This document shows positions 1 to 64,000 of a stretch of DNA of 64,000 bases, piece after piece. Every line of letters starts with the position of its first letter. The stretch's first letter is position 1. The notes under the pieces are model-generated. The model saw only the letters and a list, made by a program, of their open reading frames with translations. It made no database searches and was not told the origin of the DNA. Origin of the DNA: Dyadobacter jejuensis (GTDB lineage: Bacteria > Bacteroidota > Bacteroidia > Cytophagales > Spirosomataceae); assembly GCF_003149085.1 (NCBI RefSeq), contig NZ_QGDT01000005.1, forward strand, positions 124,001-188,000, given 5' to 3'. The translations under genes were made by a program, and so were the position numbers.

Positions 1-278
1 ATTTGCTGTGCCATTTGAATAATGGCTTTTTTGGTGTCCTCATTTACGTCGGGATGGTCGTGAAGTGCCCTGGAAACGGTTGAATTGGCCACTCCTAGCG
101 CCCTAGCAATGTCTTTGATGGTGGTAGGGCGGCTCTTCCTGCTCGTCGGCGATGGCTTTAAAGTGCCTCCCAAGGTGAAATGGAAAGAGCAATCCTTACA
201 ATAGTATCTTTGCTGTCCTCGTAAAAATCCAGCCTTAAGGATGGCCTCTACGCGATTACATTTTAAACATTTGATCAT
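1..278 (-). CDS. LacI-family transcriptional regulator with N-terminal zinc ribbon (partial)
   Basis: Reading the minus strand from the ATG at 276-278 gives 92 codons with no stop, running off the window edge, so only the N-terminus is visible. Residues 1-35 form a zinc ribbon with C4-x2-C7 and C27-x2-C30; the stretch RGQQRYYCKDC is typical of the ribbons of IS1/IS1595-type transposases. After a Ser/Thr/Arg-rich linker, residues about 52-90 are a LacI-type helix-turn-helix (TTIKDIARALGV, then NSTVSRALHDHP). The sugar-binding domain would lie beyond position 1. LacI proteins usually begin directly with the helix-turn-helix, so the ribbon is an extra module. It is divergent from the symporter/oxidoreductase operon and is probably its regulator (inference). 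Confidence 0.85.
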   Translation of the reverse strand, partial: MIKCLKCNRVEAILKAGFLRGQQRYYCKDCSFHFTLGGTLKPSPTSRKSRPTTIKDIARALGVANSTVSRALHDHPDVNEDTKKAIIQMAQQ

Positions 279-760
279 GGCTTTTGGCTCTCTACAAATT
301 TAAGAGTTCGTGAGTCTCTTTTCGCTTCCGCATATAGGCTAGGGGGCCTAAAAGTAAAGGTTCCATAGCATGGCGATAAATTGGAATATTTCGGGTTGTT
401 TTAAGTCGGAGATATTTAGAGTTGCTCAGGGCTGTTGACCCTAAAATCAATTACGATTCAAGATAGGTAAAATTAAAACCTATCGCAACTCGTACCGCAA
501 ACGTTTGTGATAGAAATAGAACTGTCCGTTGACAAAATTTTACATTTTGGCTATCTATTATTCTATTTTCTGGCTATAGCTTCACAGAGATAACTCCTAG
601 GTCGAAGGCCAAAATGATGGGCCTAAGAGGAAGATGTTGGCCCTAATTGGATTTTTTGAATAAAATACCCTGTGGTATTTCATTCAGAAGCTATCCGCCT
701 AGAGGCTGGTTGGTCTATCGAGAAATATGGCCTGTCAAATGGCCAAAAATATATTAATTC
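279..760. other. Divergent regulatory region between LacI-type gene and symporter operon
   Basis: This 482-base stretch has no convincing gene. It holds a palindrome of the LacI/PurR operator type at 498-507, a TTGACA hexamer at 529-534 followed by T-rich sequence, and a small perfect inverted repeat (7-bp arms 663-669 and 674-680, loop CTGT) about 80 bases before the symporter start. It probably carries the promoters of both divergent genes, but no exact Bacteroidota minus-7 element (TAnnTTTG) with proper spacing was found. Confidence 0.5.
498..507. promoter_or_regulatory. Candidate LacI-family operator
   Basis: CAAACGTTTG is a perfect 10-bp palindrome with the central CG step typical of LacI/GalR-family operators (the E. 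coli PurR box has a core of the same form). It lies between the divergent LacI-type gene and the symporter gene. Binding is inferred, not shown. Confidence 0.5.
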
Positions 761-2431
761 ATGAGCCCCTTAGACTACCTCGTTATTGTTATTTTTTCGG
801 TGATTATTTTGGTTTCGGGCTTATCGTTCAAAAACAGCGGGACGGACATGAAATCGTACTTTGCCGCGGGAGGTGAGGTGCCATGGCCGATTAGCAGTCT
901 ATCCCTGTTTATGAGTTTTTTTTCGGCGGGTACTTTTGTGGTATGGGGCTCTATTGCCTATCAGTTAGGCGTGGTGGCTATTAGCATCCAGCTCACCATG
1001 TGTGTGGCGGGCTTGCTGGTAGGCGCCTTTATAGCGGGTCGATGGAAGCGGTCCGGAGCGCTTACGGCGGCGCAGTTTATTAAGGAGAGACTGGGGGCTA
1101 AGGCTCAGCAATTTTATACCTACATCATTCTATTCTTGTCGCTGGCATATACAGGAGCCTTCTTATATCCTGTGGCCAAATTGGTGCATGTTTCCACGGA
1201 TATTTCAATCCATTTATCGATCATCGTTTTAGGCTTGCTAGTGATCGCCTATACGGTAGTAGGAGGGCTTTGGGCGGTTATTATCACCGACGTGCTGCAA
1301 TTTGTGATACTTACAGCGGCGGTTTTGATTGTAGTTTTTTTGTCATTGAAGGATATTGGGCCCGTCGATGCATTCTTAGCGTCGGCGCCAGAGCATTTTT
1401 TTAGTCCAACCGCCGGGGAGTACTCCATGACCTTTATTCTGGGTTTTATGATCTATAATCTGATTTTTATTGGAGGAAACTGGGCCTATGTTCAGCGTTA
1501 TACATCGGTAAAGGACGAAAAATCGTCCAGAAAGGTGGGGTATTTATTCGGTATGTTGTATCTGGTTAGTCCGTTTATATGGATGTTACCTCCGATGATC
1601 TACCGCATTACCAACCCCGGATTAAGTGGGTTAGAGAATGAAGGAGCCTATTTATTGGCCTGTAAGGAAGTGCTTCCAGTGGGGATGCTAGGACTGATGC
1701 TGGGCGGTATGATCTTTGCTACGGCGAGCTCGGTCAATACGACCCTCAATATGGCGGCAGCAATACTTACCAACGATGTTTTTAAGCCCATGCGTCCAGG
1801 TGCTACAGAGCAGGATTTGATGCGGTTCGCTAAGTTGGCAACCTTATTTTTTGGGCTTGCGACCATCTGTGTGGCGCTGCTCGTTCCGGCTGCGGGAGGT
1901 ATTGTGGAAGTAGTCCTTACCGTGGGGGCTGTAACGGGCTGTTCCTTATATGGACCTCCTATATGGGCACTTTTTTCGAAACGGCAGTCGGGAAGGTCCA
2001 TCATGACCATTACGATCCTAAGCTTGGGGGTCAATCTATTTATGAAGTTTGCCTCCCCTGTGTTACTAAGCTTCTCATTCAGTAGGGCTCAGGAGATGCT
2101 TTTTGGTGCTTTGGTGCCTTTTATACTATTAGGGGTATATGAGTTTATGCTTTCACGGTCGCTAAAAGAAAGTAGCGATTATGTTCATTACAAGTTCCTG
2201 ATAGACCAAAGAAAGCAGTTGGATGATAATACCCCCGCTGTTCAGTCCGAGAGTAGTCAAAATCGGTATGGTCTTAATGTGCTGGCCAATACCCTCTTGC
2301 TGATCGGCCTGCTGATAGTGGCCATAGGTTGGTACAATTCCGATTCCGTTCTACTGGTTACCCTGGTAGGTGGAGCCATTATCGTTTCGGCCTTGGTGAT
2401 AAGCCCTCGAATATCCTTAACCAAATCATAA
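761..2431 (+). CDS. Sodium:solute symporter (SSS family)
   Basis: A 556-residue, strongly hydrophobic protein with roughly 13-14 predicted membrane helices, matching the solute:sodium symporter family (PF00474) in length and layout. Recognisable features are the N-terminal helix after MSPLDY, a glycine-rich loop near residue 35 (AAGGEVPWP), and the mid-protein segment NWAYVQRYTSVKD, which resembles the conserved Q-R-x-x-x-x-K-D region of SSS proteins. It sits in the inner membrane and should import a small solute, probably a sugar or sugar acid, with Na+. It is the first gene of the rightward operon, 24 bases before an FAD oxidoreductase, so the transported solute may be a substrate or product of that enzyme (inference). 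The exact substrate cannot be read from the sequence. Confidence 0.88.
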   Translation: MSPLDYLVIVIFSVIILVSGLSFKNSGTDMKSYFAAGGEVPWPISSLSLFMSFFSAGTFVVWGSIAYQLGVVAISIQLTMCVAGLLVGAFIAGRWKRSGALTAAQFIKERLGAKAQQFYTYIILFLSLAYTGAFLYPVAKLVHVSTDISIHLSIIVLGLLVIAYTVVGGLWAVIITDVLQFVILTAAVLIVVFLSLKDIGPVDAFLASAPEHFFSPTAGEYSMTFILGFMIYNLIFIGGNWAYVQRYTSVKDEKSSRKVGYLFGMLYLVSPFIWMLPPMIYRITNPGLSGLENEGAYLLACKEVLPVGMLGLMLGGMIFATASSVNTTLNMAAAILTNDVFKPMRPGATEQDLMRFAKLATLFFGLATICVALLVPAAGGIVEVVLTVGAVTGCSLYGPPIWALFSKRQSGRSIMTITILSLGVNLFMKFASPVLLSFSFSRAQEMLFGALVPFILLGVYEFMLSRSLKESSDYVHYKFLIDQRKQLDDNTPAVQSESSQNRYGLNVLANTLLLIGLLIVAIGWYNSDSVLLVTLVGGAIIVSALVISPRISLTKS

Positions 2432-2455
2432 ATAGTTAGTCTTGGATCTGGTCCC

Positions 2456-4771
2456 ATGGAGGGGTCGATACCGGGTGCTAGTGAACCCATTATTATGCTA
2501 ATAGAAGAACCTAAAGCTAAACGAGAGACAAAAAGAATACACCTAACCCACCAACTGGTCGTTACTGGCGGAGGACTGTCAGGGGTATGTACGGCCATTA
2601 CCGCAGCGCGAGCTGGGGTGAAAGTAGCCTTGGTGCAAGATCGGCCCGTTTTGGGAGGCAATGCTTCCAGCGAGGTAAGGTTATGGGTGTTGGGAGCCAC
2701 CTCACATATGGGTAATAACAATCGATGGGCTAGGGAAGGGGGCCTTATCGACGAGCTATTATTAGAAAATGCCTATAGAAACCCAGAGGGCAATCCTAAT
2801 ATACTGGATACCATTTTATTAGAAAAAGTATATCTGGAGGAGAATATCACCTTACTGCTCAATACGGCAGTATATGATTTGACCAAGCATGAGGACGGAC
2901 GTATTGCCACATTAATGGCCTTTTGTAGCCAAAATGCCACCCAATATGAGCTTTCCGCTCCTTTGTTTTGCGATGCCTCAGGCGATGGTATTGTCGGTTT
3001 TATGGCCGGAGCAGCATTTAGGATGGGGGCAGAAGCGATGGAAGAATTTGGTGAGAAGTTTGCCCCGTCCCAGGAATACGGTGAACTGCTGGGGCATTCT
3101 CTTTATTTCTACTCGAAAGACACCGGGGCTCCGGTGCGCTATGTAGCACCAGCCTATGCCTTATCGGACATCAGCAAGATTCCCCGTTTCAGGAGTTTTA
3201 AGTCTAGCGATTTTGGCTGTAGGCTGTGGTGGGTAGAATACGGTGGACGCCTGGATACCGTGCACGACACCGAAACCATTAAATGGGAGCTATGGAAGGT
3301 GATTTATGGCGTTTGGAACCATATTAAAAATTCAGGGGAATTTCCCGAAGCCGAGAACTTAACGCTAGAATGGGTGGGGACTATTCCCGGTAAAAGGGAA
3401 AGCCGGAGGTTTGAAGGCGACTATATGCTGAAGCAACAAGACCTGATCGAACAAAAAACATTTGACGATGCGGTGGCTTTTGGTGGGTGGAGCATCGATC
3501 TGCATCCGGCCGATGGCGTTTTTAGTGAAAAACCTGGCTGTAACCAGTGGCATTCTAAAGGGATTTATGGCATTCCTTATCGGTGCCTTTATAGTCGCAA
3601 CGTCGACAATCTTTTTGTGGCGGGGCGTATTATCAGTGCCAGCCATGTGGCCTTTGGCTCAAGCCGAGTGATGGCCACAGCTGCCCATGGGGGGCAGGCC
3701 ATTGGTCTAGCCGCCGCACTAGGACTGAAGTACAATATGCTACCTCGTGAAATAGGTAAAAATCATATACATGAATTGCAGCAGGATCTTCTGAAAACGG
3801 GACAATACATTCCGCATCTAAAGGTTGAAGATCCAACAGATCTTGCGCAACAGGCCAGTACTTTGACGGCGTCGTCGACTTTGGTGCTCCAGGAGTTGCC
3901 CCATAACGGTGCTTGGGAGCCTTTGCATTTTTCGGCGGCTCAAATGCTCCCCTTGGCTAAGCGTCAGATGCCTGCTATTACTTTTAAAGTGCGGGTTCAG
4001 GAGCCTACGGTGCTAGAGCTTCAGTTAAGAAAAAGCAGCAAGCCTTTCAACCATACGCCAGATGTTACCCTAGAGGTGCGCACCCTAGAGGTGGTACCAG
4101 GGCAGGACAGCTACCAGGTCGACTTTGACTACTTTTTCGAGGAGCCCTGCTATGCTTTTGTATGTTTTATGAAAAATGAAAGGGTGAGTTTGGCCTATAG
4201 CAACAAGAGAATAACGGGGATCTTGTCGGTATTTAATACCACCAATCCTGCTGTATCCAATTATGGCAAACAAGAGCCCGTCGAGGATGTAGGAGTAGAG
4301 GCATTCGAATTTTGGTGTCCTCTTCGAAGGCCCGAAGGCAAAAATATTGCCCTCCAACTCGACCCTCCTTTAGAAGTATTTTCGGTGGAGAACCTCACCA
4401 ATGGAATACAGCGTCCGGTATCTAGTACCAATGCCTGGGTAGGAGCCTATGACGAAGGCGTGTCGCAGATTGTCCTTGCCTGGGAGGAGTCCCAGACCGT
4501 TGGGCGGGTGGAGCTTTTTCTGGATGGTGATTATGATCATCCTTTGGAAACGGTACTCATGAAAAATCCAGAGACCCGAATGCCTTTCTGTGCCGACAAC
4601 ATCACCCTGTTAAATGAAAAAGATCAGGTGCTGGCTATAATTACTGACAATTATTTGAGTAGGAGAACCGTAGAATTTGATAGCCCACAAAGGCTGCACG
4701 AGTTGAAAATAGTAGTAGAGAATACGGCAGAGGATGTTCCCAATGCATTATTTGAAGTCCGTTGCTACTAA
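2456..4771 (+). CDS. FAD-dependent oxidoreductase (FAD_oxidored family), copy 1
   Basis: A 771-residue flavoprotein. Residues 33-60 carry the Rossmann dinucleotide-binding motif (LVVTGGGLSG, with G38, G40 and G43), followed by DRPVLGGNASSEVR, typical of the PF12831 FAD_oxidored family. DASGDGIVGF near residue 173 and the C-terminal FAD motif around residue 380 (RCLYSRNVDNLFVAGRIISA) complete the fold. Residues about 470-771 form extra beta-rich, probably discoidin-like domains ending in FEVRCY. No signal peptide is seen, whereas its closest relative in the window (56642-58564) has a Tat-like signal. The ATG at 2495 (MLIEEPKAK) is an equally plausible start; neither has a clear ribosome-binding site. 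The substrate is unknown; gene context suggests a sugar or sugar derivative. Family is secure, function is not. Confidence 0.85.
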   Translation: MEGSIPGASEPIIMLIEEPKAKRETKRIHLTHQLVVTGGGLSGVCTAITAARAGVKVALVQDRPVLGGNASSEVRLWVLGATSHMGNNNRWAREGGLIDELLLENAYRNPEGNPNILDTILLEKVYLEENITLLLNTAVYDLTKHEDGRIATLMAFCSQNATQYELSAPLFCDASGDGIVGFMAGAAFRMGAEAMEEFGEKFAPSQEYGELLGHSLYFYSKDTGAPVRYVAPAYALSDISKIPRFRSFKSSDFGCRLWWVEYGGRLDTVHDTETIKWELWKVIYGVWNHIKNSGEFPEAENLTLEWVGTIPGKRESRRFEGDYMLKQQDLIEQKTFDDAVAFGGWSIDLHPADGVFSEKPGCNQWHSKGIYGIPYRCLYSRNVDNLFVAGRIISASHVAFGSSRVMATAAHGGQAIGLAAALGLKYNMLPREIGKNHIHELQQDLLKTGQYIPHLKVEDPTDLAQQASTLTASSTLVLQELPHNGAWEPLHFSAAQMLPLAKRQMPAITFKVRVQEPTVLELQLRKSSKPFNHTPDVTLEVRTLEVVPGQDSYQVDFDYFFEEPCYAFVCFMKNERVSLAYSNKRITGILSVFNTTNPAVSNYGKQEPVEDVGVEAFEFWCPLRRPEGKNIALQLDPPLEVFSVENLTNGIQRPVSSTNAWVGAYDEGVSQIVLAWEESQTVGRVELFLDGDYDHPLETVLMKNPETRMPFCADNITLLNEKDQVLAIITDNYLSRRTVEFDSPQRLHELKIVVENTAEDVPNALFEVRCY

Positions 4772-4943
4772 TTGATTTTCTATGAACTACAACAGTATTT
4801 TTAGGCTTTGTTGGCTTTAGTGTTGTCGTCGGGACCGCCGTGGGGGTAGCTCTAGGATCGAGTTTGGAAATTTCGGATTGTGATTTTGTAAAAATTTTTA
4901 ATACAACCTTTGATTAACGCAGTACTATTTTAATGAAATAACC

Positions 4944-6806
4944 ATGAAAAAATTAACCTTATTATTTTTGCTGAGCATTTGCGGAGCTTATGCTCAAAAG
5001 CCGACTACCGTGATGGTGGAAGCTGAAAGTTTCAAAAACAAAGGAGGCTGGGTAGTAGACCAACAGTTTATGGATGTGATGGGGTCCTCGTTTTTGATGG
5101 CCCATGGAATGGGTAAGCCGGTAGCAGATGCCAGCACAACGGTAAGTTTTCCCAGCAAAGGAAAGTACAAAGTATATGTGCGTACCCGTAACTGGTCGTC
5201 CCAATGGTCGAAGAAGGAGGCAGCAGGGCAGTTTCTGCTATCGGTCGATGGTAAAACCCTCCCCAAAACATTTGGAAAAGACCATGCCGAATGGGCCTGG
5301 TCGGAAGGCGGAACGGTGAAGATTTCGAAAAAGGAGGTAATCCTATCTCTTAAAGACCTTACGGGTTTCAATGGCCGTGTCGACGCTATCATTTTCACTA
5401 ACGATCCAGCCTTTAAGCCTACCAATGACGTAAAAGCGCTAAGTGACTTTAGGAATGATTACTTCGGTTTTGACCGTAATCCCAAACTTGCCGGAGACTT
5501 CGACTTTGTGGTAGTGGGGGGAGGAATGGCCGGCACCTGTGCGGCTATTGCTGCTGCGCGTAATGGGGTTAAAGTGGCTTTAATCCAAAACCGACCCGTA
5601 CTTGGAGGTAATAATAGTTCGGAGGTTCGGGTACACCTTGGGGGGCGCATTAACCTAGAGCCCTATCCTGCATTGGGGAACTTGGTCAATGAAATTGGGC
5701 CCAAAGAAGGAGGGAATGCCCAGCCTAAGGATTACTATGAGGATGATAAAAAAATGAATGCCGTTCTCAATGAACCTAATATCTCTTTATTCTTAAATCA
5801 TCATGCCAATTCGGTAGAGACCAATAATGGTACCATCGAAAGTGTTACTGCGACGAATATAGAAACGGGTGAAAGGGTGATTTTTAAAGGGGCTCTCTTC
5901 GCCGATTGTACTGGCGATGGTACCATCGGGATCCTAGCAGGGGCAGAGTATATGATAGGTCGGGAAAGCCAATCGGTGTATGGCGAACCTACAGCACCAG
6001 AGGTAGCCGATAACCTAACCATGGGAGCCTCCGTACAGTGGTTCTCCGAGACCAAGGACACTCCGGCAACTTTTCCAGATATTCAATGGGCGCTACCTTG
6101 GGACGAAGAAAAATCGGAAGAGATTACCAAGGGTGATTGGGAATGGGAGACTGGTATGGGCTTGGATATGAAACTGGATTTCGAACAAATTCGTGATTAT
6201 GGTATGCTGGCCGTTTATTCTAACTGGAATTACTTGAAGAACCATTCGAAAAATAAGGAAAAGTTTGCCAAGGAAAGTCTACGTTGGGTGGCATTTATAG
6301 CCGGTAAGAGAGAGTCGGTAAGGCTGAAGGGTGATTATGTATTAATAGAGCAGGACTTAACGATCCCACGGGTGTATCCCGATGGTACCGCCCCTACATC
6401 GTGGACGATCGATTTGCATTATCCAGACCCTGAAAACTCCAAACTTTTCCCTGGAGCGGCGTTTAAGTCTATTGCCAAGCACACCAAGATTTATCCCTAT
6501 CCTATTCCTTTCCGTTGCCTTTACTCCAAGAATATTAACAATCTCATGATGGCTGGTCGCGACATCAGCGTGTCGCATGTGGCCTTGGGAACGGTAAGAG
6601 TCATGCGTACCACCGGAATGATGGGCGAAGTAGTGGGTATGGCGGCTTCGGTTTGTAAAAAGGAAAATACTACACCGAGAGGGCTTTATCAGAAACATTT
6701 CGATCAGCTAGAAGCCTTGATGTTGAAAGGGGTAGGCGACCCCACTTTGCCTTATATCCAAGGGTATAATAATGGTGGAACCTTAATGGAAATCAAAAAG
6801 AAATGA
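4944..6806 (+). CDS. Exported FAD-dependent oxidoreductase with N-terminal CBM-like domain
   Basis: A 620-residue protein starting with a Sec signal peptide (MKKLTLLFLLSICGAYAQ, cleavage probably after AYA). Residues about 20-160 are beta-rich and open with VEAESFKNKGGW, resembling CBM6/CBM35-like domains. The FAD_oxidored domain starts near residue 186 with VVVGGGMAG (G192, G194, G197), then RPVLGGNNSSEVR, an internal DCTGDGTIG and a C-terminal FAD motif (RCLYSKNINNLMMAGRDIS). A carbohydrate-binding-like domain joined to an oxidoreductase suggests a periplasmic or surface enzyme acting on a glycan or oligosaccharide (inference). Its stop overlaps the next gene by 4 bases (ATGA), implying translational coupling with the flavinylation-motif protein. 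Sec export of an FAD enzyme is unusual because FAD is normally loaded before Tat export. Confidence 0.87.
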   Translation: MKKLTLLFLLSICGAYAQKPTTVMVEAESFKNKGGWVVDQQFMDVMGSSFLMAHGMGKPVADASTTVSFPSKGKYKVYVRTRNWSSQWSKKEAAGQFLLSVDGKTLPKTFGKDHAEWAWSEGGTVKISKKEVILSLKDLTGFNGRVDAIIFTNDPAFKPTNDVKALSDFRNDYFGFDRNPKLAGDFDFVVVGGGMAGTCAAIAAARNGVKVALIQNRPVLGGNNSSEVRVHLGGRINLEPYPALGNLVNEIGPKEGGNAQPKDYYEDDKKMNAVLNEPNISLFLNHHANSVETNNGTIESVTATNIETGERVIFKGALFADCTGDGTIGILAGAEYMIGRESQSVYGEPTAPEVADNLTMGASVQWFSETKDTPATFPDIQWALPWDEEKSEEITKGDWEWETGMGLDMKLDFEQIRDYGMLAVYSNWNYLKNHSKNKEKFAKESLRWVAFIAGKRESVRLKGDYVLIEQDLTIPRVYPDGTAPTSWTIDLHYPDPENSKLFPGAAFKSIAKHTKIYPYPIPFRCLYSKNINNLMMAGRDISVSHVALGTVRVMRTTGMMGEVVGMAASVCKKENTTPRGLYQKHFDQLEALMLKGVGDPTLPYIQGYNNGGTLMEIKKK

Positions 6807-7858
6807 GGTGGTTGCTTGCACAAATACTACTCCTGTTGACCTTGGGCTCCTTCCAGATGAGAGATCATCTGGAGGAGCCCTCCTTTAGCATAAAATTGGA
6901 GGATGGGGGTCGTTTTGATGTATATGCCTTAAAAGATGGAAATGGCTTATTGGATGGTTATAGGGCTCATATCAAAGCTCCCGTATGCGAAGACCGGCTT
7001 TGTTATGATGTTAATGTGATTTTTTATTGGAACCTTAATGGCGAATTTCTACGCTACGAGGTATTGCCCCATGACCCTCTTACCAAAATGGATCATGAAC
7101 CATTTTTGCCCGAGGATTATAAGAAATTACAAAGCATCCTGACCAGTCAGGACCTGAGCTTCGTGAATATACCGAAGGACGAATTGGTGACAAAATCGGA
7201 TAGCTCGGAGGTGGATGGTTACACGGGCGCTACCAAGTTGACCGTAAAGAAGGAAGTGATTGAAGGGGCCTTGTACACCTGTTATACCCTTTGGCATATT
7301 GCAAATGGTACGGTGGTTGAGTCTATAAAGAGTCATACCAAAAATGCGTTTAGTAAGGAGTTGATTAGGAAAATCATAGCTCAAGACAATCAGACGGCAC
7401 ATTATTTTCTGATCAATAACCTCAATTCGAGTCAGTTTGCCGAAAATTTGCCCGAAATACTCGGTCTGATGACCAGTAGTAAGGGGTATTTTAGTAAGAA
7501 TACCATAGAGAAGATCCCTAAAACACTTTTCAGTACCGAACCGTTACAGGACTTTATTGTAGCTAACTATCAGGAGCTCGACTATTACACCCAGCTGGCT
7601 ATTCTTAAGAAGCTCGATAATCAACGACAAAGCGGTAGCCTTAAGCAGTTTTTTATTGGACATATAGATCCGAAAAATAGTTTTCAAAATCAAAAGCTTA
7701 TCGGTCTTGTACTACAAAACATTGGTCCAGAGGAGTTTGGTCTTTTGGTGGGCCAGTTGCAAGCCACAGGCGTGGGTGTTTCCGAAGAAAACTTCCAAGC
7801 CTTACAGCAGGTCAATGAGCAGTTAAAGTTAAATATATCGATGATTCAGAAGCTGTAA
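6803..7858 (+). CDS. Exported protein with covalent FMN-attachment motif (FMN_bind-like)
   Basis: A 351-residue protein with a hydrophobic N-terminal signal (MRWLLAQILLLLTLGSF). Residues 138-144 read DGYTGAT, matching the D-x-x-S/T-G-A-T site at which the flavin transferase ApbE attaches FMN in NqrC, RnfG and other extracytosolic proteins; Thr144 would be the attachment residue. A C-x4-C pair (C62, C67) and the segment TCYTLWH just after the motif are shared with the paralogue at 58569-59692. Residues about 190-351 are mainly alpha-helical. It overlaps the upstream FAD oxidoreductase by 4 bases and directly abuts the next gene, so it is probably an extracytosolic electron acceptor or carrier for that enzyme (inference). 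No apbE is present in the window. The protein family as a whole is not one I recognise. Confidence 0.7.
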   Translation: MRWLLAQILLLLTLGSFQMRDHLEEPSFSIKLEDGGRFDVYALKDGNGLLDGYRAHIKAPVCEDRLCYDVNVIFYWNLNGEFLRYEVLPHDPLTKMDHEPFLPEDYKKLQSILTSQDLSFVNIPKDELVTKSDSSEVDGYTGATKLTVKKEVIEGALYTCYTLWHIANGTVVESIKSHTKNAFSKELIRKIIAQDNQTAHYFLINNLNSSQFAENLPEILGLMTSSKGYFSKNTIEKIPKTLFSTEPLQDFIVANYQELDYYTQLAILKKLDNQRQSGSLKQFFIGHIDPKNSFQNQKLIGLVLQNIGPEEFGLLVGQLQATGVGVSEENFQALQQVNEQLKLNISMIQKL

Positions 7859-8977
7859 ATGATGAAATTGATCAAAACCATCTGTGGAATGCTGATACTG
7901 GCCTTGGTTGGTTCCGTGGATATCAGTTTGGCCCAATCCCAGCAGAAGGGCTATGCTTTAAAGCTGGGCAAGGTGCCTATGTCGGCCAAGTTTGTCAATG
8001 ACACCATGAGTATTTGGGGCGCCTCTCTGATCAAAGGCGGCGATGGCCTATATCACCTCTATTATTCTCAGTGGAAAAAGAGTTTGGGGTGGGCATGGGT
8101 GACCGACTCCGAAATAGCGCATGCCGTATCCAAAAGTCCTTTCGGTCCATTTACATTTCAAGATGTGTTCCTACCTAAGCGTGGGGACGAGTATTGGGAT
8201 GGCCTTTGTACCCATAACCCGACCATTCACCGATTTGGTGGTAAATACTATTTGTACTATATGGGCAATACTGGCGATGGAGTGGTGACTGGTACTCCAG
8301 GTAAGGAAGCTCTGAACTGGACGCATAGAAACAACCAGCGTATTGGCGTTGCGGTTGCCGATAATCCCAATGGTCCATGGGAAAGGTATGATCAACCGCT
8401 TATCGATAACAGTTCGGATAGTCTCGCCATCGATGCTTTAATGACATCAAATCCCTCCATGACGCAAAGACCGGATGGTACGTATTTGTTTATTTATAAG
8501 GGGGTTGGTATGCATTACCCCCTGCCTGGGGGAGGACCGGTACTCCATTGTGTGGCTACTTCCGATAGTCCTGTAGGCCCAATAAAAAAATACGATGTGC
8601 CCATCTTCGAAGTAAAAGGAGAGCGGTTTCCGGCTGAGGATCCCTATATCTGGTATGAAGAGAATAGGTATAGGGCTATTGTTAAGAAAATTAGCAATGC
8701 AAAGGACCCTGTTACTGGTAAGATGATTCGAGGTTTTTCATTGGTTTTATATGAGTCGGCCGATGGTTTCGACAGGAAGCTAGCGGAGGATTACCTAATT
8801 TCGGATCGGACCATTACCTGGGAAAATGGCCATTCGGAGCGGTTGGTGCACCTAGAACGCCCGCAAGTGTTCTTTGAAGATGGCCGTCCTACTGTATTGC
8901 TCTGCGCAGCCGACTTTCTAGACGCCAACGGCGTGCGACAGTCCTTTAATCTTCAAATTCCTTTGATTCGTAAGTAA
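7859..8977 (+). CDS. Five-bladed beta-propeller glycoside hydrolase-like protein
   Basis: A 372-residue secreted protein (signal MMKLIKTICGMLILALVGS, cleavage near SLAQ). Repeated propeller blades appear as LYHLYYSQW, GKYYLYYMG and YRAIVKK, with HNPTIH, EDPYIW and a C-terminal LERPQVFF motif, like the GH43/GH32/GH117 superfamily of five-bladed propellers. The carboxylates in EDPYIW and the residues around HNP are candidate active-site positions. The same LERP motif occurs in the protein at 10564-13011, so the two are related. It starts one base after the flavinylation-motif gene ends and is certainly cotranscribed with it. It probably trims glycosyl residues from an oligosaccharide in the periplasm; the exact family number and substrate cannot be assigned from the sequence. 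Confidence 0.72.
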   Translation: MMKLIKTICGMLILALVGSVDISLAQSQQKGYALKLGKVPMSAKFVNDTMSIWGASLIKGGDGLYHLYYSQWKKSLGWAWVTDSEIAHAVSKSPFGPFTFQDVFLPKRGDEYWDGLCTHNPTIHRFGGKYYLYYMGNTGDGVVTGTPGKEALNWTHRNNQRIGVAVADNPNGPWERYDQPLIDNSSDSLAIDALMTSNPSMTQRPDGTYLFIYKGVGMHYPLPGGGPVLHCVATSDSPVGPIKKYDVPIFEVKGERFPAEDPYIWYEENRYRAIVKKISNAKDPVTGKMIRGFSLVLYESADGFDRKLAEDYLISDRTITWENGHSERLVHLERPQVFFEDGRPTVLLCAADFLDANGVRQSFNLQIPLIRK

Positions 8978-9053
8978 AATCTTCAAATTTATAACGGTTA
9001 GGAATTACAAGCTAGTCACGATTCAAACGGCCTGGTTTGCTTCATTTTAATTC

Positions 9054-10355
9054 ATGAAAAAGATGAAAAAACAATTTAAACCTACATGGGCTTGGATGGG
9101 CCTTTTATTGATTTGTGGAGCTAGCTCTTGCTCCCAAAAGGCTAGCCCCAAGCTTACAAGCCAGGCGGCCGATGCTTCTGTGGCTAAGGTCTTTCCGCAT
9201 AAGATGCCTACCGAGAAGCCCGACTTTCCGATGAGTGCGGCCATGGAACGCATGTTCGACTACCCTGCTCCTAGGGTCCACGATAATGAACTTTTTAGTC
9301 AGTTTAAATACACCCGACTAGAGGGGTTTGATTACCATGGAGGCGATGGGACCGTATCGAGGCGCGATCCTTCCCGTCCGATATTGGTGAACGGGACCTA
9401 TTACATTTGGTACACCAAAAGAGATACCAAGGTGCCTCCTATAGGCTGGGATAAGGCTGCCGAAGTGACCGACGAGATCCCATCGACCGATTGGGACCTT
9501 TGCGATATTTGGTATGCCACCAGTAAGGACGGTATTACCTGGGCCGAGCAAGGCGTAGCCGTTGCTAGGCCACCAAAGCCTAGCCCGGGGTGGCGCTCGG
9601 TATGTACCCCCGACATACTGGTATGGAAAGGAAAGTACTATTTATACTATCAAGCTTTCAATGAGCCCAGTGGGCTAAAAGGAGATTGGTGCCCAGTGTC
9701 TGTGTCCTATGCCGACTCCCCCAATGGTCCCTGGACCCATGGAGGCGACGAGGTAATTCCCTTTGGCAAAAAAGGGGAGTGGGATCAGGATGCTACCCAC
9801 GATCCATTTCCTATCGTATACAAAGGGAAAATTTATCTGTATTATAAAGCGGCCTATAACAAATGGCCCGACGATCGCAAGCATTATGCTGTAGCCCATG
9901 GCTTGGTTACGGCCACCGATCCACTAGGGCCATTCACTAAGCACCCCCTCAATCCAGTGCTTAATTCGGGCCATGAAACCACCTATTTCCCCTTCAAAGG
10001 AGGTGTTGCTGCGTTAGCCATTAAAGATGGGAACGAAAGGGAAACCATTCAATACTCCGAGGACGGTGTCAACTTTCATATTGCATCGGTGGTGTCCTTG
10101 ACTCCCACCGCTGCTGCGCCTTATGCCGCCGATATGTTTACCAACACCTCCGACGGGCGCGGTATTACCTGGGGGCTATGTCACTTTGTGAATGCTGGTG
10201 CCCCTAAAAAGGGGTATTCTATTATTGCTCGCTTCGACTGTGACCTAAGTTTGGACAATAACGATCCCCGATTCAAAGATACTGGCGTATGGCATAAACC
10301 CGAAGTGTATTTCCAACAAGGAATCAACCACGATCACGCTCCCGAAAAGCGCTAG
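9054..10355 (+). CDS. GH117-like glycoside hydrolase (neoagarooligosaccharide hydrolase family), lipoprotein
   Basis: A 433-residue protein with a lipoprotein-type signal (MGLLLICGASSC). The body matches family GH117: PILVNGTYYIWYTKRD, WDLCDIWYATSKDG, the CTPDILVWKGKYYLYYQ blade and HDPFPIVYKGKIYLYYK are the blade motifs of this five-bladed propeller family. Characterised members release 3,6-anhydro-L-galactose from neoagaro-oligosaccharides, but the family also contains clades of other or unknown specificity. The start ATG at 9054 is followed by a second in-frame ATG at 9063; either gives the same signal. It follows two oxidoreductases and a propeller glycosidase and precedes a related propeller protein and a sulfatase, suggesting a sulfated galactan or similar glycan (inference). 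No agarase or carrageenase lies in the window. Confidence 0.75.
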   Translation: MKKMKKQFKPTWAWMGLLLICGASSCSQKASPKLTSQAADASVAKVFPHKMPTEKPDFPMSAAMERMFDYPAPRVHDNELFSQFKYTRLEGFDYHGGDGTVSRRDPSRPILVNGTYYIWYTKRDTKVPPIGWDKAAEVTDEIPSTDWDLCDIWYATSKDGITWAEQGVAVARPPKPSPGWRSVCTPDILVWKGKYYLYYQAFNEPSGLKGDWCPVSVSYADSPNGPWTHGGDEVIPFGKKGEWDQDATHDPFPIVYKGKIYLYYKAAYNKWPDDRKHYAVAHGLVTATDPLGPFTKHPLNPVLNSGHETTYFPFKGGVAALAIKDGNERETIQYSEDGVNFHIASVVSLTPTAAAPYAADMFTNTSDGRGITWGLCHFVNAGAPKKGYSIIARFDCDLSLDNNDPRFKDTGVWHKPEVYFQQGINHDHAPEKR

Positions 10356-10563
10356 TGGGCCATGCTTAGAGCCGGTAATGCTAGAATTGTTTAATAAGAT
10401 ACTGATATGATACCATTTAGTGTTTCTTAATAAATTTAAGTTTGTGTGTGGTTATTGCTGGAAGTAGATATCAGATGGGTCTCCGTGGCCCAGCTGATAC
10501 CTTCCTAATGATGATTGTCGACGTAAGGCCATAGAACTTAGAACTTAAGAAAGTATCAGATGA

Positions 10564-13011
10564 ATGAAACATTTTAGCCCTAAGTCGTTTTACCTATTGA
10601 TGCTGGTCATTTTTGTGTTCCACAAGAATGGGTTCAGTCAGATTGCCCTATTAGGCGATAATGCTCCATTCGCTAATAAACTTGATGGTGATTTTAATGC
10701 CGTCTGGGCGAGTTGGAGAGCCGCTAAGCAGTCACCCTATTGGACCACCAGGGTAGTTAAAGGCAACGAACCCATGGGAGTCCATGAAGGAGCCTTGTTT
10801 AGTATGAATGAGCTGGGAGTTGCCGAGTCTATGAGGCTAAGCGGTACTGCCGATTATCCTGAGCCTAGGGTAGGGGATGTTTGGAATTGGAGTTTTGGTG
10901 CCGACTTGGAGTATATCAGTAAGGGGACGATTTCACTCAGTTTGGTTTTTGCTGATCATGAGCAACTCTTGGCAGAGAAAGTTGCCCTTCATGGTTCCGA
11001 TAAAGTCATAGAACATTTTTCGGGAACTTATACCCTCACTGCCCAGGACGTAAAAATGGGCTTTCCCTTTGTTAGAGCTACTTTCTATTCGGGGGAGGGT
11101 ATCAAAGTTTTTTTAGATTATGTCAACATCAATGTTGCTACTCCTGAATTGCCCGCTCCGGTGCTAAGGGGGGAGGCCAGCAAGGAGGGGGTTCTGCTCC
11201 AATGGGAGGATAACCTGGCCGCTACAGCAACAAGCTATGCCATTTACAGGTCTACCTCGGAGAGGGAGGGTTATCAAAAAATTGGAGCTTGCGCGGCTCA
11301 GTCGTTTCTTGATACTACCATTGTGAATGGTATCAATTACACCTATGTGCTTACCAAGTCGGCAAGGGAATCCTCGAGGTCCAATAAGGTCAACATTCGG
11401 AGACTCGACCGGGATGCGCCTGCCCCTCCGCAGGATTTGGCGGTACAGGTCTACGATACTGAAATAAAACTGATGTGGTCGAAGTCTGTCGACAAGGATG
11501 TCTCTCATTATGCGGTGTACCGAACCGATGCCCGAGGTGGTAATGCCGTTGAGATAGCTCATCATTTGAAGCATAATTCCTATTTGGATTTTACTCCGGA
11601 AAAAGGTGTTGAGAACATATACACGGTATATGCTTATGACTATAGCGGAAATAAAAGTGCGGCTTCACCGTCGATTAAGTCCAAGGTGAAGGCGGTGTTT
11701 GGGGCTTCCTTTAGTGACCTTATATTGCCAATGCCCATTCATAAAGGGCTGCGTTCCGATGTATGGGGTGCTCCTGGCGTAGTACCGAGGGACCCCGACA
11801 ATGGCATTGAGGACAAGGATTGGTCCTATTGGGGAGGGCGACCCGTTGAAGATCCCGATGGTCAGTACCATATGTTGGTGACTAGGTGGCCAGCTAATGC
11901 TACCAAGGGGCATTGGGAGTGGCCCAATTCGACTGTGGCGCACGCCGTAGCAAAAAAGCCCACCGGGCCCTACCTAGTCAAGGATACGTTGGCCTATGAA
12001 GCCCACCAGGGCTATGGCCACAATCCAGATATTATACTGCTCAATGATGGGACTTTTATGCTTTATTCTTTAATAAATTGGGAGCCCACTTTATTTACTT
12101 CAAAAAGCATGAATGGGCCGTGGAGTCGCCTTGGAGTGATCACCATCGATACCCTCAATCTTAGGGATAACCCCAGTTTATTTTATCGGTACCAGAGAAA
12201 TTTGTCGGGGGTGCATCTCGACGATGGAAGGTTCCTCTTTGTCACCAAGGCGGGGGCGATGATGATTAGCCAAGGGGTCGATCCTTTGGGGCCTTATCGT
12301 GTGCTTACCAAGGCGCTGGAAGGGAGTTGGGTCATTCCAGAAAAATATAGAAACTCTAATTATGAAGATCCAGTAATATGGAAAGATGATGTTCAATTTC
12401 ATATGATTATCAATGCCTTTTTGGATTATAGGGCCATCTATCTCCGCTCACCCGATGGAATCCATTGGAAGTTCAACCCTGGCACTGCCTATACCCCCAA
12501 TAATACCCGCTATCAGGATGGCACCCAAACGCATTGGTATAAGCTAGAGCGTCCTCACGTGTTACAGGATGGATTGGGCAGAGCCACGCATTTATCCTTA
12601 GCGGTCATAGACGTACCCAAGGCCGACGATTTGGCAAGGGATAACCATAGCTCGAAAAATATCGTAATCCCGCTGACCGTACCCAAGCAGATTAGGCTTC
12701 TTACTAAGGAACCTATCAATAAAAAGATCAACATAAAACTGCTGATTAAATCTGAAAAGGGATTTGATGCCCAGAATGATATAGACTTAAACAGCTTACG
12801 TTTTGGAGCATCTGAAGAGGTAGATTTTGGTAATGGAATGGTGATGGTTAAGGCTAAAAAACGGGGAAAAGATTTGTTAGTTGTTTTTGGTAAAGAGGGC
12901 CATGGGCTTACTGAAAAGGATTTTACCGGCAAACTTTTAGGGTTTACAAAAGAACATCAATTGATATTGCGATATGTAAAACTTATGAGTAATCTAAAAT
13001 ATGAGGAGTAA
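10564..13011 (+). CDS. Multidomain secreted protein: jelly-roll-like domain, two FN3 domains, glycosidase-like beta-propeller
   Basis: An 815-residue protein with a signal peptide (MKHFSPKSFYLLMLVIFVFHKNGFSQ). Residues about 30-190 look like a beta-sandwich carbohydrate-binding domain. Two fibronectin type III-like domains follow (about 195-280, containing LQWEDN, and 290-375, containing LMWSKSVDKDVSHYAVYR). Residues about 390-705 form a five-bladed propeller related to the protein at 7859-8977, including STVAHAVA, GHNPDIILL, YEDPVIW and KLERPHVLQ. The C-terminal 100 residues are unassigned. The preceding 208 bases separate it from the GH117-like gene, and it overlaps the sulfatase start by 11 bases, so these two are translationally coupled. 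It is probably a periplasmic or surface glycosidase with binding modules; catalytic activity is inferred from the fold only. Confidence 0.7.
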   Translation: MKHFSPKSFYLLMLVIFVFHKNGFSQIALLGDNAPFANKLDGDFNAVWASWRAAKQSPYWTTRVVKGNEPMGVHEGALFSMNELGVAESMRLSGTADYPEPRVGDVWNWSFGADLEYISKGTISLSLVFADHEQLLAEKVALHGSDKVIEHFSGTYTLTAQDVKMGFPFVRATFYSGEGIKVFLDYVNINVATPELPAPVLRGEASKEGVLLQWEDNLAATATSYAIYRSTSEREGYQKIGACAAQSFLDTTIVNGINYTYVLTKSARESSRSNKVNIRRLDRDAPAPPQDLAVQVYDTEIKLMWSKSVDKDVSHYAVYRTDARGGNAVEIAHHLKHNSYLDFTPEKGVENIYTVYAYDYSGNKSAASPSIKSKVKAVFGASFSDLILPMPIHKGLRSDVWGAPGVVPRDPDNGIEDKDWSYWGGRPVEDPDGQYHMLVTRWPANATKGHWEWPNSTVAHAVAKKPTGPYLVKDTLAYEAHQGYGHNPDIILLNDGTFMLYSLINWEPTLFTSKSMNGPWSRLGVITIDTLNLRDNPSLFYRYQRNLSGVHLDDGRFLFVTKAGAMMISQGVDPLGPYRVLTKALEGSWVIPEKYRNSNYEDPVIWKDDVQFHMIINAFLDYRAIYLRSPDGIHWKFNPGTAYTPNNTRYQDGTQTHWYKLERPHVLQDGLGRATHLSLAVIDVPKADDLARDNHSSKNIVIPLTVPKQIRLLTKEPINKKINIKLLIKSEKGFDAQNDIDLNSLRFGASEEVDFGNGMVMVKAKKRGKDLLVVFGKEGHGLTEKDFTGKLLGFTKEHQLILRYVKLMSNLKYEE

Positions 13012-14809
13012 ATATTATATTATCAAAATGGCCTTTGCTTTAAGCCTATTCCTGGCCGTTCATTCCCTGCTCTATGGGCAGCAAAGTGTAAGCAGGAGGC
13101 CAAATGTGATACTGATTCTGACCGACGACCAAGGCATTGGTGACTTAGGTTGTCATGGAAATCCATGGTTAAAGACGCCTAACATCGATTCTTTTTATGA
13201 GCATGCAGTTCGGTTTACTAATTTTCATGTGAGTCCGATGTGTACCCCAACCCGTGGGGCCTTAATGACCGGCCGATACCCCATCCATAATGGAGCTTGG
13301 GCTACCTATAAAGGCAGGGATGCTTTGTCGGAACGGGCTTATACCATGGCCGATTTATTCCAGAGAAATGGTTACGCAACCGGGTTGTTTGGAAAATGGC
13401 ATCTGGGAGATAATTACCCTGTGAGGCCTACGGATTCTGGATTTGATGTCGCCCTACACCATCTGGCAGGCGGTGTAGGGGAACTGTCGGACTATTGGGG
13501 GAATAATTACTTCGATGACGTATATTTTATGAATAATAAGCCGGTACAATTTAAAGGGTACTGCACCGATGTCTGGTTCGATCAGGCTATGAGATTTATG
13601 AAATCAAAGAAGGATGCCCCATTTTTCGTTTATTTGCCTACCAACGCCCCGCACACTCCTTTGTACGTCGATCAGAAATATGCGAAGCCTTATCAAGCGC
13701 TAGAAAAGGAGCATAAAATTGTGAGTGCCGATTATTATGGAATGTTAGCTAATCTTGACGAAAATTTTGGAAAATTAGAGGCCTTCTTAAAGGAAAATAA
13801 CTTAGCTGATAATACTATTCTTATTTTTATGACAGATAATGGTACGGCCAATGGGATAAGTCAGGATGGTACAGTAGGATATAATATGGGTTTGCGAGGC
13901 CGAAAGGGGGACCAGATCGATGGAGGCCATAGAGTCCCGTTTTTTATACAATGGATAGAAGGGAATATCCATGGCGGCTGGGACATAGAGCAAGCGGCGG
14001 CTCATGTAGACTTGCTGCCTACCCTCGCTAATTTGTGCCAGATCGATCTTCCTAGTGATTTATTATTGGATGGTGTGAACCTATCGGCACTGATGCAACA
14101 CAAGGGGGCTAGGATCGAGGAGAGAAATCTATTTATCCATTATCGACAGGATTGGCGACCTCCCACGGACATAGACAATACTTGTGTGATCATGAACCAG
14201 TGGCGATTAGTCAATGGCAACGAACTCTATGACCTGTCGAAGGACAGAATGCAATTGGAAAATGTAGCTGCCAAGTATCCTGAATTGGCCCAAAGGATGA
14301 GGGACGAGAATGCGGGTTTTGTTAGATCCGCCAAAACTACTACCGAATATACAGAGTTTCCAGTGGCTGTATTAGGTAACCCAAGCCAAACTGAAATCAA
14401 ACTTACTATCCAACATGCCATCGGGGAAAATCCGGGCTTTTGGAAGAGCGAGCAAGTGGCAGAAGGATTAAAATGTGGCAATAATACCCATGCTATTAAA
14501 GTGGAGAAAGAAGGGATGTACCGCATTGCTTGCAGGAGATGGCCCAAGGAATGCTCAGGGCCAATATTAGGAATTCCCTCCAAAAATCCTAAAAATTGGT
14601 TCTCCTATAAGGCTATTACCCCCGACAAGGTCAGGATTCAAGTGGCCAATCAGATGTTGGAAAAAAACATTGGCCCCACTGATGAAGAGATAGCTTTTGA
14701 GGTATACCTCGAAAAAGGGAAAACTTTTTTAGTAAGCGATTTTATTGAAGGTAAAAATAGATATGGCGTGTATTATACATATATCACAACACTGCCTGAG
14801 AAGCCTTAG
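13001..14809 (+). CDS. S1-family sulfatase
   Basis: A 602-residue formylglycine sulfatase of family S1. After a signal peptide ending near YGQQ, residues 34-44 (PNVILILTDDQ) provide metal-binding D42 and D43. C81 in the C-T-P-T-R signature is the residue converted to formylglycine, followed by GALMTGRYP. K132 and H134 in GKWHLG and D279-N280 in MTDNGT fit the remaining active-site positions. Residues about 460-602 are an added beta-rich domain common in arylsulfatases of polysaccharide loci. It removes sulfate esters from a glycan in the periplasm; maturation needs a sulfatase-maturing enzyme (anSME or FGE), absent from this window. It overlaps the upstream gene by 11 bases and is the last gene before a terminator. 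Confidence 0.93.
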   Translation: MRSKYYIIKMAFALSLFLAVHSLLYGQQSVSRRPNVILILTDDQGIGDLGCHGNPWLKTPNIDSFYEHAVRFTNFHVSPMCTPTRGALMTGRYPIHNGAWATYKGRDALSERAYTMADLFQRNGYATGLFGKWHLGDNYPVRPTDSGFDVALHHLAGGVGELSDYWGNNYFDDVYFMNNKPVQFKGYCTDVWFDQAMRFMKSKKDAPFFVYLPTNAPHTPLYVDQKYAKPYQALEKEHKIVSADYYGMLANLDENFGKLEAFLKENNLADNTILIFMTDNGTANGISQDGTVGYNMGLRGRKGDQIDGGHRVPFFIQWIEGNIHGGWDIEQAAAHVDLLPTLANLCQIDLPSDLLLDGVNLSALMQHKGARIEERNLFIHYRQDWRPPTDIDNTCVIMNQWRLVNGNELYDLSKDRMQLENVAAKYPELAQRMRDENAGFVRSAKTTTEYTEFPVAVLGNPSQTEIKLTIQHAIGENPGFWKSEQVAEGLKCGNNTHAIKVEKEGMYRIACRRWPKECSGPILGIPSKNPKNWFSYKAITPDKVRIQVANQMLEKNIGPTDEEIAFEVYLEKGKTFLVSDFIEGKNRYGVYYTYITTLPEKP

Positions 14810-14855
14810 ACGGCCATTTCCATTCCGTTTGTCATGGTCCCATTTGGTTATTCTC

Positions 14856-14898
14856 GAGGTATCGGTGCTTTAATAGGCGCCAATACCTCAAGGTTTTT
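14856..14898 (+). terminator. Rho-independent terminator after the sulfatase operon
   Basis: The arms GAGGTATCGGTGC (14856-14868) and GCGCCAATACCTC (14877-14889) pair with one G-T wobble and one mismatch and are followed by five T at 14894-14898. It lies between the convergent sulfatase and SugE-like genes and would end the rightward transcript. Confidence 0.65.
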
Positions 14899-14899
14899 C

Positions 14900-15226
14900 T
14901 CAATGCGATACCGCTTTGAGCCCTATGATAGAGCCGATCAGGGTGATGATAAAGAATATACGCCAAAAACTGGCGGGGTCTTTAAATACGAAAATCCCCA
15001 TTAATACGGTTCCTACTGCACCTATGCCGGTCCACACCGCATAGGCCGTGCCAATGGGCAGTGATTGTGTGGCCCTGATCAGCAAGGCCATACTAATAGA
15101 CAGTGATAATAAAAAGCCAATATACCACCTGGTGGCCTCTGTGCCAGTGGTTTCCTTAGCCTTTCCCAAACAAGAGGCGAAGGCTACTTCAAAAAGTCCG
15201 GCGATAATTAAGATAATCCAATTCAT
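14900..15226 (-). CDS. sugE: Small multidrug resistance family exporter, SugE/Gdx-like
   Basis: A 108-residue protein with four membrane helices. E13 in the first helix is the conserved proton/substrate-coupling glutamate of SMR transporters, and LPIGTAYAVWTGIGAVG in helix 3 is the signature of the SugE/Gdx subtype, whose characterised members export guanidinium; EmrE-type proteins have a different sequence here. It acts in the inner membrane as an antiparallel dimer. The gene is convergent with the sulfatase and lies downstream of, but separated by a terminator from, the leftward SusCD operon. I saw no guanidine riboswitch in the 228 bases upstream. Its place in a carbohydrate region appears incidental. 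Confidence 0.88.
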   Translation of the reverse strand: MNWIILIIAGLFEVAFASCLGKAKETTGTEATRWYIGFLLSLSISMALLIRATQSLPIGTAYAVWTGIGAVGTVLMGIFVFKDPASFWRIFFIITLIGSIIGLKAVSH

Positions 15227-15376
15227 GCTGTTAATATTTAATGGGGCAAGATCGAGAAGATTTTCTAGATATACTCGGAAATGAAGCGGGAAATTGGACT
15301 ATTTTCACTACTGTCTTCTGTGTTTTTTTCAAAGACATTCAGGGATAGCCAGTTGGTACGTCCTGCCTAAAGAAAA

Positions 15377-15405
15377 ACTCCCCGGCGCATATGCACACGG
15401 GGAGT
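15377..15405 (-). terminator. Terminator of the leftward FecR-SusC-SusD operon
   Basis: Perfect 7-bp arms ACTCCCC (15377-15383) and GGGGAGT (15399-15405) enclose a loop containing the self-complementary GCATATGC. On the minus strand the hairpin is followed by TTTTTCTTT, so it ends the transcript about 50 bases after the SusD stop. Confidence 0.75.
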
Positions 15406-15454
15406 CTTAAATGCTCAAATTCCAGGAAAAGAAAGTTAATTGACAGGGGTCAGC

Positions 15455-17371
15455 TTACCATCCTGGATTTTGAACAAGGTTAGGGTTTAGGTTTATTTGT
15501 GTTGTGGAAATGGGTTGAAGGTAATTTTTAATGGCAAATCGGCGGTTGGAGGCCAGTTCCGAAATGATGGCACCCGGCTTGGTGGTTGCTATACCTGGGT
15601 AGGTTGAAACTGTGATTTCCGACTGCAGAATATTGGCCTCCCCATAAGACGCTTTATTCAGAATAGGGTTGCCTGTATTGGGGTTAATGGCCGTAGAGTA
15701 CTCCGTTTCTTCCCCATTATATTTGATATAAATACCACAAATCGGCTGTCCTGCCATTTCATCTTGTGCGATTCCCCACCGGCATAAATCTGTGATGCGC
15801 TGTCCTTCGCCATGTAATTCTATGGCTCTTTCTCTCCGTATTTCTCCTAATAAGGTTAGGTCACTATATGGGGCGATCAGGGCATGGGTGAGGGGAGCTA
15901 CTCCGGCCCGATCTCTAACCACGTTGATAGAGTAATTGAGGTCGGCATCCGAAATCTCTCCGTTACCTAGCTCTGCAGTGGCTTCCGCATAGATCAAATA
16001 AATTTCGGCCATTCGGATATGGAGGTAGTCGGCTGACTCTTGGTTGGTAACCCGGTCGTTGCTTTCCGTCCCAAATTTGCGGCTATTGTATCCCCACGAT
16101 CCATTCAGATTAGGGATATATTGGTAGGTAGTAGAGGCTAAGGTAGTGATATCGATGGCGTAGTTAGAGCCGGCATTGTTAGAGCCCCATCCCCAGTACC
16201 AGTCCATAGGCTTCTGTATGGTGGAGGTAAGCCGGTAGTCGCGATTCTCGTATTCGGAGGTCATGGTCTTATATCCTTGGAATAGGGGAGAGTGCTGAAC
16301 TGGCAAGCCGTCGGTACACAGGGCCATGTCCATATATTTACGACTTGGCTTAGCGGGTTTGGAGTGGGTGAGGTTGGTGCCTCCCCGTCGCAAATTAAAG
16401 TCGTATACACTCCTAAATATAGCTTCATGATTAGACGCCTTGGTCAACCCATTGGGGTTGGAGCCGGCATCTTCCAAATTGAAGAGATAGTAATAGCTCG
16501 TATGGGCATACATTTCTGGGTTAGCCACTCCACCAGCCGTAACCGACTCCATTCCTTTCCAGAGCGAGAACTGCCCCCCGTCGATGAGCTCTTTGGAGAG
16601 GGTCTTGGCTATGGTCAGGTATTCTTTGTATTTGTTGGCATCGTAGCCCGCCGAACCGGCTCCAGCGCTGGTGCCATCTCCATCGGTGGCTGTCTTTACA
16701 TATTTTTCCCAGGTACCTTCATATAGGGCTATGCGGGCCTTTAAGGCTTTGGCGGCTTCAACAGTCACATGGCCATCGTTAGCGGTGCTCGCCTTAGTGA
16801 CGGCCCCTTTGGTAAGGTTTTCGATAGCCGCATCCAGATCCTTCATGATTTGGGCCATTACCTGATAGCGCGACGCCCTGGGGCCAAATACAATTTCAGA
16901 ACTTGGGTCGGTCACTTCTGTGGCAATGGGTACTCCACCAAAGCGTTTTAGCAGGAAGAAATGATGCCAAGCCCTGAAAAAGTAGGCCTGACCGGTGTAA
17001 CCGGCTATTTCGTCCTTATTGGGATAAGCGTCGGTTTTGGAAAGGAAAACGTTGACCGTCCGCAACCATGCATAGGCTTTGTCCCAGTATTCGTCGGTCG
17101 TGGTGGCGGTATTGGTGCCGCTACCGTCGGCGGTGGGTGCCGAGCTCATGTCCGATCCATTATCGAAATTGATGGCATAGGTGGTATTACCGTTCCACGC
17201 ATATACATTGGTATGCAGGTTGTCGGCGCCAGCCTTTATTTCCGCTACAGTCTTGAAATACGCCGCTTCGGTGACGGAAGCCTGCGGGTTTTGGTCGAGT
17301 ATATCCGTACAGCTCGTTGCGGAAGCTAGCAACATGATGGCGGCAACAATATTTTTATTTATGATTTTCAT
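15455..17371 (-). CDS. SusD/RagB-family outer-membrane lipoprotein
   Basis: A 638-residue surface glycan-binding lipoprotein. The signal ends in ASATSC with C21 as the lipidated cysteine, followed by TDILDQNPQASVTEAAYF, the usual SusD N-terminal pattern. The TPR-containing helical region (FFRAWHHFFLLKRFGGVP, AKALKARIALYEGT) is recognisable, and the protein ends in the family hallmark NPNLVQNPGW. It forms the lid of the SusC transporter encoded immediately upstream (22 bases away). The ligand is unknown. A terminator follows about 50 bases downstream. Confidence 0.95.
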   Translation of the reverse strand: MKIINKNIVAAIMLLASATSCTDILDQNPQASVTEAAYFKTVAEIKAGADNLHTNVYAWNGNTTYAINFDNGSDMSSAPTADGSGTNTATTTDEYWDKAYAWLRTVNVFLSKTDAYPNKDEIAGYTGQAYFFRAWHHFFLLKRFGGVPIATEVTDPSSEIVFGPRASRYQVMAQIMKDLDAAIENLTKGAVTKASTANDGHVTVEAAKALKARIALYEGTWEKYVKTATDGDGTSAGAGSAGYDANKYKEYLTIAKTLSKELIDGGQFSLWKGMESVTAGGVANPEMYAHTSYYYLFNLEDAGSNPNGLTKASNHEAIFRSVYDFNLRRGGTNLTHSKPAKPSRKYMDMALCTDGLPVQHSPLFQGYKTMTSEYENRDYRLTSTIQKPMDWYWGWGSNNAGSNYAIDITTLASTTYQYIPNLNGSWGYNSRKFGTESNDRVTNQESADYLHIRMAEIYLIYAEATAELGNGEISDADLNYSINVVRDRAGVAPLTHALIAPYSDLTLLGEIRRERAIELHGEGQRITDLCRWGIAQDEMAGQPICGIYIKYNGEETEYSTAINPNTGNPILNKASYGEANILQSEITVSTYPGIATTKPGAIISELASNRRFAIKNYLQPISTTQINLNPNLVQNPGW

Positions 17372-17393
17372 ATTCGTTATTTCTAATGGTTAA

Positions 17394-20300
17394 TTAAAAT
17401 CCTAGATCGATGCCGAATGAAACGGTACGGGAATACACATCGACCTTTCCTTGTCCCGAAGCGGCCTGACTCTCGGGGTCAAAACCATCTTTTACGTTAT
17501 GAAACTCGAATAAATTGTCGCCCGATACCCATAGTCTTAGTCGGTCCAAGCCTAGTTTCTTGATGATCGGACTTGGTAGGGTGTAGCCTAGGATCATCGA
17601 TTTGCATCGCATATAGGAGATGTTCTGCACGTTATAGTCATTCACTTTGGTATAGTTCCAGTCATTTCTACTGCCGTTTCTGGTCAGTACAGGGAAGGGA
17701 GCGTCGGTATGATCGGGGCTCCAGGTCTGTCCTAAGAATATCCGATTTTGGTTGGTCCAGCTCCAGCGGAAAGGTGCCGACATTTTATCGGTTCGTACCA
17801 GGTATTGCTGGCCTACTCCTTGGAAAAAACTCGTGAAATCGAAACCCTTGTAGGACAATCCTAGGTTAATTCCGAAGGTGTAGTGCGGATTAGCATCCCC
17901 ATAATAGTCGAGGTCGTCGGTGGTAATGGCTCCATCCTTATTCATGTCGACCTTGGCTGCGCTACCGGGAGTCAGTCGATTGGTAGTGCCATTGACCGGA
18001 ATAAAGGATCCGCTGCCGCTATGGGCATTATAATAATTGGTTACTTCTTCTTCGCTTTGAAGGAATCCATTGGTGCGGTATACATAGATAGAGTTGAGAG
18101 GCTTTCCCTCCACTACGCTATTGGTTCCGGCATTGATAGCCACTGATCCATTGTACTTAGTAACTTCGGTTTTTGCATCCGATAAGGTTACTCCTACGTT
18201 ATACCGCAAGTCCTTACCGATCCTATCCTGCCAGGCAAGCATGGTCTCGAATCCCTTGGCCACGAAATGACCATCGTTGGTAAAGGGCGAGCCCGTTCCC
18301 AATGTCGATGGGTAAACCAGCTTGACTAGCATACCCTTATTTTTACGGATAAAGTAATCGAAGGACCCGCTTAACCGATTTTGCAATAGGGTAAAGTCTA
18401 CCGCAAGGTTGGTAGAGGCTACTCGTTCCCATGACCTGTCACGTACCGATAGGCCACTCACCCAGGCTGTTTGCGTTTGGGTGGGGGTGGTGCCAAATAT
18501 GGTGGTACCAGTGCCAATTCCCGAAACGTAGTCATAATTGCCAATACCCGACAGGGACCCAAGTTCACCATATGATGCGCGCAGCTTCAGGTTATCGATT
18601 AGCCGCTGATTTTGCATGAATTTGAACTGGGTAAGCCTCAAACCCGCCTCGGCGCCTACGAAATCGGCCCAACGGTTTTCTGGAGCGAGCTTAGAGGACC
18701 CATCACGACGGTACTGTACTTGTAATAGGAGGGTCTCTTTAAAGTCATAATTTAACCTACTCAAATAAGATACCAGTGCCCAGGCGTTGGAATTGCCCGA
18801 ATTGTCGTCGTAGGTGGCATCCCCGGTATTGATGGCGTCTAGGTCGTTGGAGGCCATATAGCTCCTTTTGGCATAGAGGTCGTCTCCTTGTTCCATTTCA
18901 CTCGTTATACCAGCCAAAAAGGATAAGTTATGTCCACTTAAAGATTTGTTATAATTCAAAAAGCCTCCGTAGCTGTTATACAGGTTCCTGGTGTTGGTAT
19001 TCGTTACGTAAAGGTCGTTGGGCTTAGTTTGGAAAAAGATATTATCTGGTTTGCCAAGTTCTCCTTCCCAGTCGTACATCGTTACCTGGTTACCGCGTTC
19101 TATTTCTATTCCATTGCGCTCCTTAATATTGGCATTGGCGGTAAGGGAAAGTCCTGCCAAGGGGCGTATAAATCCCATATCGATGGTGGCCTTTCCCGCC
19201 AATCGGAAAAATGTTTCGGTATTGTTAATCCTACCGCCTTCTATAAGCTTAGCCAACAGGTTGTTAGAGCCAAAGGCGTCATAAAAGTTGCCAGCTGGGT
19301 TGTAGAGCGGGAAGATAAACATGTCCTGAATTCCTTCTCCGACTCCCCGCGTGGGGGTGCTAATTAATCTTTTGTCATATGATAGATTGGCCTCTGTTTT
19401 GATCCATTTATTGACGGAGTAGTCGAGGTTGGTTCTGAAGTTGTATTTCTTAGTGCCGTCGTATACCACATCGACCAAGGAACGGTCATTGGCGAAGCCT
19501 AGAGAGGTGAAAGTTCTGATTTTGTCAGTACCTCCAGAGAAGCTTACGTTATGGTTCTGCCCCCAGGTGTTGCCATAAACGGCATCAAACTGATTGGCGG
19601 TAGGGTCTAACCTTAGCTTGCCATCGCTTCTCCAAAAGGCTTCATTATTGGCCAAGCGCTGATATTCTTCTCCTGTAAAGAGCCACCAGTTGTTTTCTGA
19701 TCCTGAGGCTACTGCATCATTGGTGTTGGCAATGATATTCATCTGCGCCCACTCTTGGCCTGATGCTACAGGGAATCTTTTTCCAATGTAATTGAGGTGT
19801 GCGCTGCCTGTGTATTTTACCTTCACCTTGCCTGTTTCCCCTCTTTTGGTGGTCACGAGTATAACTCCACCGGCCGCTCGAGTACCATAAATGGAGGCCG
19901 CAGCATCCTTCAATACCGAGATGCTTTCAATATCGTTGGGGTTGATTTGCGATAGCTCCCATTGATAAGAGGCGATTCCGTCGATGACGATCATAGGGCT
20001 TACTGCGTTCACCGATATGCCCCCCCGAAGTGAAATGCTCGTGCCTTCGTTGCCAGGTCTTGACGAACTACGGGTGATGGTGAGGCCTGGTACCTGGCCT
20101 TGAAGGGCCGCGGCAGCATTGGTAGTGGCTCGGCCTTGCAGCGCTTCATCTCCACTTACCTGAAATACAGCTCCAGAAAGTGTCGATTTCTTTTGTGTCC
20201 CATATCCTACAACCACCACCTCTTCCAGTGACTTAGTATCTACTTTTAGGGAAACATTGACCGTCCCTGACTTGGTAACGCTAACCTCCGATGGTAAAAA

Positions 20301-20906
20301 TCCTACATACGAAAAGACTAAAACGGCTGCTTGCTCGGGCAGTTGCAGGCTGTAGGTCCCATCTACCCCCGTGGTAGTTCCCTTGGCTGTGCCTTTGATA
20401 GCAATGCTCACCCCTGGCAAGGGAAGGTTGCTCTCGTCGGTAACTGTCCCGGTAACTGTCCACTGATAGGAAGCCTGTGGAGCGTTTATTTCTGTGGAGG
20501 CTGCGTCCGATCCAATTTTTAGGACTATCCGATCCTTGATGAGTTTGGTGGAGATGCGGTCGGGTTTGAACAACTCGGCCAATACTTCCGATACCGTTTT
20601 GTTCTGCAACGAAAGCGATACCAGGCGCTCTACTGGTAGCGACTTGGGGCTGTATACGAACTTGACGCCCGACTTCGCTTCGAGCATTGTCAGCACCGTT
20701 TTTATTTCCTTCTGCTCGACCGACAAGGTTACTTTTTGATTCAATAGCTCCTGTGCGTTGACCTCATTCCCATAAGAGTAGGTCCCTGCAATGGCCGCAA
20801 GCAGTATTTGTATAAATGAGAGTTTCATAATAGTACCTATTGGTGCTATGAATTGTCTTGTTTTTTTCATTGCTTTGTTGTAGTTGGATTTGGAATGGTT
20901 CAACAA
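17394..20906 (-). CDS. SusC-type TonB-dependent receptor with N-terminal STN signalling domain
   Basis: A 1170-residue outer-membrane transporter. Residues about 53-130 form an STN domain that contacts a FecR-type anti-sigma factor; residues 150-220 are a carboxypeptidase-regulatory-like domain; SLEEVVVVGYG at 226-236 is the SusC hallmark; the plug follows (GGISVNAVSPMIVIDG, SISVLKDAAA) and then the beta-barrel, ending at an aromatic-glycine C-terminus (GIDLGF). The ATG at 20868-20870 (MKKTRQF) is a more likely start than the first one because the signal peptide then sits at the N-terminus. A FecR gene lies directly upstream and SusD directly downstream, so this is a FecR-controlled import system. 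Confidence 0.95.
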   Translation of the reverse strand: MLNHSKSNYNKAMKKTRQFIAPIGTIMKLSFIQILLAAIAGTYSYGNEVNAQELLNQKVTLSVEQKEIKTVLTMLEAKSGVKFVYSPKSLPVERLVSLSLQNKTVSEVLAELFKPDRISTKLIKDRIVLKIGSDAASTEINAPQASYQWTVTGTVTDESNLPLPGVSIAIKGTAKGTTTGVDGTYSLQLPEQAAVLVFSYVGFLPSEVSVTKSGTVNVSLKVDTKSLEEVVVVGYGTQKKSTLSGAVFQVSGDEALQGRATTNAAAALQGQVPGLTITRSSSRPGNEGTSISLRGGISVNAVSPMIVIDGIASYQWELSQINPNDIESISVLKDAAASIYGTRAAGGVILVTTKRGETGKVKVKYTGSAHLNYIGKRFPVASGQEWAQMNIIANTNDAVASGSENNWWLFTGEEYQRLANNEAFWRSDGKLRLDPTANQFDAVYGNTWGQNHNVSFSGGTDKIRTFTSLGFANDRSLVDVVYDGTKKYNFRTNLDYSVNKWIKTEANLSYDKRLISTPTRGVGEGIQDMFIFPLYNPAGNFYDAFGSNNLLAKLIEGGRINNTETFFRLAGKATIDMGFIRPLAGLSLTANANIKERNGIEIERGNQVTMYDWEGELGKPDNIFFQTKPNDLYVTNTNTRNLYNSYGGFLNYNKSLSGHNLSFLAGITSEMEQGDDLYAKRSYMASNDLDAINTGDATYDDNSGNSNAWALVSYLSRLNYDFKETLLLQVQYRRDGSSKLAPENRWADFVGAEAGLRLTQFKFMQNQRLIDNLKLRASYGELGSLSGIGNYDYVSGIGTGTTIFGTTPTQTQTAWVSGLSVRDRSWERVASTNLAVDFTLLQNRLSGSFDYFIRKNKGMLVKLVYPSTLGTGSPFTNDGHFVAKGFETMLAWQDRIGKDLRYNVGVTLSDAKTEVTKYNGSVAINAGTNSVVEGKPLNSIYVYRTNGFLQSEEEVTNYYNAHSGSGSFIPVNGTTNRLTPGSAAKVDMNKDGAITTDDLDYYGDANPHYTFGINLGLSYKGFDFTSFFQGVGQQYLVRTDKMSAPFRWSWTNQNRIFLGQTWSPDHTDAPFPVLTRNGSRNDWNYTKVNDYNVQNISYMRCKSMILGYTLPSPIIKKLGLDRLRLWVSGDNLFEFHNVKDGFDPESQAASGQGKVDVYSRTVSFGIDLGF

Positions 20907-20971
20907 TAGGAGCCCAGGCTCATTTTTAGAAATGAACTACGCTTGTTCCACAAGTTTGGGCTTTAAAACTG

Positions 20972-20999
20972 AACCGGAGATGCTGGCACATCTTCGGTT
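20972..20999 (-). other. Hairpin between fecR and susC (leftward system)
   Basis: Eleven-bp arms at 20972-20982 and 20989-20999 (one G-T wobble) enclose a 6-base loop. On the minus strand it lies between the FecR stop and the SusC start, followed by CAGTTTT, a weak U tract, so it may partly terminate the transcript or protect RNA ends. On the plus strand it is followed by seven T and would stop antisense transcription. A comparable hairpin exists in the second FecR-SusC system at 26178-26209. Confidence 0.6.
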
Positions 21000-21035
21000 T
21001 TTTTATTTGAGCATAATTTTATTTACATAGGCAAT

Positions 21036-22109
21036 TTATTTTTTAGGCTGAAATGGTTTGCACTCTCCCCCTGAGATCACAATCGTTTTACCTTTTATTT
21101 TAGAGTCTGAATTGAGTAGGGCATTGAGTATATCAAGTTTTGTAAATAACGATTCTGTCGTCAGGTCGGCCGTGATGGTACAGTTTAATATCGCTGCATT
21201 TTCGACCTTTATCTCAACGCCGTAGGCGTTTTCTAGCTTAGCTACAATATCGGAAAGGGTGGCTTCGGCAAACACGAAAGCATCGACACTCCGTAGCGAG
21301 GGTTCGTTTTGGTCGAGCAAGGCGGGCTTTTCTACCAAGCCGGCAATGTATTCTGCCCGGTCGGGAAGTATCGTCACGCGCTCATTAGGAGTTAGGACTA
21401 CCCCCCCAGCCTGAGCTTTAAAGTCCCTACTGGTTCTGTCGGAGGGCTCTACGATGACCTTACCCGTTATGACGGCTACCTCCATTTTTCCTGAGTTCTT
21501 GTCTTTTTTGATGGTAAAGCTCGTTCCTAATACTTTGGTTACGATATCGCCGCTATAGACGATAAAAGGCCTCTGCGGATCTTTGGAAATGTCGAAGAAG
21601 CCATCTCCTTCCAAATAAACCATGCGTGTGGAAGCATCGAAGCTTTTGGGGTAGTATAGGCTCGCACCCTCCTCCAATTCGACTAGGCTACCATCTTCTA
21701 GGTTGATTTTCTTGGGGGTATGATGGGTGTTGGTTACTTTATTAAGGGAAATAATCTCCTCCTGGGCTACACCTTTAACGGGGAAGTTATGGACTTTTCT
21801 ATAATCTGATATCAGATATAGGAAGCCTAAGACCAAGAGCACAGACGCGGCCGTGGCGATCTTAAAGAAACTTTGATGCCAAAATGGAATTACGCTTTCC
21901 GAAAGAGATTCACTGGACTTGGCTTGCTCGATCTTATTCCATAATTTTTGCTCAAGTTGCTGTTTTTGGGAGGCCTGCAGGGATTCCTCCTCAGGGTTTC
22001 CCAAGGAGTCATACCAAATATCCATGGCCTTTTTGTCGGACCCAGACAGGCTGTTGTTGATATAATTTTGGAGTACCTCTAAAAACCCCTTTTTCTTATT
22101 TTCCTTCAT
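21036..22109 (-). CDS. FecR-family anti-sigma factor
   Basis: A 357-residue inner-membrane regulator. Residues 1-80 are the cytoplasmic sigma-binding part, a single membrane helix lies near 83-102 (IATAASVLLVLGFLYLI), the periplasmic FecR domain follows (about 130-245, including LEDGSLVELEEGASLYYP and VYLEGDGFFDISKDPQRPF), and a DUF4974-like domain is at the C-terminus (about 280-350). It should transmit the SusC/STN occupancy signal to an ECF sigma factor. No sigma gene adjoins it on this strand: the next upstream gene, 273 bases away, encodes an unrelated membrane protein. The nearest sigma gene (24380) is divergent and is paired with another FecR. Confidence 0.93.
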   Translation of the reverse strand: MKENKKKGFLEVLQNYINNSLSGSDKKAMDIWYDSLGNPEEESLQASQKQQLEQKLWNKIEQAKSSESLSESVIPFWHQSFFKIATAASVLLVLGFLYLISDYRKVHNFPVKGVAQEEIISLNKVTNTHHTPKKINLEDGSLVELEEGASLYYPKSFDASTRMVYLEGDGFFDISKDPQRPFIVYSGDIVTKVLGTSFTIKKDKNSGKMEVAVITGKVIVEPSDRTSRDFKAQAGGVVLTPNERVTILPDRAEYIAGLVEKPALLDQNEPSLRSVDAFVFAEATLSDIVAKLENAYGVEIKVENAAILNCTITADLTTESLFTKLDILNALLNSDSKIKGKTIVISGGECKPFQPKK

Positions 22110-22382
22110 CTAATAATCTGATACCGTTTACGTCGTCGTGTATGGTATAGTCACTTGTCCCGCAAATTTGCCGCAAATAGTTTTATAACATATTTAAATG
22201 TTTATATGATAAATTGATATTTTGGATAAAAATCTTGGTTTTATACCATATAATGGGAAGGGAAGGTTAGAGCTGTAGCAGGAAGTGATGGTCCTGGCCC
22301 TTACCCGGTTATCGAGAACCGTATGGTATTGAAGGGGTTGGAGACGAAATTCATCATAAACTGTTAAATGCAAACGGGGTAG

Positions 22383-23042
22383 CTACTTGTTGGTTTTTCT
22401 TGCTACCCAAAGTCTTCGTATTTCCAGTAAATGTGCCAGATAGACCAATGGTACGATGTAGGCAGGGAGATAGATATAAGGGAACTGGCTAAGAGCAACA
22501 TTGGGTTGGTCGAAAGCCAGCTGCTGAAAGGGTAGCGGGGACGAAAGGATGGCTATGATCACAATGATAGTTAGGAATACTATTCCGAAAGTATTCCATA
22601 TGAGGAGTAACAGTGGTGGGGTTGGCCGCTTTAACACTCGCGCATATCCTAGCAATATCATGGCCGTGACCCCCATAAAAATGTCGTAATTCCAACCCTC
22701 AAAGGTCATTAATTGGGGGATATGTCCTTGTAGAAAGAGCTGGAAAAGGACGAGTTCGATCGGTAAGCGTAGGCCATGTAGTCCCAATAAATAAGTAAAG
22801 TTGGTTTGGGTTAGGCGCAGAAATCGATAGGCCGAATAACCTAATAATGGAACAGCGATCAGGATCCAAAGGAAGGGTGGGGGCATCGTGATGGTGTCCT
22901 GAAAGATACCATAATAGGCCGGGCCGCCAATAATCAGTATCCAAAGCAGGCTTCCACCGAGCACCCTTTTGTCGCTTCCTGTTCCCCGAAAGAAGAAGAA
23001 TGCTGACAAAAAGGTAATGGTCATAAATACGAAGGGCAACAT
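22383..23042 (-). CDS. Hypothetical multi-pass membrane protein
   Basis: A 219-residue protein with about seven hydrophobic helices (for example LLWILIIGGPAYYGIF, FLWILIAVPLLGYSAY and FGIVFLTIIVIIAIL) and a basic C-terminus (RRLWVARKTNK). I do not recognise the family. It starts 8 bases after the end of the DUF1569 gene and is almost certainly translated from the same mRNA. Nothing in the sequence links it to carbohydrate use. Confidence 0.72.
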   Translation of the reverse strand: MLPFVFMTITFLSAFFFFRGTGSDKRVLGGSLLWILIIGGPAYYGIFQDTITMPPPFLWILIAVPLLGYSAYRFLRLTQTNFTYLLGLHGLRLPIELVLFQLFLQGHIPQLMTFEGWNYDIFMGVTAMILLGYARVLKRPTPPLLLLIWNTFGIVFLTIIVIIAILSSPLPFQQLAFDQPNVALSQFPYIYLPAYIVPLVYLAHLLEIRRLWVARKTNK

Positions 23043-23050
23043 ATGTATCT

Positions 23051-23524
23051 CTATTTTCCGAACTGTCGAAGATGATGGTCCGTGTGCTTGTAGACGTATT
23101 GGCCAACCTGCTCCTGGGTCATCTTACCAAAAAAGGGATGGGTCGATTCCAGTAGGTCGAAATAGGCATACCGCTCCATTAATAAGATCCATTTTTCGCG
23201 TTCGGCATGGAAGTCGCCCTGGTGGGTGATCTTCATATCGGGATGAGTCGGTTGATTCTTTTTAATCGGGTCTTCGTTCTTTAAAATCTGTTTAAGCGTC
23301 ATAGGGCCAAATAGGCGGCCTATGAAAAGCCGTTTATAGGATTTGAGTCCATGGGTCATTTCGTCGGACAGGTAGCAATGTCTAACCATTTGATAGGGGT
23401 CCATTTTTCCCCAAAGCCTAGGGCTGTCGGGTTGTAGCTGCTCTATCCGTGTTCGGATTTCTCGTCTGGTGGTGGCGTCGAATATTGTTTTCATACGTTG
23501 GGGGGAGTCGGTGAGTGGTTCCAT
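23051..23524 (-). CDS. DUF1569 (DinB-like) protein
   Basis: A 157-residue soluble protein resembling DUF1569, a branch of the DinB/YfiT four-helix-bundle superfamily. The pattern LWGKMDPYQMVRHC (with H49) and the C-terminal KHTDHHLRQFGK (H147, H150, H151) supply the histidines that bind metal in this superfamily. The ATG at 23492-23494 (MKTIFDA) is probably the true start, since family members begin near there. Function is unknown; DinB-like proteins are often metal-dependent thiol transferases or stress proteins. It is cotranscribed with the membrane protein that follows. Confidence 0.75.
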   Translation of the reverse strand: MEPLTDSPQRMKTIFDATTRREIRTRIEQLQPDSPRLWGKMDPYQMVRHCYLSDEMTHGLKSYKRLFIGRLFGPMTLKQILKNEDPIKKNQPTHPDMKITHQGDFHAEREKWILLMERYAYFDLLESTHPFFGKMTQEQVGQYVYKHTDHHLRQFGK

Positions 23525-23611
23525 TATTGAGCTTTTGGTGCTAAGACTTTATCTTCAACAAAACTAGGGTCCCGAGTCAACAATATTATTGCCCTATGAC
23601 AAGAAATGGAA

Positions 23612-24190
23612 TTACTCGGAAATTTCTTTCCGAATCCTGCTCAATGAGGTGTCGGTCACCCCCAAATAAGTGGCAATATGCTTGAGTGAAATGTTTTGGA
23701 TAAGATCCGGTTTTTCCTTCATCAGTTTGAGGTATCGGTCTTTTGCCTGGTCGGCAATAATGGAAACACTATGTTTTTTTAATTCGAAATAGCTGCCTAC
23801 CAAGGTGGTTCGGCCCTGTTCCCTGAAACTTTTTATGTTATGAAACAGGTCTTGAAAACTGTTGAAGTCGAGCTGCCAAAGCACACAAGCAGAAAGTGTT
23901 TGGATATTTTCGCGGGTTGGATTTCTTAAGAAAAAGGAGGTCCAGTCAATCACGATGTCGCCGGCTGCGTAAAAGTTGGTCGATATGTCTTTTCCTTCCG
24001 GATCAATTACATAGGACCGGGCGTATCCACGCTCTAAAAACCAATAATGGTTTTCTAAATCTCCTTCTTGGAGCATATATGCGCCTTTAGCCAGTTCCAA
24101 GCGCTGGAATTTGGGGAGGATCGTTTCTAATTCTGGAATGGTAAAATCAGTTTCTTTAAAAATTTGGGTCAAAAAATGGGGCTGAGTCAT
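23612..24190 (-). CDS. Crp/Fnr-family transcriptional regulator
   Basis: A 192-residue regulator of the Crp type common in Bacteroidota. Residues about 15-125 form the cyclic-nucleotide-binding beta-barrel (LAKGAYMLQEGDLENHYWFLERGYAR is its core, shown in part), and residues about 160-190 hold the helix-turn-helix (LKHIATYLGVTDTSLSRIRK). No Fnr-type cysteine cluster is present, so it is not an oxygen sensor of that class. It is divergent from the ECF sigma gene with 189 bases between and upstream of the DUF1569 gene on the same strand. Ligand and targets are unknown. Confidence 0.85.
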   Translation of the reverse strand: MTQPHFLTQIFKETDFTIPELETILPKFQRLELAKGAYMLQEGDLENHYWFLERGYARSYVIDPEGKDISTNFYAAGDIVIDWTSFFLRNPTRENIQTLSACVLWQLDFNSFQDLFHNIKSFREQGRTTLVGSYFELKKHSVSIIADQAKDRYLKLMKEKPDLIQNISLKHIATYLGVTDTSLSRIRKEISE

Positions 24191-24339
24191 GGCGGTGCTT
24201 TTGGATAATATCGAACCAAGATACTGGTTTTTGATAAGTTTTTATAGAGAGGCTTATGGCTATCTGTCGGATACAGGCCTAAGTAGCCGGCCGGGCTTGG
24301 AGGCGAACCTTTTGGTTATAATTATTCATTAGATTATTC

Positions 24340-24358
24340 AATCAAAGTGCTTTTGATT
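24340..24358. promoter_or_regulatory. Dyad upstream of the ECF sigma gene
   Basis: AATCAAA (24340-24346) and TTTGATT (24352-24358) form a perfect 7-bp dyad separated by 5 bases, ending 21 bases before the sigma-factor ATG. It could be an operator or a 5' leader hairpin; which one cannot be told from the sequence. Confidence 0.3.
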
Positions 24359-24379
24359 ATTCACTGAAAGAAATGCTCA

Positions 24380-24976
24380 ATGGAAAATGAATCGACCACT
24401 CTGCAGAAACGGCCAAATGATTTGATTCTTTGGGAATCCTTTAGGCGGGGAGATCGAGTCGCTTTTGAAAATATTTATCAGGCGCATTTTGGTTCATTGG
24501 TGCGCTATGGACTTAAAATTTCACAAGACCAAGATTTGATTCAAGATTGTATTCAGGATTTATTTATTGAACTCTGGGATAGTCGGCAACAACTGACCAT
24601 TCCAAATTCAATCCGATTTTACTTGCTAAAATCATTACGTTACAAAATAATAAGACAGCTGCAGAACTCTAATACAGAAAGCCTCGAAAATGGTTATGCT
24701 GCCGTTATTGAAGATAGTGTTGAGCATAACATCCTGCTACAGGAAACCCGTAGTGGTTATTTACGACAGCTGGGGTTGGCTATGGATCAGCTTCCCAAGC
24801 GGCAACGCGAGGCCTTGCACCTCAGGTATTTTCAAGGGCTAAGCAATGAGGATGTAGCCCGATTGATGGGCGTGAATTATCAATCGGCCTGCAAATTTAT
24901 ATATACCGCCCTCAAATCGCTCCGAAATATAATGCGGCTATCTAGCCTAATTCCCACTTTATGGTTTTTTATTTGA
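24380..24976 (+). CDS. ECF-type RNA polymerase sigma factor
   Basis: A 198-residue extracytoplasmic-function sigma factor. Region 2 lies around residues 28-95 (AFENIYQAHFGSLVRYG, then DCIQDLFIELWDSR) and region 4 around 130-185 (LPKRQREALHLRYFQGLSNEDVA, in part, with the helix-turn-helix near VARLMGVNYQSACKF). It should direct transcription of the downstream FecR-regulated SusCD operon. The gene is followed 73 bases later by its presumed anti-sigma factor. Because the other FecR in this window has no sigma gene beside it, this sigma may also serve that system (inference). Confidence 0.93.
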   Translation: MENESTTLQKRPNDLILWESFRRGDRVAFENIYQAHFGSLVRYGLKISQDQDLIQDCIQDLFIELWDSRQQLTIPNSIRFYLLKSLRYKIIRQLQNSNTESLENGYAAVIEDSVEHNILLQETRSGYLRQLGLAMDQLPKRQREALHLRYFQGLSNEDVARLMGVNYQSACKFIYTALKSLRNIMRLSSLIPTLWFFI

Positions 24977-25049
24977 AAAAAATCATAATAAAATGGATTA
25001 AAATGGGAAGTGTTTTGCACTTGGATAGGTAAATCAAAAAAAGTATCCA

Positions 25050-26138
25050 ATGCAGCGGGATTTTTCGAAATTTGAGATTGAAGATTTCGTTTTTGACGAA
25101 TCGTTTCAAAAATGGGCCAGTGGAATACCGTCTCCAGAGCATCGTTTTTGGGAGCGTTATTTGCATATTTATCCGCACCAAACCGACAAACTGTTAGCGG
25201 CTAGGGAACTGGTCAAGCAACTAAAGGCCGATGACCCCGCATTGTCGTTTCATGCAATGCGGCGGGAAGTATGGTCGACACTTCAGGAGCATATTGAGCC
25301 ATCGGGAAAGGTGGTAAGACCTATTTTTACCTTTTGGAACATCGCCGCGTCGGTGGTATTGGTCATACTAGGACTTGGAGCATGGTATCTGTCGAGCCAG
25401 CCCCAGCTTCATCAGCAAATGGAGCAGGTGATTACCTTTCAGCCCGCCGAGTCGGAGTTGATTGAAGAGGTAAACAGAACCAACAGTACTCTTCTGGTTC
25501 ACCTGAGCGATGGCAGCGTCGTAGAGTTGGCCAAAAATAGTCGGTTAAAATATCCTAAGAGCTTTGCCAATAATCAACGCGTAGTCCAATTGGAAGGGGA
25601 GGCATTTTTTGAAGTCCAAAAGAACCCTGAAAGCCCGTTTTTAATTTATGCTAACGAAACGGTTACCAAAGTATTGGGGACCAGTTTCCGGATTGTCGCC
25701 TTTCAAGATGCCTCCAAAGTGATCGTTTCCGTAGCAACAGGCAAGGTGTCGGTCTTTTCTAAGGAGGGCTACCACCGAAGTGCCCAGCATCAGAATGCCG
25801 CAGGCGTGGTGTTGACGGCCAATCAACGGGCCGAGTTTACCAGAGATCAGCAGCAGTTCAATAAGACCCTAGTGGAGAATCCTGATATAATAATAACGCA
25901 AGAGAACCCAACTTTTAATTTCGACAATACACCCTTAAAATTGGTTTTTGAGGCATTGGAAAAGGCCTATGGAGTAGAGATTCTGTACGATGCTGAGCTG
26001 GTATTGAATCGATCCTTAAAGGTACACTTTGGCGAAGAGTCCTTGTATGAGAAGCTGACGGTGATTTGCAATACCATGGGGATGCAATATCAGATTGTAG
26101 ACGCCAAAATCATTATTGAAAGAAAGAATTTGAACTAA
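25050..26138 (+). CDS. FecR-family anti-sigma factor
   Basis: A 362-residue anti-sigma factor with a cytoplasmic N-terminus (1-95), one membrane helix (about 96-115, IAASVVLVILGLGAWYL), a periplasmic FecR domain (about 140-255, with HLSDGSVVELAKNSRLKYP and QLEGEAFFEVQKNPESPF) and a DUF4974-like C-terminus. It forms a classical cell-surface-signalling set with the sigma factor upstream and the STN-bearing SusC downstream. It shares its domain layout with the FecR at 21036-22109, but the cytoplasmic parts differ clearly, which could mean different sigma partners. Confidence 0.93.
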   Translation: MQRDFSKFEIEDFVFDESFQKWASGIPSPEHRFWERYLHIYPHQTDKLLAARELVKQLKADDPALSFHAMRREVWSTLQEHIEPSGKVVRPIFTFWNIAASVVLVILGLGAWYLSSQPQLHQQMEQVITFQPAESELIEEVNRTNSTLLVHLSDGSVVELAKNSRLKYPKSFANNQRVVQLEGEAFFEVQKNPESPFLIYANETVTKVLGTSFRIVAFQDASKVIVSVATGKVSVFSKEGYHRSAQHQNAAGVVLTANQRAEFTRDQQQFNKTLVENPDIIITQENPTFNFDNTPLKLVFEALEKAYGVEILYDAELVLNRSLKVHFGEESLYEKLTVICNTMGMQYQIVDAKIIIERKNLN

Positions 26139-26154
26139 ACCTAAACCCCAAAAA

Positions 26155-26205
26155 ATGAAAGAAAGCTTGAAACGAAAGAAGTCAGTAATGTTTCCGCATT
26201 ACTGA
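26155..26205 (+). other. Possible 16-codon leader ORF between fecR and susC
   Basis: ATG at 26155 after an A-rich stretch opens a 16-codon frame (MKESLKRKKSVMFPHY) that stops at 26203-26205 inside the right arm of a perfect hairpin. Ribosomes reading it would open the hairpin, so it could work as a leader peptide. A chance ORF is equally possible. Confidence 0.25.
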
Positions 26206-26209
26206 CTTC
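26178..26209 (+). other. Perfect hairpin between fecR and susC (rightward system)
   Basis: Arms GAAGTCAGTAATG (26178-26190) and CATTACTGACTTC (26197-26209) pair perfectly over 13 bp with a 6-base loop. No T tract follows, so it is not a standard terminator; an attenuator, RNA-processing site or 5' stabiliser for the susC-susD portion is more likely. Confidence 0.75.
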
Positions 26210-26242
26210 AATGAGCAACCCCCAAGTATCCGTGGAAAGAAA

Positions 26243-29200
26243 ATGGGGATTTGTCTTGTCCATTCACATTTAGTAGAACTTTACAAAACAACCAAAGGTA
26301 TGCAAAAACATCGATTACCTCTTAAAATTATTGTGTCCATGCTTAAATTTTCGGGTTTCCATCTGTTATGGATAATGCTGAGCTTCGGAATGAGCATAGC
26401 CAAGGACAGCCGTGCCCAGGAATTACTTTCTCGCTCTGTGACTTTCGAAATGGAAGATCAGGATCTACAGCTGGTATTGAGTAAGATAGAAAAAGCTGCG
26501 AAGGTCAAATTTAGCTATGAACCCATCGTATTATCTGATCAGAAAAAGGTGAATATAGTGGCCAAAGCGGAGCCATTATCCAGTGTGCTGGATAGGTTGC
26601 TTATCCCTTTGAAGGTTCAATATAAGGTCTCTGGGAAGTATATTATATTAACTAAAAAGGTGGAGCCCGTCAAGGCTTCCTCGGCTTTGAAGAGGGACGA
26701 TGAAAGCCTCATTAATTTTCGAAAAATCTCCGGACGAGTCACCGACGAAGCGGGGGTGGGCCTGCCTGGGGTAAGTATCCTGGTAAAAGGCTCCCAGCAA
26801 GGTACGACCACCGATGTGGAGGGCTCCTTCGAGCTTTCGGTCGAGGATCCAGCCGCCTTATTGATATTTTCGTATGTGGGCTACGTTAGTCAGGAGATTG
26901 CCATTGGGAAACGGTCCACGATCGAGGTGTCCCTAAAACATGATAACAAATCTTTAGAAGAAGTGGTGGTAGTGGGCTATGGTACCCAAACCAAGGCTAA
27001 CCTTACCGGGGCAGTCTCCTCTATTAGTGGCGATGTTTTGGAAAGTAGGCCTTTGGTCAATATTGCTCAGGGGCTACAAGGGCTAGTTCCTAACCTCAAT
27101 ATTAACCTCAATAGTGGAGCTCCTGGCCGAGGTGCTACCTATAACATCAGGGGGAATACCTCCATCAACGGGGGAGGACCATTGATTCTGGTAGATGGCG
27201 TTCAGATGGACCCCAACCTGATCAACCCTGCCGACGTGGCCAGCGTGACGGTTTTGAAGGATGCAGCATCTGCCGCCATTTATGGCGTGAGGGGGGCTTA
27301 TGGGGTGATCCTGATCACAACCAAAACTCCTAATAAAAACAATCCTTTAAGGGTAAATTATTCCTCCTCGTTTACCTCTTCACGACCAACTCGCCTACCC
27401 GACTATGTTAACTCTGTCGACTATATCGCGATGAATAGGGAAGCCGACGCAACCGGCGGGCGAACGGGTGGAACCCAGGCCAGTAATAAGTTTACAGATT
27501 TGGATTTCGAAAATGCCCAGAAGTATTTTAATGATCCCATTAACAATTTACCAGTATATGTGGATCCAGGAAATCCATCGGTTTACCGGTATGTGGGTAA
27601 TACCGATTGGATTAAGGAGCTTTATAGTGGTAGTGCTCCCATGATGGACCATAATTTGTCGCTTTCTGGTGGAGAAAACAAAACCTCTTTTGTAGCATCC
27701 TTGGGGCTTCTGAGCCAGAAAGGAATTCTAAAAATTACCGATCAACGATTTAAAAGATACAATGCCAGCTTAAAACTGAATACCGAGGTAACTAAATGGT
27801 TGGATTTGAATTTTAAAATGAGTCTGAATCGAACTGAAAATAATACCGCTAGTGATAGAAATAGAACGGGAATGGCTGAGAGTAGGATAGGTGGGGACCT
27901 GAGGCCAAACATGCCGGTGTACCATCCCGATGGGAACTTTTCGGGCCAGGGTAACTGGACCAACCCCATCGCATTAGCACAGCTCAATGGTAGAATGAAG
28001 ACCCAAGCCAACGATCTATGGCTTACCGGTGGTTTTGTATTAAAGCCTTTAAAGGGGCTCAGGGTTGTCTCAAATTTTACCTGGAATAATTACCAGAGAA
28101 ATGAACAAGAGCATCAGAAAGAATATTATGAATATGGTGTGGATGGGATTTTGCTTGGGAGTTTTCCATGGACGAAGCCTACCAGGGTGATAGAACGTAA
28201 TAATAACGATTACTATACGGTTGTTAATTCCTATGCGGATTATGAGTTTAATACGGGTAATAAACACTATCTGAAAGCCATGGTAGGGTATAACCAGGAA
28301 TTAAAAACTACAAAATTTGTCTCGACTTCTGTCAAAAACCTGATTGACCCTACCTTGCCAGCCATCAATCTAAATAATGATGATCGGCCAATTGTAGCGG
28401 GTAGCCAGGGAGACTGGGCCGTGAGTGGTACGTTTTTCAGATTAAACTATGATTTTGCCAAGAAATACCTATTGGAAGTAAATGGCCGGTATGATGGGAC
28501 CTCTCGTTTTCCAAGAGGCAACCGTTACGTCTTTTTGCCCTCTATCTCTGCCGGGTGGAGAGTGTCTGAGGAGTCATTCTTTGCTCCGCTGAACCACGTG
28601 GTCAATGATTTGAAAATACGTGCCTCCTACGGTAAGCTAGGGAATCAGGCGGGCGACCAGCTTGGCAATTATCCATACCTTACCACCATGCCAACGGGTA
28701 ATATAGCCTATGTGTTTGGCAGCCAACAAGGTACTGCGGTAGGAGCTCCTGGATTGATCAGCCCTAATTTTACATGGGAAAAAGTAACTAGTACGGATAT
28801 CGGGCTTGATTTTGACCTTTTTCAAAATCGACTCACTACGAGCTTTGACTGGTATATCCGCGAAACAAGGGATATGATTGTGGGCGCATTCCCGCTTCCT
28901 TCTGTATTGGGTACTAGCCCTCCCCGAAGAAACGCCGCCGATATGAAAACGGTAGGATGGGAATTGTCTACCACTTGGAAGGACAAAATAAATGCGGATT
29001 GGAGCTATAATATCACGTTGGCATTGTCTGATTATACTTCGAAAATTACCAAATATGATCTTAACGAGACAATGACCATTGGGAGCCGTTATGAAGGGGA
29101 GACGTTGGGGGAGATTTGGGGCTATGAGACGGATGGATTTTTCCTGACCGACGATGAAGCGGCCAATTTTGACCAAAAGCAATTGTGGGGAGGAACTTAT

Positions 29201-29776
29201 TTGGCTGGAGATATTCGATATGCGGATTTGGATGGCGACGGTAAGATTACCCGTGGAACCAATACTGTGCAGAACCCAGGCGATCGTAGAATTATTGGGA
29301 ATAGTACCCCTAGATATCAATTTGGTTTTAACTTTTCTACTCAATACAAAAACTTTGATTTTACCTTCTTATTTCAAGGGGTTGGCAGTAGACAAGTGGC
29401 TGTAGGTGGTCAGGAATTTTGGGGGTTTACCAACGAATGGCAAGTTCCCTTAAAACACAACCTAGACTATTGGACCGAAGAGAATCCTAATGCTTATTTC
29501 CCGCGGCTGAGGCTAGGGGGAGGTGGAAACTTCCAAACTCAGACAAAGTATTTGCAAAATGCTGCTTATATGCGAATGAAAAATTTGTCGCTAGGGTATG
29601 TGGTGCCACATGCTATTACTAACCGTATCCACATTAACAATATTCGGGTTTATGCCACTGCTCAAAACCTCTTTGAGTTTACCAAGTTTTACAAATCACA
29701 GGATCCTGAAACCGTCTTTCAAAATACTTATCCTTTGAACCGGTCCATTTCTGTAGGTGTGCAAATTGGTTTATAA
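26243..29776 (+). CDS. SusC-type TonB-dependent receptor with N-terminal STN signalling domain
   Basis: A 1177-residue outer-membrane receptor. The ATG at 26300 (MQKHRLPLK) is the more likely start, as it follows an A/G-rich stretch and places the hydrophobic signal (FHLLWIMLSFGMSIA) near the N-terminus. Residues about 60-138 are the STN domain, 160-232 a carboxypeptidase-regulatory-like domain, and SLEEVVVVGYG (237-247) the SusC hallmark. The plug contains NIRGNTSINGGGPLILVDGV and the barrel ends in VGVQIGL. It lies downstream of the sigma/FecR pair and upstream of SusD, and should both import the glycan ligand and signal its presence. Confidence 0.95.
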   Translation: MGICLVHSHLVELYKTTKGMQKHRLPLKIIVSMLKFSGFHLLWIMLSFGMSIAKDSRAQELLSRSVTFEMEDQDLQLVLSKIEKAAKVKFSYEPIVLSDQKKVNIVAKAEPLSSVLDRLLIPLKVQYKVSGKYIILTKKVEPVKASSALKRDDESLINFRKISGRVTDEAGVGLPGVSILVKGSQQGTTTDVEGSFELSVEDPAALLIFSYVGYVSQEIAIGKRSTIEVSLKHDNKSLEEVVVVGYGTQTKANLTGAVSSISGDVLESRPLVNIAQGLQGLVPNLNINLNSGAPGRGATYNIRGNTSINGGGPLILVDGVQMDPNLINPADVASVTVLKDAASAAIYGVRGAYGVILITTKTPNKNNPLRVNYSSSFTSSRPTRLPDYVNSVDYIAMNREADATGGRTGGTQASNKFTDLDFENAQKYFNDPINNLPVYVDPGNPSVYRYVGNTDWIKELYSGSAPMMDHNLSLSGGENKTSFVASLGLLSQKGILKITDQRFKRYNASLKLNTEVTKWLDLNFKMSLNRTENNTASDRNRTGMAESRIGGDLRPNMPVYHPDGNFSGQGNWTNPIALAQLNGRMKTQANDLWLTGGFVLKPLKGLRVVSNFTWNNYQRNEQEHQKEYYEYGVDGILLGSFPWTKPTRVIERNNNDYYTVVNSYADYEFNTGNKHYLKAMVGYNQELKTTKFVSTSVKNLIDPTLPAINLNNDDRPIVAGSQGDWAVSGTFFRLNYDFAKKYLLEVNGRYDGTSRFPRGNRYVFLPSISAGWRVSEESFFAPLNHVVNDLKIRASYGKLGNQAGDQLGNYPYLTTMPTGNIAYVFGSQQGTAVGAPGLISPNFTWEKVTSTDIGLDFDLFQNRLTTSFDWYIRETRDMIVGAFPLPSVLGTSPPRRNAADMKTVGWELSTTWKDKINADWSYNITLALSDYTSKITKYDLNETMTIGSRYEGETLGEIWGYETDGFFLTDDEAANFDQKQLWGGTYLAGDIRYADLDGDGKITRGTNTVQNPGDRRIIGNSTPRYQFGFNFSTQYKNFDFTFLFQGVGSRQVAVGGQEFWGFTNEWQVPLKHNLDYWTEENPNAYFPRLRLGGGGNFQTQTKYLQNAAYMRMKNLSLGYVVPHAITNRIHINNIRVYATAQNLFEFTKFYKSQDPETVFQNTYPLNRSISVGVQIGL

Positions 29777-29797
29777 ACCTTAAAAACGAATTCAATT

Positions 29798-31456
29798 ATG
29801 AAAGCTAAAATATATTTATTCTTATTGATCTTAACCATGTCCTGCCGGAACGAAGATTTCCTGGATCTTTACCCCAAGGATGCGATTACGGAGCAGACCT
29901 TCTTTAAAAATGAAAATGATCTGAAGCTCTATGCCAATCAGTTCTACCCATCACTGCCGGTGCAGCCCAGTCTGTCCGACAATAATTCCGATGATTTTGT
30001 GCCTAGCAATCGAAACAGTTTTTTAGCTGGAACCTATGTGGTGCCGGTATCTGGAGGAGGATGGAGCTGGACCAATGAGCGGAATGTCAATTATTTCTTG
30101 CAACGCTACCAACGAGCCGATATAAGCGACGTCCTCAAAAACAAATATGCGGGAGAAGTTCGGTTGTTTAGGGCATATTTCTATTGGAGAAAAGTGGTCC
30201 AATTTGGAGATGTACCCTGGTTGAATGCAGATTTGAACGATTTGTCACCTGAACTATACGATCCGAAGCTTCCCCAAAAACAAGTGATGGATTCGGTATT
30301 GACCGACTTGAATTTCGCCATCGCTCACTTGCCCTTGCCCAAGGATACAGAATTGGGCAGGCTCCATAAGTATGCTGCGGCTGCCTTGAAGTCCCGGATA
30401 TGCCTTTGGGAAGGTACTTATAGGAAATATCATGGGCTTGGCGACGAGCAAAAGTTCTTGCAGGAAGCGGTTGACGCCTCAGAAATGGTCATGAATTCCG
30501 GGCTTTATGATATCTATAGTACGGGCAACCCATCTACTGACTATTACGACCTTTTTATACAAGAAGAGTTGAGCTCCAATGTGGAGGCGATATTACCGAT
30601 GCGGTATCTGAAAAATATTGTGATGCACGGACTCACCAGATCATTAGGTGAATCAGGTACTGGTTTTAGCAAAAATTTTGTCCGTTCTTTTCTCAGTTCC
30701 GATGGCCTGCCTACCAGTCTTAGCCCCTTGTATAAAGGAGACAACACGCTGGAAGAGGAAGCCACTGCACGCGATCCACGGTTCAAGCAGTTGATTGGAA
30801 CGAATGGTTTTGTTTTTCAAATAAGTGCCTCTGGCGCTCAGGATTTGATCACCCTTCCAAGGATAGGGTCCAATGCCGCTCCGACTGGTTACCAGCTCAT
30901 AAAGGGGAGGTCGTCGGATCTGGAGCAATGGAATGCCCTTCAGTCTACCTTAGATCTGTTTATATTTCGATATGCCGAGACCTTACTGAATTATGCAGAG
31001 GCAAAAGCCGAGCTAGGGGAGGCCGATCAATCGGTGTTGGACAGGTCCATTAACAAGATCAGGGACCGTGTCGCCATGCCCCATATGACTACAGAGGTGC
31101 CCAAAGACCCACAGTCCGATTTCCCTTCCCTTTCCGCTTTGATAGACGAAATACGTCGTGAAAGAAGGGTTGAGCTCGCTGCCGAAGGCTTTCGCTTCGA
31201 CGATCTGTTGCGGTGGAAAGCAGGGGAACAGATAGAAAAACCAGAGACAATCTTAGGGTTAAAATTGAATGCCGCTTACAAAACTCAATTTCCGGCAAGC
31301 CAAATTAGTGGTATCGTCGTCGATGAGAACGATCTGATTCGTATTTATAGCAATATCGATAGTCGAGTTTGGGATGATAAAATGTATCATTATCCTATTC
31401 CCACCCAGGAGCTTTCTTTAAATCCAAAACTTGCCCCACAAAATGCGGGTTGGTAA
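29798..31456 (+). CDS. SusD/RagB-family outer-membrane lipoprotein
   Basis: A 552-residue lipoprotein with lipobox TMSC (C16) followed by RNEDFLDLYPKDAITEQTFF, the SusD start pattern. The helical TPR region (LFRAYFYWRKVVQFGDVPW, AAAALKSRICLWEGTYRKY) and the IRRERRVELAAEGFRFDDLLRW segment are typical. The C-terminus is QNAGW, a variant of the usual QNPGW. It begins 21 bases after the SusC stop and partners it in glycan capture. Two fucosidases follow, so a fucosylated ligand is plausible. Confidence 0.95.
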   Translation: MKAKIYLFLLILTMSCRNEDFLDLYPKDAITEQTFFKNENDLKLYANQFYPSLPVQPSLSDNNSDDFVPSNRNSFLAGTYVVPVSGGGWSWTNERNVNYFLQRYQRADISDVLKNKYAGEVRLFRAYFYWRKVVQFGDVPWLNADLNDLSPELYDPKLPQKQVMDSVLTDLNFAIAHLPLPKDTELGRLHKYAAAALKSRICLWEGTYRKYHGLGDEQKFLQEAVDASEMVMNSGLYDIYSTGNPSTDYYDLFIQEELSSNVEAILPMRYLKNIVMHGLTRSLGESGTGFSKNFVRSFLSSDGLPTSLSPLYKGDNTLEEEATARDPRFKQLIGTNGFVFQISASGAQDLITLPRIGSNAAPTGYQLIKGRSSDLEQWNALQSTLDLFIFRYAETLLNYAEAKAELGEADQSVLDRSINKIRDRVAMPHMTTEVPKDPQSDFPSLSALIDEIRRERRVELAAEGFRFDDLLRWKAGEQIEKPETILGLKLNAAYKTQFPASQISGIVVDENDLIRIYSNIDSRVWDDKMYHYPIPTQELSLNPKLAPQNAGW

Positions 31457-31463
31457 TTCTGAA

Positions 31464-31493
31464 AATTCAGAGGGCAGCAATGTCCTCTGAATT
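31464..31493 (+). other. Hairpin between susD and the first fucosidase gene
   Basis: Perfect 10-bp arms AATTCAGAGG (31464-31473) and CCTCTGAATT (31484-31493) with a 10-base loop begin 8 bases after the SusD stop. No T tract follows, so it may be a read-through hairpin or mRNA 3' stabiliser that sets SusCD expression above that of the downstream enzymes. Confidence 0.6.
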
Positions 31494-31547
31494 CAAAGAT
31501 CAATATACCCGGTTTTAATCCTTTTTGACACTTATTCTTATCGCTTT

Positions 31548-33272
31548 ATGTTCCGCAAATTAATTTGTTATAGTAAGCCACTAGGTCTTATAGCAATACT
31601 GTTTTTGATACTCATTCCCGATTCTAGAGCACAAATACCCACGCCCACGGCTCCCCAACTGTATTGGCAAAAAAAAGAAAGGATCATGTTTATCCATTTT
31701 GCACCGAATACCTGGACGGGCCTGTCACAAGATGATAATTCGCTGCCATTGAATCGAATTAACCCTACAGAACTCGATACCGATCAGTGGTGTCAAACGG
31801 CAAAATTATGGGGAGCCGAAATGATCGTTTTTGTCGCCAAACACTCTGGCGGGTTTTGCTGGTGGCAAACCAATACAACGGATTATGGTGTAAGGAATAT
31901 TCCATGGAGAGAGGGGAAGGGCGACCTAATGGCCGATATTTCTAAATCTTGCGATAAATATGGCTTGGACTTAGGGGTATACATCTACCCAGGCGACAAG
32001 ACTTGGGGAGCCGGGCTGGGCAGTGGAGGAAAGACCGACGATCCTACCAAACAAGAGGCCTATAATAAGGTTTTTAGACAGCAACTTACAGAGGTATTGT
32101 CTAATTATAAAAAGGTAAAGGAGGTCTGGTTCGATGGTAGTTGTGTGATTGATATTTCGGATATACTCGCTAAATATGCGGATGATGCCGTTATTTTTCA
32201 GGGGCCATCGGCTACAATCCGTTGGGTGGGGAATGAGCGAGGAATAGCTCCTTATCCTAATTGGTATACCCTCAAAAAAGAAGATTTAGCTACAGGGACC
32301 GCTCATGCCCTTCATTCCGATCCGGATGGGGACGCCTATGCGCCTCTTGAGGTCGATGTGCCTTTTTTGATGACCGATAAACACCATAAGTGGTTTTGGG
32401 CTCCAGATACAGATAGTCAGTTATTGACCCTGCCCAAACTTATGGAAATATATTATAGTTCGGTAGGCCGAGGGAGTGTGTTATTATTAAATGCCACACC
32501 AGATACTACAGGAGTTATCCCGGCCTCTCACGTAAAACGATATGCTGAATTTGGACGGGAGATAGAACGTCGGTTTAAGAAACCGATTCGTGCCGTTTCT
32601 GGGAAAGGTAATACCCTGGAGGTCGACTTTGGTAGGCCAACAACGATTAACCATGCCGTGATTGAAGAAGACTTGGCAAAAGGGCAACGCGTAAGGAAAT
32701 ATGTAATCGAAGGATTAGAAGATAATAAATGGGTCAAAATTTCGGAAGGCTCGTCCGTCGGTAGTAAGCGTATAGATGCTTTTCAGGAAAGTAAATTCAG
32801 GAAGGTGCGTTTGCATATTACTGAATCTGTGGCTGAGCCAGCCATACAGAAATTGGCTTTTTACCATATAAAAATTAGGCCCTCATCCATGGCTTCGAAA
32901 GTGGAACAGCAACCCGTTCAGGTAGGAGGATGGGATAGACAAACTTTTAACTCGGAATGGGAAGATTTTCAGTTGGATTTAACTCCTCAGTTCATCGATA
33001 AGGTGGGGCAATTTGAACTTAGGTTTCAGCTTATCAGTCACGATAGAGAAAGCAAGGGGCATGGTCTGGAGTTTGAGGACGTCACCATTCAGATGTATGG
33101 AGCGGATCGCCCAGCCGATATTCAAGCTACAGGACCTAATACTTTTATGATTAATTATTCCCAGCATACCACCAAAGAAACCACACAGCCCGTCATTTTT
33201 AAAGCTAGGGTTCGGTCGAAGCCAGCGCGGTCTGTCGGTTCAATCAATATCCGTATGATTCACTTAAACTAG
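31548..33272 (+). CDS. Alpha-L-fucosidase (GH29) with C-terminal beta-sandwich domains
   Basis: A 574-residue secreted GH29 enzyme. A signal peptide ends near DSRAQ. The catalytic barrel opens with YWQKKERIMFIHFAPNTW, contains FVAKHSGGFCWWQTNTTDYGV (part of the substrate pocket) and places the nucleophile at D196 in VWFDGS. Residues about 340-450 resemble the discoidin-like domain typical of the GH29-B type, which usually cuts alpha-1,3/1,4 fucosyl branches. A further C-terminal beta-domain (about 455-574) is unassigned. It follows SusD by 91 bases and is followed by a second GH29, so the pair probably removes different fucosyl linkages from the imported or surface-bound glycan. Confidence 0.92.
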   Translation: MFRKLICYSKPLGLIAILFLILIPDSRAQIPTPTAPQLYWQKKERIMFIHFAPNTWTGLSQDDNSLPLNRINPTELDTDQWCQTAKLWGAEMIVFVAKHSGGFCWWQTNTTDYGVRNIPWREGKGDLMADISKSCDKYGLDLGVYIYPGDKTWGAGLGSGGKTDDPTKQEAYNKVFRQQLTEVLSNYKKVKEVWFDGSCVIDISDILAKYADDAVIFQGPSATIRWVGNERGIAPYPNWYTLKKEDLATGTAHALHSDPDGDAYAPLEVDVPFLMTDKHHKWFWAPDTDSQLLTLPKLMEIYYSSVGRGSVLLLNATPDTTGVIPASHVKRYAEFGREIERRFKKPIRAVSGKGNTLEVDFGRPTTINHAVIEEDLAKGQRVRKYVIEGLEDNKWVKISEGSSVGSKRIDAFQESKFRKVRLHITESVAEPAIQKLAFYHIKIRPSSMASKVEQQPVQVGGWDRQTFNSEWEDFQLDLTPQFIDKVGQFELRFQLISHDRESKGHGLEFEDVTIQMYGADRPADIQATGPNTFMINYSQHTTKETTQPVIFKARVRSKPARSVGSINIRMIHLN

Positions 33273-33358
33273 GGCAACTAAGCAGTAACGGCCTCCTTCA
33301 ACAAAGGCCCCAAAGACACTATTCCTAAGCCTTACCTAAACCTAAATATCACCAAGCA

Positions 33359-34711
33359 ATGAAAAAAATCTTTCTCCTACTAGTATTATGGACTAGTTCA
33401 GTGACGGTTAGGAGCCAGAACGTTAAACATATATTGCCTACCAAGCCACAAATAGAATGGTCGGAGGCAGAGATTGGCGTCATGTACCATCTGGATATGC
33501 AGGTATTTGAGCCTACTTATTTGTTTAGGGAGGATTGGAATTACCAGCCCGATGTCTCCAAATTTAACCCCACCGAGCTGGATACCGATCAATGGCTTAA
33601 GTCGGCCAAGGCCGCTGGAGCTAAATACGCGGTGTTAGTCGCCAAACATTGCAGCGGATTTAGCCTTTGGCCAACGAGTGCCCATGACTATAGCGTAAAA
33701 AACGTACCCTGGAAAAACGGCAAAGGCGATATTGTAAAAGACTTCATAGCTTCCTGCAAAAAATACGGGATTAAGCCGGGTCTCTACGCCAGTGCCTCGG
33801 TAAATGCCTACTTTCAGGTTAATAATCCGGGTAGGGTACTTTCAGGAAACCAAGAGGACCAAGAAAAGTATAAACAAATTGTAAGAACTCAGTTGACGGA
33901 ACTGTGGACACAATATGGAGAATTGTTCGAGATTTGGTTCGATGGGGGTGTGCTGCCCCCCGACAAAGGAGGAATTGAGATGCTATCTCTGCTGAAAAAA
34001 TACCAACCCAAGGCAGCAGCCTTTCAAGGCCCCTATGGCTATGAAAACAATATACGATGGGTGGGCAACGAAAACGGAGTAGCTCCTTACCCCTGTTGGT
34101 CGCAAGCCGACTCCACGACTTCGGCCACTGGTCTTATCCAAATAAAAGGTCTGAATGGTAGTCCTGACGGTGCCTTTTGGTGCCCCGGCGAGGCTGATTT
34201 TCCCTTGCGCAAACATGCCTTCCTAGGCGGGTGGTTTTGGAAGGAAGGGGAAGAAGATAAAATTCGCTCCTTGGAGGATCTTAAATCCAGATACAATGAA
34301 ACCGTCGGAAGGAATACCAACATGCTACTCGGCGTGGTAGTAGATGACCGAGGGCTAGTTCCCGATGCCGATGTAAATCGGCTAAAGGAATTTGGAGATC
34401 AGGTAGACAAAAGATTTTCAAAGTTATTAGGGAGCACTTCTGGAAAAGGTCTAAATACATTAACCGTCCAATTTGCCAAGCCTCAAAATATTAGAGATGT
34501 CATTATTCAGGAAGATATTGCATTGGGCCAAAGGGTACGCGAATATGCACTATATGGTCAAAGAAAAGGGGACTGGCAACGGATAGCCGAGGGGAGTAGC
34601 ATTGGCCATAAAAGAATCGAATCGCTTCAGGAAGGCGATTTTGACGCCATCAAACTGGTGATTGAGAAGTCGGCTGGCAGTCCGATGATTAAGAACTTGG
34701 CTTGCTATTAG
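33359..34711 (+). CDS. Alpha-L-fucosidase (GH29)
   Basis: A 450-residue GH29 enzyme with a Sec signal (MKKIFLLLVLWTSSVTVRSQ). LDTDQWLKSAKAAGAKYAVL and VAKHCSGFSLWPTSAHDYSV match the family, and D195 in EIWFDGG is the catalytic nucleophile. The C-terminal part (residues about 345-450) is a discoidin-like domain ending in NLACY. It is clearly related to the neighbouring fucosidase but lacks that protein's extra C-terminal domain. It lies 86 bases downstream of the first fucosidase. Linkage preference cannot be read from the sequence. Confidence 0.92.
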   Translation: MKKIFLLLVLWTSSVTVRSQNVKHILPTKPQIEWSEAEIGVMYHLDMQVFEPTYLFREDWNYQPDVSKFNPTELDTDQWLKSAKAAGAKYAVLVAKHCSGFSLWPTSAHDYSVKNVPWKNGKGDIVKDFIASCKKYGIKPGLYASASVNAYFQVNNPGRVLSGNQEDQEKYKQIVRTQLTELWTQYGELFEIWFDGGVLPPDKGGIEMLSLLKKYQPKAAAFQGPYGYENNIRWVGNENGVAPYPCWSQADSTTSATGLIQIKGLNGSPDGAFWCPGEADFPLRKHAFLGGWFWKEGEEDKIRSLEDLKSRYNETVGRNTNMLLGVVVDDRGLVPDADVNRLKEFGDQVDKRFSKLLGSTSGKGLNTLTVQFAKPQNIRDVIIQEDIALGQRVREYALYGQRKGDWQRIAEGSSIGHKRIESLQEGDFDAIKLVIEKSAGSPMIKNLACY

Positions 34712-34867
34712 GACCGTAAGCCGACTGAGTGTATGGCGTCATGTAGGTTGAATCCAAAAAATTATCAGTAGAATATAGCCTAATGATCCTCTGATTGGGT
34801 AGTTCTAATGAAGTAAAGTAGCCGCTCAGATACCTAGGTGGTTGCCTTATCTAACCCTTAAACAGAA

Positions 34868-36346
34868 GTGATATTTTCAATGAGTTCTTTTCGTAATGTT
34901 TTGTACAGCATGGTAGGTACGGTGCTGTTGACAACGCCCTCCTGGGGCCAAGCCAAAAAAGTGCATCCTGATAACAAGTATGCCGAAGCAGAGTTGATTC
35001 AGAAAAAAGCCAATGGCTTTAAGGGGATTTGGTATATGAACCAACCCTCCAACGATGAATATGTGTACAAATACAGTGGGGGCTTAGCCGTATACCCTGC
35101 TAACCACAGGCCCTTTGCCATGTATGCCCCCAAGGTAAACAAAACCTTTTTTTGCTTTGGAGGAACAGACGATAAAAATTCGACTTTATTGCATAATGTT
35201 TCTTATTTTGATCATCGAACGGGTAAGGTGGCCAACCCTGTAACGTTGCTGGACAAGAAAACCACAGATGCCCACGATAATCCCGTTATTTCTATTGACA
35301 ATGAGGGGTATATATGGATATTCTCTACTTCTCATGGTACCACACGGCCATCTTATATCCATAAAAGTAAGAAGCCCTATGATATCGAAGACTTTGAAAC
35401 AATCGCTGCCACCGAAATGGTGAATGGGGAAGAGAAGCCTTTCAATAATTTCTCTTACTTTCAGGTGTACCCCATCAAGGGAAAGGGCTTTATTGCCTTG
35501 TTTACTAAATACAACAAGAAAGGGAATAGGGTTATCGGGTTTAATACGAGTAAAGATGGTGTAAAGTGGAACGAATGGAAAGTGTTGGCACATATTCAGA
35601 CGGGGCATTATCAGGTAAGTGCCGAGTCGAATGGCAAAGTAGGGGTGGCCTTCGACTACCATCCTGATGGAAAGGGACTCAATTATCGTACTAATTTACA
35701 ATATTTGGAGACTGCCGATTTTGGTGAAACATGGCAAAATATTCAGGGGCAGCGTGCTACACTGCCTTTGACGAATGCCGAAAACCTGGCGGTGGTACAT
35801 GACTATGCCAGCGAAAAGCTCAACTGCTATCTATTAGATATCGCATTCGATCAAAAACAAAAGCCTGCCATTCTGGTCATATCTAGCAAGGGGTTTGAGG
35901 CTGGGCCAGGAAACAATCCTCGCAACTGGACGTTTTATCGGGCTCCCAAAAATGAGTGGAAGTCCAGTGTGGTCACTACTTCCGATAGTAATTATGATAT
36001 GGGATCTATATTTATAGAATCTAAAAATCGGATTAAAGTGATAGGGCCCACCATCGATGGCCCCCAAGCCTATAATCCTGGTGGCGAAGTGGCCATGTGG
36101 GAAAGTAAAAATGGCGGGAAAAGTTGGGCACTGGCTAAGCAAATGACTAAGAATAGTGCCATGAACCATACTTATGTGCGCAAACCGCACCACGCCCATC
36201 CCGACTTTTACGGTATCTGGGCCGATGGCCACGGTCGGAAACCCTCTGAGTCCTACCTCTACTTTACCAACCGCCAAGGGGATGTATTTCAGTTGCCTCG
36301 CCATGCTACAGAAGACATGATCACTCCCGTTAAAGTACAGGACTAG
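34868..36346 (+). CDS. BNR-repeat-containing secreted protein (BNR_4-like)
   Basis: A secreted protein of about 490 residues. A GTG at 34868 opens the frame, but the ATG at 34880 (MSSFRNVLYSM) is the better start. After a signal ending in SWGQA, KANGFKGIWYMNQP and the repeated blade motifs (SIDNEGYIWIFSTSHG, FNTSKDGVKWNEW, ADFGETWQN, SKNGGKSWALAKQ) mark a seven-bladed propeller of the BNR_4 type (PF15892). This fold includes ulvan-type polysaccharide lyases (PL24/PL25/PL40) and some glycosidases, but many members have unknown activity. It follows two fucosidases and ends the rightward operon before a strong terminator. Role in the same glycan breakdown is inferred from context. Confidence 0.78.
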   Translation: MIFSMSSFRNVLYSMVGTVLLTTPSWGQAKKVHPDNKYAEAELIQKKANGFKGIWYMNQPSNDEYVYKYSGGLAVYPANHRPFAMYAPKVNKTFFCFGGTDDKNSTLLHNVSYFDHRTGKVANPVTLLDKKTTDAHDNPVISIDNEGYIWIFSTSHGTTRPSYIHKSKKPYDIEDFETIAATEMVNGEEKPFNNFSYFQVYPIKGKGFIALFTKYNKKGNRVIGFNTSKDGVKWNEWKVLAHIQTGHYQVSAESNGKVGVAFDYHPDGKGLNYRTNLQYLETADFGETWQNIQGQRATLPLTNAENLAVVHDYASEKLNCYLLDIAFDQKQKPAILVISSKGFEAGPGNNPRNWTFYRAPKNEWKSSVVTTSDSNYDMGSIFIESKNRIKVIGPTIDGPQAYNPGGEVAMWESKNGGKSWALAKQMTKNSAMNHTYVRKPHHAHPDFYGIWADGHGRKPSESYLYFTNRQGDVFQLPRHATEDMITPVKVQD

Positions 36347-36440
36347 GACATCTCCTACGACCATTAACTAACGGTAGAGGCTGTCGAAGGCTCGTTTACC
36401 ACGATGGCGGTCATGATAAAGTATAGCTTCAGCAAAAAAC

Positions 36441-36480
36441 AAACTAGCCTATTCCTCCGCGTGGTGGAATAGGCTAGTTT
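36441..36480. terminator. Bidirectional terminator between convergent operons
   Basis: Perfect 15-bp arms at 36441-36455 and 36466-36480 with a 10-base loop. On the plus strand ATTTATTT follows; on the minus strand GTTTTTTGC follows. It separates the rightward BNR-protein gene from the leftward lipoprotein gene and should stop transcription from both sides. Confidence 0.88.
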
Positions 36481-36498
36481 ATTTATTTCAGGTTCTAA

Positions 36499-37551
36499 TT
36501 ATATACTTTTTTCGTAACCCGATAGAACCACCAGGGTAGAGTCCTTAACGTTGGTGGCACTCACTTTGATGCCTCCAGTAAAGGTGGAGTCCTTGGCTGA
36601 CACCGGCTTAAATGATACGTAAATTGGCTTGTTTACTACATTACTGTCTATCGTAACACTGGCGGTAAACGGACCGTTCTGAGCAAGGCTAACCTGAAAT
36701 GGAGCCGTGGCGGTAACGCTGAGCTTATCAATGATGCACTGTGTGGACGATAGCAGGAACTGGGCCTGGGAAGTGGTCTTGGTTTGCGTGGTCGGGAAGG
36801 TAAGTCGCTCCGTGGAACTACTTACGGTGGACAAACCATTGCATTTGGGTAAAAGTACTTCCGTCACCGTCTCTGGCATAAATTCATTGAAGGGATTAGT
36901 AGGCTCGTAGATCGTCTGTGCTATCAGCTTACTGGCAGGCTTGAAATCGTTCAGTAGAATGGTAGTGTTGAACTTTCCGAGCCATACTTCTTGTGGGTTT
37001 CCGGCAGCATCTTGATAAAGAAGACGTACATTTTTAAGCCCTTCATGGTTTTTTCCAAAACTTACCAAAGCACCATTGCTAGCCGGTAGGTTAGACTTTT
37101 GAAACTTCACCCCCGTAATTTCCTTGGGCAGTAAAGTTTTTACAAAACTTTCTCCCAACACATTGACGAGTATCGATTTCTCCAGCGATTTGTTTCCAGA
37201 GTCGTCCATCAACGTGGCTACAAATCTATAGGTACCCTCGTGAATGGCCAAGTCTACGAAAGCCGTATCGGTGCCATTATGTTTCCTGTTGATCGTAAAA
37301 CGGTGGGTCAGGGTATCATTCAGGATTTTTAATTCTCCCTTCGTTATTTTTGGATCGGCATTATAGACGATCGCAAAGCGTACTTTTTCGAATCCCGATT
37401 GGGTGATGATGGTATCGGCCGTACCGACATAGGTCGACTCAGGGACTTTGCTGAATTCGCTGAAGGTGTCTTCCAATGAAGTACACGCGGCCATAAGTAG
37501 TAACAGGAAAATGGGCAAAGACCATTTTTTATATTGATTGTATATGCTCAT
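36499..37551 (-). CDS. Surface lipoprotein, DUF4998-like
   Basis: A 350-residue lipoprotein (lipobox MAAC, C23) with beta-sandwich repeats. The segment about 43-135, with VRFAIVYNADPKITKGELKI and LAIHEGTYRFVATLMDDSGN, resembles DUF4998 domains found beside SusD genes in Bacteroidota. Residues about 245-350 resemble a bacterial Ig-like domain. It is the last gene of the leftward SusC-SusD operon, 42 bases after the DUF4959/DUF5000 gene, and probably serves as an extra surface glycan-binding protein. Ligand unknown. Confidence 0.75.
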   Translation of the reverse strand: MSIYNQYKKWSLPIFLLLLMAACTSLEDTFSEFSKVPESTYVGTADTIITQSGFEKVRFAIVYNADPKITKGELKILNDTLTHRFTINRKHNGTDTAFVDLAIHEGTYRFVATLMDDSGNKSLEKSILVNVLGESFVKTLLPKEITGVKFQKSNLPASNGALVSFGKNHEGLKNVRLLYQDAAGNPQEVWLGKFNTTILLNDFKPASKLIAQTIYEPTNPFNEFMPETVTEVLLPKCNGLSTVSSSTERLTFPTTQTKTTSQAQFLLSSTQCIIDKLSVTATAPFQVSLAQNGPFTASVTIDSNVVNKPIYVSFKPVSAKDSTFTGGIKVSATNVKDSTLVVLSGYEKSI

Positions 37552-37593
37552 GAGATCATTTTTAATAGTTGATCAAAAAATCCTAATTGGTCC

Positions 37594-38835
37594 TTATTCC
37601 AACACCTTACCCCATAGGTTTATTTCCATGATGTGAATGAAGTTGGCACCCGACCAATTTTTCTTATTGACGAAACGAATGTAGCGGATGGGCTTGGACG
37701 GATCTACAGATTCGAACTCCTCGCCAGAGGCTGCTTGGGCTACGTCGTCGGCACTGTTTTGGCCGAGGGCCGCTCCCGACGGCTTCTTCACTTCCCCTTC
37801 TTCGACCAGTCGTGTCCATCCTTCCATGGAGGTCCCATCATAATTAGCCGGGATCTTGTCTATCCCCCAAATCTCGAAATTTCGAGGGTTTCCATGAGCG
37901 AAGATCCAAGTGCCTTGGCGTTGCCAAAATTTGATTCGACTAATATTGGCGGTAACCCCCAAATCGAAGGAAAATACCGGATACGGCTCGGTATAAGGGG
38001 CAATTAGGGCCCCTCCATCCGTTTGGCTCGTATGGAATCCACTGCCATTGATATTATTATTCCATAAGTTTTCAATAATCCAGCCAAAGGCATCTTTGGA
38101 GTCGTTAGGGATGGCTGGGGCTATCTTTTTAAACTTCTGAATATCCAAGAGTTGTTCCTGTATCGGGGTGATATTAGCGAATATAGTGTCGCTAATATTA
38201 TTCCATCGGTCTATGGCCACGGCAGCAAAGTCGGCTTGTTCGGGTTCAAATCCTCTAAAGCTGTATCCAGTACGTTGGTTGTTCGAAATAAACGCAGAGG
38301 ATTGGTATTGGTAAAGACCACTCTCCTTATTTTTTTTCAGGATTTGTATTTCTACCTGCACCTCACTCTTATTATCGTAGGATAGGCGTACTCCACCAAA
38401 ATCTTCTTTAAGACTAAAGCTGTCGAAGAGGTCGTCGATAGGGGCCCTAAGTGGGGTAACCTTCACAACCACGGGGGTCGAATGGTTATTGCTTCTGTCT
38501 ACGGAAGTAAGTGTTACATCAATTTCCTGGCCCGACTTCAAGCCATCGAGAGTGATTACATTCTTGAAGACGGAGGAAGTCTTAGTGATGATTTCGGTTC
38601 CTCTCGAAAAGGTGGCTTCTATCCTGAGCAGGTCAGGGTCGGAGGGTAGTTGATAAACCAACTCCGCTCCACCGGCCGTATTTTTTACCTGTACTTCCGT
38701 TACCGGAGCAGGGGGCGTGTTGTCCTTTTCGATGGGGCCATGAAAGTTGTCATCCCCACAAGAAAATAACAGAGCCATCAAAGTGGAAAAAAATAGGCAT
38801 TTTATTTGTGCATATGATTTCATAATGATTGTCAT
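37594..38835 (-). CDS. Surface glycan-binding lipoprotein (DUF4959-DUF5126-DUF5000 architecture)
   Basis: A 413-residue lipoprotein (lipobox LFSC, C26). Residues about 35-130 with DNTPPAPVTEVQVKNTAGGA match the DUF4959 N-terminal Ig-like domain, the middle (about 130-235) resembles DUF5126, and the C-terminal discoidin-like domain (about 255-413, with FSFDLGVTANISRIKFWQRQ) resembles DUF5000. The ATG at 38823 (MKSYAQIK) is the better start, since the signal peptide begins there. Its start lies 8 bases after the SusD stop. This architecture is common as the third gene of SusC-SusD operons; the discoidin-like domain suggests carbohydrate binding at the cell surface. Confidence 0.88.
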   Translation of the reverse strand: MTIIMKSYAQIKCLFFSTLMALLFSCGDDNFHGPIEKDNTPPAPVTEVQVKNTAGGAELVYQLPSDPDLLRIEATFSRGTEIITKTSSVFKNVITLDGLKSGQEIDVTLTSVDRSNNHSTPVVVKVTPLRAPIDDLFDSFSLKEDFGGVRLSYDNKSEVQVEIQILKKNKESGLYQYQSSAFISNNQRTGYSFRGFEPEQADFAAVAIDRWNNISDTIFANITPIQEQLLDIQKFKKIAPAIPNDSKDAFGWIIENLWNNNINGSGFHTSQTDGGALIAPYTEPYPVFSFDLGVTANISRIKFWQRQGTWIFAHGNPRNFEIWGIDKIPANYDGTSMEGWTRLVEEGEVKKPSGAALGQNSADDVAQAASGEEFESVDPSKPIRYIRFVNKKNWSGANFIHIMEINLWGKVLE

Positions 38836-38843
38836 TTAAGGAG

Positions 38844-40754
38844 TTACCATCCAGGGTTTTGAACTAAATTAGGATTGGCCAAAATGTCCGTTTCCGAAAT
38901 AGGCCAGAAGTAATCGCGGCTCGAGAATTGATACCGGCCATATACCAGAATGTTATAATAACTTTCGGTATCTTCTCCTTGAATATTCCATCCCCTAATG
39001 GGGGCGTTCATGTATATTTCTGCTTTTTTCCATCTCCTTAAGTCCCAAAGACGGTGTCCTTCGAAGCTTAGTTCAATAAGCCTTTCTTGCTGGATAATAT
39101 CGCGAAATCCTTCCTTGTTCAAGGGTTTGTCAGGAAATTGGGAATGCTCTCTCCAGGATTCTACTACGCCCTTAAGTCCTGCTCTTTCTCGGATTTTATC
39201 TATCCAGGGATATGCTTCGGCCGTTCTACCGACTTCATTTAAGGACTCTGCATACAGTAAGTATAAATCGGCGAGCCGAATAATGGGAAAGGGATACCTT
39301 TCTGCAGAATAACCACTGTTGGGGGCACTTTGCACCGCTTCATAATGGACTATCTTTTTGGCGAAGTATCCAGAAAGGGAATAGCGGGTTGCGTCGAGGA
39401 TTCCCGCTCTTTGTCCTCTTTTGGCTTCTACAAAATAGGAGGCTTTGTCGAGCTGGCCATGTCCTTCCCATATGCCGGTGTCGAAACCCAGAAACCCATA
39501 AAAGCGCGGTTCTCTGTCGAAATTAAGCTTGGCCGTAACTTTCCCTTCCTTAATATAATATCGGTAATCTGCCGTGGCTGTGGCTGTGGCATACCGGTTG
39601 GCGTAGTCGTAGTTTTTGTCTTCGGTGATAGGTACCCCATTGCTAGAATAAAACAATTCGGCAATGCGAAGAGGAGGGGACCAAAACGAACTGGTGCTTT
39701 CCCGGCTTTCGGCTGTTAACAGCGGATTGATTTTGGCTTGAGCCCTTGCCTGGAAACCGGCAGTAAAAGTACTGTTAGAACCACCCCAGAGTAATTCGTT
39801 ATTCCAGGGCTCGGTCATTGCTCCTCTCACTGTGAGCTTGGTATAGGTGGAATCGCTAGAATTTGGGAGCTCATTCTTGTTAAATGTAAACAGGTTATGC
39901 CCGTTCATTTCAGCCACTTCTATGGCCTCCTTACAGGCCTGAACGGCATCAATCCATTTGTTTTCGTCGTAACTAGTGGCAAAAAGTGGAGTCCCATCTT
40001 TATTGGTAAAGCTCGCATAGTCACTGTTTCCATTGAATAAAGGGCTGGCCGCCGTAACGAGCACTTTAGCTTTTAGGGCATAGGCGGCTACTTTGGTGAG
40101 CCGACCAAGCTCGGTTCCTACGTCGGTGATCGTCAATGGGAGTTCTGGGTTGGCAATGGCCTCATCTAGGAGTTCAACAATATATTCGTTTACTTCGTCG
40201 ACCGGATCTCTGGAAACCCTTACCGCATCGAGTCCTTCACTAACCTCTATGTTTTGGCGGACAAGGGGTATGGGACCGTACATCCTTAACAGGTAAAAAT
40301 GAAAATAAGCCTTCAGAATCTTGGCTTCGGCCGTCCATCTCTCCATCTCATTGGGTAGGATATCGAAGGGTTTGTCTACGTTTTCTAGGAAAATATTGCA
40401 GTCGCGCAGGGCTATAAATAAATTCCGTACAGAGCCTGTATTGCCCCAATACCCCAATAGCGGCCCCACTTTATTCTGTCCACCTCTAGATAGGATATGT
40501 CCGGCCCAAGTTCGGGAAACATTTTCATTGACAGCGATTTCATCACCTGCCGTCATGGCCGGGTTGTTGTCGGAGACATAGGCAGGCAAATAGTTATACA
40601 GGGTAGCCAGGAAGCGTTCGGCATTATCGCGCGTTTCGAAGGCCTCCTCTATGACGGCAATATTGCTTGGGACTACATCCAGAAATTTACCACAGGATCC
40701 GCTCAGCAAACTGATCGCCAGTGTGAAGAGCAGGGTTATATATTTATTTTTCAT
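38844..40754 (-). CDS. SusD/RagB-family outer-membrane lipoprotein
   Basis: A 636-residue SusD homologue with lipobox SGSC (C21), then GKFLDVVPSNIAVIEEAF. The TPR-like segment AEAKILKAYFHFYLLRMYGP, the IQQERLIELSFEGHRLWDLR motif and the C-terminal NPNLVQNPGW are all characteristic. It starts 13 bases after the SusC stop and forms the SusCD complex with it. The accompanying proteins are binding lipoproteins only; no enzyme belongs to this operon, so its enzymes must be encoded elsewhere, perhaps in the neighbouring fucosidase operon. Confidence 0.95.
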   Translation of the reverse strand: MKNKYITLLFTLAISLLSGSCGKFLDVVPSNIAVIEEAFETRDNAERFLATLYNYLPAYVSDNNPAMTAGDEIAVNENVSRTWAGHILSRGGQNKVGPLLGYWGNTGSVRNLFIALRDCNIFLENVDKPFDILPNEMERWTAEAKILKAYFHFYLLRMYGPIPLVRQNIEVSEGLDAVRVSRDPVDEVNEYIVELLDEAIANPELPLTITDVGTELGRLTKVAAYALKAKVLVTAASPLFNGNSDYASFTNKDGTPLFATSYDENKWIDAVQACKEAIEVAEMNGHNLFTFNKNELPNSSDSTYTKLTVRGAMTEPWNNELLWGGSNSTFTAGFQARAQAKINPLLTAESRESTSSFWSPPLRIAELFYSSNGVPITEDKNYDYANRYATATATADYRYYIKEGKVTAKLNFDREPRFYGFLGFDTGIWEGHGQLDKASYFVEAKRGQRAGILDATRYSLSGYFAKKIVHYEAVQSAPNSGYSAERYPFPIIRLADLYLLYAESLNEVGRTAEAYPWIDKIRERAGLKGVVESWREHSQFPDKPLNKEGFRDIIQQERLIELSFEGHRLWDLRRWKKAEIYMNAPIRGWNIQGEDTESYYNILVYGRYQFSSRDYFWPISETDILANPNLVQNPGW

Positions 40755-40767
40755 AGTATCGTTACAA

Positions 40768-43700
40768 TTAAAAGCCCACTTGAATACCTAAATTGAACAC
40801 TTTTTGTAGAGGATAATTGAATCCATTCCCTCCCAGTTCGGGATCCCACATCTTGAATGCGGACCAAGTGAATAAGTTGGTTCCGGTAACATATACCCGC
40901 AGGTTCGACATCCCCCACTTTTTGGTGTTCTTGATGGCGGTGTAGCCTACTTCAAGCTGTTTGAGCCTTACAAATGACCCATCTCTGATCCACCAAGTGC
41001 TATTGGGCGTATTATTGGCGTTGATGGTCGTCGATAGGCGAGGCCATAATGCATATACATCCGGGTTTTCTTCTGACCAATGATTATCGGCATAGGCTTG
41101 AATGAGTCCATTCTCAGAAAGTATGCCGTTGGCAGAGGAAAGTGTAAGGGGGTCATTGGAAAGAGTTCCCGTAATACTATTGACAAACGGACCCGTACGT
41201 ACGGGGTCAATGGAGAAGGAGGTTTCTGCCAGGCCTTGGAAAAAGACATTGAAGTCAATTTTTTTATAACCCATAGAAGCACCAAAACCATAGGTGACCT
41301 TTGGTACCGTTGGTTTTCCTATCGGTACTAAGTCAAGGGCCGTAATCACTCCATCTTTATTTAGGTCCTTGTATTTCAGGTCTCCACCACCATAGTCGAG
41401 TCCTGGAGTACCGAATTGCTGTGGTGAGTTCCTGGCCTCTTCATCATCTACAAATAACCTTTCTGCGATAAGTCCCTTGCTGACATTGACGTTATTGCCA
41501 ATATTGGACACCCAAGGAGCACCGATAGCGGCATAATTGGGTTCTTCGTATACCTTATACCGGTTGTCGGAGAACGTATAGGTTCCTCGAGCGGTGACCC
41601 ATAGCTGGTTCGCAAAACTGTGGTTAATATCCAAAGATCCGTCAACTCCCCAAGCCTCTACAGCGCCTACATTGCTCTTTAAGGGAGCTTGTAAGCCGAG
41701 GGTAGAGGGAATGTCGGACCGGGTCTGGAGGATACTGGATCGGGTTTCAGTAAAATAGTCTACTCTTAGCTGAATAGCGTCCTGATGCAAATTCAGATCC
41801 ATACCGATATTCATCTTTCTGGCACGTTCCCAGGTGACGCGGGCATTTGCATAGCGTGAAATGGAAACCCCATTTACCACTTTATCGAAACGTTTACCGT
41901 AAGTAGACCCAGCTTGACCGGAGGCAAGATTCACTTCTGACAGATAGAAAAACCGGTCACTGGCATTAGAACTACCGATTTTGTCGTTGCCGACCCAACC
42001 AAATGAGGTGCGGAACTTAAGTCGACTAATGGTATTACTCAAAGGAGCAAAGAATTTTTCGTTAGAAACAAGCCAGCCCACTCCAAACGATGGGAAGAAT
42101 CCCCAACGGTTATCCGTGGCAAACCGTTCTGACCCGTTATAGCCAAAGTTTACTTCAGCGAAATATCGATTGTCGTAGTCATAATTAAAGCGTCCAGAGA
42201 TTCCTAGATTTCGGCTAGGAAGTGACGCAGCGACAGTATAAGCGTTGGCATCCAAAAACTCCTGAGCGAGGGCCACCACTAAACCTTGGGTATTGTGTTT
42301 ATTAAAAGACCGAACGTAATCGATAGCCGTTTGGGCATAGAACACCGAAGAGTTGGTTCTGCTGCCAGGCTCTAGTTGGAGGGCTTCTAAGCCAGCCTTA
42401 GTACGGACCATACTATACGTATCGTTGAGTTGGTCATAACTTTGAATTCTATAGAAATAAGGGGAGTAGGCCCTTCTATTTTCAAAATAAGAGCTGGTAT
42501 TGGCATTTCCCAAAAACCGAAGACTTAAGCCTTGGGTGATGACATCGAGTTTTTGGTTAAGCTCTAGTTGTACCAGGGACAGCTGCCTACGGGTATCTCT
42601 ATAGCCTCGCTGTAGTTCGGCATAAGGATTAAACCATGCGGCCTCGTTTCCTGAAGTAGTCGATCCTCTAGGGCCATAGTCGTTACCAAAAGTGATATGA
42701 GGAACTCCCACCAGGTTTCCAGTAGGCTCTATGATTGGGGCAAACCGCACGGGACTGGTTCGAATAGCGGCATTGTACATGGCGTTACCTCCTTGCAAAG
42801 GCCCTTTTAGGTTGTCCAAAGTTGAATGCAGCCGTACGACCATTTCAGTTTTAGGGCTAAGGTCAATATTGACATTGGCCCTAAGTAAGAACCTGTCTAG
42901 GTTAATATTACTTTGAAACGGATTGCTGGGGTCTGATTTGATCAACCCGTTGTCGTGGGTGTATGAGCCAGCCACGTAATAACGCGCTTTTACTCCTCCA
43001 CCTCGTACATTCAAATTGAACCTTTGTTGGTTGGTGTTATCTCTAAAGAGCATATCATACCAGTCGACTGCAGGGTAGGCATTCGGATTTAAGCCTCTTT
43101 CAGTACCTTTTATCTTCTCTTCGGTATAAGTGGCAAATCGACCCCTAGTCCTTTCTGCTTCGTTTTGCAGTCGCATATAGGTGATTGGGTCGGCCATTTT
43201 TATCAGAGAAACGGGTGTGCTTATCGAGTTTTCTACCCGTATACTCACCACGGCAGGTCCATTATTACCCGACTTGGTGGTAACCAATATTACTCCATTG
43301 GCGCCCCTAGCCCCATAAATGGCCGTTGTTGTAGGATCTTTTAATACGGAAAAACTCTCGATGTCGTCGGGTTGTAGCCTGGCCAAGTCGTCGACGGTAA
43401 GCTCAACGTTGTCGATGAGTATCAGGGGGCCATTCTGATTATTGAAGGAGGCTACCCCTCTTACAAAGAATTGAGCGTTATTGGCACCTGGCTCACCGGA
43501 AGTTTGGTAAGATATAAGCCCCGAAACTCTTCCTGCAAGTGCGGTGGTAAGGTTGCTAGCCGGGACTTTTAACTCTCCCGGCTTTACGGACGTCATCGCC
43601 CCTACAACTGCATCCTTTTTAATAGTCCCAAAACCTACTACTACGACTTCATCGAGCGCTTTCTCATCAGTTTGTAAGGTGACGTCGATGATAGATTTAT

Positions 43701-44025
43701 TGCCGACGGTAATCTCTTGTGTTACAAACCCCACAGCAGAAAAGGAGAGAATATCCTTATTGCTAGGGACAGTTATGCTGTATTTTCCGTCGGCGTCGGT
43801 ATTCACTCCGACCGTCGTTCCTTTCACTAAAACGGTAACACCGGGAATTCCGGATTGATCTTCGGGGTCAACGACTCGTCCCTTAACCGTCTTTTCGGTA
43901 GCTTCATAGCTGGCTCTGGCATGCTGGCTATTGAAAATTACCAAGCTTAAAATTAGCATGGACTGTACCAGATAGGCACGAGCTATGCTAACCACATGGC
44001 TGTTTAGTGGTAAATGCTTTTTCAT
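40768..44025 (-). CDS. SusC-type TonB-dependent receptor (no STN domain)
   Basis: A 1085-residue outer-membrane transporter. After a signal peptide (HARASYE near the cleavage region), residues 46-118 are the carboxypeptidase-regulatory-like domain, ALDEVVVVGFG (123-133) is the SusC hallmark, and the plug contains FVRGVASFNNQNGPLILID and SFSVLKDPTTTAIYGARGAN. The barrel ends in NLGIQVGF. It lacks an STN domain, so it is not wired to a FecR/sigma pair and must be regulated in another way. It heads the leftward operon SusC-SusD-DUF4959-DUF4998; a 660-base AT-rich region precedes it. Confidence 0.95.
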   Translation of the reverse strand: MKKHLPLNSHVVSIARAYLVQSMLILSLVIFNSQHARASYEATEKTVKGRVVDPEDQSGIPGVTVLVKGTTVGVNTDADGKYSITVPSNKDILSFSAVGFVTQEITVGNKSIIDVTLQTDEKALDEVVVVGFGTIKKDAVVGAMTSVKPGELKVPASNLTTALAGRVSGLISYQTSGEPGANNAQFFVRGVASFNNQNGPLILIDNVELTVDDLARLQPDDIESFSVLKDPTTTAIYGARGANGVILVTTKSGNNGPAVVSIRVENSISTPVSLIKMADPITYMRLQNEAERTRGRFATYTEEKIKGTERGLNPNAYPAVDWYDMLFRDNTNQQRFNLNVRGGGVKARYYVAGSYTHDNGLIKSDPSNPFQSNINLDRFLLRANVNIDLSPKTEMVVRLHSTLDNLKGPLQGGNAMYNAAIRTSPVRFAPIIEPTGNLVGVPHITFGNDYGPRGSTTSGNEAAWFNPYAELQRGYRDTRRQLSLVQLELNQKLDVITQGLSLRFLGNANTSSYFENRRAYSPYFYRIQSYDQLNDTYSMVRTKAGLEALQLEPGSRTNSSVFYAQTAIDYVRSFNKHNTQGLVVALAQEFLDANAYTVAASLPSRNLGISGRFNYDYDNRYFAEVNFGYNGSERFATDNRWGFFPSFGVGWLVSNEKFFAPLSNTISRLKFRTSFGWVGNDKIGSSNASDRFFYLSEVNLASGQAGSTYGKRFDKVVNGVSISRYANARVTWERARKMNIGMDLNLHQDAIQLRVDYFTETRSSILQTRSDIPSTLGLQAPLKSNVGAVEAWGVDGSLDINHSFANQLWVTARGTYTFSDNRYKVYEEPNYAAIGAPWVSNIGNNVNVSKGLIAERLFVDDEEARNSPQQFGTPGLDYGGGDLKYKDLNKDGVITALDLVPIGKPTVPKVTYGFGASMGYKKIDFNVFFQGLAETSFSIDPVRTGPFVNSITGTLSNDPLTLSSANGILSENGLIQAYADNHWSEENPDVYALWPRLSTTINANNTPNSTWWIRDGSFVRLKQLEVGYTAIKNTKKWGMSNLRVYVTGTNLFTWSAFKMWDPELGGNGFNYPLQKVFNLGIQVGF

Positions 44026-44685
44026 ACATGAATTGAATTTGGAATGGTGAGTAAAATATGGAAATCAGTGTTTATTGCATAGGCAACTGCTTGGTTAAGT
44101 TGAATATAAAGTACTAAAATTTATATAAATAAAGTAAATAGATTTGTGATTCTAACGTTATGTAGCAACAGTGGTCTGTGTTTTTAGTATGTAATAAGTT
44201 ATATAAAATAGTACTTTAGGTATATTGTATATTGCTACTAATCTCTAGAAGGCCGAATTTTTGATCCGCTAGCTAGATTTTTTCAGACTGGATGTTGTTT
44301 TTCTACTAAAATTTGCACGAGCGTCCGACAGTACAGGATAGTTTTGTAGAAATAGTATTTTAGGTGGACTTAAAATTTATAAAAAAATCTATTAAATTTA
44401 GGATATATACAAACTCGCACATTAGGAAAGTGTATTACTACTCGATGGATTAAGCGATGCTAAATCAGATCGTTTTTTCTAAATCCTCCAACGGTTTGCC
44501 TTAAAACCTAGGTACGAGGCCAGATAATCGGTTAACTCATCCATAGAATTGGATGCAGGGAATTAGGTTTTGTTGGAATGTGATTTAATTCTCTCCTCTC
44601 CTAAGGAGATTGTTGTACAAACACCGAAAAAAACAAAGAACCAATTGGTGGGCATAGATGTACGCAATTTGCTAACTTTAGACCT
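44026..44685. other. AT-rich intergenic region between divergent SusC and Rpn-like genes
   Basis: This 660-base stretch between divergent genes has no supportable ORF or RNA gene. It is AT-rich, especially 44100-44410, with recurring TAAAATTTAT-like words, and presumably holds the promoter of the leftward SusC operon. Just before the Rpn-like gene, TAACTTTA (44673-44680) differs by one base from the Bacteroidota minus-7 element and ends 5 bases before the ATG, suggesting a nearly leaderless transcript if used. Confidence 0.45.
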
Positions 44686-45663
44686 ATGAACCGCAACGAC
44701 TATTTGTGGAAGGGGATTTTGGAAAATGTCGCCGACGATTTTTTACGCTTCTTTTTTAGAGATGCGGACAGTTTGTTTGATCTGGATAGAGGTTTTGCTT
44801 TCCTAGATAAGGAATTGGCAGATCTGTTTCCAGATGAGGAAGCCCTATCTCCTAAATTCGTTGATAAGCTCATTAAAGTATTTACCAAGGCAACTGAAGA
44901 AAGTTCTTCCGAGGAAAAGTGGGTATTGGTTCATGTGGAGATTCAGGGTTATAGAGACAACAGCTTTCCATCACGTATGCATACCTATTTTTATCGGATA
45001 CTCGATCGGTATCGTCAATCGGTGACGGCTATAGCCATTTTTACTGATCGGGATCGGAAATACCGTCCAGAATTTTATAAATACGACTTTCTGGGTACTA
45101 GCTTGATATTTCGGTTCAATACGTATAAAGTGCTCGATCAGGATGAGGAGACGCTAAGAAATGATAGTAACCCTTTTGCCGCCGTCATTCTGACGGTTCT
45201 GATGACTTTAAGAAAGAAGGAACTGTCAGATCAAGAACTATTTGAGATGAAACGTGGTTTATTACGTAACTTACTGCACCACAGGGTTTCGGCGTCAAAA
45301 ATTGACAAACTGATTATTTTTTTGCAAGTTTATGTTCAGTTTAAGGATCAGGATTATGCTAGACAGTTTGAGCAAGAAATAAATGAAATCACTAAAAATG
45401 ACAGATCGATGGGAATCAGGGAATTAGTATTAGATCATGCCGAAAAGATAGGTATCGAAAAGGGTCTTGAACAAGGTATTGAAAAGGGTCTTGAACAAGG
45501 TATCGAGGAAGGTATCGCAAAAGGTATCGAAAAGGGCATTGAGAAAACTGCCCGAAATTTGGTAAAGTCCTCCATTCTTACCAACGCACAAATTGCATCC
45601 GCCCTTGAGGTATCTGTAGAATATGTGGTTAATATACGAAAGGAGATGGATATGGGGATATAA
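44686..45663 (+). CDS. Rpn-family PD-(D/E)XK nuclease-like protein with C-terminal repeats
   Basis: A 325-residue protein of the Rpn (recombination-promoting nuclease/putative transposase) group. DLDRGFAFLDKEL near residues 32-43, D60 and the VHVEIQGY strand (E85-x-Q87) fit the PD-(D/E)XK nuclease core. Residues about 256-287 are a low-complexity repeat of GIEKGLEQ/GIEEGIAK units, encoded by DNA repeats, followed by a short helical tail (LTNAQIASALEVSVEYV). E. coli RpnA is a Ca2+-stimulated DNA endonuclease; roles of Rpn proteins in phage defence or recombination are debated. An in-frame ATG at 45409-45411 (MGIREL) could allow an internal short product. No cognate transposon ends were seen. 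It is unrelated to the carbohydrate genes. Confidence 0.82.
   Translation: MNRNDYLWKGILENVADDFLRFFFRDADSLFDLDRGFAFLDKELADLFPDEEALSPKFVDKLIKVFTKATEESSSEEKWVLVHVEIQGYRDNSFPSRMHTYFYRILDRYRQSVTAIAIFTDRDRKYRPEFYKYDFLGTSLIFRFNTYKVLDQDEETLRNDSNPFAAVILTVLMTLRKKELSDQELFEMKRGLLRNLLHHRVSASKIDKLIIFLQVYVQFKDQDYARQFEQEINEITKNDRSMGIRELVLDHAEKIGIEKGLEQGIEKGLEQGIEEGIAKGIEKGIEKTARNLVKSSILTNAQIASALEVSVEYVVNIRKEMDMGI
45451..45545 (+). repeat. Coding tandem repeats in the Rpn-like gene
   Basis: About eight imperfect 12-base units of the type GGTATCGAAAAG / GGTCTTGAACAA lie in tandem, partly as a 24-base period, encoding alternating GIEK and GLEQ. Such arrays can expand or contract in multiples of four codons without changing frame. 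Confidence 0.85.
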
Positions 45664-45820
45664 GGCTAGTGCCAAGAGAGGTTTTCTACTTGTCCTTGAG
45701 TAAATGTTTAATTTTTCAAAGGGATACGACTATAACATTTTGTTATGATCTATTACCTTTTATCATTTTTGCTAGCTTCGTCTAATGTGGATATTTGTGG
45801 CCTAAACTAGTAGCTAAGCC

Positions 45821-46795
45821 ATGGATTTTCGCGAGAGTATTTTTAAAAAAGAGTTTCCTATAGGGGTTCACCAAAAAACGCGAATTGGAGCCTTTGTTTT
45901 GGTGCTGACAATTTGTGCAACTCCTTTTGTAGGAGCGGTAGGGGGGCTGGTAATGGGTGTAGCATTCGCACTCGTGCTAGGTCATCCCTATTTGGAGTAT
46001 AATCATAAGGTTGTTCAGTGGCTCTTACAAGCATCGGTGGTCGGTTTAGGTTTTGGGATGGACTTGCAACGAGTAATTCAGGTAGGGGCTCGGGGTGTTT
46101 TGTTGACCATGTTTTCGATCGTCTGCACTTTAGCATTGGGATATGGTCTAGGAAAGGCTTTTAGGGTCGATCCTAAGGTCTCCTTTCTGATTTCAGCAGG
46201 TACAGCTATTTGTGGTGGCAGTGCTATAGCAGCACTTTCGCCGGTTATCCGCGCCAAAGAACGACAGGTATCCCTGGCTTTGGCCTGTATATTCATTCTA
46301 AATGCATTAGCTCTATTGGTTTTTCCGTGGTTGGGTCATTACTTTGGCCTTTCACAGCGTCAGTTTGGCCTATGGTGCGCTTTGGCCATTCATGATACAA
46401 GCTCCGTGGTTGGTGCGGCAGGCGTATATGGAGTAGAGTCATTGGAGCTCGCAACCACCGTAAAATTGGCCAGGGCATTATGGATTATCCCTATCTCTTG
46501 TATTTCCACTTTCTACAGCCATGGAGCCATTCGTCGGATTCGTATTCCTTATTTTATTGGACTGTTTTTAGTAGCTGTATTGGCTAATAACTTTATACCA
46601 GCTGTGGCTAATATGTCATACCTTTTGGGCGCACTGGCACATATTGGCCTTAAAATATCCTTGTTTCTGATTGGAACGGGGCTCACCAGATCCGTTTGGA
46701 AGACGGTGGGGCTGGGGCCTTTCCTCCAAGGGCTTCTTCTTTGGGTGCTCATTTCATTTCTTGGCTTGCTATTGGTCGCGGGATGGCATTTTTAA
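45821..46795 (+). CDS. YeiH/UPF0324-family membrane transporter
   Basis: A 324-residue protein with about ten membrane helices. SAGTAICGGSAIAALSPVI (near residues 126-144) and the IHDTSSVVGAA segment are the signature motifs of the YeiH/UPF0324 family, annotated as putative sulfate exporters on limited evidence. It stands alone between the Rpn-like and PQQ-dehydrogenase genes with 150-200 bases on each side. A link to sulfate released by the sulfatase at 13001-14809 is possible but the genes are 31 kb apart, so this remains speculative. Confidence 0.85.
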   Translation: MDFRESIFKKEFPIGVHQKTRIGAFVLVLTICATPFVGAVGGLVMGVAFALVLGHPYLEYNHKVVQWLLQASVVGLGFGMDLQRVIQVGARGVLLTMFSIVCTLALGYGLGKAFRVDPKVSFLISAGTAICGGSAIAALSPVIRAKERQVSLALACIFILNALALLVFPWLGHYFGLSQRQFGLWCALAIHDTSSVVGAAGVYGVESLELATTVKLARALWIIPISCISTFYSHGAIRRIRIPYFIGLFLVAVLANNFIPAVANMSYLLGALAHIGLKISLFLIGTGLTRSVWKTVGLGPFLQGLLLWVLISFLGLLLVAGWHF

Positions 46796-46999
46796 TGATA
46801 AACGGGTCTGGATATATTTTCTCCTATTCGTAACATGCTGTGGGTGATGCATTAGTTAATTGGGTCATCGCTTCAAAATGCTAACATTTTTTGAGGTAGA
46901 ATGGCCCTGATAGTGACTTTACCTTTTAACCTTTCCCTCAAGTTCAGGACAGGTGCCAACCCTTGGTGATCAATCATAAAACAGACCCATAAAACTCCT

Positions 47000-49108
47000 A
47001 TGAATAAGTTATTGCTTGTTGTGACCTCTTGTATGTTATTGACTTGTCATGTTGAAGGCGAGCGGAAGGCGATAATGGAGCTGGATTGGCCCGAATATTT
47101 GGGAGGTCCTGACAGGAACCATTATTCCGATTTGACTCAGATCAATCCTGAAAACGTAGCTAAACTACAAGTAGCTTGGACCTATACCATGCCCGATTCA
47201 GGACAGACCCAAGCGAGTCCGATAGTGATAGACGGGGTACTCTTTGGCGTTGCAGCGGGAGGGCAGGCTTTTGCTTTGGATGGGGCGACTGGAAAACAAA
47301 AATGGATTTTTGAGGACGATAGTAATAAAGTTTCTAATACCAATCGTGGGCTGGCCTATTGGACGGATGGTCAAGACGAACGAATCTTACACGCTATGGG
47401 CGCTTATTTATATGCCCTAGACCCTCAAACAGGAAGACCTATAGCTACATTTGGCAATAATGGCAAAATAGATTTACACCTGGGACTTCCTATGGTGGCT
47501 CAAAACAAATACCTCGTTTCTAATACACCGGGGACCATCTTTGATGACCTGATTGTCGTGCCGGTTCGGGTATCGGAAGGGTCCGACGCTGCCCCTGGGG
47601 ATATTAGAGCCTTTAACGTGAAGACGGGCGAATTAGTCTGGACTTTTCATACCATACCTTATCCTGGGGAATATGGTTATGAAACATTTCCTGCCGATGC
47701 CTATAAGAATAATTATACGGGAGGAGCCAATAATTGGGCGGGTATGGCTGTTGACAAGGAGCGGGGAATCCTTTATGTGCCGACTGGGTCGGCAGGGTTT
47801 GATTTTTATGGGGGCAATCGAAAGGGGAAAAATCTGTTTGCCAACTGTTTGATCGCCCTAGATGCGAAGACAGGCAAACGAATATGGCATTTTCAAACCA
47901 TCCATCACGATATGTGGGATCGGGACCTGCCCGCCCCACCCAATCTGATTACTGTCACGCATCAGGGTAAGAGAATCGATGCCGTCGCACAAGTCAGCAA
48001 GCAAGGTTATGTGTTTTTATTTGATAGAGAAACTGGGGACCCACTGTTTCCTATAGAAGAGGTAAAGGCCCCAGTTTCAGATATCCCTGGGGAGGAATCA
48101 TGGCCCACCCAGCCCGTACCTACCAAGCCTAAGCCTTTTGCCCGACATTCTCATACGCTAACAGAGGCAGATATCAATCCTTATGCGGCTAATAGAGACT
48201 CTTTACTCGTTCGGTTTCGGAGTTATAGAAAGGGCTTCATGGCTGCTCCGAGTAGGGAAGGGACCTTAATACTGCCAGGTTTCGATGGAGGTGCCGAATG
48301 GGGGGGAGCCGCCGCCGATCCTAAGGAAGGTATCCTGTATGTCAATAGCAATGAAATGCCCTGGATTCTGACCATTATCGACCGCCCCAAAAAGGAAAAG
48401 TTGGCAGGAATGACACCTGGTAAGAAAGTCTATACTCAATATTGCATGGGCTGTCATGGTGAAGCCCTCGCTGGGAACTCAGTTAGTGGATTTCCTTCTC
48501 TTATTGGCATTAATAAACGACACAATAAGGCTTATGTGTCTTCCTTGGTGAAAACAGGTAAAGGCATGATGCCCGGATTCCCGATGTTAAAAACGGAAGA
48601 AAAACAGGCTTTAATTGCTTTTCTGTTTAATGACGAGAAAATAGAGGCTCCCAGCGCAGAACCTACCGAAGGAAAGTATCAGCTACCCTATACGACAACA
48701 GGTTATAATAAATTTCTAGACGAAAATGGTCTTCCAGCCATTACACCACCTTGGGGAACGCTCAATGCCATCGATTTAAATACGGGCGAGTATCTATGGC
48801 GTATTCCATTTGGTAATGAAGAATCCTTAAAAGGCATCGCTAAGGAGCCGACTGGACTGGAAAGTTATGGTGGGCCCGTTGTTACCGCCAGCGGGCTCTT
48901 GTTTATAGCTGCCTCAAAGGATGGTAAGTTTAGGGTGTATGACAAGCATTCGGGTACATTATTGTTCGAAATTCCTCTGCCAGCTCCTGGTTTTGCAACA
49001 CCTGCCACCTACGCCATCGCCGGGAAACAATATGTCGTGATTGCCTGTGGAGGTACTAAGCTGGGTACCCCTAAGGGTAATCAGTATGTAGCCTTTGCCT
49101 TACCCTAA
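47000..49108 (+). CDS. PQQ-dependent dehydrogenase with inserted cytochrome c domain
   Basis: A 702-residue quinoprotein. An N-terminal lipobox-like signal (MLLTC, C16) suggests a lipoprotein. WPEYLGGPDRNHYSDLTQI and W-rich propeller repeats such as ALDGATGKQKWIFEDD, AFNVKTGELVWTFHTI and ALDAKTGKRIWHFQTI define the PQQ-binding beta-propeller of the glucose/sugar dehydrogenase type; HHDMWDRDLPAPPNL is a typical active-site segment. Between about residues 465 and 555 a cytochrome c domain is inserted: C482-M-G-C485-H486 binds haem, with M523 or M524 the likely sixth ligand. The final propeller part follows. It would oxidise a sugar or alcohol in the periplasm and pass electrons through its own haem to the respiratory chain. 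It has no cotranscribed partner. Confidence 0.9.
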   Translation: MNKLLLVVTSCMLLTCHVEGERKAIMELDWPEYLGGPDRNHYSDLTQINPENVAKLQVAWTYTMPDSGQTQASPIVIDGVLFGVAAGGQAFALDGATGKQKWIFEDDSNKVSNTNRGLAYWTDGQDERILHAMGAYLYALDPQTGRPIATFGNNGKIDLHLGLPMVAQNKYLVSNTPGTIFDDLIVVPVRVSEGSDAAPGDIRAFNVKTGELVWTFHTIPYPGEYGYETFPADAYKNNYTGGANNWAGMAVDKERGILYVPTGSAGFDFYGGNRKGKNLFANCLIALDAKTGKRIWHFQTIHHDMWDRDLPAPPNLITVTHQGKRIDAVAQVSKQGYVFLFDRETGDPLFPIEEVKAPVSDIPGEESWPTQPVPTKPKPFARHSHTLTEADINPYAANRDSLLVRFRSYRKGFMAAPSREGTLILPGFDGGAEWGGAAADPKEGILYVNSNEMPWILTIIDRPKKEKLAGMTPGKKVYTQYCMGCHGEALAGNSVSGFPSLIGINKRHNKAYVSSLVKTGKGMMPGFPMLKTEEKQALIAFLFNDEKIEAPSAEPTEGKYQLPYTTTGYNKFLDENGLPAITPPWGTLNAIDLNTGEYLWRIPFGNEESLKGIAKEPTGLESYGGPVVTASGLLFIAASKDGKFRVYDKHSGTLLFEIPLPAPGFATPATYAIAGKQYVVIACGGTKLGTPKGNQYVAFALP

Positions 49109-49530
49109 GAAGCGAGTGGGGGGACTTTTACAAATCCTGTTGCGCCCTTGGTGATTAGTCAGTACTGCAAGGAGCACACGCAGACATGGCTATGATGTTG
49201 CCGCCAGGGATGCGCATTATAAATCCGCAGCTTCAACCATTGTAGGTAGATAGGAACCAGTAGCCCTTGGACTATTACCCATGCGGTATAGGGCTTTTAC
49301 AGGAACTCGACTGAAATAAAAATCAATTACTTAACAAGAAAAGTCGTTTCAGGTTAATGTCAAAATGCTTGTAAATGGCAGATAGTGATTGGTTTGAATT
49401 ATAGAATACAAAAATAAAATGGAAAAATACATAAAGTTTTGAGGCAGTTCTAATTTTGCATCATATCGAAAATTTCAAATTAAATATAAGATATGTTCAA
49501 AAAATTACTTAATCAATTTCTCTAAACTTT
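49109..49530. other. Intergenic region upstream of the third-strand SusCD operon
   Basis: This 422-base stretch holds no convincing gene. Its last 150 bases are AT-rich and contain TAATTTTG at 49451-49458, an exact match to the minus-7 consensus TAnnTTTG. No TTG at the usual distance upstream was found, so the promoter assignment is partial. Confidence 0.45.
49451..49458 (+). promoter_or_regulatory. Candidate minus-7 promoter element for susC
   Basis: TAATTTTG matches the Bacteroidota TAnnTTTG element exactly, about 75 bases before the SusC ATG. The expected minus-33 TTG is not seen at the right spacing, so confidence is low. Confidence 0.35.
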
Positions 49531-52500
49531 ATGAAATTACTACAACTCAAAACTTTTAGTTTTTGGGCGTTTGCTTTCTGCTTATGCCTGTTGGCATCGG
49601 GTGAAAAGGTGAATGCGCAACAAATTATTAAGGGAAAGGTAACCTCTGCCGAGGACCAGCAGCCACTTCCTGGCGCGAACATTAAAGTTAAAGATACCAC
49701 CATAGGGGTGGTCACCGATGTAGACGGGAATTTTACCTTAGATGCTCCAGAAGATTCCAAAATATTGGTGATATCCTATATTGGTTTTGCCGCCAAGGAG
49801 GAATCCATCAATGGCCGATCCATCATTAATATCGCCTTGGACAACGATCAGAAATCCTTGGAGGAAGTGGTCGTAATCGGATTTGGTACTACGTCTAAAA
49901 AGAAAATGACGGGGGCAATTTCCACCATGGACGCCAAAAAATTGGAGCAAACTCCCTTTCCAAATGTAGGCCAGGCACTACAGGGGCAGGTGGCTGGCCT
50001 AGTGATCCAGAATAATGGAGGCGGACCTGGAAGTAAGCCTTCTGTTTCTATACGGGGGGGAGGGGCCCCATTATATGTAATCGATGGAGTAGTGACTAGT
50101 GTAGAGGATTTTAATGCGCTGAATCCCAATGATGTCCAGTCTATCAGCTTTTTGAAAGACGCCTCAGCAACGGCCGTATATGGTTCTAAAGCGGGGAATG
50201 GTATCGTTTTGGTGAACACCAAAAAAGGAGAGAGTGGGAAGATTAACGTCAACTATTCTTATAACCATCAGATCAGCCAGCCTACCGTGCTTCCTAAGAT
50301 GCTTAATTCCTATGACTATGCGCTGATTCAGAATCAAGCTTCTGCATATGATGGAACGGTACCTACCTATACTCCCGAGCAGCTGGAAATCATCCGTACC
50401 CATAGTGACCTAGAAGCATATCCCGACAATAACTGGCCTGACTTGGCCCTTAAAAAGTTTGCTAACGAAAGTAAGCATAATCTTTCTATTCGGGGAGGAG
50501 ATCAGCGCACCAATTATTTCGTGTCCTTGGGGTATATGGACCAAGGAGGGATTCTAAAAGCCGATGTGGTTGATTTTAGCCGTTTCAACTTGCGGAGTAA
50601 TATTACTTCTCATGTGGAGAAATTGGGCTTAGAATTCGGAATCAACGTGAATGCCAGTCTTGAAAGATACAGAGAACCCTCTGCGGGCATGTGGTCGATC
50701 TGGCAGGTGATTACCAATAATACACCCCCCAATTACCGGGCCTTCAATACCGATGGAACCTTGGCAGGAGGAGCGGCAGGAGATCATCCCTTGGCTATTA
50801 GCAACGAGGATGCCGGATACAAAAAAGATAGAGATAAGTTTTTAAACAGCCAAGCCTACATCAAGTGGCATGTGCCGTCAGTAGATGGATTGTCGTTTGG
50901 GGTTATGGCCAACTATCGCGATGGCGACGGCTGGAGCCGGACTTGGAATCATAATGCACCACAATACCTAAGCGATGGAACGCTGATGAAAGCCAATCCA
51001 CCTACGATGTCTGTATCTTCTTATTATACCAATCGTTTGTATTATGAATCGAGTGTTTCCTATGCTAAGACTTTTGGGAAACATGGCATCGATGCTACTG
51101 CCGTATATACTCAAACGACCACCAACGGTGAAACCTTACAAGCTTCCAGAAGAAATTACCTGTCGAGTGCGGTCGATCAGTTATTTGCAGGGCCAGCCGA
51201 AGGCAAGGATAACGACGGAAATCAGACTAAAGGAGCCATTGCTGGGTATGTGGGAAGGTTAAAATACGACTATGCCGGAAAGTATATCATCGAGTTTAGT
51301 GGCCGTTACGACGGTAACGACAACTTTGCTCCTGCCAAAAGATGGGGTTTTTTTCCTGCGGTATCGGTGGGCTGGAATGTTGCCGATGAAGGATTTATGG
51401 AGCCACTTATTAGTAAAAACATCATCAATGATCTAAAGCTACGTGTTTCCTATGGTAAAACGGGGATTTCTGATGGGGTTCAGCGTTTTGGATATATACC
51501 GGTATATAACCTAGAAGCCAATGCATATAACATAGGCAATAGCCTCGTAACCGGATTTTCGGAGGGTAACTTGGTTAATCCCAATGAGCTTACCTGGTAT
51601 ACTAGGAACTCCTTAAATTATGGGGTCGATTTTGCCAGTCTTGGCAATAAACTGACTGGATCTTTCGATTACTTTTACTACCGTACTACGGGGTATCTCG
51701 TAAGCCCCAAGGACCGTTATACCACCCCATTGGGTAAGAACTTGCCGCAAATTGCCTCCAATTCCGCTCAAAGAAGAGCCGGTTTCGATATGGTGCTTCG
51801 TTATAAAAATAATATAGGCAAGCTTCAATATGAAATAGGTGGAAACGTCTCGTATTTCAACCAATTATGGGAACAACTAGATACTGAAAATGAGGCGACA
51901 CTTAAGAACCCATATACCCGTCAGACGCACCGCACCGACTATTGGGCGGGAGGCTCGGTGTACGTTTCCGATGGACTGTATCAGAATGGTGCTGAAATAC
52001 TAAACGCTCCTCGTTTGCTGGCCTCTACCGAAACTCAAGCCGGGGACATTAAGTATACCGACATCAACGGGGATGGGAAAATCGATGCCCAGGATCAAAG
52101 AAGGGTCGGCCTGCCTTCGATGCCTCATACCAACTTTGGAGTAGATTTTAACCTTCGTTATCAGGGCTGGTCTATGAGTGGATTGGTACAAGGAACGGGT
52201 AGTCGCTACATCGGTTTTCACAATTGGATCGTAGCTGGAGAGGCTCGGAAATATGTGTATGAGTATCAACAAAACTTTTGGTCACCTCAGAATCCTAATG
52301 GTGAATTTTCTCGGCCGTCGCATACCTCTGCGGTCAATGGAGGAAATAACGTAGTAGATTCTGATTATTATTTAAAAAACGCCCGCTACCTGCGACTTAA
52401 GAACTTTCAGATTGGGTATGACTTAAAGTATTCCCTTTTGAAGAACGTAAAGTTCTTGTCGACCTGTCGTATGTATATCAACGGTACCAACTTGCTGACG

Positions 52501-52620
52501 GCCTCAGGCATCAAAAAATACTTTGATCCAGAACAGTCTGAGTTAGCTGGTGCTGGAGAACAGAGCTATGGCTATCCAGTTCAAAGGACCTATTCTTTGG
52601 GTGTTAATGTCGCATTTTAA
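49531..52620 (+). CDS. SusC-type TonB-dependent receptor (no STN domain)
   Basis: A 1029-residue receptor with signal peptide ending near KVNAQQ, a carboxypeptidase-regulatory-like domain at about 32-105 (GKVTSAEDQQPLPGANIKVK), the hallmark SLEEVVVIGFG (109-119), a plug (SIRGGGAPLYVIDGV, SISFLKDASATAVYGSKAGN) and a barrel ending in LGVNVAF. It lacks an STN domain, which agrees with control by the hybrid two-component regulator encoded at the end of this cluster rather than by FecR/sigma (inference). Confidence 0.95.
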   Translation: MKLLQLKTFSFWAFAFCLCLLASGEKVNAQQIIKGKVTSAEDQQPLPGANIKVKDTTIGVVTDVDGNFTLDAPEDSKILVISYIGFAAKEESINGRSIINIALDNDQKSLEEVVVIGFGTTSKKKMTGAISTMDAKKLEQTPFPNVGQALQGQVAGLVIQNNGGGPGSKPSVSIRGGGAPLYVIDGVVTSVEDFNALNPNDVQSISFLKDASATAVYGSKAGNGIVLVNTKKGESGKINVNYSYNHQISQPTVLPKMLNSYDYALIQNQASAYDGTVPTYTPEQLEIIRTHSDLEAYPDNNWPDLALKKFANESKHNLSIRGGDQRTNYFVSLGYMDQGGILKADVVDFSRFNLRSNITSHVEKLGLEFGINVNASLERYREPSAGMWSIWQVITNNTPPNYRAFNTDGTLAGGAAGDHPLAISNEDAGYKKDRDKFLNSQAYIKWHVPSVDGLSFGVMANYRDGDGWSRTWNHNAPQYLSDGTLMKANPPTMSVSSYYTNRLYYESSVSYAKTFGKHGIDATAVYTQTTTNGETLQASRRNYLSSAVDQLFAGPAEGKDNDGNQTKGAIAGYVGRLKYDYAGKYIIEFSGRYDGNDNFAPAKRWGFFPAVSVGWNVADEGFMEPLISKNIINDLKLRVSYGKTGISDGVQRFGYIPVYNLEANAYNIGNSLVTGFSEGNLVNPNELTWYTRNSLNYGVDFASLGNKLTGSFDYFYYRTTGYLVSPKDRYTTPLGKNLPQIASNSAQRRAGFDMVLRYKNNIGKLQYEIGGNVSYFNQLWEQLDTENEATLKNPYTRQTHRTDYWAGGSVYVSDGLYQNGAEILNAPRLLASTETQAGDIKYTDINGDGKIDAQDQRRVGLPSMPHTNFGVDFNLRYQGWSMSGLVQGTGSRYIGFHNWIVAGEARKYVYEYQQNFWSPQNPNGEFSRPSHTSAVNGGNNVVDSDYYLKNARYLRLKNFQIGYDLKYSLLKNVKFLSTCRMYINGTNLLTASGIKKYFDPEQSELAGAGEQSYGYPVQRTYSLGVNVAF

Positions 52621-54417
52621 TTGAAAAACGAGATGAAAAATATAAAATTATTGATACTGATTGCGGCCTTAAGCTTTGTCGGTATCTCTTGCAACGACGA
52701 TTTGCTGAATACCAAGCCCCTGGACAAGTTTTCTGAAGAGGCCGTATGGAATGATATTAATCTAGCACAAGGGTTTATTTATAACACCTATATGTCGGTT
52801 ATCCCCGAGTTATATGTCAACCCGGCTGATCCTCAGTCGCGATTTGGTGGAGTGGGCAACGACGACTACACCGATAATGTCTTGATCAAACGGTCGAATG
52901 TTGTCGTACGCGACCTCATGGATAAGTTCTTCGATGCTGGATGGGCCAAGAGCAATGCCTACTATTGGTGGAAAAGCATAAGCCCAACGAAGCAGAACTC
53001 GTTTGAAGCTATCCGAGACTGTAACCTGATCATCGAAAAAGTGGCAGCTTCTACGGGCATCAAAGAAAGTGAGAAAGCAGGGTTAATAGCCCAGGGCAAA
53101 ATGTTACGTGCCTTAATGTATTACTCAAAAGCACGTTTGTTTGGTAAATATGTGATTGTGGATCATGTGCTTAGTGAAGAAGATGACTTTAAGCTGCCAC
53201 GTACCAACACCATCAAAGAGACCTACGATTTTATAGTTAAGGACTTGCAAGAAGCCTCTTTGGCTTTGCCCGACAAGGGTGCGGTGGCAGCCGGCCAACT
53301 CACCAAAGGGGCAGCCTTGGCCATGCTGGCTGAAATCTCCTTACACGGCGCTGCTTACATAGAGTCAGGAAAAACAGAATATTACCAGATTTCCAAAAAG
53401 GCCAGTGAAGATTTAATAGCCTTAGGGTATACCTTGGATACCGACTATGAAGCTATGTTTAACGATTATGATCATGGGTTGAGTACTCCCGAGGGGATAC
53501 TGGGGCTCTATAAGCATATTAATGTAACGGTGGGGCAACAAACGATGATGCAGGGACTGGTGCCCAATATGGAGCCGTCGGCAACCAAAGGAAGCCCAGC
53601 CTTGGTGGAGCAGTTTGTAGGATGGACGGAGATATGGCCCTCGGTCAGCCTTGTGGACGATTATCTGGTGGTGGATGCCGATGGAGAGGCTAAGAAATGG
53701 GATCAGACTAGCTATTATAAGACTTTTAAGGCCCAAGGAGGGTACGTGTCCGAAGCGATATATAAACACCGTGACAAGCGTTTTTATGCTTCGATCGTTC
53801 AAGATTCTACCAAATTTTTCAATAATTTGGTCACCACACGTGTGGGGGGGAATATGCATTATTTGTCCAGTACTAAGGGCTTTCAGTATATGACGCCATC
53901 TGGGTATTATATGCGTAAGGGAATTTATGAGAAAATAAGATTTCAATCGAACCTCAATACTTCCTACCATCAATTTATCACAAGGTTAGGCCGTGCCTAT
54001 CTAAACTATGCCGAAGTGTTATTGAGGCTGGGAAACACCTCCGAGGCCATTAACTATATCAATAAAACCAGGGTCGCCCATGGAGGCCTACCCGAACTGC
54101 CTACGGGCTTGTCGGCTTCAGAAGCTTGGAAATGGTATAAGATAGAAAGAAGGGTAGAGCTTTTCTTTGAGAACGACCGCTATTGGTCCTTGCTGCGCTG
54201 GGGAATGGAAAATGGGGGCAACGTTATTCCTGAAATCAACGATACCCAGCATCAATTCATGGAGATAAGCAGTGACGGCAGGAGCTTTCAGTTAAAAGAA
54301 CTTTTTCAATATAAGTCGCTTAATGAAAAGAAGTTTACCGTCAAACGGTATCTATTTCCAGTGCCTGAGAAAGAAAGACAGCAAAATGAAAATTTGGATC
54401 AAAATCCAGGATGGTAA
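52621..54417 (+). CDS. SusD/RagB-family outer-membrane lipoprotein
   Basis: A 598-residue SusD homologue. The first possible codon is a TTG directly after the SusC stop, but the ATG at 52633 (MKNIKLLILIAALSF) is the proper start; the lipidated cysteine lies in VGISC (C20 from that ATG). NDDLLNTKPLDKFSEEAVW opens the mature part, ERRVELFFENDRYWSLLRWG is the conserved C-terminal helix region, and the end is DQNPGW. It pairs with the preceding SusC. Confidence 0.95.
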   Translation: MKNEMKNIKLLILIAALSFVGISCNDDLLNTKPLDKFSEEAVWNDINLAQGFIYNTYMSVIPELYVNPADPQSRFGGVGNDDYTDNVLIKRSNVVVRDLMDKFFDAGWAKSNAYYWWKSISPTKQNSFEAIRDCNLIIEKVAASTGIKESEKAGLIAQGKMLRALMYYSKARLFGKYVIVDHVLSEEDDFKLPRTNTIKETYDFIVKDLQEASLALPDKGAVAAGQLTKGAALAMLAEISLHGAAYIESGKTEYYQISKKASEDLIALGYTLDTDYEAMFNDYDHGLSTPEGILGLYKHINVTVGQQTMMQGLVPNMEPSATKGSPALVEQFVGWTEIWPSVSLVDDYLVVDADGEAKKWDQTSYYKTFKAQGGYVSEAIYKHRDKRFYASIVQDSTKFFNNLVTTRVGGNMHYLSSTKGFQYMTPSGYYMRKGIYEKIRFQSNLNTSYHQFITRLGRAYLNYAEVLLRLGNTSEAINYINKTRVAHGGLPELPTGLSASEAWKWYKIERRVELFFENDRYWSLLRWGMENGGNVIPEINDTQHQFMEISSDGRSFQLKELFQYKSLNEKKFTVKRYLFPVPEKERQQNENLDQNPGW

Positions 54418-54441
54418 TTATAAAACTTAAGCGTTAATACG

Positions 54442-54903
54442 ATGAAAAATCTATTTAAATATGGGCCTTTACTCTTCATAACTGTATTGATGAGTTCATG
54501 CTTAAAAGCAAATCTAGAGGTGTTACCGGTTTTTTCAGATGCCGAGATCACCAATTTTCGACTCGAATACCGTTGGGTGGAAGGCGAAGAAGCCTATGGG
54601 AAGTTGCATGTGGTACAGCTCCCTACCAAGAACACCATCGATTCGGAGACCAACACCATTATTTCGGTTATTACCTTGCCTGCCGCCAGTGCGAGCTTTC
54701 CCGAATCGGAGCGTAGCAAAGTGTCTCTACAAAACGTAGTAGGGTATGCCGACCTATCTACGGCCGCTAGCATGCATCCTATCGGGGATGCCCCGGTATT
54801 GGGCAAGCCAGGCGATTTTAGTAAAGATAATTTACAGTACGAGGTGGTTGCTGCCGATGGGCAAACCAAAAAAGTATGGAAGCTAACCCTGAGTGGATTG
54901 TAA
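54442..54903 (+). CDS. Small surface lipoprotein, DUF5018-related
   Basis: A 153-residue lipoprotein with lipobox MSSC (C20). The rest is a beta-rich domain (DAEITNFRLEYRW at the start and YEVVAADGQTKKVWKLTLSG at the end) resembling the DUF5018-related domain that follows SusD genes in many polysaccharide loci. It lies 24 bases after SusD and is probably an accessory glycan-binding protein of the complex. No enzymatic motif is visible. Confidence 0.75.
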   Translation: MKNLFKYGPLLFITVLMSSCLKANLEVLPVFSDAEITNFRLEYRWVEGEEAYGKLHVVQLPTKNTIDSETNTIISVITLPAASASFPESERSKVSLQNVVGYADLSTAASMHPIGDAPVLGKPGDFSKDNLQYEVVAADGQTKKVWKLTLSGL

Positions 54904-54952
54904 AAAGTAGTAGGCTGTAAGCTGCGACGGACTATATATTGATTATTTTTTT

Positions 54953-54990
54953 AGCGGTGCTAGTCCGGCTATAGGTCGGGTAGCACCGCT
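54953..54990 (+). other. Hairpin upstream of the broken glycosidase gene
   Basis: Perfect 10-bp arms AGCGGTGCTA (54953-54962) and TAGCACCGCT (54981-54990) enclose an 18-base loop. No T tract follows the hairpin on either strand. It may be an attenuating or protective structure between the SusCD part and the enzyme part of the operon. Confidence 0.45.
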
Positions 54991-55015
54991 ATGTTAAACC
55001 CTGAATATCTAAGAA

Positions 55016-56443
55016 ATGACAACTAGAAGGGAGTTTTTTAAAAGTACCGGTGCCGGCTTAGCTTTGGCATCACTTACAGATACTACATCACTCGGGGCTC
55101 AAGCTTTAACGAACAAACTGGTATCTGGATCGCCTGTGATGGAGTTCAAAGTGACTCCGCCCTTATTTTGTCCTTATTATAGCAGCGGCCGTGCCGACCA
55201 AAAAGGAGGGAATGCCTATTACTATAAACGGGATGCCTTTGTTGATAACCCCTTTACTACGCCGGCCTCAGGAATGTCGGGCTCGCCGGTAGTCATCGAT
55301 GCCCATGGTAAAATGGTGGGCTTTACCAGTAGCCAGGGCTATGAAGATTCGACCTTCTCTTTCGATGGTAAAGATACCCTAAAAGTACAAGTCCCTCCGG
55401 GGCAGGAGCTCTTTGTGGATGAGCATGGCGATGGAGAAAAAGCTTGGAAGGATTATAATACCTTGATGATGAAACGCCTTAACATCAGTCCGTTGACCAG
55501 CTCTCCTACATTTTGGTCCGACGTGGAATATTGTACATGGGTAGAGCAGAAGTTTTTATCTACCAAAAAACAGGAGCATTTCAACCTGCTCAACCACGAC
55601 TTTATCAAAAAATACCTCGACGAGTTAATCGCCTTGGGCTATCCTAAAGGTAAGTTGACCTTGGATCATGGCTGGGGGACCTTCCCCGATGGTACCATCG
55701 ACTCCGGTTTTGGATCGTGGGTTCCCGACCCTAAGAAGTTTCCCGATTTTCGAAAGACAATGGATCTGATCGTAAATAAGGGGTTTACCCCAGGGCTATG
55801 GATAGGCTTTCCCAAAATACATGCGCAGAGTATGATAGCCCAGCAGTATCCCGACTTACTAGGGAGCTGGGAGGCCAATAATGCCCAACGAAAGCCTAAG
55901 GACATGCGCTATTTAAACCCTAAAGCCGACATTTATAGTTATGCTTCCGAGGTGATTCATCGGTTTTATAAGATGGGGGTCATGAAATTTAAGATCGACA
56001 TGTCCTATAATACCAAGGCCGATATGTTGCCTATCCATAAATAACTCTATCATGCGGCTAAGGATATTGACCCGAAAATAGAAATGGAATTTCATGTTCC
56101 AGATATTTTCTTTACCCGCTATACCGACGTGACGCGCACCAATGATGTTTGGTTAAACGACCAGTATGACTGGCCGGCCAGGGTAAAAACGCATTATGAA
56201 ATTACCTATAAGTCGTCGCCGGGAAGGGCAATAAATCTCGACCATGTGGGAGGCAATGACACCGGGGCCATTACCGAAGCTAAGTTTTTAAAGCATTTAG
56301 ATATGTACAAATCCAAAATCGGCTATCCGATGGTGTCGGTATTGCCTAGTCACTTTGGAAGCAAGGTGGTCGATCGCACCGGTGACTTTTTGTGGGAATA
56401 TCATAAAGGAGCCAGAAAGATCGTGTCTGACTTTTGGTCTTAG
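55016..56443 (+). pseudogene. GH31-like glycoside hydrolase, interrupted by in-frame TAA
   Basis: One frame of 476 codons is broken by a TAA at 56042-56044 (codon 343). The frame continues without a further stop to 56441-56443 and the sequence after the stop (LYHAAKDIDPKIEMEFH) carries straight on, so the two parts are one former gene. The N-terminus has a Tat-like signal (TRREFFKSTGAGLALASL). The barrel shows EYCTWVEQKF, KLTLDHGWGTFPDG, GFTPGLWIGFPKI and MKFKIDMSY, where the D is a candidate nucleophile, as in the GH31/GH36 clan, most like the MYORG-type GH31. One C-to-T change from CAA (Gln) would explain the stop. It precedes the broken FAD oxidoreductase by 198 bases. The family call is moderate; interruption is certain as read. 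Confidence 0.72.
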
Positions 56444-56641
56444 CACTAGCCGCTAAGATATCCTTAGCCTATTATTCAATATTAGACTTATCACGATGGA
56501 TAAGGTAGGAGTATTTTTACTATCGGCAATGATCCACCAGCAATAGGCCGGCTCATCGATTTTAGAAAACGCGGATCGCCAATAGTTGGCTGCCCCAGCA
56601 GTACCCACCAGTAGTGATATATTCTATTCGTCTTAAAAAAT

Positions 56642-58564
56642 ATGAAACGTAGAAATTTTTTCAAAAACGCCGCTGGTATAGCGATGGTTACACAATTAAC
56701 TCCGAACGGGGAAGCAGGGACCGAAAAACCAATAGAATCCTTTAAGTTCGACCGCAAGCAATGGGAAGTGATGGGCAACGGCTTTCAGGCTATGCCCGAT
56801 AGGAAAAAAACGGTATCGTACGACGTAGTGGTGGTTGGTGCGGGAATGGCAGGTATTTGTGCGGCCGTTGCTTCCGCTCGTAATGGGGCCAAAACAGTAC
56901 TTATCAATGACCGTCCCGTACTAGGAGGGAATGCTTCGAGTGAGATCCGCGTGACTGTCAACGGGGTGGCGCATTTAAAGCCCAAAGGCCTACCAGAAAG
57001 AGAGACGGGGATTATTGAAGAGATATTGATAGAAAACCGGGCAAGGAATCCGCAAGAGTCCTATCCGGTATGGGATCATGTACTATACGATTTCGTAACG
57101 AGAGAGTCCAATCTTACGCTAATGCTCAACACACAAGCCATGGATGCCGTCATGAAAGGCGACCGGATTACGGCGGCAAGGTGTTGGCAACTCACTACCG
57201 AAACCGAGTTTATGGTGCAGGGCCAGGTGTTTATCGATTGTTCGGGGGATGGGCTGCTGGCGGCAAAGGCCGGTGCCATATTTCGTACCGGTAGGGAGGC
57301 GGCGTCGGAGTTCGATGAGAAATATGCCCCCAAAGAGGCAGATGGGTGGCAGATGGGAGCATCTATCCTGATGCAAGCCAAAGATATGGGCCGCCCCATG
57401 CCTTACACTCCTCCCGCTTTTGTGATCAAATATGATGCTGAAAAGGCCCATGATAGAGCCATCAATCAGTTTATCGATGGTTTTTGGTGGGTAGAGCTAG
57501 GTAGTGAGTTCGATATTATCGATGAGCAAGAAGACAATCGTCATAAGCTTATGGGTTATTTGCATGGGGTATGGGATTATGTAAAAAATTCTGGTGAATT
57601 CCCTGAGTCCGAAAATTTTGCCTTGGATTGGGTGGGCGCCCTACCAGGAAGGAGAGAGTCTAGGCGGTTTATTGGGGATTTTATATAGTCGGAAAAGGAC
57701 CTCACCGGGCATCGTCATTACCCGGATGCCATCGGCTTTGGCGGCTGGTCTTTGGATGAACATAACCCGGGGGGGATTGAGAGACTCGATTTGCCTCCTA
57801 GTTTTTTTCATGAAAAATTTGCCAAAGTTTACGAGGTGCCTTTCCGTTGCTTGTATTCCAAGAATATTGCTAATCTCATGTTTTCAGGAAGGAACGTAAG
57901 CCAGACGCATATTGCCTTATCCTCCACTCGGATTCAAGCTACTTGTGCATTGATGGGCCAGGCCACGGGCACCGCAGCTACTTTATGTGTTAAACTAGGC
58001 GTGTTGCCTAGGGATATTGCCCAAAAACATATGGCGGCCCTACAGGAACAATTACTGCGCGACGACGTTTTTATTCCGTTACGTCCCGCCCAGGACCCTA
58101 ACGACCTGGCCACAAAAGCGAGCTCGATCTTTGGCTCTTCCACTACCACGGGCCAAGCTTCCTTATTGACAGATGGTATGTCGCGCGATATCGACGATCA
58201 GGTGCATCACTGGCAGTCGGACGGGTTACCCGCCTATGTACAGTTGGAGTGGGAAAAACCCGTAGACTTGTCAGCCATCGAAATTAAGTGCGACAGTAAT
58301 CTACAACGAAATATCATGATGCGTAAGGACCATAAGGTAAACCAGAATTTTGGTACCGAAATCCCTCCCGAACTACTCAAAACGGTAGATTTTGAGGTAC
58401 GAATTAAAGGGCAATGGGTAAAGGTAGGGCAGGTTAAAAATAATATAACCCGATTGGTGAAGGCGCATTTTCAAAGCCAAAAAACTACCGCTGTCCGGAT
58501 AAATATGACCGAAACCTATGGAGCCGATCATGTCAAATTATTCGAAGTAAGGTGTTATTCGTAA
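56642..58564 (+). pseudogene. FAD-dependent oxidoreductase (FAD_oxidored), copy 2, interrupted by in-frame TAG
   Basis: One 641-codon frame is interrupted by TAG at 57686-57688 (codon 349); the remainder is open to 58562-58564. The N-terminus has a Tat-like signal (MKRRNFFKNAAG). The Rossmann motif is VVVGAGMAG (G66, G68, G71), then RPVLGGNASSEIR and DCSGDGLLA; the C-terminal FAD motif (RCLYSKNIANLMFSGRNVS) lies after the stop. A discoidin-like domain closes the protein (FEVRCYS). The two intact homologues in this window have GDYMLKQQDL and GDYVLIEQDL where this gene has GDFI-stop-SEKDL; a Gln codon CAG is the simplest ancestor, one C-to-T change away. It is closest to the protein at 2456-4771. 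It lies 4 bases before the flavinylation-motif gene. Confidence 0.82.
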
Positions 58565-58568
58565 GCTT

Positions 58569-59692
58569 ATGATGGTCAGAAAGCCTTGGCTCAAAATATT
58601 ACTAATGGTGCTGCTGTGGAGTATGCTGGGTGGGGTGGCTATGGCCCAGCCCAGCCTCACCCAGCATCCGGTTTACTTGGTACACCCTGGGAGCGTGGAG
58701 GGGACCCCAAAGGAATACTGCCTGATAGAACAGAAGAGTGGAGCTGGCCAATCTCGTTATTATATGGATGTGGAATCCGTTATTTGCGGGAGTAAAGTTT
58801 GCAAGGTCGTAACCGTTCGGCTTTTCTGGGACGAATTGGGAAGATATACCCATTTCGATATGCCGGCAGGTATGGCCCTAGAAAAGGAAGAAGGAGAGGC
58901 CTTTACCCAGGCAGATTATGACAAACTTCAACAAATCCTTGCCAATCCATTCTCGCCCCTGCAGGACGTATATAAGGAGGATCTGGTGGATCCCGCGAGT
59001 GACTATAACGCCATCGATGCATTGTCGGGAGCAACGGTTACCATCGATCAGACGGCCATCGTAAAAGGGGCCGTTTGGACTTGCTATACCCTGTGGCATT
59101 GGGCGCATGGGCCCGTGGTGGCTTATATTAGAGATCATACGGGACGTGCGTATGCCGTCGAGGAATTACTGGTATGGCTTTCCGAGCGGGATAGCCCCTA
59201 TCAGGTGTTGGCCTTGGAGCAGCTCACCAAAAGAAAAGCCTATGGGGATTCCGAGATAAATGCTGTAGAGCAAATTGCCCTAAAAACAGAATCGCTATTT
59301 TCGGCGAGTCTATGTTATTTTGAAAAGGCGCCCTGGTTGTATATGAAAGAGCTATCCCCTTGCTATTCCAGCGTTCCCCAACTGCCTACAGAATGCGCTA
59401 CCTGAAATCCATTCAAAACAAACCGGAGACGGCACCAAGCGGGTTTTATCAGGGCATAGTAGCGGCCTGGAACTCCAAGGCACCGTATCCGGAGGTGGTG
59501 CTGCTTCTAGATATTCTAAAAGCCAAGTCTATCGATTCTCCCGAAGTCTATCAATCTCTCCTAGCTCTGTTAGAGGATGATCTTATGGTTTCTAGAGCCG
59601 TTTATTGGTTTCTAGTAGATAAACCATTGACGCCAGAGCAGCAGTTGAAGTTAAAAATGTTTGAACAAAACCATGCTGAGGCTCTGAACTGA
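58569..59692 (+). pseudogene. Exported flavinylation-motif protein, copy 2, frameshifted
   Basis: A paralogue of the protein at 6803-7858. The first frame (278 codons, ending at 59405) has a signal peptide (cleavage near AMAQ), a C-x4-C pair (C73, C78), DALSGAT at residues 150-156 with T156 as predicted FMN attachment site, and TCYTLWHWAHG. Similarity to the paralogue then continues in another frame, open from 59324 to 59692 (YERAIPLLFQ, AYRMRYLKSI), so a net loss of one base near the AAAA run at 59323-59326 is likely. The flavin motif is upstream of the lesion, so a truncated protein could still carry FMN. Together with the stops in the two preceding genes this points to operon decay or assembly error. 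Confidence 0.72.
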
Positions 59693-59742
59693 GTATTCGA
59701 ATGAAAGTCAAAAATAGGAGGATTATCAATTTTTAGAAGAAA

Positions 59743-59771
59743 TTGACTAATTTAGGTTCTTTATAATATTG
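59743..59771 (+). promoter_or_regulatory. Candidate promoter of the hybrid two-component regulator
   Basis: TTG at 59743-59745 and TAATATTG at 59764-59771, separated by 18 bases, match the Bacteroidota minus-33/minus-7 pattern (TTG, TAnnTTTG) with one mismatch. The minus-7 box ends 13 bases before the ATG, so the leader would be very short. Confidence 0.4.
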
Positions 59772-59784
59772 ATATTGTACTAAA

Positions 59785-62700
59785 ATGCTGCTTCGGCTAC
59801 TTAGATTAAATTTATTCCCCTTATATTTTATTCTTCTTTGTTGCCAGACTCATATGGGTTTGGCTCAAGCCAAGCCCTTTGGTTCACCCAAAAATTTATC
59901 GATCTCCGATGGATTGGCGCATAATGGGGTCACCAGCTTGTTGGAAGACAGTCAAGGATATCTTTGGGTTGGTACTTACGACGGATTAAACCAATATGAT
60001 GGATTCAAATTTGTCACCTATAAAAACACCCCAGATACCGAACTTATCGCTAGTAACAGGGTTAGAAGCCTGGCTCAGGATCCTCTTGGGAATCTGTGGA
60101 TAGGTACCGACGATGGTATTACCATCTATGACTATGAGTCGCAACAATTTAAAACCATCTACTCCAATAAGTTGACCGGCAAGGGATTGAATGGCCCTAT
60201 CATCCGATCCATTATTGTTCAAAAAGACAAGGGGTGGATGATCTGTGCAACAGAGCTGGACGGGTTGTTGATTTTTAACACCGATTACCAGCTGAAGGCT
60301 CATTATATTCCTTCCTTAGGTCCAGGTAGCTTGGGCGTATTATTTCAGGAAGGGGTCGAGATAGGAGAAGGCATTTATGTGTATGCTACATCGGCAGGTT
60401 TGTTGCAATTTGACTCCAATAAAGGTCATTTTAGAAGGGTGTATGGCGAGAAATTACCATCTTGTGTGTCAGTAACCCGTACCCCCGACAGCCACCTCAT
60501 TGTGGCAGGCCAGGACGGGGTTGATATCCTGAAATTTACTAAATCGAGCCAAGGAGTCCGTTATAAGTGGCTAAGCCATAGTTTGTCCTCCCAGCGATTT
60601 AAAATTGTAAGAGGCGATATGGAAGGGCGACTGTGGCTGGGGACCTTAAATGATGGTACTATACGGGTCAATTCTATGGCACAACTTCTATCCGCCGACC
60701 AACGTGGGCTTAAGCCCCTGGAACCTACCGATTTTGTCCGGGTAAGTAGTATACTCCTTTCACCTACTTCGGGATGTTGGGTGGGGACGTTTAATAAGGG
60801 GCTTTATAATTATAATTTAAAACCAAATCCCTTCTCTTTTTTTGATTTTACCCAAGGAAAGACCAGAGAAACGGGAGTTCAGAAAATAATAGGGCATCTG
60901 TCTGCCTTTAACGACAAGGAGGTTCTCCTTTCGAACAGGACAGGGGGGCTTAACTTACTGAATACAGAAAACCATACCATAAGGCACTTCCCTTATAAGC
61001 TTCCTTTAGGGGGAGATAAGATAGTGGGTAGGTTTATGCAAGATTCGAAGCATCACCTTTGGGTTAATTATAACGCCTTAGGTCGGTTGTATCGGATTGG
61101 CTTGGAGGAGGCAACCACTGAGCTCATCACTTTTAGAGGTGCGCCCTTAAGCTTAACTATACAGTCGATGTCCGAAGATCGATTTGGCAATATCTGGATT
61201 GGTGGGGTAGAAGGGGCCTATAAAATTACGGTCAACAAAGATGGGAGTATTGGGGAAGTGTTTTCCTTGAATAATCTTCCTTATTTCAAACAAATGGATT
61301 TGTCGTTGGTTCGGGCACTATATGCCGACCCAGAGTACGATTTTATGTGGCTAGGTACCGACGCCCAGGGCTTATTCCGAATAAAGATTACCGACCAACA
61401 GGATCCTGCCCTCGCGCCTGTCGATCATTATGTTTTTGATAGGAGGAAGCCAGGAAGTATTTCCAGCAACTTTGTGTCGAGTATACTGAGGTTGCCCAAC
61501 CACGAGCTCTGGATTGGGACCGAGCGAGGAGGGATTTGTCAGGTGCTTCAGAGCGATACGGAACCACGATTCTTAGCCTTTACCGAAAAGAATGGGCTTT
61601 CTAATAATGTGGTCAAGGCCATACTCCCTACCTCTGACAACAACCTTTGGATTAGCACCAATATCGGGCTGAATTATTTTAATACCACCACTAAAACTTT
61701 CAGGAACCTAACGGCGAATGACGGGCTACCTTTCGAAGATTTTAATTATTCGGCGGTCCGGCTCAATAATGGGAATTTTGTCTTCACTGGGCTCGATGGT
61801 ATCACCTATTTTAAGGCGGAGGCTATTGATCGGCATGAGGCCATCCCTAAGCTGCAATTTGGGAGTTTATTGGTCAAGAATAAAATGGTAGCACCATCCG
61901 ATACGCTTAATGGCCGGGTTGTGCTACACCAAAGGTTGCGCGACGGAGGACAAGTAGAGCTCAAATATTCGGAGGATGTTTTCTCCATTGAGGTTAACTC
62001 CTTGCATTTTTCCAGTTCCGTCAATCATTTTATTAGATATCGCCTTTTGCCCGAAAATCAGGAATGGATTAAAAGGCCCTCCAATCAGAAGTTTATTAAC
62101 TATGCGGGGTTGAAGCCCGGGGAATATACACTGGAAGTGGCGGTATCGAATGCCTTAAACGAATGGTCGGCTCCGCAGCAGCTGAACATCGTGATTAGTC
62201 CTCCGTTCTGGAGAACGTTTTGGGCCTATCTACTTTATTTGGTTCTGATAGCGGTTGGCATTTATGTCGTGATTCAAGTTTTTCTTCGAATTCAAGGATT
62301 ACAACACAAAGTCGCATTAGAACAGCTGGAGCTAGAAACAGGACAAAGAATTAGTGAAGCGAAGCTAACTTTTTTCTCGAATATATCCCATGAAATCAAA
62401 ACCCCGGTAACCCTAATACTAGGGACGATCGAGCTGTTGAGCAAACAGATGAATGCCGGAGTAGGCGTTCGGGAAAAGCTTAATTTGGTGTTAAGGCAGT
62501 CCAAAAAGATCTCTCAGCTGATCGACCAGGTGCAGGATTTTCAACGGGCCGATACCAACCTCTTACGTATGCATCCAGACACCTTTAGCTTCGATGCCTT
62601 CGTAGCCGAATTGGTGGGCGATTATCAGGTAATGGCTTTGGCCGAGCAGAAAACCATAGAGGTGATTGCTGAGGATAGTGCTGAAATTTTTGTTCGGGCC

Positions 62701-63924
62701 GATCCCGATAAAATGGAGAAAATTTTAAATAATTTATTAAGTAATGCCTTTAAACATACCAGTACAGGAGCCGTAATTCGGGTCCTATACCGAACAGATC
62801 AACAACAACTTTTAATAACCGTCCACGACAATGGGAAGGGGATTCACCCCAAGGATCTTCCCCATATTTTAGAGCGATTCTATCAGTCCAAATACCACCA
62901 GCAAGAATACGTAGGAGGGTCAGGGATTGGGTTAGCCTTTACCAAAGTGCTGGTAGAAATGCACTATGGGCAAATAGACATCGATAGTACTTTAGGTGTC
63001 GGAACGTCCGTTATGCTTCGCCTGCCGGTGGTGGCTGAGCCAGTAGACAGTCGGGAGCGGGAAGAAGAGACTATCCTTTTGAAAAATGAAGCAGCATACC
63101 AGCCTTCTACCATGGCTATGGCACCGTATGACCGGCAGCAGGTGGTTGCCGATAGCAGCTTTGCTGGAGCGACGGTGTTCTTAGCAGAGGATAACCCCGA
63201 CATGCGCACCTTTGTAGCGGAAGTGCTCGGAGATTTTTATCAGGTCAAGAGCTTTGGGAATGGCCAGGAATGTCTGGATGCTTTGGAGGAAGAGTGGCCC
63301 GATGTGATCATCAGTGATGTACTTATGCCGGTCTTGAATGGTTTTGAGCTTTGTAAGCGCGTCAAGGCCGATGTGTCTACGAGCCATATTCCCGTTATAC
63401 TGCTCACTGCTTGCATATCGGTGGACGACCAGATAACCGGGCTGAATCAGGGGGCGGATGGCTACATCAAAAAACCTTTCGATATTCAGCAGCTTATTTC
63501 TACCACCGATTCGGTATTGCGTACCCGCAAGCAAATACGCGAAAGGTTCGATTTGGGGCTTCCTTTACAATTGCAGAATACCAATGCCAAAGACCAAGTC
63601 TTTATGGAAAAACTATACCGTCTTATGGAGAGCAACCTCGATAACGAGAATCTGGATATCAGTGATTTTACTAAAGAACTTTACCTTAGCCGTACGCATT
63701 TGTATCAAAAAGTTAAGGCAATTACCAACCAAACACCATTTGACCTTTTGAAGACTTACAGGCTCAATAAGGCCGCCCAATACCTTTTGCAAGGGGAATA
63801 TTCTGTTAATGATGTGTATCTGATGACTGGTTTTAAAAGTAGGACGCATTTTAGCAAGGCCTTTAAGGAGGCTTTTGGCACCTCGCCGGGGAAATATGCA
63901 AAGGCTCAACCTACTTCGGAATAA
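59785..63924 (+). CDS. Hybrid two-component system regulator (sensor kinase-response regulator-AraC)
   Basis: A 1379-residue one-protein signalling system typical of Bacteroidota polysaccharide loci. After a signal peptide (about residues 1-30), two seven-bladed propellers of Reg_prop repeats (for example LLEDSQGYLWVGTYDGLNQYD) occupy about 35-690, then a Y_Y_Y domain (about 700-790), one membrane helix (about 800-825), a HisKA domain with phosphorylated H869 in SNISHEIKTP, a HATPase domain (NLLSNAFKH, GKGIHPKD, GSGIGLAFTK), a receiver domain with D1178 in ISDVLMP, and a C-terminal AraC-type helix-turn-helix (FTKELYLSRTHLYQKVK). It should sense a periplasmic oligosaccharide and activate the adjacent operon. 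It appears intact although the enzyme genes just upstream are broken. Confidence 0.95.
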   Translation: MLLRLLRLNLFPLYFILLCCQTHMGLAQAKPFGSPKNLSISDGLAHNGVTSLLEDSQGYLWVGTYDGLNQYDGFKFVTYKNTPDTELIASNRVRSLAQDPLGNLWIGTDDGITIYDYESQQFKTIYSNKLTGKGLNGPIIRSIIVQKDKGWMICATELDGLLIFNTDYQLKAHYIPSLGPGSLGVLFQEGVEIGEGIYVYATSAGLLQFDSNKGHFRRVYGEKLPSCVSVTRTPDSHLIVAGQDGVDILKFTKSSQGVRYKWLSHSLSSQRFKIVRGDMEGRLWLGTLNDGTIRVNSMAQLLSADQRGLKPLEPTDFVRVSSILLSPTSGCWVGTFNKGLYNYNLKPNPFSFFDFTQGKTRETGVQKIIGHLSAFNDKEVLLSNRTGGLNLLNTENHTIRHFPYKLPLGGDKIVGRFMQDSKHHLWVNYNALGRLYRIGLEEATTELITFRGAPLSLTIQSMSEDRFGNIWIGGVEGAYKITVNKDGSIGEVFSLNNLPYFKQMDLSLVRALYADPEYDFMWLGTDAQGLFRIKITDQQDPALAPVDHYVFDRRKPGSISSNFVSSILRLPNHELWIGTERGGICQVLQSDTEPRFLAFTEKNGLSNNVVKAILPTSDNNLWISTNIGLNYFNTTTKTFRNLTANDGLPFEDFNYSAVRLNNGNFVFTGLDGITYFKAEAIDRHEAIPKLQFGSLLVKNKMVAPSDTLNGRVVLHQRLRDGGQVELKYSEDVFSIEVNSLHFSSSVNHFIRYRLLPENQEWIKRPSNQKFINYAGLKPGEYTLEVAVSNALNEWSAPQQLNIVISPPFWRTFWAYLLYLVLIAVGIYVVIQVFLRIQGLQHKVALEQLELETGQRISEAKLTFFSNISHEIKTPVTLILGTIELLSKQMNAGVGVREKLNLVLRQSKKISQLIDQVQDFQRADTNLLRMHPDTFSFDAFVAELVGDYQVMALAEQKTIEVIAEDSAEIFVRADPDKMEKILNNLLSNAFKHTSTGAVIRVLYRTDQQQLLITVHDNGKGIHPKDLPHILERFYQSKYHQQEYVGGSGIGLAFTKVLVEMHYGQIDIDSTLGVGTSVMLRLPVVAEPVDSREREEETILLKNEAAYQPSTMAMAPYDRQQVVADSSFAGATVFLAEDNPDMRTFVAEVLGDFYQVKSFGNGQECLDALEEEWPDVIISDVLMPVLNGFELCKRVKADVSTSHIPVILLTACISVDDQITGLNQGADGYIKKPFDIQQLISTTDSVLRTRKQIRERFDLGLPLQLQNTNAKDQVFMEKLYRLMESNLDNENLDISDFTKELYLSRTHLYQKVKAITNQTPFDLLKTYRLNKAAQYLLQGEYSVNDVYLMTGFKSRTHFSKAFKEAFGTSPGKYAKAQPTSE

Positions 63925-63950
63925 ATATCTAAATGAGTTGAGCCTTTTTG
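63901..63950 (+). terminator. Probable terminator after the hybrid regulator
   Basis: Arms AAGGCTCAAC (63901-63910) and GTTGAGCCTT (63937-63946) pair perfectly over 10 bp with a 26-base loop, and a T run (63945-63949) follows. The left arm lies inside the last codons of the regulator gene. The long loop lowers confidence. Confidence 0.5.
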
Positions 63951-64000
63951 CTGTCAAAATGAATCAATTTTAAAGCCTGTCGAAGGATTTCGGTCTACGT

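Follow-up and report, generated by a model that had tools for sequence, protein, structure and literature searches.

ApbE substrates carry the motif D-x-x-[S/T]-G-A-[S/T], whose last residue takes the FMN (PMC12052999, section 8). In the sections of the PMC8238504 survey on which we draw, flavinylation systems are defined via ApbE, PF04205, DUF3570 and DUF2271, and section 16 describes fumarate-reductase-like enzymes that lie outside the cytosol and come with an FMN-binding domain, thus combining PF00890 and PF04205. ApbE substrate domains beyond PF04205 comprise NqrB/RnfD, DUF2271, Flavodoxin_4 and FMN reductase (PMC11334425). Here, a Dyadobacter-type gene pair beside sugar-uptake genes probably encodes an exported FAD enzyme (FADox2) and an unrecognized FMN-carrying partner (FMNx), which suggests that some sugars are handled outside the cytosol in Dyadobacter-type bacteria by a flavin-to-flavin electron relay.

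The genes discussed lie in the window, i.e. the whole 64,000-nucleotide stretch of DNA that was analysed (Table 1). The FADox2 and FMNx reading frames overlap by 4 bases, and the open reading frames bear out the original observation of a DGYTGAT motif at residues 138-144 of an export-type protein that overlaps an FAD gene in this way. Both proteins are conserved and have export-type N-termini, where "exported" stands for N-terminal sequence features recognized by simple rules or by eye, with neither experiment nor a trained predictor behind it. With its SusD-like, SusC-like, GH43-like and sulfatase genes, the region has the susC/susD pair and the carbohydrate-active genes that characterize a polysaccharide utilisation locus. 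The similarity clusters of the LacI-type regulator and of the SSS symporter recur in 68 and 58, respectively, of the 138 FMNx loci, and a full-length relative of the regulator (L042:448-1608) is matched by Pfam LacI and Peripla_BP_3.

Table 1. Features of the two FMNx loci in the window (positions are those of the window)
Feature	Position	Strand	Remarks
LacI-type regulator N-terminus, leading zinc ribbon	3..278	-	translation; truncated by window edge; divergent from operon
Sodium:solute symporter (SSS)	761..2431	+	PF00474 E 7.3e-33
FADox1, PF12831 FAD_oxidored, 771 aa	2456..4771	+	E 1e-93; no export signal, probably cytosolic
FADox2, exported-type PF12831 FAD_oxidored, 620 aa	4944..6806	+	E 7.5e-72; N-terminal extension; Sec-type N-terminus
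FMNx, exported-type, 351 aa	6803..7858	+	probable ApbE substrate (FMN carrier); helical C-terminal half
Invariant C62-x4-C67 of FMNx	6986..7003	+	143/143 aligned members
DGYTGAT, FMNx residues 138-144	7214..7234	+	Thr144 predicted FMN acceptor
GH43-like protein	7859..8977	+	PF04616 E 1e-9; signal peptide by eye; begins right after FMNx stop
GH43-like protein	9054..10355	+	PF04616 E 1e-9; signal peptide by eye
815-aa protein, same gene row	10564..13011	+	no Pfam match; signal peptide by eye
Sulfatase	13001..14809	+	PF00884 E 1.3e-53
SusD-like outer-membrane glycan-binding protein	15455..17371	-	PF07980 at G000:C5:139458-140354; member of SusD cluster
SusC-like TonB-dependent receptor	17394..20870	-	Pfam Plug E 3.1e-17, CarbopepD_reg_2 E 1.1e-18
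SusC-like TonB-dependent receptor, second locus	49531..52620	+	Pfam Plug E 3.4e-18, CarbopepD_reg_2 E 5.9e-21
SusD-like, second locus	52621..54417	+	PF07980 at G000:C5:177617-178414; SusD cluster
FAD_oxidored, second locus	56642..58564	+	RR-type N-terminus by eye; interrupted by in-frame stop 57686-57688
FMNx paralogue, second locus, 278 aa, DALSGAT	58569..59405	+	PF04205 E 0.098, 13.8 bits vs cut-off 22

The FMNx sample comprised 144 frames from 138 stretches; 143 members could be aligned, and 75 representatives lie below 70% identity. The motif aspartate (D138) is present in all 143 aligned members, the FMN-acceptor position 144 is Thr in 142 of them and Ser in one, and W76 is kept in 143/143, as are C62 and C67. 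The DGYTGAT of FMNx in the window fits the strict ApbE motif, as do the motifs of 60/143 members, while the other 83 deviate (A at position 4, G replaced by S, or one of a few further changes). The strict motif is otherwise rare: with a simple gene caller (genes of at least 100 aa), it was found in only two proteins of the window, FMNx and the paralogue, and it occurs once among 1154 non-FMNx neighbour proteins of related loci. By a simple rule, 138/144 FMNx frames have a hydrophobic N-terminus, and FMNx combines an export signal with the presence of apbE in the genome, as expected for an ApbE substrate.

Above the cut-offs of Pfam and NCBIfam, FMNx is assigned to no family. The protein in the window has no PF04205 (FMN_bind) match above cut-off either, and among 14 members searched there was a single weak one (E 0.098, 13.8 bits against a cut-off of 22), so membership in PF04205 was rejected by sequence. 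The AlphaFold model of FMNx (mean pLDDT 77) has strands first and the motif ahead of the helices. Foldseek found no match to it at E <=0.001; RnfG of C. tetanomorphum (7zc6_G) stands at rank 21 with E 0.32. Aligned by hhalign with 8 motif-selected sequences, FMNx reached a probability of 58% over 92 columns, and with 30 PF04205 proteins 22% in local mode (33 columns around the motif) and 45% in global mode. The missing FMN_bind match, the short local alignment and the 83 non-canonical motifs would all fit an unflavinylated FMNx, in which the motif is structural and the protein serves the FAD enzyme as chaperone, anchor or redox-disulfide partner (C62/C67). We regard this as very unlikely, since the Asp and a Thr or Ser at the acceptor position are kept throughout the alignment, and since apbE lies within 3 kb of 62/144 FMNx frames (20/75 representatives), and does so more often when the motif is non-canonical (49/83) than when it is strict (13/60).

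FADox1 and FADox2 belong to PF12831, with scores of 315 and 243 bits against a cut-off of 27. PF00890 also scores above its cut-off of 20.4 (24.4 and 31.3 bits), but these matches span just 37-51 of 414 positions, corresponding to the common nucleotide-binding stretch. A fumarate-reductase-like flavinylated system (PF00890 plus PF04205) was considered and rejected, because the domain matched in full is PF12831 and FMNx, next to it, is no PF04205 protein. FADox2 further has a Golvesin_C match (E 0.0089) under the cut-off of that family, and an AlphaFold model of FADox2 with three sequences as input had a pLDDT of 43 and was set aside.

The N-terminus of FADox1 is devoid of a hydrophobic segment. 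As it has no export signal, only FADox2 can meet FMNx outside the cytosol, and its sequence makes FADox2 likely to be a periplasmic flavoenzyme. Two FAD genes with an exported partner had been noted; judged by their N-termini, one product is probably cytosolic (FADox1, a member of the exported module by position only) and one is of the exported type (FADox2, with a Sec-type N-terminus). Among the FADox proteins paired with FMNx, the hydrophobic segment is in place in 81/81 of the long type, and in 43/60 of the others the N-terminus combines RR with a hydrophobic segment; of the 17 left over, 13 start with MERR or MDRR, as judged by eye. The rule behind these counts places the test beside the conserved start, and replaced cruder rules, one of which had recovered a signal in 91/138 paired FADox proteins versus 1/8 other FADox proteins of the same loci.

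The best PDB matches of the FADox profile are flavocytochrome c fumarate reductases (149/493 profile positions, in the FAD-binding part). Together with the reductase nature of the characterised pairs of FAD enzyme and FMN_bind described in PMC8238504 (section 16), they speak for a reverse flow, in which quinol-derived electrons pass via FMNx to FADox2 and reduce a substrate that has been exported, the direction taken in flavinylated fumarate or urocanate reductases. The setting is one of glycan uptake, however, with a SusC-like gene in 126/138 FMNx stretches and a SusD-like gene in 125/138 (cluster labels backed by a Pfam check on cluster members). Glycan-derived respiratory acceptors would be odd in aerobic Dyadobacter-type bacteria, and we consider reverse flow rather unlikely.

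The prediction that PF12831 genes co-occur with motif-bearing neighbours held: 142/144 FMNx frames and 73/75 representatives have a FAD_oxidored gene on their own strand at a distance of up to 1 kb. With apbE also present, the reading as an FAD-FMN module is partly supported, except that FADox1 belongs to its exported part by position only. FMNx is rare beyond its family, a point against the couple: in a sample of the phylum, it was found in 8/395 genomes, 6 of them outside the family, and 6 of the 7 outside-family matches adjoin a FADox gene, the seventh an apbE gene. On a Flammeovirga plasmid, a gene annotated "FAD-dependent oxidoreductase" directly precedes FMNx, itself annotated "hypothetical protein"; on a Persicobacter plasmid, FADox and FMNx are 2.3 kb apart. 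No FADox-FMNx fusion was present among the ORFs searched, and inspection by eye of the 45 commonest neighbour clusters of FMNx loci revealed neither a membrane electron acceptor nor recognizable Nqr or Rnf genes. A protein of about 840 aa that adjoins many modules has a partial GH88 match (31 bits against a cut-off of 26.6, 87 residues), a GH127 match under cut-off, and a GH76 match at E 0.01.

FADox often occurs without FMNx, which speaks against an obligate pair and against the couple. In 10 FMNx-bearing genomes, 44/57 strong PF12831 matches are not beside FMNx (counted by hand), and four FMNx-free genomes hold 9 further strong matches. Operon co-inheritance, too, can hold neighbours together without physical contact, which likewise counts against the couple. 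All 14 stretches with the sister exported-type FADox are devoid of FMNx, and 5 of them hold a SusD-like gene, so that net electron removal may be dispensable. FADox might then be redox-neutral on sugars (oxidizing, eliminating or rearranging, and re-reducing), with FMNx just resetting wrongly reduced or oxidized flavin; cleavage of glycosides by oxidation and subsequent elimination is a known route according to the part of PMC10628242 used here. As the coupling in 142/144 cases is tighter than an accessory role would need, we judge this explanation unlikely.

The genome itself contains a further paralogous locus (G000:C2) with the order susC-susD-FMNx-FAD_oxidored-apbE. As a control, only 3 of its 71 PF07980 SusD matches lie within 5 kb of any of its 8 strong PF12831 matches; by contrast, all four FMNx genes are near such matches (read across by hand). 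One FADox pair stands beside SusD without FMNx. The genome had been expected to encode ApbE and has three copies of the gene, and a search limited to PF04205 among the ApbE substrate families found no match in it. Within the family, apbE occurs in all 83 FMNx-bearing genomes (compared by hand), but also in 219/222 genomes regardless of FMNx, so that co-occurrence at the genome level is weak and uninformative.

Taken as a whole, the findings are best explained by a periplasmic redox couple of a glycan-uptake locus, formed by FADox2 and an ApbE-flavinylated FMNx, a model that we consider reasonably probable. ApbE, whose genes lie outside the locus in this genome but within it in many relatives, would attach FMN to Thr144 of FMNx. 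FADox2, most likely a dehydrogenase, would use its FAD to act on a sugar, oligosaccharide or sugar derivative delivered to the periplasm by SusCD, and electrons would pass from FADox2 to the FMN bound covalently to FMNx, then on to a membrane acceptor encoded outside the locus. We infer the attachment of FMN and the electron transfer between FADox2 and FMNx; that FADox2 oxidizes rather than reduces, and that its substrate is a sugar, are guesses. It is also a guess that FADox1, a cytosolic relative beside the sodium symporter, may act on the imported product.

A wider reading, which we put forward only tentatively, is that FMNx represents an unrecognized class of ApbE substrates and FADox-FMNx the first flavinylated module whose electron transfer is devoted to glycan utilisation, wiring the periplasmic oxidation of many glycans to the respiratory chain via a covalent FMN carrier, with drifted motifs (DxxAGAT, DxxSSAT) matched by retargeted, locus-borne ApbE. 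If this were true, a carrier family tied to PF12831 enzymes would be invisible to the profiles named in the sections of the PMC8238504 survey used here, part of the large FAD_oxidored family would gain a function, a role would be suggested for ApbE where a genome has no PF04205 proteins, and a respiratory redox step would be possible inside Bacteroidota glycan loci. The FMNx proteins that have a drifted motif and their own apbE would point to naturally occurring ApbEs whose target specificity may have changed and which would be of use in flavin tagging. Among the matches listed for ApbE with SusC in the literature, in titles and the beginnings of abstracts, there was no such system.

The systems closest to FADox2-FMNx are those of PF00890 and PF04205, in which an exported FAD enzyme is likewise paired with an ApbE-type flavinylation motif (fused or adjacent) and electrons are likewise thought to be supplied by components encoded elsewhere, as far as the sections of PMC8238504 used here describe them. 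They differ in that the full domain of FADox2 is PF12831, that FMNx is not recognized by PF04205, that FADox and FMNx are unfused among the ORFs searched, and that the pair sits in a SusCD glycan locus. Like NqrB/RnfD, DUF2271, Flavodoxin_4 and FMN reductase (PMC11334425), FMNx is a putative ApbE target outside PF04205, but none of these domains is among its Pfam or NCBIfam matches. FMNx shares with the FMN_bind subunits NqrC and RnfG the motif with FMN on its last residue (predicted for FMNx) and, in its model, strands first and the motif before the helices; unlike them, it has two invariant Cys residues, its C-terminal half is helical, its PF04205 sequence match is not significant, and its loci have no Nqr or Rnf gene recognized by eye. 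Periplasmic sugar dehydrogenases feed the respiratory chain, an example being FAD glucoside 3-dehydrogenase with cytochrome c. The couple proposed here would likewise use a flavin to oxidize a sugar outside the cytosol and a distinct protein to carry the electrons, but this carrier would hold covalent FMN, and the enzyme is from another family.

The best reading of the locus is that FADox2, the second of two PF12831 (FAD_oxidored) genes, encodes a periplasmic flavin dehydrogenase that would act on a glycan or glycan fragment. FMNx, a predicted ApbE substrate, would serve it as an electron carrier whose covalent FMN is attached by ApbE. ORFs and Pfam matches place these genes in a plus-strand row (761-14809) of a sodium symporter, FADox1, FADox2, FMNx, two GH43-like genes, a gene for an 815-aa protein and a sulfatase gene, with FADox2 and FMNx overlapping by ATGA. 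In the closest named relative found, Dyadobacter tibetensis (L034; L-numbers denote DNA stretches around related loci), FMNx is 54% identical. The window has a second FADox-FMNx locus; there the FMNx is short and a stop codon interrupts the FAD gene in frame, so this copy may be decaying. Relatives of the LacI-type regulator occur in 68 of 138 loci; 44 of these 68 have a zinc-ribbon-like N-terminus (CxxC...CxxC) ahead of the HTH, an odd fusion found in several genera.

Features of the FADox-FMNx loci and their surroundings, in window coordinates (SusC-like and SusD-like, outer-membrane glycan-uptake proteins)
Feature	Position	Strand	Remarks
LacI-type regulator	3-278	-	
FADox1	2456-4771	+	PF12831 along domain
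FADox2	4944-6806	+	PF12831 along domain; export signal
FMNx	6803-7858	+	351 aa; DGYTGAT at 138-144
SusD-like gene	15455-17371	opposite	just downstream of gene row
SusC-like gene	17394-20870	opposite	just downstream of gene row
Second FADox-FMNx locus	56642-59405		FAD gene with in-frame stop; FMNx 278 aa

Of 222 Spirosomataceae genomes, 83 carry FMNx (20 of 36 genera); so do 8 of 395 genomes of a phylum-wide draw, 6 of these 8 lying outside the family. DNA around every FMNx place listed in the family, together with three places outside it, gave 138 stretches with 144 FMNx frames, a single split gene (L164) counting as two. FADox genes were recognized with a profile built from locus frames of more than 400 aa that match the window FADox at E 1e-15 or better. 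The co-occurrence of PF12831 genes with neighbours bearing a DxxTGAT- or DxxSGAT-type motif, as originally predicted, was borne out: 142 of the 144 frames have a same-strand FAD_oxidored gene no more than 1 kb away, as do 73 of the 75 representatives (<70% identity). Of the two remaining frames, that in L122 has its FAD_oxidored gene at 3.1 kb, and that in L167 lies close to the end of a contig. Ten genomes that carry FMNx and consist of one or two contigs were also compared by hand with Pfam PF12831; a match at E 1e-30 or better adjoins 13 of their 14 FMNx. Outside the family, FADox adjoins 6 of the 7 FMNx matches of the phylum draw; the seventh (L062) has an adjacent apbE, and no FADox in its 1.5-kb flanks. 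A Flammeovirga kamogawensis plasmid has FADox ("FAD-dependent oxidoreductase") directly followed by FMNx (DGRSGAT, "hypothetical protein"), and on a Persicobacter plasmid 2.3 kb separate FMNx (DGFSGAT) from FADox. The apbE gene lies within 3 kb of 62 of the 144 frames and 20 of the 75 representatives.

The setting is largely that of glycan uptake, with SusC-like genes in 126, SusD-like genes in 125 and either in 129 of the 138 stretches (labels from similarity clusters, checked with Pfam on members). A protein of about 840 aa with a partial GH88 match (L042:9728-12244 and relatives) stands beside the module in 71 of the 138 loci. This setting fails to explain the link between FMNx and FADox, because in the D. 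jejuensis genome just 3 of 71 matches to PF07980 (SusD) have a strong PF12831 match no more than 5 kb away (read across by hand). The same genome has four FMNx, all four beside a strong PF12831 match, and 6 of its 8 strong PF12831 matches fall in these four loci, one of which has the order susC-susD-FMNx-FADox-apbE. Elsewhere in this genome (L037, C2:285000-304900), a FADox pair lies beside SusD, with no FMNx. A GMC oxidoreductase is encoded nearby, as is a gluconate 2-dehydrogenase subunit 3 protein; this pair possibly uses a different redox partner.

A sister group of exported-type FADox shares 44-47% identity with its closest FADox from FMNx loci. FMNx is absent from all 14 of its stretches (L238-L251, 7-14 kb each), 5 of which have a SusD-like gene. 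Of the 57 strong PF12831 matches in the ten genomes compared by hand, 44 lie away from FMNx, and nine more come from four genomes that lack FMNx. Therefore FMNx is nearly always found with FADox, but FADox often without FMNx, which speaks against a fixed pair. The sister FADox mostly start like MKRRxFIG, and 7 of the 14 stretches encode a protein of about 825 aa of one family; L238 and L244 add a symporter and a FADox1-like gene.

The original prediction placed both FAD genes in one candidate exported module. By N-terminal sequence this holds for FADox2, which has an export signal, but not for FADox1, which has none; related proteins encoded near the symporter of other genomes likewise lack it. 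The two are thus probably in different compartments, and outside the cytosol only FADox2 can meet FMNx. The long type seen in the window accounts for 81 of 141 paired FADox, all 81 with a correctly placed hydrophobic segment. In 43 of the other 60 the N-terminus combines RR with a hydrophobic stretch, in the manner of a Tat signal; by eye, the last 17 comprise 13 starting MERR or MDRR, one that looks Sec-type, and three cut, interrupted or without visible start. Tat export of a folded, FAD-loaded enzyme is compatible with a periplasmic flavoprotein.

Across 143 aligned FMNx, D138 is invariant, and 142 have Thr at the predicted FMN acceptor T144 and one has Ser, while position 141 (S 57, A 51, T 35) and position 142 (G 111, S 31, A 1) vary. 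According to the review PMC12052999, FMN sits on the last motif residue, whose substitution by Ala abolishes flavinylation, and changes of Asp, Gly or Ala lower modification less. The fixed last residue and drifting inner residues of FMNx would fit these mutants, although the invariance of the Asp exceeds what they would demand. A nearby apbE is commoner with non-canonical motifs (49 of 83 versus 13 of 60 FMNx, Fisher p 8e-6; representatives, 13 of 31 versus 7 of 43, p 0.018), an association inflated by shared ancestry of the AGAT clade. C62, C67 and W76 are each kept in 143 of 143; the two cysteines (window 6986-7003), five positions apart and as invariant as the motif, possibly form a disulfide.

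FMNx has an N-terminal signal segment and, in an AlphaFold model of mean pLDDT 77 whose motif loop is of low quality, a helical C-terminal half. FMNx reached the cut-off of no Pfam or NCBIfam family, and neither its sequence (best E 0.085) nor a 14-sequence profile (best E 0.11) found a significant relative in the PDB. PF04205 (FMN_bind) matched one of 14 diverse members, at E 0.098, and nothing in the D. jejuensis genome at E 0.001. With hhalign, the 144 frames gave a probability of 58% over 92 columns against 8 motif-selected PF04205 sequences, and of 22% locally (33 columns around the motif) and 45% globally against 30 unselected ones. Foldseek returned nothing at E 0.001 or below, with RnfG at rank 21 (E 0.32). 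FMNx was therefore not assigned to FMN_bind; a distant relation is possible.

Open-licence literature yielded nothing on ApbE together with polysaccharide utilisation and a FAD-dependent oxidoreductase, on flavinylation in polysaccharide utilisation, or on FMN-binding with four related terms, and for PF12831/FAD_oxidored only a paper on the Brucella ovis flavoproteome. The FADox-FMNx pair is undescribed in the available text of PMC8238504 and PMC11334425, whose supplementary tables may hold such clusters unnamed. By eye, no membrane redox component was recognized among the 45 commonest neighbour clusters of FMNx loci; clusters without a transmembrane system presumably depend on proteins encoded elsewhere, as PMC8238504 puts it. 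The same paper offers precedents in reductases that combine FAD_binding_2 with FMN_bind, in which electrons run in the direction opposite to the flow that we propose from FADox2 to FMNx.
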